Shown here one piece after another: positions 1 to 64,000 of a DNA stretch of 64,000 nucleotides; position 1 is the first letter of the stretch; each line of letters starts with the position of its first letter. The notes under the pieces were generated by a model, which did no database searches, was not told where the DNA came from, and saw only the letters and a program-made list of their open reading frames with translations. A program made the translations under genes and the position numbers. The DNA comes from Myrmaecium sp. VS I D KN 1. Its lineage: Eukaryota > Ascomycota > Dothideomycetes > Valsariales > Valsariaceae. The stretch covers positions 186,001 to 250,000 of the forward strand of contig JADQAV010000005.1 of assembly GCA_019775845.1 (NCBI GenBank), given 5' to 3'.

Positions 1-627
1 TTCTTTACGTGCTTTCTCGCATAGCTAGGAAACAAGATCATTTCCTCGTCGCCGGACCTGACGACCGCGGCGTCAGGGTATCCTCCTTCCTCCCCCTCAT
101 CCCAAGTCGGGTCTCTCGAAGTCCACCCTTGTCTATAGCTCTGGGTGTATGCTTGTCGTAACTCATTGGCAGCTTTCAGATACCCGGCAAGCTTCCTGCG
201 CCTAGACCCGGGCTCCCGCGTCCAGCTAGAGGGGCTTTCATTTCCAGCATCCTCGTCGTAACGACTATTCATGTCTCGGGCCTTCCCACGGCTCACCAGT
301 GCATTCTGTGCTTGTCTTCCCGAGAGCGATATCCCTTTGCTGCCGAAGATGCCCCTCTCCCGTAGCAGGCCAAGTATCTTACTGCCCCCTTTTTGCGCCT
401 TCTTGGCTCGCCGATAAAGTATGTACCTCCAGATCCGGCTTTGAGCTTTGTGCCGCAAGGACGGAAGAGTCTCGTGCTTGAGCTTGGAGAGGTGGATGCG
501 TGCTCGGGCACGAGCACGAGGGAAGATCAGGCGGAGGAGGGAGGTGGTGCCGTGGGCGGTTGGCTTGCGAGATCGTGGGGGCGCCAGCTTCGCGTGCGTA
601 CGATAGTTTGGAGAGCGACCTGTTCAA
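1..627 (-). CDS. Unrecognised conserved fungal protein, 5' part only
   Basis: A minus-strand gene runs off the left edge. From about 377 down to 1 one frame is open and protein-like: it includes RERGIFGSKGISLSG, then SRRRKLAGYLKAANELRQ, then an acidic stretch and a run ending in GDEEMILFPSYARKHVK at the edge. A candidate intron (about 426-378, GTACAT to TAAG) joins it to a proline-rich upstream stretch (about 627-427). That stretch has no in-frame ATG; its apparent start is TTG, so the true start lies further 5', probably beyond another intron. The mix of a low-complexity N-terminus and a conserved basic/tyrosine-rich core suggests a real gene, but I cannot name the family. It is divergent from LYS2. 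Confidence 0.55.
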
Positions 628-639
628 GGAGTGACTAAC

Positions 640-1083
640 AAGAGAGAGGTACTGAAGTGAGGAAGACTCGGAAGGAAGGATGAGAGGGAAGAGAATGCCA
701 AAGAACCTTCACATGCTACTCCATGGGCTTCCACTTGCATGACGTTGGGCTTATATTAGGAGGATTCCGGTGCACGGACGGAAGGCCAGCCTCGTCGCCT
801 TATTTTCGCCTTAGGCTTCCGGGCTTTCAGGCTTCTTAGCGGGGTCGCCGTTCCACCCGGGCACGGCTTGCCGACATCGGCTTTTGATCGGGAAGTTTTC
901 GCATGATGTTATGGCTCATAGCTGGTTAGTCACAATCCTCGGAGACCCCACATCCTCTGTACATACATCCTCGATTCCCCTCTAAACGGCTGTCTGGGGT
1001 ACTCTGTACGTCTACCTTCTAGCCCCAGCATTCCGACTTCTCAATTCGTCTATAGTCCTATCGCTCGACTCAGCGAAGCGACA
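640..1083. promoter_or_regulatory. Intergenic promoter region between gene 1 and LYS2
   Basis: About 440 bp lie between two divergently read genes. A TGACGT core occurs near 741. The last 100 bp before the LYS2 ATG are pyrimidine-rich, as in many fungal 5' leaders, and the start context is ACAATGAG. No open reading frame here is long enough to hold the N-terminal domain that yeast Lys2 has. Confidence 0.4.
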
Positions 1084-4000
1084 ATGAGCCTCATTCCTGA
1101 TCCCACTGCGGATCTGCACTGGTCAGACTATCGAGGAGCGATTCACGAAATATTCTCCCAGAATGCGCAAAAGCATCCAGATAGGTGTATGTGCCTTCAA
1201 TCCCTCAGCAAATAGACAATGAGCTGATGCCTCGGCAGTATGCGTGGTCGAAACCGCCTCAAGCACATCCCCCCGGCGCGAATTTACATACCGACAGATC
1301 GATGAGGCCACCAATATCCTGTCACACCACTTGATTCAGAACGGCATAGAACGAGGCGATGTCGTTATGGTCTACTCTTCGCGGAACGTGGACTTAGTCA
1401 TAGCCATAATGGGTGTGCTGAAAGCAGGGGCGACGTTCTCTGTCATCGATCCGCAATACCCTCCAGATCGCCAGATTATTTATCTGGATGTTGCGCAACC
1501 CAAGGGCCTGATAATATTGCAGACGGCTACGGAAGAGGCGGGCCCCTTGTCCGACTCCGTTGACACATACATAAAGGAGAAGCTCCAGTTGAAGGTTACG
1601 GTGCCTGGATTGAGACTTCAAGATAATGGACAACTTGTTGGCGGGGCTACACAAGGCTCTGGAGACTGCCTTGAGCCGCAAAAGCCGCTAGCGACCAAGT
1701 TCCCTGGAGTGATCGTTGGCCCGGACTCCACTCCTACCTTGAGCTTCACTAGTGGAAGTGAGGGGAGACCAAAGGGGGTCAAGGGAAGACATTTCTCGCT
1801 CGCGTATTACTTCCCGTGGATGGCAGAGACCTTCGGCCTTTCCGAAAACAGCAGGTTTACTATGCTCAGTGGTATCGCGCACGACCCGATCCAGCGCGAT
1901 ATCTTCACCCCCTTGTTCCTCGGAGCGCATCTCTTAGTCCCATCCCGTGAGGACATTCAACACGAAAAGCTTGCCGAGTGGTTCGCAAGAGAGCAACCTA
2001 CGGTTACCCATCTTACCCCTGCTATGGGGCAGATCCTCGTAGGCGGCGCGATGGCCCAGTTCCCTTCTCTGAAATCTGCATTCTTCGTTGGTGATATCCT
2101 CATCAAGAGAGACTGCAGGAGGCTTCAAGAGCTAGCAGTAAATGTCAGCATCGTCAATATGTATGGCACTACTGAGACCCAACGTGCAGTCAGTTATTAT
2201 AAGATCCCGAGCCGTGCGGAAAATCCGCAATTCCTGGATCATCTTGGTGACGTCATCCCTGCTGGTAAGGGTATGAAAGACGTCCAACTACTAATCGTCG
2301 ACCGTGAAAACCGCAACAGAATATGCGACATTGGTGAGAGCGGGGAGGTGTATGTCCGAGCCGGTGGTCTCGCGGAAGGCTACCTTGGTCTGGACGATAT
2401 GACTGCCCAGAAGTTCTTGTACAACTGGTTTGTCGACAATGACAAGTGGGTCAAAGAGGACGAAGAACGCGTACGGGCTCAGGGTGGACCCGAGCCATGG
2501 CGTCAGTTTTACAAAGGCCCTCGGGATCGCATGTACCGGTCCGGTGATCTGGGAAAGTACATGGAAGACGGCAATGTCAATGTCACTGGACGGGTTGACA
2601 ATCAGGTCAAAATCCGCGGGTTCAGAATCGAACTTGGGGAGATTGACACCCACCTGTCTCAACACCCCTTGGTTCGCGAGAATGTGACGCTCGTCAGGCG
2701 AGATAAAGATGAGGAGCCTACACTCGTCTCATACGTCGTTCCGGAAATGAAGAAGTGGGCGCAATGGCTTGAGGAGAAGGGCTATTCTGAACCGGCAGAA
2801 GACAACACCAAAACCCCAATGATCGGTATGCTGAAGCGGTTCAAGATGCTCCGTGATGATGTGCGGGAAACGTTGAAGACTAAACTGGCTTCCTATGCCG
2901 TTCCTACCATGATCATCCCTATGTTGAGATTTCCTTTAAATCCTAACGGTAAGATTGACAAGCCCGCTCTGCCATTCCCTGAACCGTGGGAGCTGGCAGC
3001 TGCCGCAGGTCGGAGTTTGTCTCAGAGTGCACCCCAGCTCAGCGAGACCGAGAAGAAGCTTGCCGAGATCTGGGCGTCTCTCATCCCGCGCCTTAGTGTC
3101 AGAATGATTGATCCCGATACCCGCTTTTCTGATGCTGGGGGTAACAGTATCACGGCCCAGCAATGTCTCTTCAAGATCAGGCAGACATGGCAAGGCGTCA
3201 ACATCCCCATGCGGGCTTTCCGTGACCCGACGCTGCGTGAACTTGCCCAGGAGGTCGATCGCTCTCTTGATCCGATTGGTCTCATCTATTCTGGCGAACC
3301 TGATGGTCTGCCTGAGCAAGACGAGTCATACTCCAATGATGCCGTGGAGTTGATCAAGGAACTCCCACAAAGTTTCTCAACCGCAGAACTGCCGTCTAAA
3401 CCGGTCTTCTTCCTGACAGGTGCCACCGGCTTCTTGGGCGCCTTTATCCTGCGAGATCTACTCCAGCGCGGCGTGAAGGTGTTTGCCCACGTGCGCGCCA
3501 AAACCGCGGCTGATGCGCTCAACCGTATTGTTCGCACATGCAAGGCATATGGAATTTGGAATGATTCTTGGACTGATCAGATTGTGTGCGTGACTGGCGA
3601 TTTGGAGAAGCCAAATCTGGGTGTTACGCCTGATGTATGGGACCGGCTGGCAGAGGAGGTTGATGTGGTCATTCACAACGGAGCTCGCGTTCACTGGGTA
3701 CGTTTTCAACATCGCTATTTCACGTTGATTCAACGCTGATCGGAATAGGTCCTTCCGTACACAAACCTGCGCGCCGCTAATGTGCTCAGCACGTTGGCAG
3801 CGATTTCTCTGTGCGCAACTGGGAAACCCAAGCAGCTCGGATTTGTGAGCTCTACCTCCACACTCGACTCGGAGCATTACATCCATCTCTCTGAGAAGGG
3901 CGAGCTTGTGCAAGAGTCGGATGATCTGGAAGGCTCTCGTAAGACACTCAGCACTGGCTATGGTCAGTCTAAGTGGTCTAGCGAATATCTCATTAGAGAA

Positions 4001-4681
4001 GCCCGTCGGCGCGGCCTGCGCGCCATCTCCGTTCGTGCAGGATATGTGCTTGGTGATCCCGAAACCGGAACCACCAACACGGATGACTTCTTGATCCGTC
4101 TTTTGAAGGGCTGTATTCAGCTTTCCGCCCGTCCCGCCATCCAGAATACCATCAACATGGTTCCTGTCCCACATGTGGCGCGCCTTGTCGTTGCGGCTGC
4201 TCTTCATCCAGACCACACTGTCGCTCAGGTCACGGCGCACCCACGCCTTACGATGGAGCAGTACACTGCTTGCCTTGCTACTTACGGGTACAACGTGCCC
4301 CTACTGGAATATTCTGAATGGGCCAAGCGGCTGGAAGCGTACGTGGAACAGGGGGACAAGCAGGAGGAGCACGCCCTCCTGCCTCTGTATCACATGGTGA
4401 CCACGTCATTGCCTGAGGACAGCAAGGCGCCCGAGATGGACGATCGCAATGCCGCTGATGTCTTGAAGAAGGATGCCAAGGAGACGGGAGAGGACTGGAG
4501 TAAGGGTTCGGCAGTCACTGAGGAAGCGGTGGGGATTTACCTGAGCTATCTCATCCAGCTCGGATTCCTGCCTCCGCCGAGCACGCAGGGCGAGAGACCA
4601 CTGCCAGAGGTCACAATTGATGAGGTGCAGAGGGCAGCATCAAGCGGCATTGGCGGAAGAGGTGGTGCGGGTGCTAAGTAG
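1084..4681 (+). CDS. LYS2: L-2-aminoadipate reductase (alpha-aminoadipate semialdehyde dehydrogenase), lysine biosynthesis
   Basis: It activates alpha-aminoadipate with ATP, loads it on a phosphopantetheine arm and reduces it with NADPH to the semialdehyde. Three exons: 1084-1186, 1239-3697, 3749-4681; introns are 52 and 51 bp with CTGAT branch-like sites; the sum is 3495 nt (1164 aa). Visible parts are the adenylation motif [16 protein letters not shown] near residue 203, YRSGDLGKY and [20 protein letters not shown] near 465-490, the carrier site GGNSIT near 669, the reductase NADP motif LTGATGFLG near 759, and YGQSK near 924. Yeast Lys2 is 1392 aa with the adenylation region starting near residue 230; here the ATG lies directly before that region ([10 protein letters not shown]), so the N-terminal condensation-like part is absent. 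A phosphopantetheinyl transferase is needed in trans. Confidence 0.97.
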
Positions 4682-4859
4682 GGGTGCTGCATGTGCAGAT
4701 ACCCAGCGGCATAAGTTTCGCATGTACGTGCCTTGTATACCATAGATCTTGTGATGCCATCGGGACACAAGATCAAGCAGCTATATAGTGATTTCGGCGG
4801 CGTTAACGAAAAGCATTGCAATCTTAATCCACCTGTACAAACGGTATTCATTCGCTCTC

Positions 4860-5192
4860 TCATTTCAGATTATCCATCACCTTCTCGAGCCATAATCTCA
4901 CTGGCATTGGCTCTTTGATGACCACGACTCTTGGGTCTGTTCCCGGATGGATCCATCTGCGAAGCTCGGCCTTTCCTTTTCTTTTGCGCCAATTACTCAC
5001 TTCCACGGGTACCGAATGCTTCGCATCTGCCTTCTCCCACTCGCCCTCCAACAACCTAATTGTGATCTGCAGACGTTTTCCCGTTCCACTCCCTATCCCA
5101 TCAGCAACCCGCAGTGTGATTGTTATCCCACACTCCCCTGAACGCAGGGAGCCTAGGGCTTCCTCTGCAGTCGGTCTTCGCCTTGGGCGCAT
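4860..5192 (-). CDS. Small hypothetical protein (110 aa)
   Basis: An ATG-initiated frame of 110 codons ends in TGA. The protein is charged and lacks low complexity: it contains RSGECGITITLRVADGIG, WRKRKGKAELRRWIHPG and ends in MPVRLWLEKVMDNLK. The alternating hydrophobic pattern suggests beta strands followed by a short helix. No family is recognised. The opposite strand (4918-5427) is also open for about 169 codons from an ATG but is rich in Ser, Pro and Leu, as expected of an antisense shadow, so I prefer the minus reading. It could also be a remnant of a longer gene. Confidence 0.35.
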   Translation of the reverse strand: MRPRRRPTAEEALGSLRSGECGITITLRVADGIGSGTGKRLQITIRLLEGEWEKADAKHSVPVEVSNWRKRKGKAELRRWIHPGTDPRVVVIKEPMPVRLWLEKVMDNLK

Positions 5193-6076
5193 CGTCTATC
5201 ACATCACTTCGCTACCTGGCCATTTTCTCCGCGCAGAACTTCCCGGCCTAGCTACCAGCGGAGTTGCCTCCTGGGCTTGCTTGGTGACACCCGAGGGTGG
5301 CGGGAAGCCGTGCGTGCATCTGAAGTGGCCTTACACCAAACTCGCGAGGCCGGTGATTAGCGTACGCATTGCTTCTGCTGACGGAAAGCTTGAGCCCTCT
5401 GTTCCTGCCAATCAATGGCTATCTTGAACCTGTTAATCCTCTTCACTAAGACACGGAAGAAATCACGCTAACCACCGGCTGCGCTGTGGTGGTGTACATA
5501 CATATGCACGGTCGATGTACCTGCAGCCTCCCGGCATGGGCTTGAATCCATGAGCGCAGTTCGAGAGGACGGGATCAGATGTCGGATTACTTTGTATGAG
5601 ATCCCTTCTGCCTAAACGTCGCACCAATATGCAGGAAGAATAGCGGGTTGCTATACCCAGGCCGTGGTCTTACCCAGGCCGTGGTCTGCTTCCAGTAGTT
5701 TAGGCTAACCGAGTGGTCGATCCCATATACTGTTTTCTTTTTCCATCCATGGCAGCCCTTCGGGCGGAAGAGGACGTCGTGTAACATCGTTACATGTCTC
5801 CACGCCATAGGCACGCGGTTGGTCAAATGTGAACTGTGTTTCACTTTATCCTAGGCAGGTTACTCTCTTGCTTTGGCTAGAGCTATTTACTACAAGTAAC
5901 TTGCAACACGCCCTATATACTGCCTTTTTTATCAAATGAAAGTTCTTCTGGCAGCTCTTTACTATACCCTCTCCCACTTATTCCCCAGAAGCATTCGATC
6001 CTCAATCTCAACGTCCTCAGAATCTGGGATCGAGGCATCTTGCTGTGGAGCATCTTGCTTCCTGTCCCTGAACATC
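5193..6076. other. Intergenic stretch
   Basis: No convincing gene. A short frame opens at 5936 with a hydrophobic start (MKVLLAALYYTLSHLF) and runs into the next gene; it could be an upstream in-frame extension of that gene. Otherwise only the 17-bp tandem duplication listed separately stands out. Confidence 0.4.
5654..5687. repeat. Perfect tandem duplication, 2 x 17 bp
   Basis: The unit tacccaggccgtggtct occurs twice back to back with no mismatch (5654-5670 and 5671-5687). It is probably a recent slip or repair event in non-coding DNA. Confidence 0.9.
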
Positions 6077-7371
6077 ATGCCCAAACGTCCAGCTTCGTCA
6101 AAGCTACAAACGCCAGCTGCTACGCCAGAAGAGAAACGAGTCAAATATGAGGATTCTCCGCATCAAGGGGATAATGTCGATTCTGTTGATAATACTACGC
6201 CAACTGTACGGCAGAACCTGAAGGGTAGGTCGTCACAATCTCATGCTCCTTCTCCTTATATCTGTGAGCAATGAGGTACAACGTTCGGACACTCGCATAT
6301 ATGCCCGCTAGGTCGCATGAACTCTAGTCTTCTAGGGCCTCCTGATCATGAAGAAGGGATTGCGGACCCCTCGGGCGGCGCGGCGAACGAGCGAGAAGAG
6401 CGGCCTTCCACGCCACCCCTGGAATTCAGCATAAGTATCCCATAGCCAAAAGACCCAGGCGTTGGCTCACGGTTCGAGCAGTTGGTGGAAAGTACGTTAA
6501 AAGTCTTGATCATCCCGCCATACCTCCCTGCTAGACCCCTCACGTACGTGGATTTGCCGCCAGCCAAAACTAACATACGAAAGTCTGCTGTGAAGAGGAA
6601 AGCCGTACGATTTTCGACCACTAATACTGCATCTGGGGTCAAGGGAAGACAGGCCAGATGTTTCGGTTCGAAATCTTAATCATGCCGCGCGTTTCCTGCT
6701 TGAAATCGTTCACTGACTGTCATCGCGTCTTAGGCACATCTGAGTCTCTAATAGACCCCGCGGTCTCTATGGACGAGGAAATACGGAGCAGATGGACTTG
6801 TATGGAAGAGTCTAAAGTTGAAAATGGAAAACTTTCACGGAGAGTACGACGGGGTTGAAGCACTCGACCGAATTGAAAAACAACTGGCCGACGAAAAATC
6901 TTCCGTGGCAGGATATTTGAAGAAAATTCGAGAACACGGGCAACGGATAGTAGCGCATGTCGAGATGGAGGGACGAAGGCGCAAAGCTGCGCGAAACTCC
7001 AAAATTTGTAGTCTACGGAAGCAAAAAGAGCACACTAGAGAGATGTTGAACGACATCAACCGGGCGACCGAGGAGATAGCAAACGAGCTGCATCGGGTAC
7101 AGCGGGAGTCTATGGACGCCCGTGAAACTCTGCCCATTCTGTTTTCATCGGTAAGTCGATCTTTTTTTTTCCCTTCATTTTCTCACATTCTCTCCCTTCC
7201 TTTGTGCTAACTGATGCCTAGTCAAGTGACGAGCAGCACCACAAAGGTTCAGCTGCCGATCTTCTGACTTCTCCCGGCTCACAATCCTTCTCTCAGTCAC
7301 AGCCTAAAGACGTAGGTGATAAGGAAGATGTTCACGCAAAGCCTATCCCTACCAGGCCCAAAGCTCGGTGA
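6077..7371 (+). CDS. Hypothetical multi-exon coiled-coil protein
   Basis: The start MPKRPASSKLQTPAATPEE (6077) leads a basic, disordered N-terminus. A donor near 6225 and an acceptor near 6335 keep phase and add a segment PPDHEEGIADPSGG. Exons between about 6440 and 6830 are uncertain: several short open pieces occur, including ESLIDPAVSMDEEIRSRW. A long helical exon follows (about 6824-7150) with heptad-like charge (EALDRIEKQLADEKSS, RKQKEHTREMLNDINR), then an intron 7151-7221 (GTAAGT to TAG) and a Ser/Gln-rich tail ending at TGA 7369-7371. I recognise no family. The basic N-terminus plus coiled coil would suit a nuclear structural protein, but that is inference. Confidence 0.4.
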
Positions 7372-9224
7372 TTAGCAGGATATAGCGGTTCAGCATCCAT
7401 AGCTAAGACGTACGTGTTGCCAGTAACAGCTCTAGTCAGGAGTCTGTTCCACCATCTTCCTCATAATACTCTATTAGGCCGACGGCGGGCAAAGAGTATC
7501 AGCATTCACCGGGAATTAAACTGAGTGTCATCCAAAGGCCGTAGTAGAGCATGGCATCGTGAAGGACAGTCTCGAGGGTATGATATAAGCGGGTTACGCT
7601 GCTGCGAACATCTGACTTAGCAAGGGGGGGAAAGTCGAGGGAAAGTCGAGGTGATATGGCGAAGCCTTTAATGTTTGTTTAGATATCATTCTTTATTGTC
7701 AAGCTTAATATTCCTTTCCAGTAGCCTCTAGATAACACTGTTACGTGCATGGCTTCTTCGCTGTAACAAATCTAGATGAAAGAATACTGGCTGCAAGGCG
7801 CAAAGGTACATGGGAATCATCCCTCTCTGTCCGACTTCACCTCACATATCGGCTCCTTCCTGTGTACTCTGCGTGATGGGGGGTCATATCTTTGCTTTCC
7901 TTTCAGGTGAATCAACCTTGGAAATGAGAGAAGCCGCCAATCCTCCCAGAGATGAGGGCGCAGGGCGAAGGATCTTCTTGCTTGCGACAGAAGGCTGCTT
8001 GCCTTTCATTTCCTCCGGGTACCGACAGATTGATAGGCCATAACGTCGGCGACCTCTGTACCTGTTCCTCGGGACCCTACTGTTTCAAGGACTCTAATAA
8101 GCTTGTTACGCCTACGATATGCCATTCTTTCGAAAGCTGTCTAAGTTTTAGCCTGAGGTTTGTAATTCTAAAAGGTTCTGGCCTAATGAACCAGGATAGC
8201 CCTCTGAATCACAAGAACTAAGAAAGTCCAGAAAACAATCAAATCAAAGGGGTGGTTTCGCAATCTCTCTAAAAAGATGGTTGGCAGTAAATGTAAGTGA
8301 TCTAAACATGCATATGGCAGTCTTTTCTCGGCAACGAGAGGGATACCGGGGGAATTTGCCGGTCTCATATCCTCAAAGTGGATCTTCCGCCGTCCCCCGG
8401 GCTATATTCAGAGGTAACATGTCATTCTGGTCAGAGCCGCCCCAGGCGAACACCCATAGCTGCCTCGATCAAGCGTAGACATATTTTGATTCATCCGGGG
8501 CGAGGAGCTCTGGAGCACCAACGCGCTACTGCTGGGACAACCCCGGGTTAAGGTTGTCTTTCACTCCTGTTCCCTTCCACGAGGCCCAAGTATAGCCCTG
8601 GTAGCATATTGGAAGAGAAGTCCGCATATCGGGGGAGGAGCGGATCGGCGCCTTCGTCCCGCGATGTCTCGCAACGCACGGCGGCCTCCCGGCGGAGACC
8701 CCATGCTGACGACCAAGTCCTCTCCAACCTTCCGGAAACCTGCAGGTGAACATATCAGAGGGCCACTGGCCTGCTCAGTAGGCAGCAAAGATCATTTCTG
8801 GTCGTATGTGTAGGTATTTACCGAGCGCTGATGAGCTTATGATACTTCAGGTCATGTCTCGACCGCTTACCTCCTTCCCGGCTGGCCATCAAGGCTCCTG
8901 GTCCCCTTCAATAAGAGCCTGGTACAGCGACTTTGCTCATGCCACCCGGCTTCATTCGTCCACATGTCCTGCCCACTCGCTCACGGGAGGGTGAGTTCAC
9001 ACGGCCGTCCGGGGTAGAGTCTGAGGCTAATCCCCACCCCCCTTTCTCAAAACACATCTCTTACATCTGCTCCCCCGAAAAACGGGTATCGTCTGTATCT
9101 TGTTGGTTCACTCTGCGCACTTATCCTCTCGCCACTTGTCCTTGTTTCGACGAAAGGGTGAAACGAAGCCCCGTAGCACTTTTAACCCCCCACCGCTGAC
9201 GCTGGCCGGAAACAAGGGGACGCG
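7372..9224. other. Gene-poor stretch (about 1.85 kb)
   Basis: Many short frames on both strands, none with convincing composition or splicing. An AT-richer part (7600-8300) resembles a 3' flank, and 8530-8800 is GC-richer. I see no repeat, terminal inverted repeat or RNA gene. Confidence 0.4.
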
Positions 9225-10837
9225 ATGTTCGAGTTCAAAAAACCGGTCACCAGAACGCAGATCCGCGTCAAACAGCAGCCGAATGCAACTGCTGCTCAGC
9301 AGGCAAGCCTGGCGACGCCGCCCAGCACGGGGCCCCACGATGCGAGTGATAACTCAGTCGGGGTTGAAGAAGAACGTGAGGGATGCCATTCATTTAGCGA
9401 TATCGAACGCTAGTGCTGACTTCTGAATTCTGTCTTCCAGCTTCCTCTGCTTCGCACCAATATGCGCCATTCACTGAAAAAAGAAAGAGGCAGGATACCA
9501 TGTATGATGACGAAGAAATGATCACGGCGTGTGCCAAGGTGCGTACCGCTCTCTTTCTCTCCGAGCACCCCCTCGGGAAAAGACTGCGGCTCGAGGAAGA
9601 GGAAAGCCGCGATGACCAATCGAGGCACGATGTAGAGGGAAAACTTCATGACACGGCCATGGATGCGTTGAGGAAGCGAAAGCAAAAGCTCGAACGCTGG
9701 GATCCCGCGGCCATACGCAAATTGCGGGACGATGCCATGGAGGCTACGCTAGACGAAGCACTGAAGAATCTAAAAGATATCGCGCAAGAAAGGAGAAAGA
9801 GGAGAAAAATGGAGGAGATGTGGCAAATGGAAGAAGATAGGATCCATGGGGAGATTGAACAGGCTCAAAGAAAGTTGGAGGCGACGATGGCAGAAGTTTT
9901 CAGAGAGGTGGGGTTGCATTCGACGAGGAAAACGAGCGAGCTCATCGCAAACCTCGAGAAACATCTGAGCAACCAAAGGGACGTCAGTGATCTCTTTGTC
10001 GCTGATCATGCGCGTTGTCCTTCCCCGGCGTCAGTCCATGTTGATGGAGCTCTCGATGATATACCGCATTGCCCTTCTGACCGGCGGACATGCAGTTCTC
10101 AGACCTCGTCGCCATCACCCCAGATGATCGAGGAAGACAGAGAGCTCGCGCCCGATGCAATGCAGAAGATGAAAATGCTTCGATCCAACAAGAAGAAGTT
10201 GTTGTTGACGAAACTGGTATGCGACAACGGTGATTGGCTGGACAATCCGTATTTCCCCGTCTCAAAAAGCCTCCGTGCCGAAGGAGACTGTACAACCGGA
10301 AGTCAAAAGTCCAGTTTGACGGAACGACAAGCCGATAGCATAGGCCAGGGGAACCGGTATTGGCGAAGAGACATGCTCAAGTCCGTGAAGTCTCAACTGA
10401 TGAGTTTGCACGAACGGTACCCGGACGTGCCAGTATGCACGTATAGCCTCGTGGTCACCGAACGGAGCACTTCTTCAATTCTGGAATTGCTGGAGAGCCT
10501 GTATCTTCAGCTTTCACAGGATCTTCAAGAGGGAGTAACATCGATAGTGGATCGAAAGGCGAATATGATCGCCATCTACTCTGCTGCCGTCTCGCATGAT
10601 ACAGCACCGGAAATCATCATCAACAGCGAGCTGACGATGACGTCCGGCATCAGCGAATCGTCTGACGGCACAAGGCAGTACGAAGAGCTAAAGAAGGTCC
10701 TCATGGCGCTTCCGGGTAACAACGAGGAGACTGACAGGCGACCTGTCGGAGGGCGATTGCGTTCACGGGTTCCCCGGAGACATGCACCGAACGTCCAGTC
10801 ATGCGGACGCGGTAGAGGCGTCGGGATGAAGAAGTGA
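9225..10837 (+). CDS. Hypothetical coiled-coil protein (515 aa)
   Basis: Two exons, 9225-9375 and 9441-10837, joined in phase 1 across a 65-bp intron with a GCTGAC branch site. The start is ATG (MFEFKKPVTRTQIRVKQ). Residues about 120-235 are strongly helical and charged, with RKRKQKLERW, ERRKRRKMEEMWQMEEDR and TSELIANLEKHLSNQ, indicating a coiled coil. A Ser/Pro-rich acidic linker follows, then a region near 385-450 with YSLVVTERSTSSILELLESL that looks folded, and a basic Arg/Gly tail (RRHAPNVQSCGRGRG). No catalytic motif or family is recognised. Order and composition resemble the neighbour at 6077-7371, but no clear sequence match is visible. Confidence 0.6.
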
Positions 10838-11676
10838 GGATCGTGCTAAAGGGTAAAAAGAGCAAAATTTCGTCTCGAGACCTTTGGGTTAGGCGTTTTC
10901 AGTTCCCAATTTTGGATTTCTCTAGTCGAGGGCTGGCTACGGATCGATTTTGAAACTCTGCAGTTGTCTAGCGATCTGTCACTGTATGCTGATAATACAT
11001 ATATGACCTGTCATCTCGTTAGAATGTATATTCTTCGTGTGGGGTTCGAACTCTACCTGGCTGTATCAGCGGGACAGGATTGTTCTGATGGAGTTTGCTC
11101 TCTCAAGAAGAAGCGATTTTCAGATTTGCATGCACGAAAAGAAAATGGAGGAGAGACATGAGAAGACAGATTAGATGGAAAGGTAGAGGAGCGACGGGGA
11201 CTCTTTTGGAGATCACGAGAAAATAAGAACAATTGAAGAAAACCATTGCACCGAGCTCTAGCTATTCGCTCGGCAAGATCCTCTCTTAATAATGAGATCA
11301 AAGCACTTCACAATATTCTGCTTAACTGACTCATTTTCCCCTTCCCATCCTTTCGGCCGTTAAGGCTCTTTGGTGTCGTGAAAGAAAGTAATAAACCACA
11401 ATAGATAAGCCCCTCGCGCTGTTGTGCCATCCGGTGATATGTCGTCAGGGCGAGGGATATGTTCGCTTCCGCTCGTTCCTCGTCATCTCTTTCCATGCCC
11501 TTCCCGTTTACTCCCATACCGCCGGGCCTGTTTCCTTCATCACAGTATCCTCCTGTCCGGTTTTCCACGCTTTCCCTTGCTCCAACTGCGTCGCACCAAG
11601 TGGAAACCCGAGTCGAATGGGGGCATGAAACCCGACGAGACCGTAGATTTCAATAATATTCAATTGACCTCCAGTC
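10838..11676. other. Intergenic stretch between convergent genes
   Basis: About 840 bp between the ends of the coiled-coil gene and LSM1. It presumably holds both 3' UTRs. A GGTTCGAACTC string at 11042-11052 resembles a tRNA B box, but no A box or cloverleaf surrounds it. Frames at 11422-11732 are Ser/Pro-rich and unconvincing. Confidence 0.4.
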
Positions 11677-12462
11677 TCACAACGTCTCCAGGCCCTCGAC
11701 GCCCTCAAAGCCGTAGCGCTGCAGGCGGGTGAGACGGCGCTTGTCTGCGCGCTTCCGTCGCTCGGTCTCTTGCCGCTGGAGCGCGTGGACGCGGTCGGCG
11801 GGGGCCTCGACAAGGCCGGGAGGGGGGTCGTCGTCCCGGTCGAGGTCAATTTCGCCGAGGAGGAGGACGTTCTCGCCCCGGACGAGGAAGATGCCGCGGG
11901 GAATGTCGGCGTAGTGACCGCCGGCGTAGATGCGCTCAATCGTGTTCTGGAGGACGAGGTTACCTAGAGGAGCGTTAGTAAAGAGGATATTGTTGAGAGG
12001 CGCAACAAACCTACCGAATTGATCCCAGCTGCGCAGCACGCCGATGAGCTTCTTGCCGTCGCGGAGAGCGACCATGAGTTTTTCTGTATATGCAGGAGAG
12101 GCGGGGAGGTTTCCAGTGTCAGCCTAACATATTCCTTTCTCTTTTCACGGCCTCCCTATGCGGGTTTCCTCGCGCGCGTGGAGATCTGTGGGGGCCCGGG
12201 GAGGGGGAAGATGGATGTTTCCTGTACGCATTGGGAGACCGGGGGAGAGAGCCTCACTGTCGGTAAGATCTAGCAGCTGCGCTGCGGTGGTGAACATCTG
12301 CGGCGGAAGCTGAGGCACGGGCGGCGGCATATTCGGTGGCGGTGGTGGTCCTTGTGGTTGCGGTGCGCCTTGGAAGGGTGGTTGTTGTTGTTGATGCTGC
12401 TGCGGCTGCTGCTGCTGAATGCCCGGCGGCGGGTGGACATCGTTGATGGTGAGGTTTTCCAT
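11677..12462 (-). CDS. LSM1: LSM1, Sm-like subunit of the Lsm1-7 cytoplasmic mRNA decay ring
   Basis: Lsm1 is the subunit that defines the cytoplasmic Lsm1-7/Pat1 complex, which binds oligoadenylated mRNA ends and promotes decapping. Exons are 12462-12258, 12083-12015 and 11963-11677, giving 186 aa. The N-terminus has a Gln/Pro-rich tract encoded by CAG/CAA repeats (residues about 18-50). The Sm fold follows: FTTAAQLLDLTDKKL, MVALRDGKKLIGVLRSWDQF, GNLVLQNTIERI, then GIFLVRGENVLLLGEID. A C-terminal helix rich in Arg/Lys (ETERRKRADKRRLTRLQRYG) is typical of Lsm1. The second intron (12014-11964) is 51 bp, has no stop and keeps frame, so it can be mistaken for coding sequence. It shares a 490-bp promoter region with the SDR gene to the right. 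Confidence 0.95.
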
Positions 12463-12952
12463 GGTGTGCGGTGAGGAGAGTGTGAAAGCGCTATAAAGGG
12501 AGGAGGGCAGGACTAATCGGCAGGCCAGTCCATGACCTTTCGTGAAGCTCTACAGCGGCGGGCCGATGCTTGGCGATGGGCGTCGGTGATGTATTCCGCT
12601 GGCAGGGCTGATCCGGGCGCGGAGATATGATGACCCGCCGGGCATCTGGAAAGACATCACACCTCAGGCAGCATTGCACTTTCATGTTGAGATACTTCAG
12701 CAATAAAATGGAACAGCCTCATTTCGCGGGGAGAATATACTGACTATCATAAGAGAAGTAGGTAGCATGCCTTCACGCGCGTCTGGCTCGTGGAGACATA
12801 TGTAGTCCTTTTGGGATCCGGCCCCATCCTATATCCCCCTGGATCCGTCCTACTTATTTACCCCCATAAAATATCTAGAAGAAGGCCAAAAAGCACAAGG
12901 CCTCTTCTGGAACAGGATCCGCCAGCTGTAGACTGCAAACCCTCCCTCAAGC
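12463..12952. promoter_or_regulatory. Shared divergent promoter, LSM1 / SDR
   Basis: 490 bp between two divergent start codons. The LSM1 side is GC-rich; the centre (12690-12750) is AT-richer. I see no long repeat or palindrome. Confidence 0.45.
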
Positions 12953-14372
12953 ATGGCGGCTCTTCTCCGTCTCCTCAAAGCCAAGTGGAACCCGCCATCC
13001 GATCCGCAAACCTCCTTCACCGGGAAAACCGTGCTAGTCACCGGTGCCAACACCGGCATCGGTTTTGAGGCCGCCCTTAAGTTCACCGCCCTCGATTCCT
13101 CCAAAGTGATCCTCGGCGTCCGTGACCGGGCCAAGGGCGAGCGGGCCCAACAGCTCATTGAGCAGCGTACCCATCGGTACAACGTTGTGGAGGTCTGGGA
13201 GCTGGATCTGAACCGCTACGAGAGCATTCAGGGGTTCGCCGACCGCATCAACCGAACGCTCGACCGTCTGGACGTGGTCGTGCTTAATGCCGGTGTGAGG
13301 AATGTGCAACGCCGTTTCTCTCCTCAGGGGTGGGAGGAGACCTTGCAGGTGAACCTGCTCTCCACCGCCTTGCTAGCTTTACTTCTATTGCCCAAGCTGA
13401 AGACCTCAAGCCGGGACAGCTCGCCAACAAATAGCATCAGCAGCAGCAGCAACAGCAGGGAGCCCAGCGGCGGTCAGCCCGTCTTACAGTTCGTCTCCTC
13501 GTCCCTCTACCAGCGCGCCCGACTGCCCGTGGATGCCCAGTCGGCGATCCAAACCCCAACCTCCTCTTCCTCAAACCCAATCCTGGCCCACCTCAACGAA
13601 CTGGCGGCCTTCAGAGGCGGTCCGCAGTACGCCGTCTCCAAGCTGCTCCTCATGCACGTCATGCTAGCCCTCGCGGAGGCGGAGGCCCGACGGGCAGGCT
13701 GCACTCCCAGCAGTCGCTGCAGTAACCACGCGATTTCCGCCCCGGCCTCAGCGGGCTCGCCACACCGGTGCAGCCCCCAGGCTCGCGCTCACCCTACGGG
13801 AGCACCACACGTGGTCGTCACCTCCGTGTCACCGGGCCTGTGCAGGTCCGACCTAGGCCGGGCGCACGACGGTAGGCTCCTGACGCGGTGGGCGAAGGCG
13901 GTTGTGGGCTTCTTGCTCTGCCGGACCGCCGAACAAGGGGCTCGAAGTCTCGTGAGCGGTGTGGCCTTGGGCCCGAAGGCGCACGGCATGTGGTGGCATA
14001 ACGATGTCTTGACGCTGTGAGTGGTGTGCTACCTTTCTTTCTTCTTCCATCTCTTCGTTCTTGTCCTCCTGTCTAGGCTATCTGCCACCTCTGCCCTTTC
14101 CATAGGGGTGATTCTTACCCCCTTCGTCTGAGTTCCCTTTCAGAAGGCACCAGCCTGGCCTGCCATGAGTAACGGGAGGGATCAAGACACAAAATAGACT
14201 TCGCTGATGCCGGTTGCTGACTGTCTGTCACGATCTTTTCTCTAGCCCCGCCGCTTTCTTATTGGACGACGAGGGCGTCCGGACGAGGGAGAGGGTGTGG
14301 TTCGAAGTCGTGGATGCGCTGAGGCGGGATGTGCCCGCTGTCATCGAGCTAGCGCGACAAGCTGTTGGGTGA
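12953..14372 (+). CDS. Short-chain dehydrogenase/reductase (retinol-dehydrogenase-like)
   Basis: An NAD(P)-dependent oxidoreductase of unknown substrate. Two exons, 12953-14016 and 14246-14372, joined in phase 2 across a 229-bp intron (GTGAGT donor, TTGCTGACT branch region, CTCTAG acceptor); 396 aa. Without the last exon the frame stops at 14018-14020 and the protein lacks its C-terminal helix (RERVWFEVVDALRRDVP). Motifs: VTGANTGIG near residue 28, NAG near 112, FVSSS near 182, YAVSK near 226. Two low-complexity Ser-rich inserts (residues about 150-180 and 245-285) are longer than in most relatives. Such SDRs are frequent in fungal secondary metabolism, but the neighbours here give no pathway. 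Confidence 0.9.
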
Positions 14373-16446
14373 TTCCGCGCACATCTTGAATTCAGACCGC
14401 GCAGATGATTGGATGGATGGCCTTGCTGTCTCATGTGCTTTAGAGATGGTGTTCGATTCAGGCGGGCGAAACGTGAGCGTTCTGCTTCCTTCGTGTGTAT
14501 ATGGACGTGTGCTCTTGGCTGTCCCGACTCTATCCTTACTGTTTCCTTCTTATTGGAGCGTGACTGAGCTTTAAAGAACGACATGTTTCGATCTTATATC
14601 AGTCTTCGGCTGTCGGTTGCTCACCGTAATGGTGCCATACCTAGCGACCGTGATGTTCCCTTGCTCAAATTGCACTGACGACTGCGTCACCTTGGGTGAT
14701 TCGTTCGTCGCCACTGGTCAGGAAGCACGAGAGTCTCCTATTGACGGGCCACTGTAAACTCGTGAAGAGGGGACTGTCCAGAAGATTTCAGCGGTCGCAA
14801 AGGTATCACCGCAGGGGACTGACATGGCGATATCAGAAGGGAATGGCCCGATCGGACTTCGTGGAACCGTGGTGATTGGCACGGGGGTTATGACTGCTTG
14901 ACGCTGGCTACTGATGGTACTGCATGTCCTACTACTGAGTATGTACAGACACAGGTAGTGAGTACAAGAGGTCCGGGTGGGCGGGGAGGGCGGGTCCGCT
15001 GGGGAACACCCGTTCACATCAGAGAGCGCGTCTCCTTCTGAACGGGAACCAGTCAGAAGATCTCCAAACTGTGTAGAGCGCGCATCGAAGCTATTTGGCT
15101 CGAGTGTCGACGGTGAGGTGGTGTCTGAGAGAGGAGTCTCGTTACCAATGTGCCTGCAGCACCGGTCCCTTAAGTGTGTACGTACAGGCAGGGAGTGAGA
15201 GCGAACCGATCGCCAAAACCGCGTGATAGCAGCATCCCACAGAGGGTGCGGGGCACGAGCCAGAGCAAGGTTGCCCAACCGAACTGTCTGGGATGTTCAT
15301 GTACATAGCAAAACCACCCTACTGCCTATAGAGTATCTCGTAGATTGCCCTGCCATGTCCAATTGGCCAATGCAAATGTGATGGCTTGCCCCTGTCATAC
15401 TTCTGGGAGCAATTGCAAGCGTTACTTACATTGTGACTGCCCAATCGAGTTGATTCTCATGAAGATCGTTGCGAAGAGAGGAATGGCTGTGGAAAGAATG
15501 TCAAGTCCGTTTCAAGCAATATCAACTGCTTTACCGGAGAGCCCGATCATACTACAGTTTAACTTGCACAGTCACTGCTAAGAAGTCCAAGAGAGGAAGA
15601 AGAAAATAAGCTTCGAACGGCTTGGGCGGCGCATTTGTTTTGATCATTCTGGGGTTCCCAATCCTATTTTCGGGGCCGAACCGTACGCTACGCTGCAACG
15701 AAGCTACTGTAACGTGAACTAAGCAGAAGGCCATCCGGGTCGTGAACGCATCCACACGCGTGAACGGAAAGGCAATGATATATTTACAGGCAAGACTCGA
15801 GAAAAGTATGACAACGAAAAGCAACGGTTTCTCAAGCCCATTTGAAGGTGCAGGAAAAAGCAACTTGAAGAGATGTTTTTGATGACAACGGACGAAGAGA
15901 TATCCAGGGACCACTGTGAGACAACAGGCCGCCTTATAGGAAGTTGATGGCATCATATTAGAGGGATCCTTTAACAAGATTCCCTGTGACATTTTTTCAA
16001 GTGAATTCGTCCATGGAGATATCCCGGAAACAATACTGATAGCGACGGAAATAAAACGGCGAACCCATTAATCGTATATGCCATAAACTCCGTCTCCAGA
16101 AGGTAGTAAGAGGTAAGAACGTACACCTGGAAAGTCCGATGGCTCGATCCGCGGTAAAAGCACCATCCGGCGTCCCATAGGTTGAACTTCCTCGTCTACC
16201 ACGGCTCCTTTTGAGGCAAAACAGCGGAACATCGACAAAATCCGATGGGGAAAAAAGCATAATTCGGGAAACTGAACCAGACCGTAAACAGAGACAAGCC
16301 CATAAGAATGTGCTGATAGGCATATCCAGAGCAATGTCCGGGAAGAAAGCCTGGTGAACTGGATCAACGGGACCTGGTCCTGGAAATGCATACTACCACA
16401 CTGCGGTCCAGGCTAATTTAGTTCCCCTGAAGGAAGTCAGGCGCGT
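14373..16446. other. Gene-poor stretch (about 2.1 kb)
   Basis: No gene I can support. The longest frame is on the minus strand (14718-15278, 186 codons), rich in Ser, Thr, Pro and Arg with no recognisable motif. Minus frames at 15552-15992 and 15997-16323 are hydrophobic but unlike known transporters. The right part is probably 3' UTR of rfeG. Confidence 0.4.
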
Positions 16447-17425
16447 CTAACGCCTTCTGCGCGCATCATTGGCTTGCGGAGGCGGGTAGGCTTCGGTGCC
16501 GCGCAGTTAGCACATGTATCGTTATGTCAAAGACAACATAATACTTACTCGGAGTGTGCGCTGGGTAATACGGCGATGGTGTGCCCATCGTGTTGCTAGA
16601 GGGGCGTTTAGCGAAGAACCAAAAATTCCCGGTGATAGAGTCCATGATACCTTGGCTGTGGCGGGGCCGCGTACATGTCATGTTGTTGGCTCGGAGGACC
16701 CGAGGAAGCAGGCGGGTATCCGTAGGCCGCTGGGGGAGCTCTGGGATCTCGCGGGTAAGGGCTATGGGCATCCTGCTGAGCTGACGGATAAGGATATACC
16801 GCGGTTCTGGGTTGGCCTGCCCCGTATCCTGGAGCAGGCACATACGGATTGCCTTGTTGTCCATACTCAGGTGGGGCATAAGTATACGACGTGTCCTGTG
16901 AGTAGGTCGTATGCGGTGGAGGGTGATATGCCGGTTGTTGTGCGTATGCTGCATCGGCAGGTGCTGGAGCGCTGGGGCCGTAATACTGCCTGGACTGGTG
17001 TGTCCTGGAATCCTGATAGGAAACTATAACTTTGTCAGGCGTCTTAGACAACTTAGTGTCTCGCGCGTGAGGACTACCTCGTCCCTGTTGGACTTCCTGG
17101 CGCCAGCGTTGAGAGTCCAAAATGAGATCCTGGACCATTTCCTGAGGAGTGTGTCAGTCTACTTGGAGAGCTGGAAGAGTCGATCGTAGAACATACCGAA
17201 GTGAGAGCGCGATACGCGGTAATATAGTATCCTTCTACGCCCTTAGGAGACGTTAGTATGCGTTCGAGCAGATGGAGTCAAGATCGTGCAAACCTCATAC
17301 TCCCCGGTACCAATGCCCGGTTTGCAGAGAGCGTCATTACCGAGATATCTCTGGATATCCGCTGTGATAACCTCTCGTGCGATGCCTTCTCCGGGCTGGA
17401 ACCAGACTCGTCTTATGGTCGACAT
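16447..17425 (-). CDS. rfeG: RfeG-type fungal transcription regulator (252 aa)
   Basis: It resembles the Aspergillus proteins annotated as transcription factor RfeG; biochemical function is poorly known. Five exons keep phase: 17425-17294, 17241-17197, 17141-16651, 16595-16549, 16490-16447. Four introns of 52-58 bp separate them. The conserved N-terminal block reads STIRRVWFQPGEGIAREVI, then ADIQRYLGNDALCKPG. A 45-nt exon gives GVEGYYITAYRALTS, and exon 3 continues EMVQDLILDSQRW. The rest is Pro/Tyr/Gln-rich and disordered (YGPSAPAPADAAYAQQ), followed by GTPSPYYPAHTP and a basic end NDARRRR. The start is the ATG before STIRR; the frame also extends upstream in a hydrophobic stretch that I treat as leader. 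A long 5' region precedes it. Confidence 0.85.
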
Positions 17426-18776
17426 GGCGTCTGGATACTCCGTCGGAAGGAAGAAAAGGAAAGAAAGTACAGCACTGATGTCAGTGCCTACGGAAAAGCC
17501 AAGGGCAGGAGAGTGTAGAGAAGACAAGGGCAACGATGGGCAGGGCTCAGCGATAAGGAACGCAAAGCGACCGGCAGAGCCAAGATGCGAGAGGAAACGG
17601 CGATGCTAGCTTTTGCTCAAGAACAACCAGTGAGGAGATGTCCTTACGGATCGGAGCGTAGGTGTGGTTCCAGAAGGGTACAGGAGCAGGAAGCAGCAAG
17701 CAGGCAGCAGGTGCGGGGATTCGGGACCAATATACCGGCACAGTGGACAGACGAGACGAGAGGCGGATGGCGTTCGAGGTGCGGCGGAGCGGATTGGGCT
17801 GGCCGCGGTGTGTGAGCAAGGATCCTGGACCGGAGCGTCACTCTTTTGGCTGGCTATTCTTCCTGCCCAAGGAACAAGCTGCAGGAGGGCGGCTTCTGCT
17901 CTGTTCTTTTCGTCCCAGGCTGCGGCGCCTCGCGTTCTCGAACTGGGGAGACGGAGGCGTAAGATCTGAGTAGGAGGAGCTACCCGACTACTCTTTGCGA
18001 CGAGGCAAGGTGGAAAGTGGCGGGCAGAGGTGTCGTGACAGGTCAAGTAGAAGGTGGAAGAGGAGCAGGCGAGACGGAGGGCCTGAGGATGGTCACAACT
18101 TACGCAGAGCGAAAGAGAGAGAAAAAGAGTGAGTGAGCGAGCGAGGGTAAAAGAGGACGATGGGCTTTGGTTTCCCTTGAGGATGTTGAGAACACAAACA
18201 CAGGCACCCACGCACGTACGCACGCACACAGACAGATAGGTACTGGCGGACGGCGGACACAGAGTGAGCAGGTGTAAGAGCGCGAAAGAGGAGAGTCAAC
18301 GAAGGACCGCAGGAGACACGGCGATTTGTTGACGGGGCCAGGACTGACAAGTGTGGTTTGCTCTCGGTGCGGCTCTTGAGAGGTTAAAGGCAAGGCCGGT
18401 CGAAGCGTCAGCTGCAGAAGTGGTTGGCGTAAAGAGGGGCGGTGATTGGCGCAATGGCGGGGCCAGAGGGAGGGGTGGGAAGAGCAGCGAGAGGACGTCC
18501 GCGGATGGGGGCAGCGGAGGGCAGATGGGGGCAGCGGCCCCGTTGGAGCAGCCTGACTGGCCCGGCGAGCAGGGCGGTGGGCCTGGATTCGGGCATCAAA
18601 AACAAGCCCGAGGGCCCCCGGTCCCTTTTTCTCGACGGGGACCATCAGCGTCAACCACCTACCACGACAGGGGGACCGGCTGGGGCCGTCCGTTCCACCG
18701 TCGTTCGCCGTTCACCGTTCGCCGGTCGACGTTCGACAGTTGAGCGTCTCCTTTCCATCTCCCATCCCGAAGAAGA

Positions 18777-18830
18777 ACACACGAACACACACATATACTA
18801 TACATATACACAAACACAAACACAACCACG
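18777..18830. repeat. CA-rich dinucleotide tract
   Basis: Interrupted CA/TA repeats (acacacata, cacaaacacaaacacaac), about 50 bp, in the presumed leader or promoter of rfeG. Confidence 0.8.
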
Positions 18831-18920
18831 GTAGCAAAAGTGACGGTGGACCTGGGCTTGTCCGGCCACACCGGTGTCAAGTGAGCAGAGAGCGCCTGTC
18901 TGAGCCGGTGTCACAAGCAA

Positions 18921-18980
18921 CGTGGGTGTGTGTGTGGGAGTGAGTGTAAGGGTGGGCGTGTGTGCGTGTGCGTGTGAGCG
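18921..18980. repeat. GT-rich dinucleotide tract
   Basis: Interrupted GT repeats (gtgggtgtgtgtgtggg, gtgtgtgcgtgtgcgtgtg) about 100 bp after the CA-rich tract. The two could pair as an imperfect long hairpin in single-stranded nucleic acid. Confidence 0.8.
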
Positions 18981-21900
18981 GGGGAGAGGCGTGAAAGAGA
19001 TGACTATTCTTTGTACTGTATGTATACTACCTATATGTACGTATGTTTGTCTGTTCGTCTGTATGTATAAGAGGCCGGCCTGAGTCGCACACGGCCAGGC
19101 TGCTCCCTTTTGGCATGGGACGGAATGGCACGATCAGAGGGAAAACCTGGAATTGGCGCAGTCACCACCACGGACAGCCCATCGCCGCAGCCGAGCAACA
19201 GGAGGAGACTGCGCAGCTTCTATCCATTCTCCGCTCGCTCGCTCTTTGGTCTCTCCTCTGCGCCAGGAACCTGAACTACCTGCAACGTTGGTAGGTTAAC
19301 GGCGACAACAACAACAGCAACAATAATCGACCGCTGACCCAATCCACAGATCGACTCTCGTTCCCACCAAGACAGGCCCGGCCCAGGTACGGGTAGCACG
19401 TCGCCTCGGGTACAGCGACATGGACAAGGTCGTCCGGGTCGTCTAGGCCGTGCCGGTCATCCAGTCCGAGCTTTCCTCCAGTCGCTAACCAGAGATGGTC
19501 GAAGTGGGAATGGGAGTGGAGCAGGCCGGTGGGTGGATGATGCCCAACCAGCAGCTCAGCCCAACAACAGCTCCCGTCGGCATTCTAGAGAGCCTCTCAA
19601 AGAGCGGTCTCCCACTTCCGTCACTGCTAGCTGTAAAGCGGTAAGCCGCACTCTCGCTGTCCTCTCCCTACCACTCCTATCTACGGTATCACGGTGGTGT
19701 CTACTATGTATGTACAGTAGCTACTCACACTGGTACTGTTGCTCAAATATTGACTTCGCATGCGCTAGAGACCTCCTTCCTCCTTCCTCGACCCCTCCGC
19801 GATATTCCTGCTTTCCACAGGTCCGTCGGTGCTGGACAAGTATCTCACTCCGGGGACTTTCGCCGTACGCACGCACTGCAAGCAGAATAGATTCCATTGC
19901 TTCCTGTCCTCGTTCCTCGATCGACGCCGCCATTCCGCTTCACGCAAAGCTACCAGACGCACGACCTGCCGTTCCGGAAGCTTGGCTTGGGCATAGGCGC
20001 AGCGGCGCGTTTGCCTGTTCATTCACGATGCGTCGTGTGCGGTAGTGCGCGCGGCTCGGGTTTGCTTCCAACTTGCCAGTCCTGGGGCTCCCCCTCGTCC
20101 TCAGGCTCGTCGGCCTTGCCAACTCTTGCCCATTCGACCTGATAAACACCAGCCCCTGTTGCCACCTTGTCAGGCAGGAACCGCACCCAAAGCACGTGTC
20201 TCGACGTCGTGCAGGGGTTACCGATTCCCTCTGCGGCCGCCAAAGGCGTCGGTCTTACTGAGACCTGGTGAGACCTGTGGTTGCAGCACCTTGCCCAAAG
20301 CAACGGCCTTGCAACCGACTTGGAAGCGCCATAGGCCTTAAAGCGCCCGAGACAGAAGGCCCAGCCTTCATCGACGAGCAAGTAGCACAGCTTACCATGC
20401 TCAGGTTCCTAGCTTGTGCGATCACTAATTTGCCGCGGGAACCATCTCGAGCTTATCGAGAACTACCCCAGGATCTTAGTTTCGCATTGATGTGGCTGGG
20501 CAATGTGAGATCGCTGTTGTCTGGTACTTACATATCTCACAAGCCCACAACATCCCAAATAGGGCACCTTGTACCTCCGTCGCTCCCGCCGCCGTACGCT
20601 CATAGCTCCTGAACACGTCTCTATTCAGCTACTTACAGTTTCGCCATAGCCTCTGCCAACCTGAAGCCCAAACGCGGGGTATGTACGTGAATCCCATTCC
20701 CTTCAAACATACTCTCGCGGCTACGGTCACCTCATGTCCTGTGAGCGTCACCAGACGCCCTCGCTCGTGATGGGCAAAGCCATTGTCTACCGGGTGCACA
20801 CCGATCTCTTCTCCGCTTTCAGCCCAAGAAGGTACGATGGATCGACCTCACTCTCCATGTTATCCAAATTAGCACTCGAGATGAATCCGATTGCATCGGG
20901 TCCTTCCATCGGTACCGGGTTGAAGCCCGACGTTTTCGCATGCTGGATCACGGCACGGAACCTTGTAATGCATTGAAATACTCATGAGAACCGCCTCTCT
21001 GATATCGACTTTGGGAGAGTGCCCTTCATCTCAACTGACCAGTCAAGGACCCAGATTGCAGGGCTGCGACTAGATTGACTGTGTAGACCTGGCTTGTGGA
21101 CAGTGAATCATACCTTCGACATCCCCCGATGATGACTGCCTGCTCTTCAGGATCCAGTTTCTCCCATTGCAAGTAACGTTGTCTCCAAATGGGGAAGCAG
21201 GTTTTTGATGGCGACGGGAGCTTCAGGACGCGCGTGCTGCATCTCGCCTCTCTCGTGAAGGGAGCACCTGTCAGGTCCTCTCGATCCTTGATGGATATTG
21301 GGATATCGAACACCGGCGTATCTGCCGGCACCAGCGATGCTGCCCGAAAACAGCATCCCGCCGTCGACCACGACCATATTGAACAGTCTCTGGATGGTCC
21401 TCTGCTCGCCGCCGGTCGCACCACGCGCGCCATCCGGGAATTTCTCGTCGAGGCCCCTGAGGATCAGCCTGGTATCACCGTGCACGTCTCCCCCGGAGGA
21501 CAGCAGTTGTATGCGGCTATACCTCACGCCGAGGGCTACGAGGCTCAGGCGAGGAAGCATGGCCGGCTGTATCTGTTTTTATCCCTTCGTCAACCATTGC
21601 CGTTTTTGTTCTTGGGGGGTTTGTGTCTGCCATGGCCAGTGGAGGGTTCACGCAATCCCCATACTCGATCCCGCGCAGCGCCAGGTACCAGGGCCACGCG
21701 CCTCCCGAAGGGCGAGGTTGGGCAGTAGAACGGGATGATATCGTTGGGCACGGTCACGGTCGCCGGTCACTTGTAACTGGAATTGCCAGAAGCGATGCTG
21801 TCGCTGCGAGCATCGAATCTTTAAGGGGCCAGATAGGTGCGGTTAGTACGTCTCTTGCAGCATTTCCCTGAGTTTGCTGAAGCGAGCCAAGGCACGCATG

Positions 21901-22698
21901 GAAGATCTCGCGTGTCGCCATGCACATACACAAGAGGGGCTTGATCGACTTCTCGGCAATGGATATCTCTGCCGTTGCTCACAGGTTCTCTGCTGCACCA
22001 GGCCGTAGAGAAGACCTCCGTTCTCTCTTGTATATCCATGCTCCCGGTGAATCCCGGACCACTGCTGACTGAAACATACGACTGAAATAAGTACCGGTTG
22101 GCGTTCTGCCTTCAGTTGCCTTGAACTATTCGCTTGAGATTCCTCAGCCTTGCCTTTGTATTGGTTTGCTATTCGGCGACGATAGCCAACCATCCTTTAG
22201 CGTAAGAACGTCCGAGGGCGCATTTTCAGGTCAAAGAAATCGAACATATATAACTAGAACTGCATTGAACTTTGTAGAAGATGGTCGAGTGAATCAAGGA
22301 TCTTGCTTGAGAACGTGGGGTGGAGGCCGCTAGGAGCGAATAGAGAAAGTCGATGATGGCATGGATATTTTCTCTCAAACAGCGTTTCAACGCAACTACA
22401 GATGAATCGAAGAGCGAATCCCCCTAGTCAATGGTGTGAGAGTATCAGTCATTCGTGTCGTATGTTCTACGATATAGAGACCCCAAGTCGGGACTTTGGC
22501 CTGCTGCCCGTTTGGACATAACAGGAGCCTGAGGAGTCGAAGCTCCTGACAACCTTAGCCGAAAACCACTTTACGCGGTTCCAGAACGCGACGCGGACCT
22601 CCCCTCTTTCATACAACAACATACCTAAGGTACCGACAACATCGTGCGCGCCTTACGATGGCCTCGCCATAGCCACTTCACATGTCCGTGGCACAGCA

Positions 22699-24861
22699 AT
22701 GTCCTCCTCCCAACCTTTCGTTCAGTCCTCCCCCGTCTCCACAAACAGCCTCACCGGCCGCCGATCCAAGTCCAGATTCACCTACAAGCAGCTACACCAG
22801 CTCTCCCTCTCGTCGCCCACCTGCCCACTCCGCGTGATCGCTCACGTCGATCTCGACGCATTCTACGCGCAATGCGAACAAGTCCGCCTCGGGCTCCCCG
22901 CCGAGACCCCGCTCGCCGTCCAGCAATGGCAAGGCCTCATCGCGATCAACTACCCGGCCCGCGCCTTCGGGCTGACCCGGCACATCACCGCGCTCGAGGC
23001 GCAGAAGCTCTGTCCCGACATCGTTCTGCAGCACGTGGCGACGTGGAAGGAGGGCGAGGAGCGGTGGGCCTACCACGCCGACGCTTTCCGGCACATGGAC
23101 ACGCACAAGGTCTCCCTGGACCCCTACCGGATGGAGAGCCGGAAGATCCTCGCGACGATTAAGGGCTGCTTGCCGGCGCACTCGCAGAAGGTGGAGAAAG
23201 CGAGCATCGACGAGGTGTTTCTGGACCTGTCGGCGCAGGTGCACGCGACATTGCTTGAGCGATATCCGGAATTGCGGGGCCCGCCGCCGCGCGACGACCC
23301 GTTGGAACTGTTGCCGCCGCCGCCGGTGGCCCATCTTCAGTGGGATACGGATGCGCTGGTCGATCTGGACGAGAATGAGACCGAGGAAGGCGATCCGGAC
23401 TGGGACGACATCGCGATGCTGGTGGGCTCGGAAATCGTGCGGGGTGTCCGGGCGAAGGTCTACGAGACGCTGAAGTATACGTGCTCGGCCGGCGTCGCGA
23501 AGAACAAGATGCTGGCGAAGCTCGGGTCGGCGCACAAGAAGCCGAATCAGCAGACGGTGATCAGGAACCGGGCGGTGCAGCGGTTCATGGAAGGGTTCAA
23601 GTTCACGAAGATACGGAATTTGGGAGGCAAGCTGGGCGATGAGGTCGTGGACACCTTTGGGACGGAGATGGTCAAGGAGCTGTTGGAGGTTCCGCTGGAC
23701 AAACTACAGAAGCTGGGCGATGACACGGGATCCTGGATTTATTCCATCATCCGTGGTGAAGACAACAGCGAAGTCAATTCGAGAACGCAGATCAAAAGCA
23801 TGTTATCCGCAAAGTCCTTTCGTCCCCCCATCAACACTTTCGAAAGGGGGGTGCGGTGGCTGCGGATCTTCGCTGCGGATATCTTTTCGCGGTGCGTGGA
23901 GGAGGGGGTGCTCGAAAACAAAAGGAAGCCGAAAACTATCAATATTCACCATCGCTCGGGCATGCAGTCGAGATCCAAACAAGCCCCTATACCGCAAGGA
24001 AAGACGCTCTCGGAGGAAATGCTGTTTGACCTTGCAAAGAATCTTCTGGCGCAGATCGTGGTGGCTGGAGGAGCTTGGCCTTGCGCCAACCTGTCAATGA
24101 GCGTGGGTGGCTTTGAGGATGGAATCACTGGCAACAAAGAAATTGGTGGTTTTCTGCTACGAGGTGATGAAGCGAAAGCTCTGCTCGAAAGCGAGCGGAG
24201 GAAGACAGACGCAGGTTCCGACGATTCGGGCCCTTCGAGTAAACGAAGGAAAACTGAGGGCGGGAGGATCAAAAACTTCTTCTTTTACCGCCAGGAAAGC
24301 AGTCGAGACGAGAATGGGGATACACCGAAGGGGTTAAGTGGACGAGAAGACAGCCGCGATGAGTCTGGCATCGAAAGCGAGCCCGCTCCGCTAGAGGTGC
24401 AGAAAGGTGCGAACCAGGACGAAACCCTTGGACAGTCTATCTATCCCGATCTCCCTCCCCCATCCGCCCAACCAGAGTCACCTTCCCAGTTGAACAGCAT
24501 CCCACCAGCACCCGCAGTCATCGAGGAAGCCCGGAAACAGTCTGAAGAACCAACCCTACCCCCAACATTCACCTGCTCACGCTGCTCCGCCCAACTTCCC
24601 ATCGCAGAAGAGGTCGAGCACGCCGATTGGCATTTCGCCCGCGACCTGGCCAAGGAACTCCACGCCCAGGAACGCCAGAGCAATCAAGAGTGTCGTCCCC
24701 CTGCCTCTGCTGCTGCTGCTGCTGCTGCTGCTACGGCGGCAGCGGCGGTTCCCACGCCAAAACCTGCGGGTCGAGGGAGGGGTAGACCCCCTGGGAGCCT
24801 CAACAAGCCGAAGGGCACCGCGGATAAGGGGCAGATGAAGTTGGCGTTTGGGAAACGGTGA
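22699..24861 (+). CDS. RAD30: DNA polymerase eta (Y-family translesion polymerase)
   Basis: It copies past UV photoproducts in the nucleus. It is a single exon of 720 aa starting at ATG 22699. Catalytic carboxylates are in HVDLDAFYAQCE (near residue 48) and SIDEVFLDLS (near 169), as in Rad30/POLH; QWQGLIAINYPARAFG is the fingers motif typical of eta. The little-finger region covers about 370-480. A C-terminal ubiquitin-binding zinc finger is visible near 625-647 (C-x2-C-x11-H-x3-H, in CSRCSAQLPIAEEVEHADWH). Next come an alanine run coded by a GCT/GCC microsatellite, an AT-hook-like GRGRGRPPG, and a PCNA-interacting box QMKLAFGKR at the extreme C-terminus. All parts expected of a functional enzyme are present. 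It faces the Gfo/Idh gene tail to tail. Confidence 0.95.
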   Translation: MSSSQPFVQSSPVSTNSLTGRRSKSRFTYKQLHQLSLSSPTCPLRVIAHVDLDAFYAQCEQVRLGLPAETPLAVQQWQGLIAINYPARAFGLTRHITALEAQKLCPDIVLQHVATWKEGEERWAYHADAFRHMDTHKVSLDPYRMESRKILATIKGCLPAHSQKVEKASIDEVFLDLSAQVHATLLERYPELRGPPPRDDPLELLPPPPVAHLQWDTDALVDLDENETEEGDPDWDDIAMLVGSEIVRGVRAKVYETLKYTCSAGVAKNKMLAKLGSAHKKPNQQTVIRNRAVQRFMEGFKFTKIRNLGGKLGDEVVDTFGTEMVKELLEVPLDKLQKLGDDTGSWIYSIIRGEDNSEVNSRTQIKSMLSAKSFRPPINTFERGVRWLRIFAADIFSRCVEEGVLENKRKPKTINIHHRSGMQSRSKQAPIPQGKTLSEEMLFDLAKNLLAQIVVAGGAWPCANLSMSVGGFEDGITGNKEIGGFLLRGDEAKALLESERRKTDAGSDDSGPSSKRRKTEGGRIKNFFFYRQESSRDENGDTPKGLSGREDSRDESGIESEPAPLEVQKGANQDETLGQSIYPDLPPPSAQPESPSQLNSIPPAPAVIEEARKQSEEPTLPPTFTCSRCSAQLPIAEEVEHADWHFARDLAKELHAQERQSNQECRPPASAAAAAAAATAAAAVPTPKPAGRGRGRPPGSLNKPKGTADKGQMKLAFGKR
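24708..24731. repeat. GCT trinucleotide microsatellite inside polymerase eta
   Basis: Eight consecutive GCT units (after one GCC-TCT) encode an alanine run in the linker between the zinc finger and the PCNA box. Length variation here would not shift frame. Confidence 0.85.
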
Positions 24862-25181
24862 GAATTCCTCCTCTGGGCTAGATGTAGGCCCAGGTATTTT
24901 TTTAAGATGCGGCATCCATTTGTATTGTATATGGAGCGGATCGTTCTGTTTGAGATACCATTTTCACGCATTATGTGGCGTTTCTGAGATTGATTGCATC
25001 TTTCTACCCGCAAGGCGTTGGTTGCATCCGAAAACTATCCGTCGAGGTTGCGAAAGACCGAGATTATACAGACTGACCTAATCATCCAGCTAGAGTCTCC
25101 TCAAGTATTAGAAATCATTAACAACGTAAGAAACTATGATTTTCCTCAACACTATCCAGAACGCCGCGTCGCTCGACATGC
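24862..25181. other. Intergenic, convergent 3' ends
   Basis: 320 bp between polymerase eta and the Gfo/Idh gene. AT-richer, presumably the two 3' UTRs. Nothing else seen. Confidence 0.4.
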
Positions 25182-26318
25182 CTACAACCTTGCTCGCTCA
25201 ATCCTGTTGCCGTCCTCGTCAAACTCGATCTTCTTCCCGGTCCTCAAGCTCTCCTGGAGCGCGCAGCCGATCTTGACCGCCTGGACGGCTCCGCTGAGCT
25301 CGAAGGGGAGCGGCTTGTCGTCCAGGCAACACTCGGTGAACTCGTTGGCCTCGGTCACGAAGGCGTACTCGAACCGGCCGTAGTAGTGCGGCGGGATCTC
25401 CCGCCGGATACCGGACGGCTCGGACACCTCGACGAGGTTCTGCAACGGGTTCGCGTTGACGGCGATCTTTCCCTTGGTGCCGATGATCTCGGTCATGTCG
25501 TGTTGGCCGGCAGCCATCATGCGGCTGCTGTAGAAGTACGCGATCTTGTCGCCCCAAAACTCGACCACGCCCACGCCGTTGTCGACGTCGCCGTGCTTGG
25601 CCAGGTCGGGCTCCACGGCCGTGATCCCGACGGCGACCACGCTCTTGACCTTGCTGTCCGGGCCGAAGAACCACAGGGCCAGGTCGATGTCGTGGATGTT
25701 GCAGTCGACGAAGATGCCGCCGGAGAACTGGGCGTACTGGACGAAGAAGCCGGACGGGTCGAGCTTGTCGCACGTCTGCGAGCGGAGCACGGACGGCTTC
25801 CCGATGTCGCCGCGCTGCTGCCGCTCGTACGCGTCCCGGTAGCTCGCGTCGAAGCGGCGAGAAAAGCCGCACAGGACCTTGAGATGGGGTTTCGTTTTGG
25901 CAGCGTCGACGACGCTTTGAGACTGGAACACAACGTGCTCGTCAGCAATTGGCTTCATTAATCGGGACCATGGAAAAACGGTCGGGCGTACAATCTCGAC
26001 GTCCGTGCTCAGCGGCTTCTCGCAGAGCACATGCTTGTCCGCGCGAATGGCCTTGATCGCCTGCTCCGCGTGCACCGTGGTCACGGTGGCGATCACCACC
26101 GCCTCCAGCCCGGGATGCCGGAGCATCTCGTCGTAGTCCTTGTAGAGCGTCACCCCCCACGGCTCGAGCAGCTCGCGCGCCCGCGCCAGCTCGGCGTCGT
26201 CGGGCGAGAAGGCGGCCACGAGCTCGGCGCGCGGGGTCCGGTTCAGGAAGTGCAGCGCGTGCCGCATGCCCATGCGCCCGAGGCCGGAGCAAGCCACCTT
26301 GAGACGACGGGGAGCCAT
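25182..26318 (-). CDS. Gfo/Idh/MocA-family dehydrogenase, inositol 2-dehydrogenase-like (355 aa)
   Basis: An NAD(P)-dependent sugar or cyclitol dehydrogenase. Two exons, 26318-25992 and 25922-25182, are split by a 69-bp intron (GTACGC donor, GCTGAC branch, CAG acceptor) that lies in frame without a stop; read through, it would insert 23 residues. Rossmann motif VACSGLGRMGMRHAL at residues 8-22, HVLCEKPLSTD near 100, and the catalytic DCNIHDIDLALWFFG near 178. The C-terminal half has the family's open beta sheet (GTKGKIAVNANP, YAFVTEANEFTECCLDD). Sequence resembles inositol 2-dehydrogenases, which oxidise myo-inositol to scyllo-inosose, but family members vary in substrate. It lies in the same orientation as the zinc dehydrogenase 622 bp upstream, at the left end of the inositol/glucuronate cluster. 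Confidence 0.9.
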   Translation of the reverse strand: MAPRRLKVACSGLGRMGMRHALHFLNRTPRAELVAAFSPDDAELARARELLEPWGVTLYKDYDEMLRHPGLEAVVIATVTTVHAEQAIKAIRADKHVLCEKPLSTDVEIVRPTVFPWSRLMKPIADEHVVFQSQSVVDAAKTKPHLKVLCGFSRRFDASYRDAYERQQRGDIGKPSVLRSQTCDKLDPSGFFVQYAQFSGGIFVDCNIHDIDLALWFFGPDSKVKSVVAVGITAVEPDLAKHGDVDNGVGVVEFWGDKIAYFYSSRMMAAGQHDMTEIIGTKGKIAVNANPLQNLVEVSEPSGIRREIPPHYYGRFEYAFVTEANEFTECCLDDKPLPFELSGAVQAVKIGCALQESLRTGKKIEFDEDGNRIERARL

Positions 26319-26940
26319 TGTGCGAGGAGAGTGGAAATGCGTGTATCCGTACGGAGCGAAGGGGTCACCGGCGGTGGCGGTGAGTCTGGCTGAGAAGGAG
26401 AGGGAGGGAAGCCGTTATCGTTCCTGTCTCGAGGTGGAAACACCGCCTAGAAGGAGGGAGAGAGCGGTGCCAGACCGAAGGGGTTCGGGCGGCTGTGAAG
26501 CTCGAGGAGAATCTTATATTGGGATGGCCATGGGGTAGAGGTGAGTATCCAATAGGAGGAGTGGTGTAACGGAGCAGCTGTAGCTTTTACAGCTGAGCGG
26601 TGTGGAGGCCGCACGAGGCAACTTTCGGCGAGGTCTTCTGCCGCCCGGCGTGCCGGACTGAAGAACAACTTCCCAGTTACCGTAACGGGATGGCCGTTCG
26701 GGCCATCTCCACCCGAACCAGGCACGCCAGGCACAGGTTCCCCTCGTTTTCGGTAACTGCAAGGGTCAGGGATAGCAGGGGTCCGACAGCTCTGATCTGG
26801 GGTAATCTACTACTCTGCGGTGCTGACTGGATGCACCGTCTTTGGTCTTCCAGCATCACGCGCCTTGCGTCAAATATATACAGCATGCTATCGAATGTCG
26901 CTCACATCCCATCATTCAAGTCGATCCCTGTCGCCCTCTC
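26319..26940. promoter_or_regulatory. Promoter region of the Gfo/Idh gene
   Basis: 622 bp between the zinc dehydrogenase 3' end and the Gfo/Idh start. The part next to the ATG is GC-rich. No strong repeated motif is seen. Confidence 0.35.
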
Positions 26941-28271
26941 TTACAGCTGTGCCTTCTCATCGCCTAGTTGAAACATCACCTTCAGCACAAGGTTCCCCTC
27001 CTCGTCTTTCGTCTTACTCGCCATCTCGAAGGCCTTCTCAATGTTCTCAAATCCTTTGTATCGGTGGGTGATGAGCTTGTTGAAATCCGGATAGTCGGGG
27101 CCCGTCTTGGACACGACCTCGATTCCGGTGGGGTATGTGTTGGCATATCGAAAGACGCCGATCAAGTCGACCTCGCGGAGGGCTGCGGCGGAGATGGGGA
27201 GCGTCTGGATGGGATTACCCATCCCGATCAGCATGACCTTGCCGCCCGGGCGGGTGGCCTGAAGACTATCAGTGCTGACTTCCTGATGGAACATTGTCGG
27301 TGGAACTTACATAAATCGCTGTTTGCAAGCATGAAGGAACCCCTGTGCACTCAAAGACCACATCCACTTCGCCGACGGGTTTTCCTGTTGCTCCTTCGAC
27401 TAAGCCAATCTCTGCCGCCGTGCTCTTCGCAATCTCCAAGTTCTCCTCTATCGTCTGACCCCGCTTCATGGGGACTGTGAAGGCCTTGTGGGCGAAGTGG
27501 TTGTCCACCGCGAAGTTCACTCTGCCAGAGTCGATGTCCGCGATGACCACGGTGCCAGCACCGGATATCTTAGCCATCGCAGCTACAAGGAGGCCGACGG
27601 CACCCGCGCCAAACACCAACACCGTCGCTCCGGGCCTCAGATCCGCTCTCCGGGTCCCATGAATGGCCACGCTCAACGGCTCCAAGATCGCTCCGAGGTC
27701 CAGTGAAACATGTTCGGGCAGCCTGAGCCAGTCAGCCTTCGAAGCGCACAACCAAAACAACGCGGGAGCTTCACGCACTTATGACACCAGGCCGCCGGGT
27801 GGTTGATCCGATCCTGCAGCGTGCCCTGCGCGTGCGGGAACGCCTTCGCGGAGCTGCGGAACTTCATGCCCTTGCAGATGTTGTACCGGCCCTCGGCACA
27901 CCGCGCGCAGTCGCCGCACGGCAAGCCCACCTCCAGCGCGACCTTGTCGCCGACCTGGAAGTCGGACACGGCCGAGCCCACCGCCACCACGACCCCGGCC
28001 GACTCGTGGCCCAGGGAGAGAGGCTCCCGGCAGAGGATGTCGCCGTTGCGGTAGTGGTGGTAGTAGTGCAGGTCGGAGCCGCAGAGGCCCGTGGAGCGGA
28101 CGGCGACTTGGAGCTCGGTTGGTGCGGGCGCGTCGAGCGTACGGTCTTCCTGGATGGGTGGTGGTTAATGGCTCAGAGCTGTTGTTGGGGCCGGGTGAGT
28201 TGGCTTACGATTCTCAGATCTTTTGCGCCGTGAAGCACGGAGGCTTTGATCTGCGACGGTTGTACAGACAT
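26941..28271 (-). CDS. Zinc-dependent polyol dehydrogenase (sorbitol/xylitol/L-idonate dehydrogenase type)
   Basis: A medium-chain NAD-dependent dehydrogenase of 387 aa. Four exons keep phase: 28271-28209, 28149-27779, 27722-27311, 27258-26941; introns are 52-59 bp. The start is MSVQPSQIKASVLHGAKDLR. Catalytic zinc ligands lie in GLCGSDLHYY (near residue 44) and GHESAG; the structural zinc site is CGDCARCAEGRYNIC; the nucleotide fold shows VLVFGAGAVGLLVAA. This is the class that holds sorbitol, xylitol and L-arabinitol dehydrogenases, and also the L-idonate 5-dehydrogenase of the fungal glucuronate route (GluD in Aspergillus niger). Divergence from an SDR and linkage to MIOX favour the idonate role, but substrate cannot be read from sequence. 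Confidence 0.93.
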
Positions 28272-28923
28272 GATCGCTGTGCGGGGAAGATGGGGATCAG
28301 GTTCACAGTGCCAGTTGGGTATATAGCGCAATGGGGTGAAGTCAACACCAATTGAAGAAGCAGAAGGAATTGGGAGAGAGAGAGAAAGGAAAAGGGGACT
28401 GGCCGCAAAGGAACTGAGAAGTGACTTCCTGTGGAGGTCTCGGATGTCAATATTTCCCTCACGGCGAATCTCCAGTCTCCAGACGCTCTGCTGTCATCCC
28501 ATCCATCCCCGCCAGGTCCTGCCAGTTTCCCCCCCGCGATCGGCGTTTGAGCAATCGCCGAAGCGGGCGGGGGTGGGGCAGGTCCCCCCGCTCCATCCCG
28601 CACTCCCCCCCCCTCATTCTGCCCCTCCATTGCCTAGCAAATCCAGCAAAACCGGCCGGTGCCAGCGCCAATTTGGCCGCGGGCCGACCGTACGATGTCA
28701 TGGATCCCTGAGTGTTGAGGCGGGCGCGGTGGCCGGCAACTGACTTTCTCTCGTCCGGTCATCACGCTCTCCTGTCTTCTTTCACTTCCTTCCGGTCCTT
28801 TGCATATGATTGCACGTTCAGCGTGTCGAACAGCTTGAGCAGCAGCTTTGCTCTCATTCCTCCTCCACTTTCTTTCCTTCTTCCTCTCTTCTTCTCTCTC
28901 TCAAACGAGCGCATCACCGCATC
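28272..28923. promoter_or_regulatory. Shared divergent promoter, zinc dehydrogenase / SDR
   Basis: 652 bp between divergent starts. Around 28555-28610 several GCGGGG/GTGGGG strings occur on both strands, which match the SYGGRG core of the carbon repressor CreA. The region is GC-rich, so chance matches are likely. A CT-rich leader (28860-28910) precedes the SDR start. Confidence 0.4.
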
Positions 28924-29815
28924 ATGCCATCCTCTTCGCCCTCGATACAGCAGCTGTTCTCTCTGCAGGGTCAGACTGCCCTCGTCACTGGCGGCACGCG
29001 CGGCATTGGCCAGGCTATGGCAGTCGCGCTCGCCGAAGCCGGTGCAGACATCCTCCTCGTCCAGGTATGTACCAAGTTCACACTCTCTGCTCATTGACAA
29101 TGGACCTCGAGATCTGACGTAGCCCTTCTTCTTCTCCTTCCACCAGCGTGACGCCTCCAACCAACACACCAAATCCCTCATCGAAGCCCTCGGCCGGAAA
29201 TGCACCATCTACACCGCGGACCTCGCCTCCGCCGCAAGCGTCGCAGCGCTAACCCCTACCATCCTCGCCGACGGCCACCGGATCGCCATCCTGCTCAACT
29301 GCGGCGGCATCCAGCGACGGCACCCCGCCGACCAATTCCCCACCGCCGACTGGGACGCCGTCCTGCAAGTCAACCTCACCAGCGTCTTCACCCTCTGCCG
29401 CGACGTCGGCGCGCACATGCTCGCCTCCCCCCCGCTCGACCCCGCCGCCGCCGGCCACCGACGCGGCAGCATCATCAACGTCGCCTCGCTGCTCTCCTTC
29501 CAAGGCGGCATCACCGTGCCCGCCTACGCGGCCGCCAAGGGCGGCGTCGCCCAGCTCACCAAGGCCCTCAGCAACGAGTGGGCCGCCCGCGGCGTGTCCG
29601 TCAACGCGATCGCGCCCGGCTACGTGGCGACGGATATGAATGAGGCGCTCATGCGGGATGAGCGGCGCGCGGCGAGCATTCTGGAGCGCATCCCTGCGGG
29701 GAGATGGGGCAGCCCGGAGGATTTTAAGGGCGCGGTGGTTTTCTTGGCGAGTCGGGCGAGTGCGTATGTGAGTGGGGAGGTCTTGACGGTGGATGGGGGG
29801 TGGATGGGTCGGTGA
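28924..29815 (+). CDS. Short-chain dehydrogenase, gluconate/ketogluconate type (269 aa)
   Basis: A classical SDR of the KduD/gluconate 5-dehydrogenase group. Two exons, 28924-29064 and 29147-29815, flank an 82-bp intron (GTATGT donor, TCTGACG branch, CAG acceptor). Motifs: [10 protein letters not shown] near residue 22, NCGG in place of the usual NAG near 100, INVASLLSF near 156, YAAAKGG near 173 and the cofactor-loop PGYVATDM. The C-terminus ends with the tetramer-forming [11 protein letters not shown] typical of the group. In A. niger the glucuronate route ends with an SDR that reduces 5-keto-D-gluconate to D-gluconate (GluE). Placement next to MIOX and a polyol dehydrogenase makes that role likely, though 2-deoxygluconate dehydrogenases look similar. 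Confidence 0.92.
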
Positions 29816-30828
29816 GAGGGCGGACTGTCTGGGAGGGATAAGGGGGAGACGAGGCGGAGTGGCTTAGCTGGGAACTTTAGTCCATTGCGATTTTCGCATT
29901 TTGTTTTCCGAACTATAGATATCTGTTTCAAAAATCTAACATGAGCGCTTTTTAGCGTAGTTATCTTATGTACGTAGATGAAATATTTCCTCCCGCTTGA
30001 TGGGGGACGGGAAGAATTCACAAGGCTGACCCCTTCCCAGATTCCCCCACTCGTTCGCTCGGAACCTCCTGCCTTTATCACCCCGAAGAAGAAACAAAAA
30101 GCGGAAGAACGAACACAGAGGGGCAAGTTCCGCCTACATACCCCATAGTTAGTACTTTATCAGGTGAAGCCTGCAGTGGCCATGATTCGCAGCGAGCCTT
30201 ATGCATGGACCAATTTTTGCTTACTTTCCCGTCCTTCCTCCCCCCGGCGATCACCTTTCTTTCTTGCTTTTTGTCATACCCTGGGCGTACCCTGGGCGTC
30301 CCCCGGATTTTCTTCTTTTTTCTTGCTTTCCCGTCCTTCTAAATACTCAGTCTTGGTGGCCTGAAGAACTTAATCAGGTCAGAGAGCTGATTGACTGAGG
30401 GGGCTAAGTTCGGGTTGGACGTCAACCGATTCGGTATAGGGGTAGCGACTGAGATAGGAGGGGACATCGTGCTCCTTACCCCCTTTTTCAGGCGATGCTC
30501 ATGTGCAAGGCGAAGGGAGGGTAACGTCTTAGGGAGCAACTTATATCGTGTGAGGGACCATCGTTGATTCAGACGTATCGTGAGACGGGAAAAAAAAGAA
30601 GGAATCTGTATTCGTTCTTTCTAATAGGAAGTGACGGTGCGGGGTTTGGTTCGTGAGAGAGGGGATTATAAAGCATAAGGCACATTGTGATACATGGCAA
30701 GAAGAGAGAAAAACAACCGTAGTACATGGGCGTCATGAGATTCGTGAAACCAGAGAGGGGGAAGGGAGGAAGGTGGGAGGGTGGTTTTTCCAGCCCGCCG
30801 TGAGAAACACCAGAAGAAAGACATGCAA
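29816..30828. other. Intergenic, convergent 3' ends
   Basis: About 1 kb between the SDR and MIOX stop codons. It contains a perfect 2 x 11 bp tandem duplication (taccctgggcg, 30277-30298) and CT-rich runs. No gene seen. Confidence 0.4.
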
Positions 30829-31809
30829 TTACCACTTGATCTTCTTATCCTTGCCAAAGTACTCATCGATCAGCTCGAGGTAGTAAGGCTTAAGCTCGTC
30901 AGGCTTGGGCATGTCGTCGCTCTTGCTGTAGAGGTCGTACGGGTTGAAAGCCTTGACGGCCTCGAGCATGCGGCGGTCCTTGTCGTCCATGAGCCAGTGG
31001 TAGGCGCCGGCGTTGTGCCAGGGGTAGAAGGAGTGGTAGCGGATCATGGCGAGGGCCTCGTCCGGCAGGGTGGACTGGTCCTTGACGACGTGGTAGAGGT
31101 ACTCGTCGTGGCCCCAGGAGAGGAGGACGTGGTCGAGGCCGATCCCTTCGTGGTAGATGCCGTGCTTGGTCGAGTAGATGGGGTCGCGCGCGTCCGGGTT
31201 GGCGGCGAAGGTGTCGGCGTAGATGATGCGGTCGTCGAAGGCGCAGCCGACGGGGAAGGTGTCGCCGACGACGTCCCACTGGCCCTGGGCGTCGAAGAAG
31301 AAGAGCAGCTTGCCGAGGTCGTGGATGAGGCCGGTGAGCTGCATCCAGCGCGGCTTGCCGTCCCGCCGGATCGCCTCGGCCGTCTGGAGGAGGTGCTCGA
31401 TCTGGGAGAGCGCCGTGTCCGGGTCGGACTCGTCGATCAGCGTGTTCAGCCGCTCCATGGCCTCCCAGATGGTCATCTCCGCCCGCACCTTGCTGCGGAA
31501 CTGGTGCCGCGCCTTGAGGTTGTAGGCCACCGTCTGCTTCGCGTGCTGCTCCCGGTAGAAGTTCTTGACCCGGTCGCAGGCCTCCTCGTACTGCCGGAAC
31601 CGGCTCTTGTCCTTGTCGGCGTCGAACTGGGACTTCTCGTAGATGTCCTTGTCCGCCTTCTCGGCGGTGGTCTGCGTCGCCCGGATGGCGGCCTTCAGAA
31701 CGTTGACCTTGTCGATGTTATCCGAGGTCTCCTCCAGGGCCTGACCAGAACGGCGGTCCTCGAGGGTGTTTGCGGAAAGGGGAGCGTCATCGATAGCGCT
31801 CGGTGCCAT
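30829..31809 (-). CDS. mioA: myo-Inositol oxygenase (MIOX)
   Basis: A di-iron oxygenase that cleaves myo-inositol to D-glucuronate, the committed step of oxygenase-type inositol catabolism. It is a single exon of 326 aa. The start is the ATG before APSAIDDAPL; the frame extends 24 codons upstream only from a TTG. Family hallmarks: RQYEEACDRVKNFYREQH, HQFRSKVRAEMTIWEAMERL near residue 108, the HD-domain iron ligands in GLIHDLGKLLFFF near 161, GIYHEGIGLDHVLLSWGHDE near 217-236 and RYHSFYPWHNAGAYH near 253. Length matches animal and plant MIOX plus a disordered N-terminus. It is divergent from the aldo-keto reductase and central to the cluster. Confidence 0.96.
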   Translation of the reverse strand: MAPSAIDDAPLSANTLEDRRSGQALEETSDNIDKVNVLKAAIRATQTTAEKADKDIYEKSQFDADKDKSRFRQYEEACDRVKNFYREQHAKQTVAYNLKARHQFRSKVRAEMTIWEAMERLNTLIDESDPDTALSQIEHLLQTAEAIRRDGKPRWMQLTGLIHDLGKLLFFFDAQGQWDVVGDTFPVGCAFDDRIIYADTFAANPDARDPIYSTKHGIYHEGIGLDHVLLSWGHDEYLYHVVKDQSTLPDEALAMIRYHSFYPWHNAGAYHWLMDDKDRRMLEAVKAFNPYDLYSKSDDMPKPDELKPYYLELIDEYFGKDKKIKW

Positions 31810-32773
31810 GTTGTGTGCAGTGAAGGGATGATAAACAGATGAGTTCAGATATGAACTCGGGTATCTTGTATGAAGCAGCAAAAGTAGTGATGACTTGATA
31901 ACCTAGAATGGGGGTTCGAGAGAAGAGAAGCGATGAGGGAGAGGATGGAGTGAGTGAGTGAATGGTCGAGTCGAGGGAGCTTCGGGGGGATATTTGAATG
32001 CCACAGCCTCGCCTAGACTTAACAAGAACAGATCATGGCCGGAAGAAGCAAAAGTATAAACGTGATGGGTACAAGTATCAACCTGGTGCGGGAGCCACTG
32101 GCAGGTAGGCATCTCCTCCTCCCGTAGCTGGGTTGATCCTCGACTGGGGATACGGAAGGGCAATTCGGCAACCTTGGCGGCGGTTGGAACAGTCGGGGAT
32201 GGCATCTCGTCCAACCCGGGAGACGATACGATATCAGATAGCTTGGGGGTGGGGTTAGCCGAGGATTCGTCGGGGACTGGGGCGTGGGGTAGACTGGGGA
32301 AGAGTGGAGGAGGGAATCTTCGGCGGAAATTGCCCCAAACGGACGGGAGTGAAGCGGATTAGGTCATCCAGCCCGGCCTGCAGCAGCCACGAGGTGTGAG
32401 TGTGAACCACCGGCATCAGCCACACCCTCGGCTCTGTGCTCGGCTCTTCGTCAGTCCGGGGGCTGATGGCGCGAGGCGGGGCAGTACGGGGCAGATGCCG
32501 CCCGCCTCCACCCCGCCCTCCCTGGTCCGCCATACGCCGACGGAGTGCAATCGGGAAGGTGGAGAAGAGCAAGGTAGGAGGGGTTAATCGCTCGAAAGTA
32601 AACAGGCCTGAGGTACCTACGTACCGTATTCACATTCGCAAATCGGCCCGGAACACACCCTTCGATCAAAAAGGTTGCGGCCCCCCGCATCCCCCTTCCG
32701 CAGAATGCATCCTGCTCTCGCCAAGTTCATCCTCAAACGCACTCCCGAGAGCATCCTGCATCCCAAGCCCACC
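31810..32773. promoter_or_regulatory. Shared divergent promoter, MIOX / aldo-keto reductase
   Basis: 964 bp between divergent starts. Around 32475-32520 GCGGGG and CCCCGC strings again match the CreA core, as in the other divergent promoter of the cluster. Frames here (for example minus 31903-32214) are low-complexity and probably leader sequence. Confidence 0.4.
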
Positions 32774-33962
32774 ATGAACACGCCTTTCCCCCTCAACACC
32801 GGCGCCACGATCCCGGCGGTGGGGTTGGGCACCTGGCAATCGCCTCCCGGCGAGGTCAAGAATGCCGTCTACCACGCGCTCAAGGTCGGCTACCGGCACA
32901 TCGACTGCGCCTTCATGTATCAGAACGAGGACGAGGTGGGCAAGGGCATCAAGGAGGCCATCGACGCCGGCATCGTCAAGCGCGAGGACATCTTCATCAC
33001 CACCAAGCTGTGGTGCACCTACCACAGCCGCGTCGAGGAGGCTCTGGATTTGAGTTTGAGCAGACTCGGTTTGGATTACGTCGACCTCTATCTCATGCAC
33101 TGGCCCATTCCCATGAACCCCAAAGGTATTCTTCTGAGCTCAATCTTCCGTCTCTCTCTTCTCTCTTTCTTTCTCTTGGTCTCTCTGTCTACACAAAGCC
33201 TCCACCGCAAAGCCAGCCACCTAACAACCACCCCACACAGGCAACCACCCACTCATCCCCCGACTCCCCGACGGCTCCCGCGACCTGGACAAATCCTGGT
33301 CGCACGTGCGAACGTGGAAGGAGCTCGAGAAGCTCCCGGGCACAGGCAAAGCCAAAGCCGTCGGCGTGGCCAACTACTCGATCAAGTACCTCGAGGAGCT
33401 GCTGCCGGAGGCCAGCCTCGTCCCGGCCGTCAACCAGGTCGAGAACCACCCGCTCCTGCCGCAGCAGGACCTCGTCGACTTCTGCCACGCCAAGGGCATC
33501 CACGTCACCGCTTACTCGCCCCTTGGCAGCAATGACGCCCCCTTGCTGGCCGATCCGGATGTTCGCGAGCTTGCTGAGAAGCATAAGGTCGGCGCTGGCA
33601 CCATTCTCTTGAGCTACCATGGTAAGTCTCTCCTCACCTACCCCTGTGGTCCTCTCCTCTCCTCTCCTTGCTCCCTCGTACAGAACGAATATGATCTTGA
33701 AGCCGTAAGGGGGAAGCATAATGAGTTGGGAGCAAGAAGCATAGCGTAGACCCCTCACTAACCACATCCAACAACAGTCGCCCGCGGCAACTCCGTCCTC
33801 CCGAAATCCACCAAGCCCCACCGGATCGAGGAGAACAGCAAGATCATCCCGCTCGAGGAGGCCGACCTGCAGCTCCTCAACGCCATCCACCAAAAACGCG
33901 GCCTCCACCGGTTCGTCTACCCGGACTTTGGCGTCAACTTGGGCTTTCCCGACAAGCAGTGA
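32774..33962 (+). CDS. Aldo-keto reductase, candidate D-glucuronate reductase (305 aa)
   Basis: An NADPH-dependent aldehyde reductase of the AKR superfamily. Three exons, 32774-33125, 33241-33621 and 33778-33962, keep phase (introns 115 and 156 bp). Start [20 protein letters not shown] follows ACC-ATG; an in-frame ATG at 32705 would add 23 residues ([12 protein letters not shown]...), possibly a targeting peptide. The catalytic tetrad is visible: Asp and Tyr in [13 protein letters not shown] (near 42-47), Lys in TTKLW (near 77), His in LMHWP (near 109). The cofactor end reads [16 protein letters not shown] and the C-terminus FGVNLGF is typical of fungal glycerol/uronate reductases. In fungi such an enzyme reduces D-glucuronate to L-gulonate, the step after MIOX. 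Other aldehyde substrates remain possible. Confidence 0.93.
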
Positions 33963-34457
33963 ATCGCTGCTACCCCAGCGCGGATTGGAAATAATGAATG
34001 ATGATGATGAGGTGGCGTAGATTGTGATATGAGGAATAGTGGTGTCCTATTCATCTCAGATCTTCCTTTGAACCAATATGAACAGAGAAAGGGAAAGGAA
34101 AAGCAAAGCGGGGCTTCGGAATCAAGAGCACGCATCGGGGAACCCGGTAAATTATCCAGTGAGCTTAGGAAACAAAAATGAGATATACCCTTTCACATGA
34201 TGATTGGAGATGTGATGGCACAGACTACGCAAGACCGCGTTGTTCATTGTATAACCGAAAAGCCCCGATGCCTATACCTAGCTCCAGATCTGCGCCTGTA
34301 TAAGGACAGTATCTCTATACTTATCGACCGCACCCCGAACCCCAACCCCCGAACAAAAACAAGATGGTAAAAATAAACCAAAAAAGACAAAGGCACCACG
34401 CAGTCATAGCCAGGAACTCGCAACCCCAGCCTCATCAGCAGCCCTTCCACACGACCG
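33963..34457. other. Intergenic stretch
   Basis: About 500 bp between convergent genes, AT-richer; presumed 3' UTRs. Nothing else seen. Confidence 0.35.
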
Positions 34458-35227
34458 CTATCGTACGTCCCGCCTCAGCTTCCGCCACAACCGGCGCGCG
34501 CCCCGACCAACCTTGCGCTGGAGACGCTGCCAAAGGCCCGGTTTGCGACCCCGAACGTACTCCCCGTCCAGAACAAAGCGGACGGTGCGGGCATCGGCTG
34601 CAGATGGGAGTGTGAGCGTGCGGGTATACCTTCATGTCAGGAAAAGAAGAAGAAAAAAAAGGAACAAGAAGGAAGTGAAGTCTTGCGGATCTGAGGGTGA
34701 GGATCGGGGAGGGGAGGGGGAGGTTACGTACGCTGATCCGACGCGTTCCTGGCGTAAGGCAGCGGCTGCGACGATGGCCCGTCACCGGTGAGCGCTGGAG
34801 GTGCGAGGCCATGGCGACCTGGAATGGCGCCGGTGAGCGCGGGACATCCGACGTTTTCTGTGCAGCCTTGCTCGGAACGGATGCTGGCCTTCGAGAGGGT
34901 GAGGACGCACCCGATCCGGGGAGTTGCCGATATGATGACCCAACCTGGATATGGCGGCGGCGGCGGAAAATCTATGGATGGGTCAAGCCCCATCCGTTTT
35001 TCTTTTTCCGCCGTGAGTTCCCCAGCCCTCTTCGAGAATCGGTCAACGACGTCCGCGCCTGGCGTGCGGTCACCTTTTTCCCACGCGGTCGTGAAGGCCG
35101 CCATGAACTGGTCCACTTGGAACAGCGGTGCGTCGGACGCGATCACGATGCCATCCAAGTAGTTGGTCGGAGGGCTTTGGCTTAACACCCGCCATGATGT
35201 TCTCCGCGTTAACATTGGGTCGTCCAT
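34458..35227 (-). CDS. Unrecognised spliced gene (boundaries tentative)
   Basis: An ATG at 35227 opens MDDPMLTRRTSWRVLS, followed by APLFQVDQFMAAFTTAWEKG, ADVVDRFSKRAGELTAEKE and DPSIDFPPPPPYP, which read as a real acidic helical domain. After about 34915 the frame turns low-complexity, suggesting introns. A last exon starting after an AAG acceptor near 34632 reads PSAADARTVRFVLDGEYVR then a very basic end KPGLWQRLQRKVGRGARR up to TAG at 34458. A GTACGT donor lies near 34731. I could not find one fully consistent set of junctions. No family recognised; an acidic front and basic tail suggest a small adaptor or nucleic-acid binder only as a guess. Confidence 0.4.
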
Positions 35228-36331
35228 CGCTTCGACTTGAAGAGTGAAGTTGACTAGGATATGCGTGGTTGTTGGAACGAGCGAGTTTGGGTAGGTATAT
35301 GGAAAGGCGTAAGTATGGTCTAGATATGTTCGATATAGATGGCAATGGAGGTAAAGAGTAGGATGAGTACATATGAAGGGTGAAAGAAGATGGCAGATTT
35401 CCACTCAACTCAACAAGGGCAAGCTTCCACCAGTCCATCGTGACTGCCAATTGGGTTGATCCGACGTAGTAGTAAGAACAGGGTAGTAGAAGAGTAACTG
35501 TAAGAAAATCCCGAGGAAAGATCATCTGTGCGAATGAGTGTAGCTCTCCCGCAAGCCGGCGTCCGCATCGCGATACTTATAGAGGCTTTCGAAAGACAGT
35601 CTGCAGCCGCATTTCTAGACAGAAACATGCAGATGATAACAAATATGGCAACCCAGTAGCTCGTTTCATTCCAATTACTTCCGAGAAACTGCAAAGTATG
35701 ACCGCACATGGGATGAAAAGAATGGGACCGCGACTGGTCCATGTTCAGTGAAGAAGCAATATCGAAGAAAATATCGAGACCGAAGGTGCGGAAACCCCTA
35801 CAGTGTTACGATGGTCCTTCCATGGGTGGAACGAGCAACATATCAGTCTCCTGAGCACGGGAGTCATCTTGGAATCCCACATATTCATGACGAAGTTGTT
35901 CGCAGTATCTATAACGTGCCTCAACATCTGCGCAACCCAGGCGAATTGTGGAGGCTGGGACCGTGGTCTCCCTGGGTTAGTGGCACATCGCCCGTGATGA
36001 GGAGACATGTTATGTAACGGTATATGACAGACATATGGGTAGTAAAATGAAAAGCTCAAACGTCACCATTGAAGCAAAGAAAGTGATAAGGTTGTACTGG
36101 TAAAAGTTTGTGAGCGGTTGATAGAATTGATTTTACCGTAGTTGACTGTGAACATGTGCCGACCGCAACGAAAACAAAGATCCGAAACCCAGAACTCCAG
36201 ACGCTCTCCGAGGCAAGGAAAAATTGTGGTACATCGTCGTTCGTGAATTTCGTAGGTCAGGAAGTGACTATGCGCTTTTATGCAAAAACGCGACAACGAT
36301 TAGCACAACTCTATCACGCCCTGCACAACCG
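35228..36331. other. Intergenic stretch
   Basis: About 1.1 kb upstream of the preceding gene, running to the possible end of the next. Short frames only; no repeat or RNA gene seen. Confidence 0.35.
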
Positions 36332-36932
36332 TTATTCTCTGCCAAAGGAGTCAAAATCAGCCCGCAACCAGGCCCGTGGGAACGTTGCGAAAAAGGGAAA
36401 GAACTAAACCGGGGGATGGTACTTACAATAGAGATAGCGTCAGATCGCCGCGAATGCTAGCTTTGAGCTCGATCTCTACATCCAGATTTGCTTCGAGCTT
36501 CAGCTTGAGACCGTCCTGGTCATCCAGTTTGTTTTGACTCTCCTGCGGCTTCTGGTAGGGTTGGTTTGGGTTCGTCCCGCGCATCGGGATCTCTCCCCTT
36601 TGTGCACGGGCGTATGTTACTGGACCGTCCATGGAGGTGCTGTCGGGGCCGATACGTTCGAAAGGCTGCATGGACTTGAGCTCGCCATTCGCGTCGGCTT
36701 CCTCAAGAGCTTCGAGGCTATTCGTCTTCATGTATTTCCCCTCCTCCATGGCCTTCTGAATGCGTTGCCGGCGGGCTTTGCGAGACGCGGAACGCGAGCG
36801 GTTGGACTGTTGACCCGTCTCTCTTTTGTGTTGCTTGATGGCCTCCTCCTGCTTCTGCTGCTGCATAACCGTGCGGTGCTGGGGCATCTCGGTCTCCGAT
36901 CCGGTGTCAGACTCGTTTCCTTTCGCGGCCAT
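36332..36932 (-). CDS. Disordered protein with conserved C-terminal motif, paralogue A
   Basis: The ATG at 36932 begins MAAKGNESDTGSETEMPQH (the upstream TTG is not a start). The body is polar and basic (RSRSASRKARRQRIQKAMEE), ending in LKLKLEANLDVEIELKASI followed by RGDLTLSLL. The main exon runs to TAA at 36423-36425, but TTGTAAGT there is also a perfect donor. An 88-bp intron (36426-36339) with a GCTGAT branch and TTGGCAG acceptor would replace the stop and end the protein with Leu-Glu at 36332. The C-terminal block alternates hydrophobic and charged residues like an amphipathic strand. It is a paralogue of the gene at 37975-38685. Function unknown. Confidence 0.75.
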
Positions 36933-37974
36933 TGTGCGTGACAGTATCAACTATAATGGAGTATTCTGCAAGAGTTGAAAAGACGTCGAGGTTGAGAGGC
37001 TTGCGGAAGGAAAAGCACAAGGTGGTTGGGTAGTCGGGTGGTTACGAGAGGAAGAAGTACGTGGATCCCCAGCGAGAGAAGAGTAGGTAGGTGGTCAGGA
37101 TTCTGGTTCCATAGATTGGAAGAGCCTCATCGTGGAAGTTTCATCCGTGGGCAGCCACCGGGGCGAGCAAAAACAAGATTGATGCATGGCATGGCGTGTG
37201 AGGTTGCGTCTGGCAGGGCGGAGTACGGAATGAAGCGCCACCAAAACTTGGAAGGCCTCCCACACGCTGACATCATCGGCGTCCAGGGTCCGGATACCGC
37301 CGGCTACCTCAAGCAAGTCACTAAAAGGCACCTTAAGGTACCCGGAAACGCGTACCGGCACGCGCGTTCCATTGGAACCCTTCGGGTTGTAATTCCGCAC
37401 TAACGAATGTGCTTATTATTCTTCGTTCCTCGCAGGGATTTATAATGGTATATCAATGGCAAACAGGGGGCCGGAACAAGGGTTGGCCTGGTAGAACAGA
37501 GGCGGCGTACAAATAAGCCTCTAATACTTAGCAAGACCGACTGGATTGTACCATTGACCATTTTATCAATTTGAGGGATCGGACGTCATGAGGCAACGAG
37601 CAGGAGGACGGGCCCGGGCTGGATGTCGTCTCGCTAGGGACTGGCATGTGCACACCTCTTCTCTAATCACATGCTTAGTGAAGGTAGAGTAGTTCGGCGC
37701 CATCTGGAAAAGTGCTTGAGACAATTACTTTTCATTATACAAACAGATCCATGGAACAAGGTATTTGTGAAAAACTACATAGCATAACGCTCAAACACCA
37801 AAACGCCCCATATAATCACCAAGCGTACTCGTAACTGCGTCATATCTTCCTTCTCGGTAGAGAGCTGCCCAAACCAACTGCGATCAGAACATGCTGTGCA
37901 TTATGGCCGCCGTAGCTCAGTTCCTTCAGCACTGTCAGTATACAGCTTCCTCGTAGACTCTGCGGACAGGGGAC
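36933..37974. other. Intergenic stretch
   Basis: About 1 kb between the two paralogues: 5' flank of copy A and 3' flank of copy B. A plus frame at 37026-37403 (125 codons) has no recognisable motif. If the donor at the end of copy B is used, its last exon lies near 37930. Confidence 0.35.
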
Positions 37975-38685
37975 TTACAAAAGACCCAAAGTCAAATCGC
38001 CGTGAATCTTAGCTTTCAGCTGCACTTCAATGTCCAGGTTCAGCTCAAGACGCAAGCGGAGCTGTTCGTCCTTGTCATCATCGTCCTTCTTCTCGCCGCC
38101 GCCGGTCAAACCTCCGACTGCCTTGCCTGCGGTATCGCCGACCGTATTCACGGCGTTGCCGGCAGTGTTCTGAACCATATCGCCAGCGCCATTGACAAGC
38201 TCGCCGCCGGGAACATTCTCGGTGATCCCATCGAGCGGACCGCCGCCTTGCTTACCCTTCTGCCTCTGGCGCTGGCGGTTGCGGCGACCACCAGTGGCAG
38301 AGACGTCCGAGCGGGTGAGGGATTCGGTGTCGCTGTCGGGAATATTCCTCCTTCCACGGCCGCGTGAAGCACGGCGACGAGACTGGGACTTCTGGGGTTG
38401 AGGTGCAGGTTCTGGTTCAGACTCGCTCGCTTCAGCGCCGGCGTTGGCGTCCGCATCTTCAGCGCCGCCAGCATCAGCGTCACTCTCGGGGCTGGGTGTA
38501 GCTTCCGGAGTCGGCTGCTGCTCGGGTTGCTTCTTACTGCCGAGTTTCTTGGGCGCCTTCTTCTCCGTTTTCTTGCTCGAGCTTTGCGCACCGATTCCAC
38601 CATTCGCCTGGGCCTGACCCTGAGCCTGGCCTTGGCCCTGAGCGCCGATGGAGGACTGCTGCTCTTCGTTCGTGGTGTCGGCCAT
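37975..38685 (-). CDS. Disordered protein with conserved C-terminal motif, paralogue B (236 aa)
   Basis: ATG at 38685. The N-terminal two thirds are Gln/Ala/Glu/Pro-rich (GQGQAQGQAQANGG, SESEPEPAPQPQKSQ), then RRRASRGRGRR, a Gly/Asn/Val-rich segment with repeats (GDMVQNTAGNAVNTVGDTAG), and the same C-terminal block as its neighbour: LRLRLELNLDIEVQLKAKIH then GDLTLGLL. The stop TAA overlaps a perfect GTAAGT donor, exactly as in paralogue A. An acceptor TGACAG about 45 bp on could splice to a short basic tail. The pair is tandem, same strand, about 1 kb apart, so it arose by duplication with divergence of everything except the motif. I recall similar endings in other filamentous fungi but know of no function. 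Confidence 0.85.
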   Translation of the reverse strand: MADTTNEEQQSSIGAQGQGQAQGQAQANGGIGAQSSSKKTEKKAPKKLGSKKQPEQQPTPEATPSPESDADAGGAEDADANAGAEASESEPEPAPQPQKSQSRRRASRGRGRRNIPDSDTESLTRSDVSATGGRRNRQRQRQKGKQGGGPLDGITENVPGGELVNGAGDMVQNTAGNAVNTVGDTAGKAVGGLTGGGEKKDDDDKDEQLRLRLELNLDIEVQLKAKIHGDLTLGLL

Positions 38686-39614
38686 GTCTGTCTAGAGGAA
38701 ATGCAGGAGGAAGATGTAGGATGTTATCTGAAATGCTCGAGGACGTGAGACGATGAAGTATGTGTACAGGTACGGAGGCGAGTATGATACGGAAGACGAG
38801 ACGCGAGACAATGTAGAAGTTGAGAATTAAAAATGAGCAGGAACAGGTTTGTTTGAAAAGATGGAACGTGAGCTCACGGCAGACCCTGGTCGAAGCCGGA
38901 AACCGGATCCCTGTGCGTGACGCAAGGCCATCCACGCGCAACTCGGGAGTCTCCACCGAGCAACTGGCGCGGAAACCTGGCGACATCCTCGTTAGGTGTT
39001 GCTCCCCAGTTTTCGTGCCAGGCAGCGGAGCGTCAGGGACTTGCTAATCGGGTGCTGTGGCGGCCAGCCACGCCAGCCCTCGGCTCTCTTCAGCGCTCTT
39101 CAGCAGATTCCTTCGATCGCGTCGATGTCATCGCCCAGGGTTTGCGTCCTCGTCCGGCACCGGGCAAGGCGAGCAAAGGCAAGTGGATGTCAAAGGCCGG
39201 TTGGACCAGGGTTTAGACCGGTTTTTCTTGATTTCTCGCAGCGCGGACGGAGAAGCGCCCGTCGGGCGATGGATGCTCGGAGCCATTCTCATTTGTGGTC
39301 TGTCGCAGGCGAGTTTACCTTACACATCATTATGTTGTGTGGATACAACCAGTGAATAACACCTTGGGCGACCGCAGAAAATCAACATGTGAGAATGAAT
39401 GGGAGGTTTACAAAGGAGTACGAAGGAGTACGTGTGCGAGGACTTCTTTGCCTGACCGGTGATCGGGACCAGGAAGGGCCGTCGCACGGGAGACCCCGCC
39501 CAAACCTCCCGTAGGAGTGAGTACCAACGAACGGTCAGGTAAACAGCTCGAACCTCTTCGCAGCACCGCCGGCTAGCGTGCGTTCGCAGTCACAACAGCA
39601 ATCCGCACTTGAGA
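38686..39614. other. Intergenic stretch, divergent promoter
   Basis: About 930 bp between paralogue B and the DUF2470-like gene, which are divergent. An aaggagtacg repeat occurs twice near 39413-39432. No gene seen. Confidence 0.4.
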
Positions 39615-40395
39615 ATGGCGACGACCGAGGGTAGAGATGGGGAGGCAAAGAAGCGCATCATCAACCATATGAACGCGGACCACCAGGACTCCGTAAGGAC
39701 GCTGGAATGATGCACACCGTTTGCGACTGTGCTAATGGTGTACTAGGTTGCGAGATACCTGGAACACCACAAAGGCGTCTCATCCTACTCGGCCAGCTCT
39801 GCGCGGTTGACAGACATCGCGCTCGACAGCTTGACTATCAAGGCCGGCAGCAGCCAGTATCGGATCTCACTGGAACCTCCAATGGGTTCGTGGAAGGACG
39901 CACGTGAGCGCCTTGTTCAGATGGATCGCGACGCGCTTCGTGCACTGGACCGGAGCGATATCACTCTCAAGGAATATCGGGCGCCCAAGGGCTTTCACGC
40001 TGTGGTCTTTGCCCTGTGCTCGTTCGCGTACATTGCGAGCACAAGCCGCAACAACTGGCTCCCCGGTTCTTTGTTCTACGAAAGCCTCCGCCTCGGGCAG
40101 TTCCCTGGCTTCGCAAAGTTCGGATATGCCATCCAGCCTCTGGTTCTCTGGGGCATGCTGGCTATCCACATAGCGGAGGTGGCTATCCTGATCCGCACCA
40201 GATTGAGGAAATACAACGTCCCCCTTTTCACCAGGCTATGGTGGGCTTGGGTCTTATCATGCTTTATCGAAGGCTTTGGGGCCTTCCAAAGGTATGAGCG
40301 CAGCACATACCAACGACTACTGCATGCTAAATTTAAACAGGATCGATGCCATCATGGCTGAAGCGAGGCTCGAGAAAGAGAAGCGGGCGCATTGA
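39615..40395 (+). CDS. DUF2470-like plus TMEM254/DUF4499-like membrane protein (225 aa)
   Basis: Three exons, 39615-39692, 39747-40291 and 40341-40395, keep phase. The N-terminal ~105 residues resemble DUF2470, a split-barrel-like domain seen in haem-related proteins: RIINHMNADHQDS and LEHHKGVSSYSASSARLTDI then LDSLTIKAG. After a linker the protein carries three hydrophobic segments (FHAVVFALCSFAYIAST; FAKFGYAIQPLVLWGMLAIH; RLWWAWVLSCFIEGFGAF), the layout of small TMEM254-type membrane proteins, and a charged end ARLEKEKRAH. Likely an organelle or ER membrane protein. Enzymatic activity is unknown; a haem link is inferred only from the domain name. Confidence 0.85.
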
Positions 40396-40929
40396 GGATG
40401 CCGGAATCGAGAAGAGCGCCTTTGGGAGGGTCTCATATCTGGATGCAGTGCTGTGAGGAACAAATGATAGAGAGGTACAGTACGTCGTCTGTCGGGTTAT
40501 GACTGGCTAAGCTTGCCGCACTTGTCCTGTACGCAGCCATTGCAGTACTTGGTTCCGTAGGAGTCTGCCAGATGACGATCAATCAGTTATGGACATCTGC
40601 TTCATTGTAAATTAATTTCATTGCGCCACGAGGGCTCGGATGAGGCAAGGCTCCGCAGCCGTGATCGCCCAGCCAATTTCGCGGGTTCAACGTTGGCGTT
40701 GGCGTTGTCTGCCACTCTGTCAGACTTGCTTGGCGACACATAAAACAAGGGTCCAAGCTCCCCACATCTTGAAGGAGTGCCAGCCTGCCCATCCACTCAA
40801 CCCTCTTCGCCGTTGTCCATTGTCCACGTCCGTTACAACGGTCCGTTTGCTTCGTCCCTCATTTGACATACGTTCTATTCTGCTTCATGTACTTGCTTTC
40901 TCCTCATCACACATTTCCCCGTCACCAAA
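40396..40929. promoter_or_regulatory. Promoter region of the GAS2-domain gene
   Basis: 534 bp with a pyrimidine-rich leader before CACCAAAATGG. No other feature seen. Confidence 0.35.
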
Positions 40930-43512
40930 ATGGTCCGTTTACCAAGCCCGACACATCGCCCCCCGGCGCTATACGGTAACCTCCAACCCCCGGCTTCCGC
41001 TTCTCCTAGACGTCGCGACCCGCAAACTTCGGACGATTTGAGAACTCGAGATATAAGCCCTTCCGTCATATTCCGTGCCTTTACGGAGGACAACTGGACG
41101 CCTCCATCCAATAGCGAGGACTACTCTATTTTGAACTGCATCTTTACAGCTTCCGTTTCAGAAAAGGACCTGGGTGCGAGGGTCGCCAAAGCTGCGCAAA
41201 AGCTCCGGACATGGTGCAAAGAGATCGAGGGCTGGTCATGGCCAGGTACCTACATGCCGCCGCTGCAGAGCCCGGCCGAAAAAGGTTCCGAGAAAAATGT
41301 CGCTCAGGGGCCGGATGCTGCTAGTAAGCAGGAGCATTGGGGTTCGCTTCCTTCACTTATTTGTCAGGAGCACGAACATCGCCTCCGTAATATTCTACAA
41401 GAGCTGGACGAATTAGACGTGGAAGAGCTCAAAGCCCATATCCAGACCATCTATGGTCCGAACCGATCCCAACACACGACAGGCGTCCGGAAGACACAAC
41501 ACGTGCCGCTCAACGACTTCGAGATCATCGTCACCAAGACTCTTCTTCGATCGCTCCCTTACCATGCCCTCTTGAACCAGTTGATCAGCGACTGGTCCGC
41601 GCGCTTATGTGTGTTGCGTCGCGTCCCTTCTCTTCTCGGTGCCCTGATCAAGACGAAGGAAGCATTACGCTCCGGCTGGACCGTCATTCGTACCCCTTTC
41701 GACCCCGAGTCCTCCGAAGAAGACTTTTGCAAATGGAAAGAGGCAATCTATACCATCAAGAACGTCCTTGGTAGCCAAGTGGGAACTTCGGGTCAGCAGT
41801 TGGACCGGATCCTGGACATTCTTGAGGGCCATGACGATGTCATTCCGGATGAATGGATTGATGACTTTGAGGCATTGGAGGCCAACTACGAGAAATGGGT
41901 GGCCGAAGCGCAACGGCGGATCATCGAGATGGAGATGCTAAGAACTCGAGTTATGAGAAAGAAGATCGAGGATCAAGAAAAATCCGGAACCGCTCTGCCT
42001 GCTGCGTCCTCTGATCTTCATCCGATCCTCGAGGATCAATCCGAGGTGAAGGTGCAAGCTTCGGATGACGATGAATCCTCTGGGCTTTCATCAAACGCAA
42101 ACGTTGCTCACCGGGATGCTCCTGCAGTTAACGGAGCACTCAATATAGCTTTGGCGAAGTCTGAAGAAACCCCAGTAAAAGCCTCACCGGCTCTGCTGCC
42201 TGCTGTTGGCATTGAACCTGGACACCAGACTGCCGGAAAATCGAGCGAGCTAGTCCCCACGACCCAGTCAAGTCCACCAGAACCAGAGTCTGGGGCTTCT
42301 AAGACAGATTCTGCCCGCGTTCGTAGCCCCAGTATTTCCTCTTTGACTTCTTCCAGCTTTTCGCCGTCCTCAAGCCCGAACACAGTCATTACTACCGATG
42401 AGTCTCCCTCCTTTCGGCCGCAATCGAGAGGCCGTTCTGCAAGAGGCGGAACAGCGCGGCCACCACTCAACGCGACAATGCCACGGCGACGTCCTCGCGA
42501 AAGCCTGAATCCTCAGTGGCCACCCTCAGCTTTCCGCACATCTACCACTCAGGGCGACAACAACAGCTATGATGAGGCACCTCGTCATCCCGGAGCCGGC
42601 GCGACCGAGCTGGACAGACAAATCAGCGACATTCTCACCAGCATCCCGGGGCACATTCGTCTTACCTCGAGTAGTTCCCCTACCGAAACAGCGGAGTCTC
42701 GTCACAACCGTGTCATATCTGCTAGCCGTGCCCTCCATTCCTTACGCTCCCAACGGTCGTTTACCAAGACGCCGGAGTTAACTTTATCAGCGGCAAGGCC
42801 AGACGAGAACGCTCCCTTCTCCCGGCGACGCAATGCAGGGGACTCTGAAATCAAAGTTTACCATCTTACGACACCCAACCGCGATAAACCTATCAAGCTC
42901 TTTGTACGACGGGTTGGCGAGAACGGCGAGCGCGTCATGGTCCGTGTTGGCGGTGGCTGGGCGGACCTGGGCGAGTACCTCCGTACATACGCGGAACATC
43001 ACGGCCACCGCACCGTTTCCGACAGCAAGTTTGAGGTTCTCGGTCTGAAGCCACCTGGAGATCCCTCTCCCGTTCCGAGAAGTCGAAGCACCACCCCGCG
43101 CCCTCCTTCCGCGCAATCTGTCCGGAGCGGACGTTACCGTTCCAAGACGCCCACGGCTCGTAGTCGCCCAGTCACCCCAGCAGCCAGGGCACCTAGCGCT
43201 TCTCCTCGGGCCGGCAGCGGATCGGCGACTTCGGCTACCTCGAAGACCAGCTGGCAGGGCGAGGAGGTGGGTCTGGCAGGGCCCGCTTCGAGGAAGCTGG
43301 ACCTGCCTGAAGAGAAGTTGGAGTGGATCGAAGAGATGATGGACCAGGCGAGGCGGCTCAGCATCGGAGGATCGGGGAGCTTGGGCGACCGGGGCAGCGC
43401 GGAAAAGCCGACTTCCAGCGCGGTTGGCGCCGGCGGGTTCAGGGACATGGGTAAGATTGGCGGGACCAAAAGGGTTTTCCTCAGGGGTAAAGGGGCGGAA
43501 AACGAGGCCTGA
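40930..43512 (+). CDS. GAS2-domain (microtubule-binding) protein, 860 aa
   Basis: A single exon from ATG 40930. The N-terminal half (residues about 45-360) is helical and well structured, with AKAAQKLRTWCKEIEGWSW, HRLRNILQELDELDVEELKA and AEAQRRIIEMEMLRTRVMR. A long Ser/Pro-rich disordered region follows. A GAS2-like domain lies at about 640-712 (IKVYHLTTPNRDKPIKLFVR, VMVRVGGGWADLGEYLRTY), the fold that binds microtubules in plakin and GAS2 proteins; the GGGW core is intact. A second Ser/Arg/Pro-rich stretch and a conserved-looking helix EEKLEWIEEMMDQARRLS follow. Presumably a cytoskeletal linker. Unlike animal GAS2 proteins it has no visible calponin-homology domain. Confidence 0.9.
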   Translation: MVRLPSPTHRPPALYGNLQPPASASPRRRDPQTSDDLRTRDISPSVIFRAFTEDNWTPPSNSEDYSILNCIFTASVSEKDLGARVAKAAQKLRTWCKEIEGWSWPGTYMPPLQSPAEKGSEKNVAQGPDAASKQEHWGSLPSLICQEHEHRLRNILQELDELDVEELKAHIQTIYGPNRSQHTTGVRKTQHVPLNDFEIIVTKTLLRSLPYHALLNQLISDWSARLCVLRRVPSLLGALIKTKEALRSGWTVIRTPFDPESSEEDFCKWKEAIYTIKNVLGSQVGTSGQQLDRILDILEGHDDVIPDEWIDDFEALEANYEKWVAEAQRRIIEMEMLRTRVMRKKIEDQEKSGTALPAASSDLHPILEDQSEVKVQASDDDESSGLSSNANVAHRDAPAVNGALNIALAKSEETPVKASPALLPAVGIEPGHQTAGKSSELVPTTQSSPPEPESGASKTDSARVRSPSISSLTSSSFSPSSSPNTVITTDESPSFRPQSRGRSARGGTARPPLNATMPRRRPRESLNPQWPPSAFRTSTTQGDNNSYDEAPRHPGAGATELDRQISDILTSIPGHIRLTSSSSPTETAESRHNRVISASRALHSLRSQRSFTKTPELTLSAARPDENAPFSRRRNAGDSEIKVYHLTTPNRDKPIKLFVRRVGENGERVMVRVGGGWADLGEYLRTYAEHHGHRTVSDSKFEVLGLKPPGDPSPVPRSRSTTPRPPSAQSVRSGRYRSKTPTARSRPVTPAARAPSASPRAGSGSATSATSKTSWQGEEVGLAGPASRKLDLPEEKLEWIEEMMDQARRLSIGGSGSLGDRGSAEKPTSSAVGAGGFRDMGKIGGTKRVFLRGKGAENEA

Positions 43513-44685
43513 ATTATCTTCATGAGGCAGGCAGTGATACCCCATATACGGTTATTAACACGATGATGGCTCCCCTTTGAGATGTGTTGAGCTCCGTTGA
43601 GCGCGGCTGGGCTGTTTGATAGCGTTCGGTTTCTAGCGCGACTTCTCATAGATCGGCCGGCTTTTTTCTTGTTTTCTCTTTTGTCAGTCACTCCTTCTCC
43701 CGTTCTTCATTCATCCCACCGATCCAACCGAGCTTTTCTTTTGCCTCCCCATTGAGCGTTTGCAAAGCGTTCGTATACTAGACACACTCTCTTCTTTCTC
43801 TTTCATTCTGTTTCCTTCTTTCGGTTTCTCTTTGGACTACCATTGCGCCACATCTTTCGGTTGTCCTCCTCTAACCAGTACTGCATATACCCCCCTTTGC
43901 ATCTTGTCGCTCCTTCACCACTTTCACCCTTTTTCGTTCCTTACCTTTCGACACACCAATTCGACCACGAAAGTGGTTCGGATAGCACGCGCCCATCGAG
44001 GTTTTTCATATACCCTTTTGTTTTCTTCTTTTTTTCCAGACCGGCTGGCTGGTTTACTTCTTTTCTTTTCTATTCTCTCTCCTCCCTCTTACCCGTCCCG
44101 ATTCGGCTTCTTGCTTCGGTCAAGCTCTCGAGATCAGTACATAGAATCATTGACCATTGATCATCGTTCATCACTGCGTGGATTGAACTGTGCGCCCTGA
44201 AAGCGGACGCACGGAGCGGGTTTCTGTGAATGCTTGGTTTGTGTTGTGTTGTTGTTTTGTTGTTAGACCTTTGCACATTTATTTCTTCTCCAGCTGTATG
44301 AATGGAATGCGCTCTTGGGTTCTTGACGTCCCGTTATGCTCTAGGCGAGGGGGGGGGAGAGGCAGCATGATTGGCATGTCGTGACGTGACGAGTGCGCTT
44401 CCATTCAGCCATTTAAAAAGATGGTGGGGTTGGGGTCGGAGGGAGTGCTTTTCCTTCCCTTGGATCCGTATGGCATGTACTGTTTATATGCTGTTCGTAC
44501 ATATGTACAAACGTCGTTCCCCGTCACAGCCACCCCCAAAGAGAAGAAGCACAGATAGCGCACATAGCCAACCACTTGTACCAAAACGGAATGAAAAGAG
44601 CAAGGAAAGAGAAAGAACATGGAAACGCAACAATAGCTTCTTCCTCCCCTCCACAGCCACCCCATTTTTTCCCCCAACCCAAAGT
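43513..44685. other. Intergenic, convergent 3' ends, CT-rich
   Basis: About 1.2 kb between convergent stop codons. 43680-44110 is strongly pyrimidine-rich on the plus strand, which gives long Ser/Phe/Leu frames without gene character. Nothing else seen. Confidence 0.4.
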
Positions 44686-46586
44686 CTAAAATAACAAGCC
44701 AACCGTCCGCGAATACCACGCCTTCCAGCGCTCCGGATCCATGCCCCCACCGCCCTTCTCCTCCCTCGCCTTGGCCTTCTCCTCCGCCCGCCTCGCCCGC
44801 CGCTCCACCTGACGCGCGCAAAACTCATCCTCCTCGCGATCAATCGCCGCTTTACCCGTATAAAAATCCGCTTCCGTAGGACGGACGCCCGGTTCGCGGG
44901 TGACGAGCTTGTAGCCGCCGATGAGGAGGAGGTAGAGGGGGATGCCGAGGTAGCCGGTGACGAAGTTCTTGTAATCAAAGCCGCCGACGAAGACGGGGAA
45001 GTTTTTGGTCAGGGCGATGAGGATGCAGAAGAAGAGGGCGACGGCGGAGCCGGGGGCGCCGAGGGGCGCGCGGTAGGGGAGGATGAGGTCGGGGATGCAT
45101 TGGGCCCGACGCGCGCGGACGAAGTACAGGTGCGTGACCAGGATGGAGATCCAGGTGAGGAGGCCGAAGATGGTGACGAGGTTGACGAAGTAGCCGAAGA
45201 CGGTCTTGGCGTCCGCGCTCACGTTCATGAAGGCGAGGAGGCAGAAGCAGGCGCTGGCGCCGAGGGCGTAGATGGGGACCCCCCGGCGGTCGGTGCGGGC
45301 GAGGAAGCCGGGCGCGTGCCCTTGGACGGCGAGCCCGTAGATGGTGCGGGAGGCGATGTAGAGGTCGGAGTTGGAGGCGCTGAAGACGAAGAGGAGGATG
45401 CAGGCGTTGATGAAGCCGGGCAGGACCTTGATGCCGGCCTCCTCGATGGCGACGACGAAGGGGGAGGCGGCGGCCGTGCTGCTCGCTTTCACGGCGAACG
45501 CGAGCCGGTCCGAGTTGTAGGGCACGTTCATGCCGAGGAGGAGGACGCTGCAGACGTAGAAGATGAGGATGCGGTAGAAGGTCAGCTTGATGGCGCGCGG
45601 GATCGTCCGGCGCGGGTTCTGCGCCTCGCCCACCGTCACGCCGACCAGCTCGGTGCCGAGGTAGGCGAAGACGGCGGTGACCATGGACGCCCAGAAGCCG
45701 AGGAACTTTCCCGTGCTGCCGCCGTCGATGTACTCCTTGAACGCGCCGGGCTTGTGGTAGTACCGGAAGCCTTTGCGGTCGTGGTCGGGCCCGCCGCCGA
45801 GGGCGAGGACGAGCGAGAGCAGGATCAGGCCGCAGATGACGAGGACCTTGATGCTGCTCAGCCAGAACTCGAACTCGCCGAAGAAGCGGATGCCGAAGTA
45901 GTTGATCGACACGATCGCCACGAAGAACACCGCGATCCACACGCCCGGGTTGACCTTCTCGGCCGGCACCCAGAACTGGATGACCAGCGCGGCGGCCGTG
46001 AGCTGGTTCGGGGTCACGATGATGTACTTGAACCAGTAGGTCTGGTCGTGCGGGTCAGCAAAGCGAGGAGAGAGAGGGGCCACGAGGTGGGTGGGATCTC
46101 GTCGGGGGAACACTCACGTAACCGAGCGCGAACCCAAGGGCCGGGTCACAGAACCTCGTGGCATAACCCGCGAAGCCGGAAGCGACGGGCAGCCAGGCGG
46201 CCATCTCGCCCAACGCGCACATGACCAGGTAGACCAGGAGACCAACGAGGGTGTAGGAGATCAGGATGGAGCCGGGACTGACGCGAATGATAATCAGTAC
46301 GGAAGTCCAGCCGGATGTCGGTGCAACGATGGAGCAGAAGAGAGGAGAGGAGAAACGGGACAACCTACCCAGACTTTGCCAGCGACGAGCCCGTTCCGAT
46401 GATCAGGCCGGTCCCGATGGCGCCGCCGATGGCGATCATGGTGATGTGCCTGGCCTTGAGGCCGCGGTGCAGCTGGTCCTGCTCGCCGGCGGCCACGGGG
46501 GCGGAGTCGCCCTCGGTCACGGGAGCCGCGACCTCCTCCGCCGCCTCGTAGTCGGACTTGGCGTACCGCTCGACGTCGCGCGCCAT
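44686..46586 (-). CDS. Amino-acid permease, fungal YAT/AAT family (577 aa)
   Basis: A plasma-membrane proton symporter for amino acids. Three exons, 46586-46369, 46277-46118 and 46041-44686, keep phase (introns 91 and 76 bp). The first transmembrane region shows the family signature RHITMIAIGGAIGTGLIIG, then GPGSILISYTLVGLLVY, ALGEMAAWLPVASGFAGYAT, and TYWFKYIIVTPNQLTAAA. Downstream are FAYLGTELVGVTVGEAQNPR, SASNSDLYIASRTIYGLA and KNFPVFVGGFDYKNFVTGYL, all at expected spacing for 12 membrane segments. The cytosolic C-terminus is very charged (RRARRAEEKAKAREEK). Substrate range cannot be told; relatives include general and proline/basic amino-acid permeases. A poly-G run with two Ns lies just upstream of the start. 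Confidence 0.95.
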
Positions 46587-46601
46587 TGCGTGCAGTGAGC
46601 T

Positions 46602-46627
46602 GGGGGGGGGGGGGGGGGGGGGGGGNN
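46602..46627. repeat. Poly-G homopolymer ending in two ambiguous bases
   Basis: A run of more than 20 G is followed by NN at 46626-46627. Its length is probably not correctly resolved; a small assembly gap is likely. Confidence 0.95.
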
Positions 46628-47069
46628 CGACTAGAGGGGGTTTGTAGGGATCACGGAGAGGGAGGGAAGACTGTTTAGATTTCTAGAGAAAGAGAGAGGG
46701 TGAGGGTGAGGGAGGGAGGGATGTTCGTCTTCGAAGTAACAGAAAGAAAGAGAGAAGAAGAGGGGAGGGGTTGGGGTGAGATTTTGAGCCGCAGTGGGTT
46801 ATATATCAGAGAGAAAACAATGAAGGCGAAGGCTGACTTGTCGCTCGAAGAAGTACGGGAGCGAGGTGATAAGGAAGACCAGGGGGAGAAGGAGGCGCAG
46901 GAACCGGTGTAGCTTGATGAGCAGCCACCTCGGCCAAGACACAGGGGAGTGAAGCCAAGAGCGTCGTACGGCAGAGGGCCTGGGTTGCTCGTGGCGCTGG
47001 GATAGCACGGCAGAGATGCGATTGCTGAGCTTGCTGTAGTGCAGGGGAAGGATGAGAAGGAAAAGAAGT

Positions 47070-47105
47070 CGAGAAGAAGAAGAAGAAGAAGAAGAAGAAG
47101 AAGAG
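47070..47105. repeat. GAA trinucleotide microsatellite
   Basis: About ten near-perfect AGA/GAA units in the non-coding region upstream of the permease. Confidence 0.85.
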
Positions 47106-47585
47106 CAGCAGTAAGAGAGGCTGTGTAGCGAGCGAGGCAGACTGTCTTTTCCCCGGCCCTGAAAAGGCGAGTGACCATTGGAGAGCGGGCATGGCCCTGC
47201 GTGAGAAACGACTGAAGATGGTAAAGTTCCACGCTCTCGCGTCCTGTACTTATCTACTCCTACCGGTACTTATCTCGATTACAATAACGTACATGCTATG
47301 CATCTTGTTACGAGCGATGCTACCCGCCCCCGGCGAGCGCGCAACGGTGGGCTGAGAGGAGGGGAGGGGTGGGGAGATCGAAGGGTCGACAGAGAGAGAG
47401 AGACAGAGGGAGAGAAAGGCTACTACGATGGTACAGAGATGGTACTCTGCGGGATGGCATTCGTGAATTACGGCTGGCGACAAATTCCAGTAAAAACCTA
47501 CCTAAGAGATAGAGCGCCTCAGGGATGTAGCTGATGTACTGAATGTGCCAAGCTCTCACTAGTTTTCCCAGCCGTCCTGGGCTGT

Positions 47586-47626
47586 ACCACTCACCACTCA
47601 CCACTCACCACTCACCACTCACCACT
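47586..47626. repeat. Heptamer tandem array, 5.9 x accactc
   Basis: Five complete and one partial perfect copies of accactc. The length of seven and the C-rich strand recall telomere-like repeats, but the unit is not the fungal TTAGGG/CCCTAA type. Confidence 0.9.
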
Positions 47627-48538
47627 TTTGCATCTTACATCTCGTGCCCAGACAAGACAAGACCGGTGCTGAATCTAGACGGCTGGGCATTGGGCTGGGC
47701 ATGGGCTTGAAAGCCCGATCCGGGAACGGCGTTTCGGTTTTTTTTTCTTCACCTCTCCACCCTCGGTATTGAAGAGATATGCATCCAGTGAGGATAGATG
47801 TCAGAAACACAACCCTGTCAGGAGAAAGGTGTCGTCGAGATATGGTAGAGTATGTACAGTAAATACTACATGCTTTCTCTCTCTATCATGTATCTCACTT
47901 GTACACGAGAGAGTAAGACAAACAAGATGCCCGCGCGCGCCAAGCCCGATCGCCTTGGTTGGTGCCTCGGCAGCGGCCGGGGGCTTGGGGGGTGGGAAGG
48001 GGAGCCAAGATCCGCGCCCCGCCTACTACTAAGGTACCTACCGAGTGACCCGTGACCCGTTCAGCAGGGGGGGTGGGGTGCGGGGTGGGGTAGGGTGGTA
48101 TGGTCGTATGGTGGTATGATGAGCAGCCCGCTCGATATCGTAGATAACGTAGATAGGTGACATGCGCAAACTACGTACATTACACATATATATATACTCT
48201 GATGGGTATATGAGTCGAAGACGAGGGAACAGCGGCGACCATAGCACTGACTGACCAGGCGGAGGAGAAAGATAAGTCACTTATTACATTTGAAAAGAAA
48301 AATGAGGGTGAATAAAGAGAGGGAAAAAAAAGGAAAGACTTCACGGATTCGAAAAGGATAATCTTCTTCCAGGGGCTATTTGAATGTGAATCTCGATTGA
48401 GTCTCTATTGAATCTTAATTAAAAGCTTCAGGACAGAACACGCTTTGAAAACATACTACCTATCCTACTACGCCAGGCTGATGCAACGCCATGCCATGAC
48501 ACAACCAATAAAGCAAAAAAGAAGGAATCCACCCTCCT

Positions 48539-51500
48539 CTAATCAAACAACTCCTCCAACGCCCTCCTGACCCCCTCCGGATCCCGTCCGCTCTCCCGCC
48601 CTCTCCCGCGCTCCCCCGCCATCCCCAGCCGGTTCAGCAGCTGATGGAAGCCCTCGATCGCTCGGACAAGCCTCGCCTTCTCCTCCTCCCACCCGCCCAA
48701 GGCAACCGCCACCTCCGCCCGCAGCGGACCGCGCACGACCGTGTACCGTCCCTCCGCCACCGGCTCCCACCCGCCCCCCGTCATCGCCCGGCCCAGCTCC
48801 CGCGCACAAAACTCCCGCACCGACGCGAAGGCCAGCGGCTCGACCGGCAGGACGGATGCCCCGGGCTCCGCGTCCGCCTCGTCGCTGTACGGCGCCGCCG
48901 CCGCCGCGGGCGACCCCAGCACCGTCTCGGCGACGAAGACGGTGAAGCGCGTGAAGAAGGCGATGTGGCGCGGCAGCAGCGCCGCCGCCGGCAGCCGATC
49001 CGCCATGCGGCGGCGGAGGTAGTCGACCAGAGGCAACGTGGCCGTGACGGTGTCGAGGAGGGCGGCGAGCACGTGCAGGACGTGCGCCTGCTCAAGCAAA
49101 CCCGAGTGATCGACCAATACCTCCACCACGTCGCGGAAGCGACCCAGGGTCGAGAGCAGCAGGGATGCGACCGCCTCGAGACTCGACTCATCCGTGACGC
49201 TGAAGTCGTACAGCAGCGTCCGGAACGTGAGCGTGCTCGCGTGCAGCATCGGCGTGGCGAGGATCCAGCCGGCCGGAGTGGAGAAGGCGAGGTCGATGTA
49301 GGCCGGGAAGATGGCTTGCAGGAGGATGCGGCGGAGTGTGAGCTTGTGCGGAACCGAGGTTTCCCAGGTGGAGCTCATGGCGCTGACCAGCTGGTTCGTG
49401 AGGTAAGCTTGCTGGGCGTCGATGGCCGCGCGTTCGGAAACGGTCTGAATGAAGACGGCGAGCTGCTTCGTGGTGCGCGGATCCCCGAGCTTGAGGGCGT
49501 AGCTCTTGAGTCGGCCAACGACGTATGTCGGATCGGTCGCCGGGAGTGGGAAGGCGCCGGAGTCCGTGAAGAACTTGTCGACGGAGCAGATGTCGGATGT
49601 GTATTGCTGCAGATACTCCACGATGTGGTGCACAAACTCCACATACACCCCCTTGACGTTGGACCCTTGCTGGATTTCAAGGTAGTTGTTCTTCATCGCG
49701 GCCATCAGCTGCTTGAGCAGTTGAGTATAGTCACGTCTGAGAGCAGGAGCTTCAAGTGGCTGTGCTTGTATAACGCTCTCGTACGAATCCCTCATATTGG
49801 AAAGGATAGAGGAAATGATAGCCAACCGACGTTCGCGAAGCTCCGAGGCTTTGATGTCGAATCGCCCTGTTCGTACATCCTTAACGAGGGGTAGGTTCTG
49901 CAGCAGAGGATGGTGGCCGTCCACGTTCAACAAGACAGATGTAAGCCGGTGTTGAAATTTGAGCATCGATTCTCGCTCGACGAGTGAGACAAGCCACGCT
50001 GGAATGATCACATTGCGGTTCTCTTCGTGACTCCTAGAGTCACTAGCAAGGACCGAGGCCAAGAAGTAGGGCCCGTATTGACGCGTTTGTTCTGTGTCCC
50101 GTAGCTGTCGCCACGATGAAGGGCTGTAGTCATCCAAGTAATTGCTCCATTGCCTCTCACCAGCTTGAACGGCGAATTGCGCAACTTGCACCCAGGTGTC
50201 AACGGCCTTGGTTAAGAGTCTCTCATCTGGTGGCGTCTCGGCACCGAAGCAGCTAGACAGCAAATGCCACAGCGGCTCCTGGATAAAATCGAATGTCGCT
50301 GTCTGCGGGGCCGCTTCGTCGATATCAATCATATCGTCCAGATCCGGGAAGTCCCCGTAATCTTGACTTTCTTCACTGCGCTCACCCTGCGGAGCATCCG
50401 GTGAGCGGGCGGCGAGGAGGCCCCCGAGCTCCTGGAAGACTTCCAGTGACTCTACGATCACCGAATTCACTCGGAGTTTCTTAGGATCAAACATCCGGAA
50501 TACCACGGGTAAGTCGGAGTGGCGCAGAAGATACAAAATCGGTTCCTTTCTCTCTGAAACTTTGACCGCCTGCTTCATGCCCGCAACCGCATCGCTTAAT
50601 GCGGCCAAGACTTGGATTTGGTTCCCAGCAATGGTAGCTTGTAGAAGTTCCGGTGAGATTGTGTCATTCCCATGGGTTTTGGCAGCCTCGAATTGGCTCT
50701 CCGCCTCGGTGCGAGCGAGTCGATACTGAAGCATCGTCTGCTGCACAATCTCCAAGAACCAAGCCGCGAACGGATCGAGTGAAGACAGCGGCTCATCGGT
50801 GGAGAGCTGGAAGCGTACGAGACGTGACCACGCCTGAACGCTGAGCCTGCACGCTTCTCGATGCGACGACGAGTGATCGACAAGGTGTCGTATTAGATCC
50901 AGTCGAGGACGGAAGCTGGGAGGTGTCGCCCAATACAACGTGCACATGAGGTCGTGATGATTGCGAAGGGCATCCAAATCCTCTTGCCGCACGGACTCAT
51001 CCTTTCGATATGTACGCCCATGGTTTGGAACATAGCGCCAAGTGATTGAACTAATCTTCTTGTCCGAATATACGAAGCGCAAGCCTCGCACACCAATGCC
51101 GAGCATTTTCAGAAATATGTGGAACGCTCGGTCCTCCGGCAGAACCTCGAGTGAGGGGGCTCGATGCAGCTCCTCTAGAAACCTTGGTGACCCTCTGCTT
51201 TCTTCGTTAGGTAGATGTGCCAGGCCACGACGTGCAAAGAAATCGAAAGTAACCCCCAGTGCCGGCTCGCACCTGCGCCAGCCCCACCTGTGCACCAGGT
51301 TATAGCATCTCGTCAGCACTGCCCTGATGTATGAGTTGATAGATACACTATGTCCTTTGGCTGTTTGTGGATAGAGTGCGAAAAGTCGAAGCAGAATCGA
51401 TTTTACTAGGCCCCAATTATCCGCCGCGGCTCTGAATCGTTGGCCGGGTTTGAGGACTCCATAATCGTCAAACTCAGCAAAGGGTAGCAAGGCAAAAATG

Positions 51501-54500
51501 TCATACCACAGCTTCTCGAACGAATGTAATTGGTAGAAACTGTGCACCTGCGGCGAGAGTGTTTGTGTGACGATCCCCCACAAGTTGGAATCGGCATTGA
51601 TATCAGCTTGTCGTAGAACATGATGCAGAACAACGAGTGACTCGACGAACGGCTTGTCATTACGTATACCGGCCTCGCGCTCGGTATGGCGACGGTTTTC
51701 ATCTGAAAAGGCCCGGATCTGTGACATTCCTCTTCGGAGTATGAGTTCCACTGATGCTCGAGAGAGACTGATGATGAGTTTGTCCAGTTCAATACGGAGC
51801 TGATCCTCCAACCTTGATTGACAGGCAATCAGACGAGTTTGACTCGAGAGAACAAGGAAAAGAGTCAGATGCCGTATACCATGGCTATTTCCTTGCTGTG
51901 TTATATCGGTAGCATTCGTGTCTTGAATCAGCGGTAATACTGTACTGTAAGACTGGTCCAGGAGTTTCGACAACTTCATGACAAATGAACGACGGTCAAT
52001 AGGATCGAGAAAGCTTAGCGAGTCCGAGATGTACCGAATTGCAGATCGAAGAAACGTGAGGTCTCCTTGACTACGGTCGTCACTACTACTACTGCTCTGA
52101 TCCTGGGAGGAAATGCGCTCCAGATTCTCGCAGACGTGACGAAACCCATCCGCAAGCTGTGAGGAGACTTCGTCCGTCCATGAACTCCATCGGAACCGAT
52201 GACTATACATTTCAGCTATCGTGTAGCCTGTGGAGATGTCAAGGTTACGTTCTAGAAGTCTCATGCTCCGGGAGAACTCCCCGCTTCCTAGTAAGGTCGA
52301 TGGATGAAAATAGGTGCCGATCTGGAACGGCAGGATATCGAAGTCGGTGGTATACCGCGTGCCGAACCCACCTAACCCAAGGAGAACCTGGCTTTCTTCC
52401 TCTACCTCGACGGCTTCAATTTGATCGTGCAGTATTTGATCAAGCGGTGGATCGCTAGGTTGTCTGTATTCTCGGGTTTCGATATCAAGCCTTCGAACGT
52501 GCCGTTTGCGCTTCCTCCTGGGTTTCCCTAAAGGAGCGAGCGGCGCCGATGGCTTCTCTCCCACGTTTCTGCCCTGTTCTTGGGGGGTCACTTGCTCGGA
52601 CACGGGATTTACAGCGTCCTCATCCTGCAAAAATCGAGCCAGTTGTACATTGCTAGAGATTGACCCAGATTGTAGCTGTTGAATGAATTGGTGATCGACA
52701 TTACTGAGCTTCTTGCGGAATGCGATCTTGCGTTGTTTTGTTCGAAAGTCTGTTTCAAGACCTTCAAGTTGTGCTGTCCGATAATTTGGATCTTTCAAAC
52801 GAGGGCGTCCCCGGACTTTGGAGGACGTTACGGATGCGTTGGTGTCTCCATGATTACTGGAGGTAGCGCCATCTCTAGGTACCACCACGGGTTCAAGACG
52901 AGTTTGTCGGAGTCGAGGCCTGGCTCTGTCAATGCTTTGATCAGAACCATCGAGCCCCGTATGTGACGGCCATTCCCCAAGCGGAGGAGGAAGGTACTGT
53001 TGCCGGTTTCCTCCATGATCCCGGGGCAGACGATGAGGCTTGGAACCGCTCGACGTGGAGACTGATGACAAGAGCGATTGGATTGCACCTTCACGCCATT
53101 GTTGAAGGGTCTTGTTGGCATCCTCAGTATCGGCTCGTGTATGTAGTCTGATATGCTTCCTTGTAGGACTGTGTCTACCTTGGTCGCGTTGTTTCCGAGC
53201 TTGCCGCGCGGCAACTCGTATAAATTGAGGCACATCTCGCCCGGACTCCGGAGAACAATTCACGTCCAGAATACTCAGCATGGGGGCCTTGGTCGTCTTC
53301 ACTCTGGAAGACTTGCTCAGTACTTTCCGCTTGCTTGGTCGGTCCTTGGCTGGTCGATGTTCTGGCGGGACAGCCTTGAAAACTTTGTCGCTTGTCTTGA
53401 ACTTTTTCCTTGACAGCCCGAAACCATCCGTCAACTTGACCTGCCGCTTTCGACTTTGGCGAGATCTGGGTTTCTGGAGCGTGGAAGTAGAAGGGAACAT
53501 TGGATCGATCCAGTCCTCTTCTTCAATGTCCGGGTCGAATACACCTGAACGGATGAGGTTTTCTCCAAGCTCAGTCGCTGGCCTGGGCTCGCGATCAGTA
53601 TCAAAAGGTAAAACAGGCGTGATGGTAGTATCTGTAAGTTCAGAGTCTGTCTCTGACGTATCTAGAACTGGAATAGCTTTGGTATCATTGGCATCTTCCC
53701 CTCGATCTGTATGATCTCTCCTTCCTGAGCGTTTTATCCTTTGGGCGACCCCTCGTTGAGGTTCAGGTTGGTCATGAGAGCTCGCTCGGTGACTTGCGTT
53801 TTTCTTCGGCTCCTGATGCATGGTGCGTGATTGCAAGTCCAATCTCAACCATGATGCCGGCAAAACACCCTTGATCCGTTTCTGTACTACACGTAGCTCT
53901 TCTTCTTCATCTGAAGCTCCGTCGGAGGACGACGATGAAGATAGAATAACTATTGACCTCACTCGAGAAAGTCCAGAACGTCTCCTCGACGTACTTTGGG
54001 GCGGAGAATCCTCATCCGAGTTCTCTCGTGCTGCGTCATGAGGTATATGCCGGGTTTCTGAAGAGGGGATGGGAGTAAGCGGTTGCAGCGGCGTTTGCAC
54101 TCCTGGTGGCACGATGAAGCGTCTTCGACGCCCGCCATGAGAAGAAGGCTGAGGGGATACGTGTGATGTCGGAGGAGACGGAGGCACATCGAAGACATCC
54201 GTTGATGGACGGCTATCTTGGGCTTTATAGGCATTCTTTCGCCCAAGCTGAGTACGTGACAATGTACGGTCATGTTTTCGGGAGAATGTACGCGCAATCT
54301 TTCGCCGCTGCGGTGCAATCAGAGCCGCACTTTCGGTGGCACTGTTGAGGTCCGGTACGTTGAGGTTATCACCAAGGTTGAGGTCGTCAGCGGATGTGTG
54401 GGGCGGGATAAACTTCCTCGGAGGGGAGTACGCATGGTTGTCAGCATGGGAGCTATCAGGCGGGCTGCTGGGCTGTGTTTCAAGAAACTCGTGATCCTGA

Positions 54501-55348
54501 GAGTCGCTAGTCTGGGTCTCGTTTCTGTTGCTTTGCCCCGGAAGCATAACGGGCCGGATACCTTTGGCTTTCATGATCTGTCGATATCTTTCCTGTTCGA
54601 GGAGATATGGATGAAGTTGGATCGGATTTCGTTTCCTAAAACTTCTGCCATTCTGCGTATAGGCAAATTCCTGCGCAGCCTCCTCGGCTGCGGCTTGAAT
54701 AGCGTCCCGTCGCCTCTCCTGTTGCTTTTCCTCATTCCGCTCCTCGCCTTGTTTCCGGCTTATGACGACTTCCACGTTCCCTGGCAGCACCTCCTCCCTG
54801 AACACTGTACCATCCTCCTTTAGTTCTACAAGGTCAGAGAAGATTTCCGGGAATGGCGGGCTGACTGAGCGTTCGGACAGGGGCGAGGACAGCAGTTCTT
54901 CTAAAGGCTGTCTGAAGACCGCATCCGACTTGGTCTGTAGTTTTGGTGGTGAAGACGAAGGCGTAGCAGTGGCTAAGGGCTTGCGCGCAGTATCCCGTAG
55001 TAGTGACGCATCGTCTTGCAAGTCGTCGATATCGTTCTCCGGCGCTGGTGCCACCTGCCCATCCGGCTCTTGGAATATTCGTTGTCCATCAACCCCCGCA
55101 AACTCCGATGGTTCGAGGGATGCTGCCGCCTTGGTACCTGCTGGAAAGTCCGACGCTGCAGCTTGAATCGATTGGCCGCCATCGTTAGTATAGTCCTCCT
55201 CACTTCTCCTCTGCTCCTCAACCTGGCTAGGTCGCGACACCGGGCTCGCCGCTTGCTTGTGGATGTCCTCATTATCGCTCGCCTCCAGATCCAGTTCAAC
55301 CTCCTCATCCGAGTCCTGGACGTAGCCTCTGTCCCGCCATCTTGACAT
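48539..55348 (-). CDS. MMS22: MMS22/Mus7-like genome-stability protein (2269 aa)
   Basis: The fungal Mms22/Mus7 family works with the Rtt101-Mms1 (cullin) ligase at damaged replication forks. The frame is a single uninterrupted exon of 6.8 kb. The start is the ATG before SRWRDRGYVQDSDEEVELDL; further upstream in-frame sequence lacks family character. Residues 1-970 are acidic and disordered with Ser/Pro stretches and basic clusters (SRQSRKRQVKLTDGFGLSRK). The conserved part starts near residue 1000 (IGTYFHPSTLLGSGEFSRS), continues through HSFEKLWYDIFALLPFAEF near 1270 and DRAFHIFLKMLGIGVRGLRF, and ends near 2250. Large alpha-helical repeats are expected. It is head to head with a small membrane-protein gene, start codons 265 bp apart. 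A few in-frame introns cannot be excluded. Confidence 0.9.
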   Translation of the reverse strand: MSRWRDRGYVQDSDEEVELDLEASDNEDIHKQAASPVSRPSQVEEQRRSEEDYTNDGGQSIQAAASDFPAGTKAAASLEPSEFAGVDGQRIFQEPDGQVAPAPENDIDDLQDDASLLRDTARKPLATATPSSSPPKLQTKSDAVFRQPLEELLSSPLSERSVSPPFPEIFSDLVELKEDGTVFREEVLPGNVEVVISRKQGEERNEEKQQERRRDAIQAAAEEAAQEFAYTQNGRSFRKRNPIQLHPYLLEQERYRQIMKAKGIRPVMLPGQSNRNETQTSDSQDHEFLETQPSSPPDSSHADNHAYSPPRKFIPPHTSADDLNLGDNLNVPDLNSATESAALIAPQRRKIARTFSRKHDRTLSRTQLGRKNAYKAQDSRPSTDVFDVPPSPPTSHVSPQPSSHGGRRRRFIVPPGVQTPLQPLTPIPSSETRHIPHDAARENSDEDSPPQSTSRRRSGLSRVRSIVILSSSSSSDGASDEEEELRVVQKRIKGVLPASWLRLDLQSRTMHQEPKKNASHRASSHDQPEPQRGVAQRIKRSGRRDHTDRGEDANDTKAIPVLDTSETDSELTDTTITPVLPFDTDREPRPATELGENLIRSGVFDPDIEEEDWIDPMFPSTSTLQKPRSRQSRKRQVKLTDGFGLSRKKFKTSDKVFKAVPPEHRPAKDRPSKRKVLSKSSRVKTTKAPMLSILDVNCSPESGRDVPQFIRVAARQARKQRDQGRHSPTRKHIRLHTRADTEDANKTLQQWREGAIQSLLSSVSTSSGSKPHRLPRDHGGNRQQYLPPPLGEWPSHTGLDGSDQSIDRARPRLRQTRLEPVVVPRDGATSSNHGDTNASVTSSKVRGRPRLKDPNYRTAQLEGLETDFRTKQRKIAFRKKLSNVDHQFIQQLQSGSISSNVQLARFLQDEDAVNPVSEQVTPQEQGRNVGEKPSAPLAPLGKPRRKRKRHVRRLDIETREYRQPSDPPLDQILHDQIEAVEVEEESQVLLGLGGFGTRYTTDFDILPFQIGTYFHPSTLLGSGEFSRSMRLLERNLDISTGYTIAEMYSHRFRWSSWTDEVSSQLADGFRHVCENLERISSQDQSSSSSDDRSQGDLTFLRSAIRYISDSLSFLDPIDRRSFVMKLSKLLDQSYSTVLPLIQDTNATDITQQGNSHGIRHLTLFLVLSSQTRLIACQSRLEDQLRIELDKLIISLSRASVELILRRGMSQIRAFSDENRRHTEREAGIRNDKPFVESLVVLHHVLRQADINADSNLWGIVTQTLSPQVHSFYQLHSFEKLWYDIFALLPFAEFDDYGVLKPGQRFRAAADNWGLVKSILLRLFALYPQTAKGHSVSINSYIRAVLTRCYNLVHRWGWRRCEPALGVTFDFFARRGLAHLPNEESRGSPRFLEELHRAPSLEVLPEDRAFHIFLKMLGIGVRGLRFVYSDKKISSITWRYVPNHGRTYRKDESVRQEDLDALRNHHDLMCTLYWATPPSFRPRLDLIRHLVDHSSSHREACRLSVQAWSRLVRFQLSTDEPLSSLDPFAAWFLEIVQQTMLQYRLARTEAESQFEAAKTHGNDTISPELLQATIAGNQIQVLAALSDAVAGMKQAVKVSERKEPILYLLRHSDLPVVFRMFDPKKLRVNSVIVESLEVFQELGGLLAARSPDAPQGERSEESQDYGDFPDLDDMIDIDEAAPQTATFDFIQEPLWHLLSSCFGAETPPDERLLTKAVDTWVQVAQFAVQAGERQWSNYLDDYSPSSWRQLRDTEQTRQYGPYFLASVLASDSRSHEENRNVIIPAWLVSLVERESMLKFQHRLTSVLLNVDGHHPLLQNLPLVKDVRTGRFDIKASELRERRLAIISSILSNMRDSYESVIQAQPLEAPALRRDYTQLLKQLMAAMKNNYLEIQQGSNVKGVYVEFVHHIVEYLQQYTSDICSVDKFFTDSGAFPLPATDPTYVVGRLKSYALKLGDPRTTKQLAVFIQTVSERAAIDAQQAYLTNQLVSAMSSTWETSVPHKLTLRRILLQAIFPAYIDLAFSTPAGWILATPMLHASTLTFRTLLYDFSVTDESSLEAVASLLLSTLGRFRDVVEVLVDHSGLLEQAHVLHVLAALLDTVTATLPLVDYLRRRMADRLPAAALLPRHIAFFTRFTVFVAETVLGSPAAAAAPYSDEADAEPGASVLPVEPLAFASVREFCARELGRAMTGGGWEPVAEGRYTVVRGPLRAEVAVALGGWEEEKARLVRAIEGFHQLLNRLGMAGERGRGRESGRDPEGVRRALEELFD

Positions 55349-55613
55349 TTGCGCAGTGTAGCATGTCGGTCCGCTGCAGTTGAGGAGGTGGCCAACGATT
55401 GCGGCCAAACACAATAGACCGTAACTCGGTCGAAGTTCAACGCGCCAAGCCTCTGGTTCACGCGTTCGCGCGGGTAACCTGGTCTCACGTGATTCGGGAC
55501 ATGTCCGGCTTGAACTTAGAAGCTTGTAGCCCCTCTCGCGGCTGTAATTGTCGACTACATAGAATGCACTCTGGGACTGTCAGTTCGGCTCTAAGTTCAG
55601 CTAGTCATTAAAA
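55349..55613. promoter_or_regulatory. Short bidirectional promoter, MMS22 / small membrane protein
   Basis: 265 bp between divergent ATGs. It contains CACGTGA (near 55487) and CGCGTTCGCGCG (near 55462), an alternating CG palindrome-like string. Confidence 0.5.
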
Positions 55614-56010
55614 ATGAGCCGCAACCTGCTCGCTCCGCTGATTGCGGGCGTCATCGGTGTTGGAATTGGTATCATCTTCAGGCAAACCTCCTAACGGCTG
55701 GCATGGAGATGCTAATGTACAGGTGTTAGGAGTCATGACATTCGAGCCGGCATTGCGTGAGCAGCGAGATGTGAAACTTCTCTCGCAAGATAGGTGTGTA
55801 CGGTGATTTAATATCGTGAACAATATCAGCTGACTATAGCCGAGGGTCTATCAAACGTCCGAACAATCCGCGGCAGCTGAGTCGAGGTATCAGATACCTG
55901 AGCCTGCAACGCCAGCGGATACGCAGCCGAAAGCTGCTGTGCGCAGCCTCTGGGATTCACTCGGGGGGTGGGCCTGGTCTGCTGAAGGCCGACGAGGGCG
56001 TTCACAATAA
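55614..56010 (+). CDS. Small single-pass membrane protein (97 aa)
   Basis: Three tiny exons, 55614-55668, 55730-55797 and 55840-56010, keep phase with introns of 61 and 42 bp; the second is near the lower size limit and ends CTGACTATAG. The protein starts MSRNLLAPLIAGVIGVGIG, a hydrophobic segment with a short positively charged front, continues TFEPALREQRDVKLLSQD and ends in a Pro/Ala/Glu-rich tail with VRSLWDSLGGWAWSAEGRR. The shape fits a mitochondrial inner-membrane or ER protein. I do not recognise a family. Alternative donors at the end of exon 2 (two other GT sites within 6 bp) would shift the last exon into a basic frame that looks less like protein. Confidence 0.65.
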
Positions 56011-56215
56011 AAAGCTGTTAAAGGTATCAAGTTCAGATGATACGTGAATAGTTAATGATAAAAAGAAAAAAAATAAAAATAAAACAAAAATAAAAAGAAG
56101 GACGATTCCATCAGGTTGGCCTTCCCTTAATTCGGACAGCAGTGCGATCCTAACATATCTCTAGGGAATTTCCGTATCCGGAAACTCTCAGCCTCACGCT
56201 TTGCTATTTGAGTGC

Positions 56216-57961
56216 TCAAATGGCTCTTTCGTGCATAGCCACGCTTCCCTTGTGCTCTACTTCTTCCACTCGTCTCTCCAAGTCATGCATGTTGAACTCA
56301 CTTGAGTTCATTGTGGGCACGAAGATCGGTGCATGCGTAAACAGATAATCCATTTCTTCCAATGGCCTCTTCGCAGTTTCTGGCATGAATGCCCAAAAGA
56401 AGATGGCATTAGTGAAGTTGCACACCTGGCGTGGACGGTTTTCAGTATTTGTTTCGACTAGCTTCAAGCCAGAGGACACTTACGATAAACAGATAATAGA
56501 ACCGGTATCCAATGTGCGTCATCGCAATTGGCGTGACTTGGCCAATCATGGTGTTGAAGGCGAAGCTGGTCATGGTCGCCAGCGACACACCTTTGGATCT
56601 CGTTCTAGTGTTGAAAACTTCAGACGGAATGATCCAAGTAAGAGGACCACAACTGACGCTATAACAGAAGTTGTACACCCAAGTCACGACAATGAAGCCC
56701 CAAGACGCAGCAGAATTGCCACTTGAACCCGGTGGGAATTTTGCCAGGAGTATTGTGGCAATAATGAAGGTGATCATGTTGCCGAGATTCCCGCAGATTA
56801 ATGGCCAACGTCTGCCAGTGAAGTCGATAAAGAGAAGGCAGATAAACTGCGCGACGAGAGCAATGCAGGAGCTTATTCCCTGATACTTCAGCGTATCGCC
56901 GCCTTCAATGCCCATTTGACCAAAAATTTCTGGCGAAAAATATTGGATAGCTGATACGCCGGTCATCTGTGCGCTGGCTTGAAGAGAGCATGTCAAAAAT
57001 AATCTCCGGAAAGATGATTTGTCCTGGAATAGCTCTGTATACGACTTCGCCTGGTGTTCATGCTCGAACGTGATAGCGTCTTGGATTTGGTCAAACTCGG
57101 CCCGAACCCAGGGATCATTGACGTTCCCATGAGCATGCAGTTGAGCAAGAGTTGTCAATCCTTTCTCGGGCTTTCCGTGGTCAATCAACCATCTGGGGGA
57201 TTCCGGGAAAAAGAGAATGAGGGCAGCGAGCAAGATCGCCGGAAGCAACTGGATACCCAAACTGACGCGCCACTGCGCAGAGTTCGTGTCGGAGAAGCCA
57301 ACATATGTGCCCCAGGATATCCACGCTGCCATTAGGGCGCCTATTCCGAGCATAAATTGCTGAAGCGATGTGATACGGCCACGAATGGAGGGATGCGCAA
57401 GCTCGGCCTGATATAATGGTACTATCATCACAAGAAGGCCGACGCTACAAACAATCAGCATTGCTCGGTCGAGGACAGAATCCGAAGACAACTTACCCTA
57501 GGCCGGCAATAGCGCGTCCGGCATATAAATACCCAAGGTTTTGCGCTCCGGTTTGGAGGCTTCCGCCGAGCAGGAAGATCAAAGCTCCGCACAAGATTGT
57601 CTTTCGACGTCCGAGATAATCTCCCAGAGGCCCTCCGGCAAGGGCTCCGAAGAAAGCGCCTCCTGTGAACACTGACACAACAGCCCCCCTACATGGAGAA
57701 GTCAGAAGAGCGTTCTAAAGCGGCAAAGACAACGTATCACTTGCGTTTCATCATCATCTGCTTTGAACTGGTTTTTGAAGGACGGAGCTGCAATAGCTTC
57801 TGCTATAACACCTAGGTCATAACCGTACAAGACGGACCCGAGCGAAGCAAATACACCGACAAGAAACTGTTTTTTTTTGTTTGAAGTTAGACATCGATGC
57901 TCATGTCGGAATAACGAGACGTTGTGAAGCTTACTTGGTACCACTTAGGAGGGAGGGCCAT
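56216..57961 (-). CDS. MFS sugar transporter (503 aa)
   Basis: A sugar/proton symporter of the fungal sugar-porter family. Five exons keep phase: 57961-57935, 57866-57745, 57688-57497, 57444-56484, 56425-56216. It begins MALPPKWYQ, then FLVGVFASLGSVLYGYDLG. Signatures: GDYLGRRKTILCGALIFLLG, AGRAIAGLG, VPLYQAELAHPSIRGRI, PESPRWLIDHGKPEKG, STP-like IQYFSPEIF and PETAKRPLEEMDYLF near the end. Twelve membrane segments are expected. The intron 57744-57689 uses a GC donor (GCAAGT) instead of GT; only this choice restores DDDET-GAVVSVF. It is divergent from a GH51 arabinofuranosidase, which suggests uptake of a pentose or of sugars freed from plant cell walls; substrate is not readable. Confidence 0.93.
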
Positions 57962-58580
57962 CTCGTCTCAAACTGTATAGAACTCAAGGTCTTTGACTGC
58001 GCGGCAACGCAGAATCTGGGGGAGATCTGCAAGCATTTATACAAGGTGTCGCATCCCTCATGGGAACCTAAGCTCCGGGAATCTCCCTCCATATCAAGTG
58101 ATCATTGGAGTGATTTCTTCGAAGCACACCAACAGGCGCAAGGCGGTCTTCAACTGCCGAGCCTTCTTGTGGGGCAACGTATTCCGCGGGGTTAACCTGG
58201 AGAAGTGGCGCTTTACCCCAGACGGGCCCCTCAAGTAAAACCGGAGGCGTTCAGTGACGAGCGACGAGGCTGCAAGTGGAGCCGATTGCTGGGGGTAAGG
58301 TGGGAAATACGCCGAGGCCGCGGTTTTTCCTCCAATCGTACCCGCGCAACCCCAAGTTGCCCCAAGGTCTTGCGGGAAAACTCGCAAATCGATTCGAGGG
58401 TGCCAGTCATGTAAGGACATGCACTGAGCTCTGAAATCCGGTGGGGGGAAGACTGTGTCCCGGTGATCTGGAAACGTGGGAGCCCACGAGGACTCCGAGA
58501 AGGCCTTCTTCAGGACAAAAGATCTCTGGTTCTTCGCTCCTCTCTTTATCCAGTCACTATCCTACAGTATTACAAGCGGC
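57962..58580. promoter_or_regulatory. Shared divergent promoter, sugar transporter / GH51
   Basis: 619 bp between the two starts. Several GTGGGG/CCCCAC-like strings (near 58170 and 58440) match the CreA core loosely. A conserved XlnR or AraR site could not be picked out by eye. Confidence 0.4.
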
Positions 58581-60520
<1,940 letters not shown>

Positions 60521-60808
60521 AGGCTCGGAACAAGTCCCCTTGTGCGAACCCTTGTGATCGGGTTACCTTTAATTATCTCTAGAACAATAGATCCGCTCAA
60601 GATTTGCCCTTGCTCAACCCTTTAATCAAAGCTCCACCGGGGATTGATGCCCTCCTTTTTTTTCGAGGTCCCAACGCCAAAAACTCCATATGCTGCGGCC
60701 ATAGAAGTACATGATATCCGTTATCCCCCCCAGAGCCCCTGTTCCGCTTTCACGGTCGCCATGCGATCCACAAATACATAATCGCGCTCATCTGCCGTAG
60801 ATCACCCA

Positions 60809-61862
60809 TTACCAAGCACCGCCTCCATATGGAGCAGCACCGAAGGGCGTCTGCCCTCCGCCCCAGGCGCTGGCATTGCCCTGCTGGAACGGTGTGGTGT
60901 ATCCTCCTTCGAATCCTGTCGCAGGGTTCATGGTAGGACTACGGGCAGGGCTGAACCCACCGTCGGCACCGTCTTGATCGTCGACTCCAGTGAGTTCCTT
61001 GATGACCAGAGCCAGCTTCTGCTGGAGGACCTTGATTCCTTGTTGCATGATAACGTCCGGTTCCAGGCCTCCAACGGTTTCGATGTTGAAGAAAAAGCGA
61101 TTCGGTACAGCGTCGTAATCAAAAGGCTCCCCTTCTTGGAGAGGCTCATCGAAAGCGGCATTCGTTTGGTTGACGGGCCTTCTGTGTCTCAGCACTAATG
61201 CCCTCGACGTAAAGGCTCGGAAATCAAACTTACCATTCCTTCTCTATACTCTTCTCGTACCAGTAGTCCAAGTGTCTCAGCCTGTTGTTGGGATCGTACT
61301 CGAAGCCGATGGCTGCCGTAGGCGCCCATTTAGCATGCTCCTTTGCGATTCCCTTCTTCGCAATGCACTTCATCCTGATCTCTTGACCCTTCCGCAGCTT
61401 GGCAATACAGACACCTGTTCCATCCGGATCCGTGATGACGGGCGTACCCACCCACTCATTCGGCCTCATCGCCGATACCACAAGGTCACGCGCATACACC
61501 TTCATGACCTCGTCACCCGTGCACTTGGCTTGGAGCGTGAGCGTGACGCTGCAGTTTTCGCAGTACTGTTCGCAGTCACAGTCGCGTGTGTAGAGGACAT
61601 CTTCGATGTTTTTCGAGTTCAGTGGCACCAGTCCAAGACGGTGGCAGATAAACTCGTCAGCCAGGACGGAGTTGTTCTTCTCCACTTCCACCAGATCGAT
61701 CGCCATCGTCGGGATCTCAGAGAGCATAACCCGGCGGAGGGAATTCGCGGTTGCCAGATCGAGGTTCGTGATGTAGAAGTCGGCGACTCTATCCGAAGCC
61801 TCCCTCATACGCACCGTCACCGCACCTTCCCCGCCATCTAACGGCAGCATGTCGTAGTCCAT
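60809..61862 (-). CDS. RPB3: RNA polymerase II subunit RPB3 (332 aa)
   Basis: Rpb3 pairs with Rpb11 as the alpha-like assembly platform of RNA polymerase II. Exons 61862-61234 and 61178-60809 keep phase. The start is ATG-DYDMLPLDGG; a longer open frame upstream is leader. Motifs: DFYITNLDLATANSLRRVML, EIPTMAIDLVEVEKNNSVL, the zinc-binding DCDCEQYCENC (residues about 94-104), and GFEYDPNNRLRH. The second exon has FNIETVGGLEPDVIMQQGIK and a Gly-rich tail. The acceptor shows CAGAAG in tandem; only the downstream AAG keeps the frame (KEW-PVNQTN), while CAG would create TGA at once. It is tail to tail with GH51. Confidence 0.95.
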
Positions 61863-62475
61863 CGTGGCGGCGGCGGTCGACGGGGACAAAGGTAGTCGAG
61901 AGGATCGCGCGGGACCGTATGGCCTTCTCCGTTGAAGGAAACTATGCGAAGCGGAGTGGAGCGTAGGAAGCTGAGAATGCGCACAGTGACGGGGCGCAGT
62001 CCAGGGGGTGAGTTGCGGAATGCAATGAGGTGGCTTGGTGTTGAGGTTGAGGTTCATGCGCCGGACTCGGAAACGCAACTCGTCGGATGCGAACGCTCAC
62101 TCACGTGACAGCGTTAACGGGCTTCTCCAGCCACAGTGAGGCTGCGTGGCTGAGTATATCTAGCAGCTTCGTCACATTGATGGCTGAGCTACAATGCGAG
62201 CGTAACGTTAATTGACGGCATGAGGTTAACTTTGATCATGCTGAACGCTCCCGTCTACTGTCCAGGGGACCCATCTGGTTGAAGTAACCATCCTTGGCCG
62301 CAGACACAGTGGGACTTCAGTCAGATCTCTGCGCAATCTTGATTCGTGTGGAAATCGAGATGAGTATCAGAGTCAGCTCAGAGAGCAAGAAGAACGCGCA
62401 AGCACATGCGCCTTGATGCGTTCATTTTACTTCTACGGCTGGGAATATAGATCACTAAGTACTGCTGTAGCTACC

Positions 62476-62860
62476 TCATGGATCAATGGCCTGCAACAAC
62501 CTCAGAATCAGGAGCGTCGTAAAGCCATCCTTTGTCACTAGTACGTCGTGGGAATCGCATAGTCTTTTTCTTCCCCAACCGAAGTTAAGGGACAGATGTT
62601 GACGAAGAAGCACGGTACGACATCCCACAAAGCAAAGCCTGGAAGACGAAAGGTTTGCTCTTGATAGGCATTTGCGTGACATGCACATTCGGTGTGTTCT
62701 CAATGCCGGATGATTCCAGAAGATGCGAACGATGAGGCTCTTGCCAGCGCCTGTCCGGCCTGTACACACATCCTATGGAGTAGCTTAGCTGGCATCGCGA
62801 AATCTGAATGTTCGTCGTCGCAAAGCTTGACGTTTCTGTCGGCGACCGTGACCGTGACCG
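62476..62860 (-). pseudogene. Possible relic of a P-loop (ABC-transporter-like) ATPase
   Basis: A minus-strand frame contains CTGRTGAGKSLIVRIFW, a good Walker A motif of the ABC type (GRTGAGKS), but the flanks do not continue as a nucleotide-binding domain in the same frame; open pieces in other frames (KAWKTKGLLLIG, ATVTVTVADRN) suggest interruption. No full-length gene surrounds it. It may be the scar of an ABC transporter, or a chance P-loop. Confidence 0.25.
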
Positions 62861-62889
62861 CATGCAGAAAGTTCAGCACAACGGGGCGG

Positions 62890-63070
62890 TGCACCCGCCT
62901 CCCGGGCGTAACTTAGCCCCCTTGTCCGCCGCAAGGAGGCGGCTTGTGGGACCCCGGGGGGGTTACGGAAGCCGTGGGCCAGAACTCAGCTCCGGAGCTA
63001 GGAGGAGGAGTTACTCCTCAGGCTGCGCCTCCGCAGCCCAACCGATAGCTCGCTCCGGGAGGCGACTTTG
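62890..63070. repeat. GC-rich block with several short perfect hairpins
   Basis: Perfect or near-perfect inverted repeats lie close together: GCCGC...GCGGC near 62928-62943, GAGGAGT-t-ACTCCTC at 63005-63019, and GGCTGCG-cctc-CGCAGCC at 63021-63038. Base composition is far from the flanks. It lies in the promoter or leader side of calcipressin. Confidence 0.6.
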
Positions 63071-63228
63071 CTGTCCGCCATCCAAGCCACCCGCAAACGT
63101 CAGTCGCTCTTCCCACTATATAACTGAACTGCCTTCCCCCCTCACCTGGCACTGGCAGAAGCAAACCTGAAGTCCCGTCTGCACCACGCCTGTCTGCTAA
63201 AACCAAACAACCCCGGGATTAACAAAAC

Positions 63229-64000
63229 ATGACGAATTCTCCCTCCGAGATCCCCTCTCCCACGATGCCGCGGATGTCGAGTAGCCCCCGGAAAGGGTCC
63301 CGGTCGGCACTTTCGCTTGATCTCTCAGATCTGCCTCCGCTCATCCAACCCTCACCTCCCTCGAATACGCTACTCATCACAGTAAGGGCGCTCACGCAAG
63401 ACCTATCGCCGCACCTCCTTGCTAACGACACTAGAACCTCAACGATCCCGCCATTTTCCACCCAGCTTCCCTAGAAAGCATCCGTAACCTCATAAACGAA
63501 CATGCGCCAATCCATACATGGGCGCCTTTGAAGTCATTCCGCCGCATAATATGCTCTTTCTGGGACGTTGACTCTGCCGTTCTCATCCGGCAAAAGATTG
63601 ATGGCGAAGTGATCATGGGCGATCGCGTCCGTGTCTACTTCGGCGCTCCCACCCCGCTCTCGAATCCCAATCAGCATCTCCAAGCTCCGAAGCTTGATAA
63701 GTTGTTTTTCATCTCGCCTCCGCCATCTCCGCCGCATGGTTGGGAGATGCGGAACGAAGAACCCCCGAATAAAGAGGTGCACGCGGATGACTTGGCAAGT
63801 GCGCTGGCAAAGCTGCATGCCCATCAGGAGACGAATCCTATGGCAGCGATGATGGAAGACAAGGGAGATATCAGTCCTCTTTCTGCGACAAGGAGGAGCA
63901 GGAGCTCGACGATTGTCTATCATCCCGGCGATCATGGCGATAGCCCGGATCTGCCGGCCATCGCGGTCGAAGACGCGGACTCCGACGAAGAGGATGTGAT
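63229..64000 (+). CDS. rcnA: Calcipressin (RCAN), calcineurin regulator, 3' end cut off
   Basis: It binds and tunes the phosphatase calcineurin in calcium signalling. Exon 1 is 63229-63381 and exon 2 starts at 63435, running beyond the window; the 53-bp intron has a GCTAACG branch site. The RNP-like fold spans NTLLIT-NLNDPAIFHPASL, SFRRIICSFWDVDSAVL and DRVRVYFGAPTP. The signature motif KLFFISPPPSPPHGWEMR lies near residues 139-156; it matches the FLISPPxSPP box whose serines are phosphorylated. Then LASALAKLHAHQE and an acidic region AVEDADSDEED, after which a PxIxIT-type site would be expected off the edge. It is divergent from RPB3 across 1.4 kb. Confidence 0.95.

What the first reader, a model, noticed from the sequence alone, without database searches (positions are those of the whole stretch)
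25182..33962. A five-gene myo-inositol / D-glucuronate catabolic cluster around MIOX
Seen: Gfo/Idh dehydrogenase, zinc polyol dehydrogenase, KduD-like SDR, MIOX and an AKR are contiguous, with no foreign gene between, and arranged as two divergent pairs plus one. Known: in Aspergillus niger, inositol goes to glucuronate (MIOX), L-gulonate (AKR), 2-keto-L-gulonate, L-idonate, 5-ketogluconate (sorbitol-dehydrogenase-type GluD), D-gluconate (SDR GluE). Inferred: four of the five genes fit steps of that route and the fifth may act on inositol. No gulonate dehydrogenase, 2-ketogulonate reductase, gluconokinase, transporter or regulator gene is in the block.
Basis: partly seen in the sequence, partly recalled or inferred. 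Interest (0 to 1): 0.75.

Follow-up and report, generated by a model that had tools for sequence, protein, structure and literature searches.

The report
Fungal inositol and glucuronate gene block
Five neighbouring genes in a fungus look like a small set for eating the sugar alcohol inositol by way of glucuronic acid; four fit steps of a known fungal route and the fifth looks like a bacterial-type inositol dehydrogenase, so the block is mostly a new arrangement of known parts.

Summary
Window 25182-33962 carries five intact genes that splice cleanly into a Gfo/Idh dehydrogenase (A), a sorbitol-dehydrogenase-type zinc dehydrogenase (B), a KduD-like SDR (C), MIOX (D) and an aldo-keto reductase (E). 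B/C and D/E are divergent pairs; A follows B on the same strand. No other gene was found inside. MIOX is certain. [quoted passage not shown] niger GluF and a cofactor signature suggesting NADPH. B and E fit L-idonate 5-dehydrogenase and hexuronate reductase by family only. New here: A belongs to a second type of dehydrogenase whose bacterial relatives lie directly behind iolG in 21 of 22 distinct loci, so it is more likely an inositol enzyme than a glucuronate enzyme; it ends in a peroxisomal-type tail (-ARL). The two middle steps (L-gulonate oxidation, 2-keto-L-gulonate reduction) were not found here. No fungal genome could be searched, so synteny is untested. Verdict: a plausible new variant of a known pathway, of moderate interest.

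The parts
25182..26318 (-). Gene A: Gfo/Idh/MocA dehydrogenase of the 'second' inositol-operon type (exons 25992-26318, 25182-25922; in-frame 69-nt intron 25923-25991); 355 aa; K101-D182-H186 triad; C-terminal extension ending -ARL (PTS1-like)
26319..26940 (.). 622-bp gap between the 3' end of B and the start of A (promoter region of A)
26941..28271 (-). Gene B: sorbitol-dehydrogenase-type zinc dehydrogenase, candidate L-idonate 5-dehydrogenase (exons 28209-28271, 27779-28149, 27311-27722, 26941-27258); 387 aa; acidic end of beta-2 (D207/D209) suggests NAD+
28272..28923 (.). 652-bp shared promoter region of B and C
28924..29815 (+). Gene C: KduD-like SDR, candidate NADPH 5-keto-D-gluconate reductase (exons 28924-29064, 29147-29815); 269 aa; S161-Y174-K178; ends GGWMGR, as A. 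niger GluF ends GWMGR
29816..30828 (.). 1013-bp gap between the convergent 3' ends of C and D, no gene found
30829..31809 (-). Gene D: myo-inositol oxygenase, intron-free, 326 aa; ten iron and substrate residues of mouse MIOX (recalled) checked and kept
31810..32773 (.). 964-bp shared promoter region of D and E; 12 SYGGRG (CreA-like) sites against 8.6 expected, weak
32774..33962 (+). Gene E: aldo-keto reductase, candidate NADPH D-glucuronate reductase (exons 32774-33125, 33241-33621, 33778-33962); 305 aa; D44-Y49-K78-H109 tetrad; alternative start at 32705

Best explanation
The block is a catabolic set for inositol through D-glucuronate. D (MIOX) opens myo-inositol to D-glucuronate (shown by family and by its active-site residues). 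E reduces it with NADPH to L-gulonate (inferred from family). L-gulonate is converted to L-idonate by two enzymes encoded elsewhere; the gene for the first of these is unknown in the A. niger pathway. B oxidises L-idonate with NAD+ at C5 to 5-keto-D-gluconate and C reduces that with NADPH to D-gluconate, so that B and C together invert C5 (inferred; C is better supported than B). A is an inositol dehydrogenase. The most economical role is interconversion of scyllo-inositol, or another isomer, and myo-inositol through the 2-keto sugar, which would feed other isomers to MIOX; it may be peroxisomal (inferred from the -ARL tail).
For: MIOX: Pfam 419.5 bits over profile positions 1-249 of 249; the two solved sequences matched are inositol oxygenases (best E 4.5e-70); H139, H163, D164, H234, H259, D292 and D129, K167, S260, K296 kept. 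C: the published A. niger gluF primers and guide RNA translate to MSAAVA, ASLFSL and GWMGR-stop; C has QLFSLQGQ and GGWMGR-stop, 269 against 265 aa; R26 in the Gly motif and Q47-R48 at the end of beta-2 suggest NADPH, as for GluF. A bacterial SDR 53% identical to C and ending GGWMGR lies beside a zinc dehydrogenase and an enolase-superfamily gene. B: best of 23 NCBIfam models is L-idonate 5-dehydrogenase (196.7 bits). Two proteins annotated L-idonate 5-dehydrogenase are among the 10 plasmid hits listed of 1730, and the one whose neighbourhood was read sits with a 2-hydroxyacid dehydrogenase, an SDR and 6-phosphogluconate dehydrogenase. B has the NAD-type acidic residues; GluE is strictly NAD+. 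E: AKR tetrad and NADPH-binding residues kept; best 60 of 165 solved matches include aldose and aldehyde reductases; T. reesei Gar1 reduces D-glucuronate to L-gulonate and yeast Gcy1 reduces D-galacturonate. A: best PDB matches are inositol dehydrogenases, 4mkx/4mkz and 4n54 (E 2.8e-54 and 4.4e-54), 4n54 being named a scyllo-inositol DH of L. casei in PMC5969746. Relatives lie 9-274 bp behind iolG on the same strand in 21 of 22 distinct loci, and a further iol gene is held in 19 of 22. The tree puts A on the side of these and not of IolG (IolG group one side of a branch in 100% of 200 bootstrap trees).
Against: Two of the six steps were not found in the block or in the 78 other ORFs scanned. 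In A. niger the gar1-type AKR was not induced on D-glucuronate and the induced reductase, GaaA, is of another family, which weakens E's assignment. B is not singled out: its PDB scores are higher to ketose reductase and sorbitol dehydrogenases (240.5, 238.7, 237.9 bits), L-arabinitol 4-dehydrogenase (229.2) and xylitol dehydrogenase (229) than to an L-idonate 5-dehydrogenase (140.9), it misses the L-idonate cut-off (196.7 of 469), and its ends do not match the A. niger GluE primers (MTVNST......ESGDD), which is inconclusive. A is not needed for the MIOX route, misses the IolG equivalog cut-off (256 of 355 bits), has Q249 where IolG has Tyr and most relatives His, and is a long branch whose exact place the tree tool calls unsure. 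A peroxisomal A would sit apart from enzymes without such tails. The three promoters share no 9-mer. No fungal synteny could be tested.
Confidence: 0.6

Rival explanations
1. A shorter route: B oxidises L-gulonate itself at C5 to D-fructuronate and C reduces that to D-mannonate, which a dehydratase elsewhere takes to 2-keto-3-deoxy-D-gluconate. D, E, B and C would then be four consecutive steps with no gap.
For: L-gulonate to D-fructuronate to D-mannonate is shown in Haemophilus influenzae by enzyme assays, knockouts and labelling (passages of PMC5788505). The reading needs no unknown L-gulonate 2-dehydrogenase. A relative of C ending in the same six residues lies next to a zinc dehydrogenase and an enolase-superfamily protein in a Rhodobacteraceae plasmid.
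Against: In A. niger, loss of gluF makes 5-keto-D-gluconate accumulate on D-glucuronate, so the fungal route with a GluF-like SDR runs through L-idonate. B scores higher to L-idonate 5-dehydrogenase (196.7 bits) than to PRK10083 (138.2; recalled as a YjjN/RspB-type model), and 140.9 for 6dkh (L-idonate 5-dehydrogenase) against 110.8 for 4ilk (RspB). The dehydrogenase beside the C relative is only 30% identical to B, and its enolase-superfamily neighbour scores best as talarate/galactarate dehydratase, below cut-off. No mannonate dehydratase was found in the ORFs scanned.
Confidence: 0.12
2. [quoted passage not shown]
For: The gene for this step was unidentified in the 2017 paper and in a 2026 paper. 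A is the only enzyme of the block without an assigned step and belongs to a family of secondary-alcohol dehydrogenases.
Against: A's bacterial relatives lie in inositol operons. Its best solved relatives are inositol dehydrogenases. The tail suggests a different compartment.
Confidence: 0.1
3. A chance or loosely related neighbourhood: MIOX beside broad-specificity polyol and aldehyde oxidoreductases (for example sorbitol or xylitol dehydrogenase and glycerol dehydrogenase) with separate roles.
For: B and E belong to broad families and their best solved relatives have other substrates. No motif common to the three promoters was found. The gar1-type AKR of A. niger is not induced on D-glucuronate.
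Against: Five of five genes in 8.8 kb fit sugar, inositol or sugar-acid redox chemistry, against 2 oxidoreductases among the 12 other Pfam-identified genes of the window. Two divergent shared promoters. A and D, from unrelated families, both point to inositol on independent evidence.
Confidence: 0.15

Closest known systems
Fungal D-glucuronate pathway of Aspergillus niger (GaaA, unknown step, GluC/GluD, GluE, GluF, gluconokinase; GluC, GluD, GluE and GluF now named GurA, GurB, IddA and KgrA), PMC4870679, PMC5306355, PMC5814732, PMC13158570
   Same: Three candidate steps match in reaction (hexuronate reduction, L-idonate 5-dehydrogenase, 5-keto-D-gluconate reductase); the SDR shares the published end residues of GluF; a divergent gene pair with a shared promoter is used in both.
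   Different: In A. niger the described divergent pair is gluD-gluE (2-hydroxyacid dehydrogenase plus an alcohol dehydrogenase, 455 bp); here the pairs are B/C and MIOX/AKR, MIOX and an inositol-type dehydrogenase are in the block, and no 2-hydroxyacid dehydrogenase was found. The induced A. niger reductase GaaA is not an AKR. The parts read do not describe MIOX as clustered with these genes.
Bacterial inositol (iol) operons with a second Gfo/Idh gene behind iolG (for example Lautropia, L001)
   Same: Gene A is 41-44% identical to the second dehydrogenase in the loci (L007 aside) and 37-50% in those.
   Different: The fungal block uses MIOX ring cleavage instead of the IolE/IolD/IolB/IolC route; no iol gene other than the A homologue was found.
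Bacterial L-idonate/gluconate clusters (for example Paracoccus sp. MA plasmid, L047)
   Same: SDR, 2-hydroxyacid dehydrogenase and L-idonate 5-dehydrogenase (37% to B) sit together, by annotation the same chemistry as the end of the fungal route.
   Different: Contains the 2-hydroxyacid dehydrogenase and a TRAP transporter; no MIOX in the stretch read; its SDR is only 37% identical to C.
Peroxisomal myo-inositol dehydrogenase of Entamoeba histolytica (PMC8629394)
   Same: A Gfo/Idh inositol dehydrogenase in a eukaryote with a C-terminal PTS1 tripeptide.
   Different: There PTS1-dependent import is shown; here the tail is only a sequence match, and relatedness of A to the Entamoeba enzyme was not tested.

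Membership tests
Myo-inositol oxygenase (PF05153) | Full-length MIOX domain above the curated cut-off | tested here: met
   419.5 bits against 25, profile 1-249 of 249
Myo-inositol oxygenase (PF05153) | Di-iron ligands and substrate residues of mouse MIOX | tested here: met
   H139, H163, D164, H234, H259, D292; D129, K167, S260, K296 present, read from the alignment to 2huo; which mouse residues are ligands is recalled
IolG inositol 2-dehydrogenase (TIGR04380 equivalog) | Score above the equivalog cut-off | tested here: not met
   256 bits against 355; 29-30% identity to three IolG, 41-43% to the neighbouring second enzymes
[quoted passage not shown]
   K101, D182, H186; invariant in 20 of 20 IolG and 22 of 22 second-type sequences aligned
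[quoted passage not shown]
   iolG directly upstream in 21 of 22 distinct loci; a further iol gene held in 19 of 22
[quoted passage not shown] mainly H, R or K = myo/scyllo) | tested here: inconclusive
   A has A-G-Q: YGY is absent, but the basic marker is absent too (classes from PMC9603128)
L-idonate 5-dehydrogenase (PRK09880 / A. niger GluE) | Score above the curated cut-off | tested here: not met
   196.7 bits against 469, though the best of 23 NCBIfam models
L-idonate 5-dehydrogenase (PRK09880 / A. niger GluE) | Orthology to A. niger GluE | tested here: inconclusive
   Only the published primer ends were at hand; they do not match
[quoted passage not shown]
   LFSL near the N-terminus, GWMGR at the C-terminus, 269 against 265 aa, R26 and Q47-R48; the full GluF sequence was not compared, so orthology is not shown
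KduD (TIGR01832) | Score above the equivalog cut-off | tested here: not met
   306.1 bits against 338.85
Hexuronate reductase of the aldo-keto reductase family | AKR catalytic tetrad and NADPH-binding residues | tested here: met
   D44, Y49, K78, H109; K254, S255, R260, E263, N264 (residues recalled)
Hexuronate reductase of the aldo-keto reductase family | Activity on D-glucuronate | not testable with these tools
A. niger-type D-glucuronate gene cluster | 2-hydroxyacid dehydrogenase gene paired with gluE | tested here: not met
   No 2-hydroxyacid dehydrogenase Pfam match in the five genes or the 78 other ORFs scanned

The most novel reading that the evidence does not exclude
The block encodes a gap-free or nearly gap-free inositol route that is new for fungi. 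Either A is the long-missing L-gulonate 2-dehydrogenase of the fungal D-glucuronate pathway, or B and C take L-gulonate directly through D-fructuronate to D-mannonate, which would make D, E, B and C four consecutive steps and bypass L-idonate.
Probability: 0.18. Interest if true: 0.7.

Novelty: new variant of a known kind. Interest (0 to 1): 0.42.

Why it matters
If right, it ties inositol oxygenase physically to the fungal glucuronate route, shows a eukaryote keeping a bacterial-type inositol dehydrogenase beside MIOX, and gives a short list of genes in which to look for the one step of the fungal D-glucuronate pathway that has no gene. Five searches of the held open-access library bear on whether such a cluster is in print (2, 20, 9, 20 and 15 papers listed, of 2, 73, 9, 40 and 49 that matched). 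Judged by title and start of abstract, no listed paper describes a fungal gene cluster around inositol oxygenase; the lists were capped and most subscription papers are outside the library.

Tried and rejected
Promoter motifs: no 9-mer is shared by the three intergenic promoters; B/C and D/E share one 11-mer and no 12-mer. CreA-like SYGGRG sites are mildly in excess (B/C 10 against 5.4, reached by 8 of 200 shuffles; D/E 12 against 8.6, 26 of 200; the A promoter has 3 against 4.9). CGG-N-CCG pairs are mildly in excess before A (12 against 5.9, 13 of 200) but not clearly in B/C (8 against 5.9, 63 of 200) or D/E (9 against 11.2). CCNCCAA occurs twice in D/E (0.7 expected, 29 of 200). All too weak to claim regulation.

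Regulators, transporters and missing enzymes: no Zn2Cys6 or C2H2 pattern in six frames. The patterns are insensitive: they miss sites split by introns, and the transporter pattern missed the transporter that Pfam finds. Four hits to a 2-hydroxyacid dehydrogenase pattern and one short GRxGR-type hit were judged spurious; the pattern hit at 40142-40219 lies in a 129-aa ORF that was not among those scanned with Pfam, nor were the ORFs of the hits at 32158 and 48633. Pfam on the 78 other picked ORFs found a sugar transporter at 56.4 kb and an amino-acid permease at 44.7 kb. No tRNA (bacterial settings) and no Rfam match.

IolM (scyllo-inosose 3-dehydrogenase) for B: 143.4 bits, below the L-idonate model; held less likely.

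DNA similarity of the block to plasmids: only four short matches in the KduD region. MIOX in plasmids: three hits of 34-59% identity, and the one neighbourhood read (H16) shows no matching cluster. Neighbourhoods of an unannotated KduD-like hit and a pectin-type KduD added nothing.

Structure prediction and fold search were not run: the open question is substrate, which a fold would not settle.

On checking, confidence in the main reading was lowered from 0.65 to 0.6 and the loose-neighbourhood rival raised from 0.12 to 0.15, because the A. niger gar1 result had been left out.


Full report
What was given. No whole genome is held for the window. Spliceosomal introns of 52-156 nt and neighbours such as DNA polymerase eta, an aminoadipate reductase and Mus7/MMS22 fit a filamentous fungus; the species was not identified.

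Observation. All five gene models were rebuilt with GT...AG introns and give unbroken proteins of 355, 387, 269, 326 and 305 aa. The layout is A and B in tandem on the minus strand, B and C divergent over 652 bp, C and D convergent over 1013 bp, D and E divergent over 964 bp. Of ten ORFs scanned, nine lie in the gaps or overlap the genes and one lies at 37 kb; none has a Pfam match. Third-position G+C of the five is 0.77-0.94, each above at least 6 of the 8 neighbours scored (the neighbours were scored as unspliced ORFs).

Surroundings. Six frames hold 267 ORFs of at least 90 aa; one search picked 85 of them by length and third-position bias with limited overlap. Seven are pieces of the five genes and the other 78 were all scanned. 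They hold 12 further genes: aminoadipate reductase (two ORFs), an LSM protein, an SDR, DNA polymerase eta (left neighbour of the block), DUF2470, GAS2, amino-acid permease, Mus7, sugar transporter (56.4 kb), arabinofuranosidase (59.5 kb), Rpb3 and calcipressin. No 2-hydroxyacid dehydrogenase, kinase or transcription factor was found among them. Genes cut into short exons, or in ORFs not picked, could be missed.

MIOX (D). 419.5 bits over the whole profile; the two solved sequences matched are inositol oxygenases; ten iron and substrate residues kept (their roles are recalled).

SDR (C). NCBIfam puts it nearest KduD but below the cut-off (306.1 of 338.85). The published A. niger gluF primers and guide RNA translate to MSAAVA and ASLFSL at one end and GWMGR at the other, and GluF has 265 aa; C has QLFSL and GGWMGR and 269 aa. 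The two solved KduD-type enzymes aligned end in GGWLAR. The NADPH-type signature also agrees with GluF, which is strictly NADPH-dependent. A relative from a Rhodobacteraceae plasmid (53%, same last six residues) sits beside a zinc dehydrogenase and an enolase-superfamily gene. Of 13 plasmid records with close relatives of that protein, one is annotated 2,5-didehydro-3-deoxy-L-galactonate 5-reductase, again a 5-keto sugar-acid reductase.

Zinc dehydrogenase (B). Among 23 NCBIfam models L-idonate 5-dehydrogenase is best (196.7 bits; cut-off 469), but the best solved relatives are ketose-reductase and sorbitol-type enzymes. Of 1730 plasmid records matched, the ten listed are eight Deinococcus dehydrogenases (37-40%) and two L-idonate 5-dehydrogenases (37%). 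The Paracoccus one lies with an SDR, a 2-hydroxyacid dehydrogenase, a TRAP transporter and 6-phosphogluconate dehydrogenase. L-idonate is therefore a reasonable but unproven substrate.

AKR (E). Aldose-reductase-like, with no solved relative standing out among the best 60 of 165 shown; the 2,5-didehydrogluconate reductase models of NCBIfam score below cut-off (213.1 of 425 and 158.6 of 327). A likeness to the yeast Gcy1/Gar1 branch is recalled, not computed. Papers report that Gar1 reduces D-glucuronate and Gcy1 D-galacturonate. Against this, the A. niger gar1 homologue was not induced on D-glucuronate, whereas gaaA, which is not an AKR, was; deletion of gaaA did not abolish use of D-glucuronate, and a second, unknown reductase was inferred.

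Gfo/Idh (A). The best solved relatives are inositol dehydrogenases; 4n54 is called a scyllo-inositol DH of L. casei in PMC5969746. One scan of prokaryote genomes gave 7 loci, of which the partial 28% match L007 was left out; the plasmid collection gave L008; a search of 300 genomes from the order of G001, the genome of Lautropia locus L001, gave matches at E 1e-50 or better in 16. Of 23 loci examined, L040 holds the same DNA as L002 and was dropped. In 21 of the remaining 22 an iolG gene (59% or more identical to that of L001) ends 9-274 bp upstream on the same strand; the exception is L043. In 19 of 22 a further iol gene (iolB, iolC/J, iolD or iolE) is held; L004 and L030 are cut by contig ends, and L008 has none by this test. 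In L001, NCBIfam cut-offs are met by iolD, iolE, iolB, iolG and mmsA; iolC/J, cut by the locus start, is below its cut-off. A is 41-43% identical to the second enzyme and 29-30% to IolG in L001, L005 and L008. The tree places A among the second-type proteins (the split from IolG is starred, 100/100); A is itself a long branch, its nearest fork is 94/86, and the tool warns that its exact place is unsure. A keeps the K-D-H triad, has Ser at the end of beta-2 like 22 of 22 second-type proteins (Asp in 19 of 20 IolG, the other being a gap), and has Q249 where the second type has His in 18 of 22 and IolG has Tyr in 20 of 20. PMC9603128 ties Asp or Glu at this beta-2 position to NAD+ and Ser or Thr to NADP+, so A's cofactor is open. 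A runs 12-15 residues beyond three bacterial C-termini and ends -ARL, a strict PTS1 match by the rule quoted; none of the other four ends in a strict match. A peroxisomal inositol dehydrogenase is known in Entamoeba.

How it would work. myo-Inositol to D-glucuronate (D), to L-gulonate (E), to 2-keto-L-gulonate (gene unknown), to L-idonate (2-hydroxyacid dehydrogenase elsewhere), to 5-keto-D-gluconate (B), to D-gluconate (C). A would bring other inositol isomers in through the 2-keto sugar. Shown: the gene structures, the families and the operon context of A's relatives. Inferred: all substrates other than that of MIOX, the compartment of A, and the joint use of the five genes.

Rivals. The two bold readings are that A is the missing L-gulonate 2-dehydrogenase, and that B and C work directly on L-gulonate (L-gulonate to D-fructuronate to D-mannonate, shown in H. 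influenzae). Neither is excluded. The first is weakened by A's operon kin, the second by the A. niger gluF phenotype and by B's scores.

Literature, as seen. PMC5306355 (parts 1-3 of 5), PMC5814732 (parts 1-2 of 3), PMC8622349 (abstract, outline and passages), PMC8629394 (passages and section 12); passages only of PMC4870679, PMC6353982, PMC13158570, PMC9192788, PMC6827314, PMC9603128, PMC5969746, PMC5788505, PMC6540932, PMC12167027 and PMC6419801. The naming corrections come from the first two, from PMC4870679 and from PMC13158570.

Limits. No fungal sequence collection was at hand, so conservation of the block and orthology to A. niger proteins remain untested beyond the published primer ends. 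No probability for the clustering was computed; the only control is the window itself (2 oxidoreductases among the 12 other Pfam-identified genes).

Noticed in passing
window 36426-36950 (-) and 37978-38691 (-): Two small low-complexity ORFs end in very similar peptides (...LDVEIELKASIRGDLTLSLL and ...LDIEVQLKAKIHGDLTLGLL); they look like neighbouring paralogues. No Pfam match.
   Followed up: partly
window 1223-4678 (+): Aminoadipate-reductase-like gene (AMP-binding, phosphopantetheine, reductase domain) whose frame changes near 3737-3748; an intron or a frameshift was not told apart.
   Followed up: no
window 56445-60517: A sugar transporter (-) and an alpha-L-arabinofuranosidase C-terminal domain (+) lie about 2 kb apart, 22-26 kb from the block.
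   Followed up: no
window 25185-25193: Gene A ends in -ARL beyond the end of its bacterial relatives, a possible peroxisomal targeting tail; gene B ends in -AQL, which fits only a relaxed rule.
   Followed up: partly
L044 3873-6797: Rhodobacteraceae plasmid operon: enolase-superfamily protein, zinc dehydrogenase and an SDR 53% identical to gene C with the same last six residues, near a TRAP transporter.
   Followed up: partly
L001-L006, L008, L028-L039, L041, L042: A second Gfo/Idh dehydrogenase, below the IolG cut-off in the two scanned (L001, L005), sits directly behind iolG in these loci; Ser replaces the NAD-type Asp in 22 of 22 second-type sequences examined, L043 included.
   Followed up: yes
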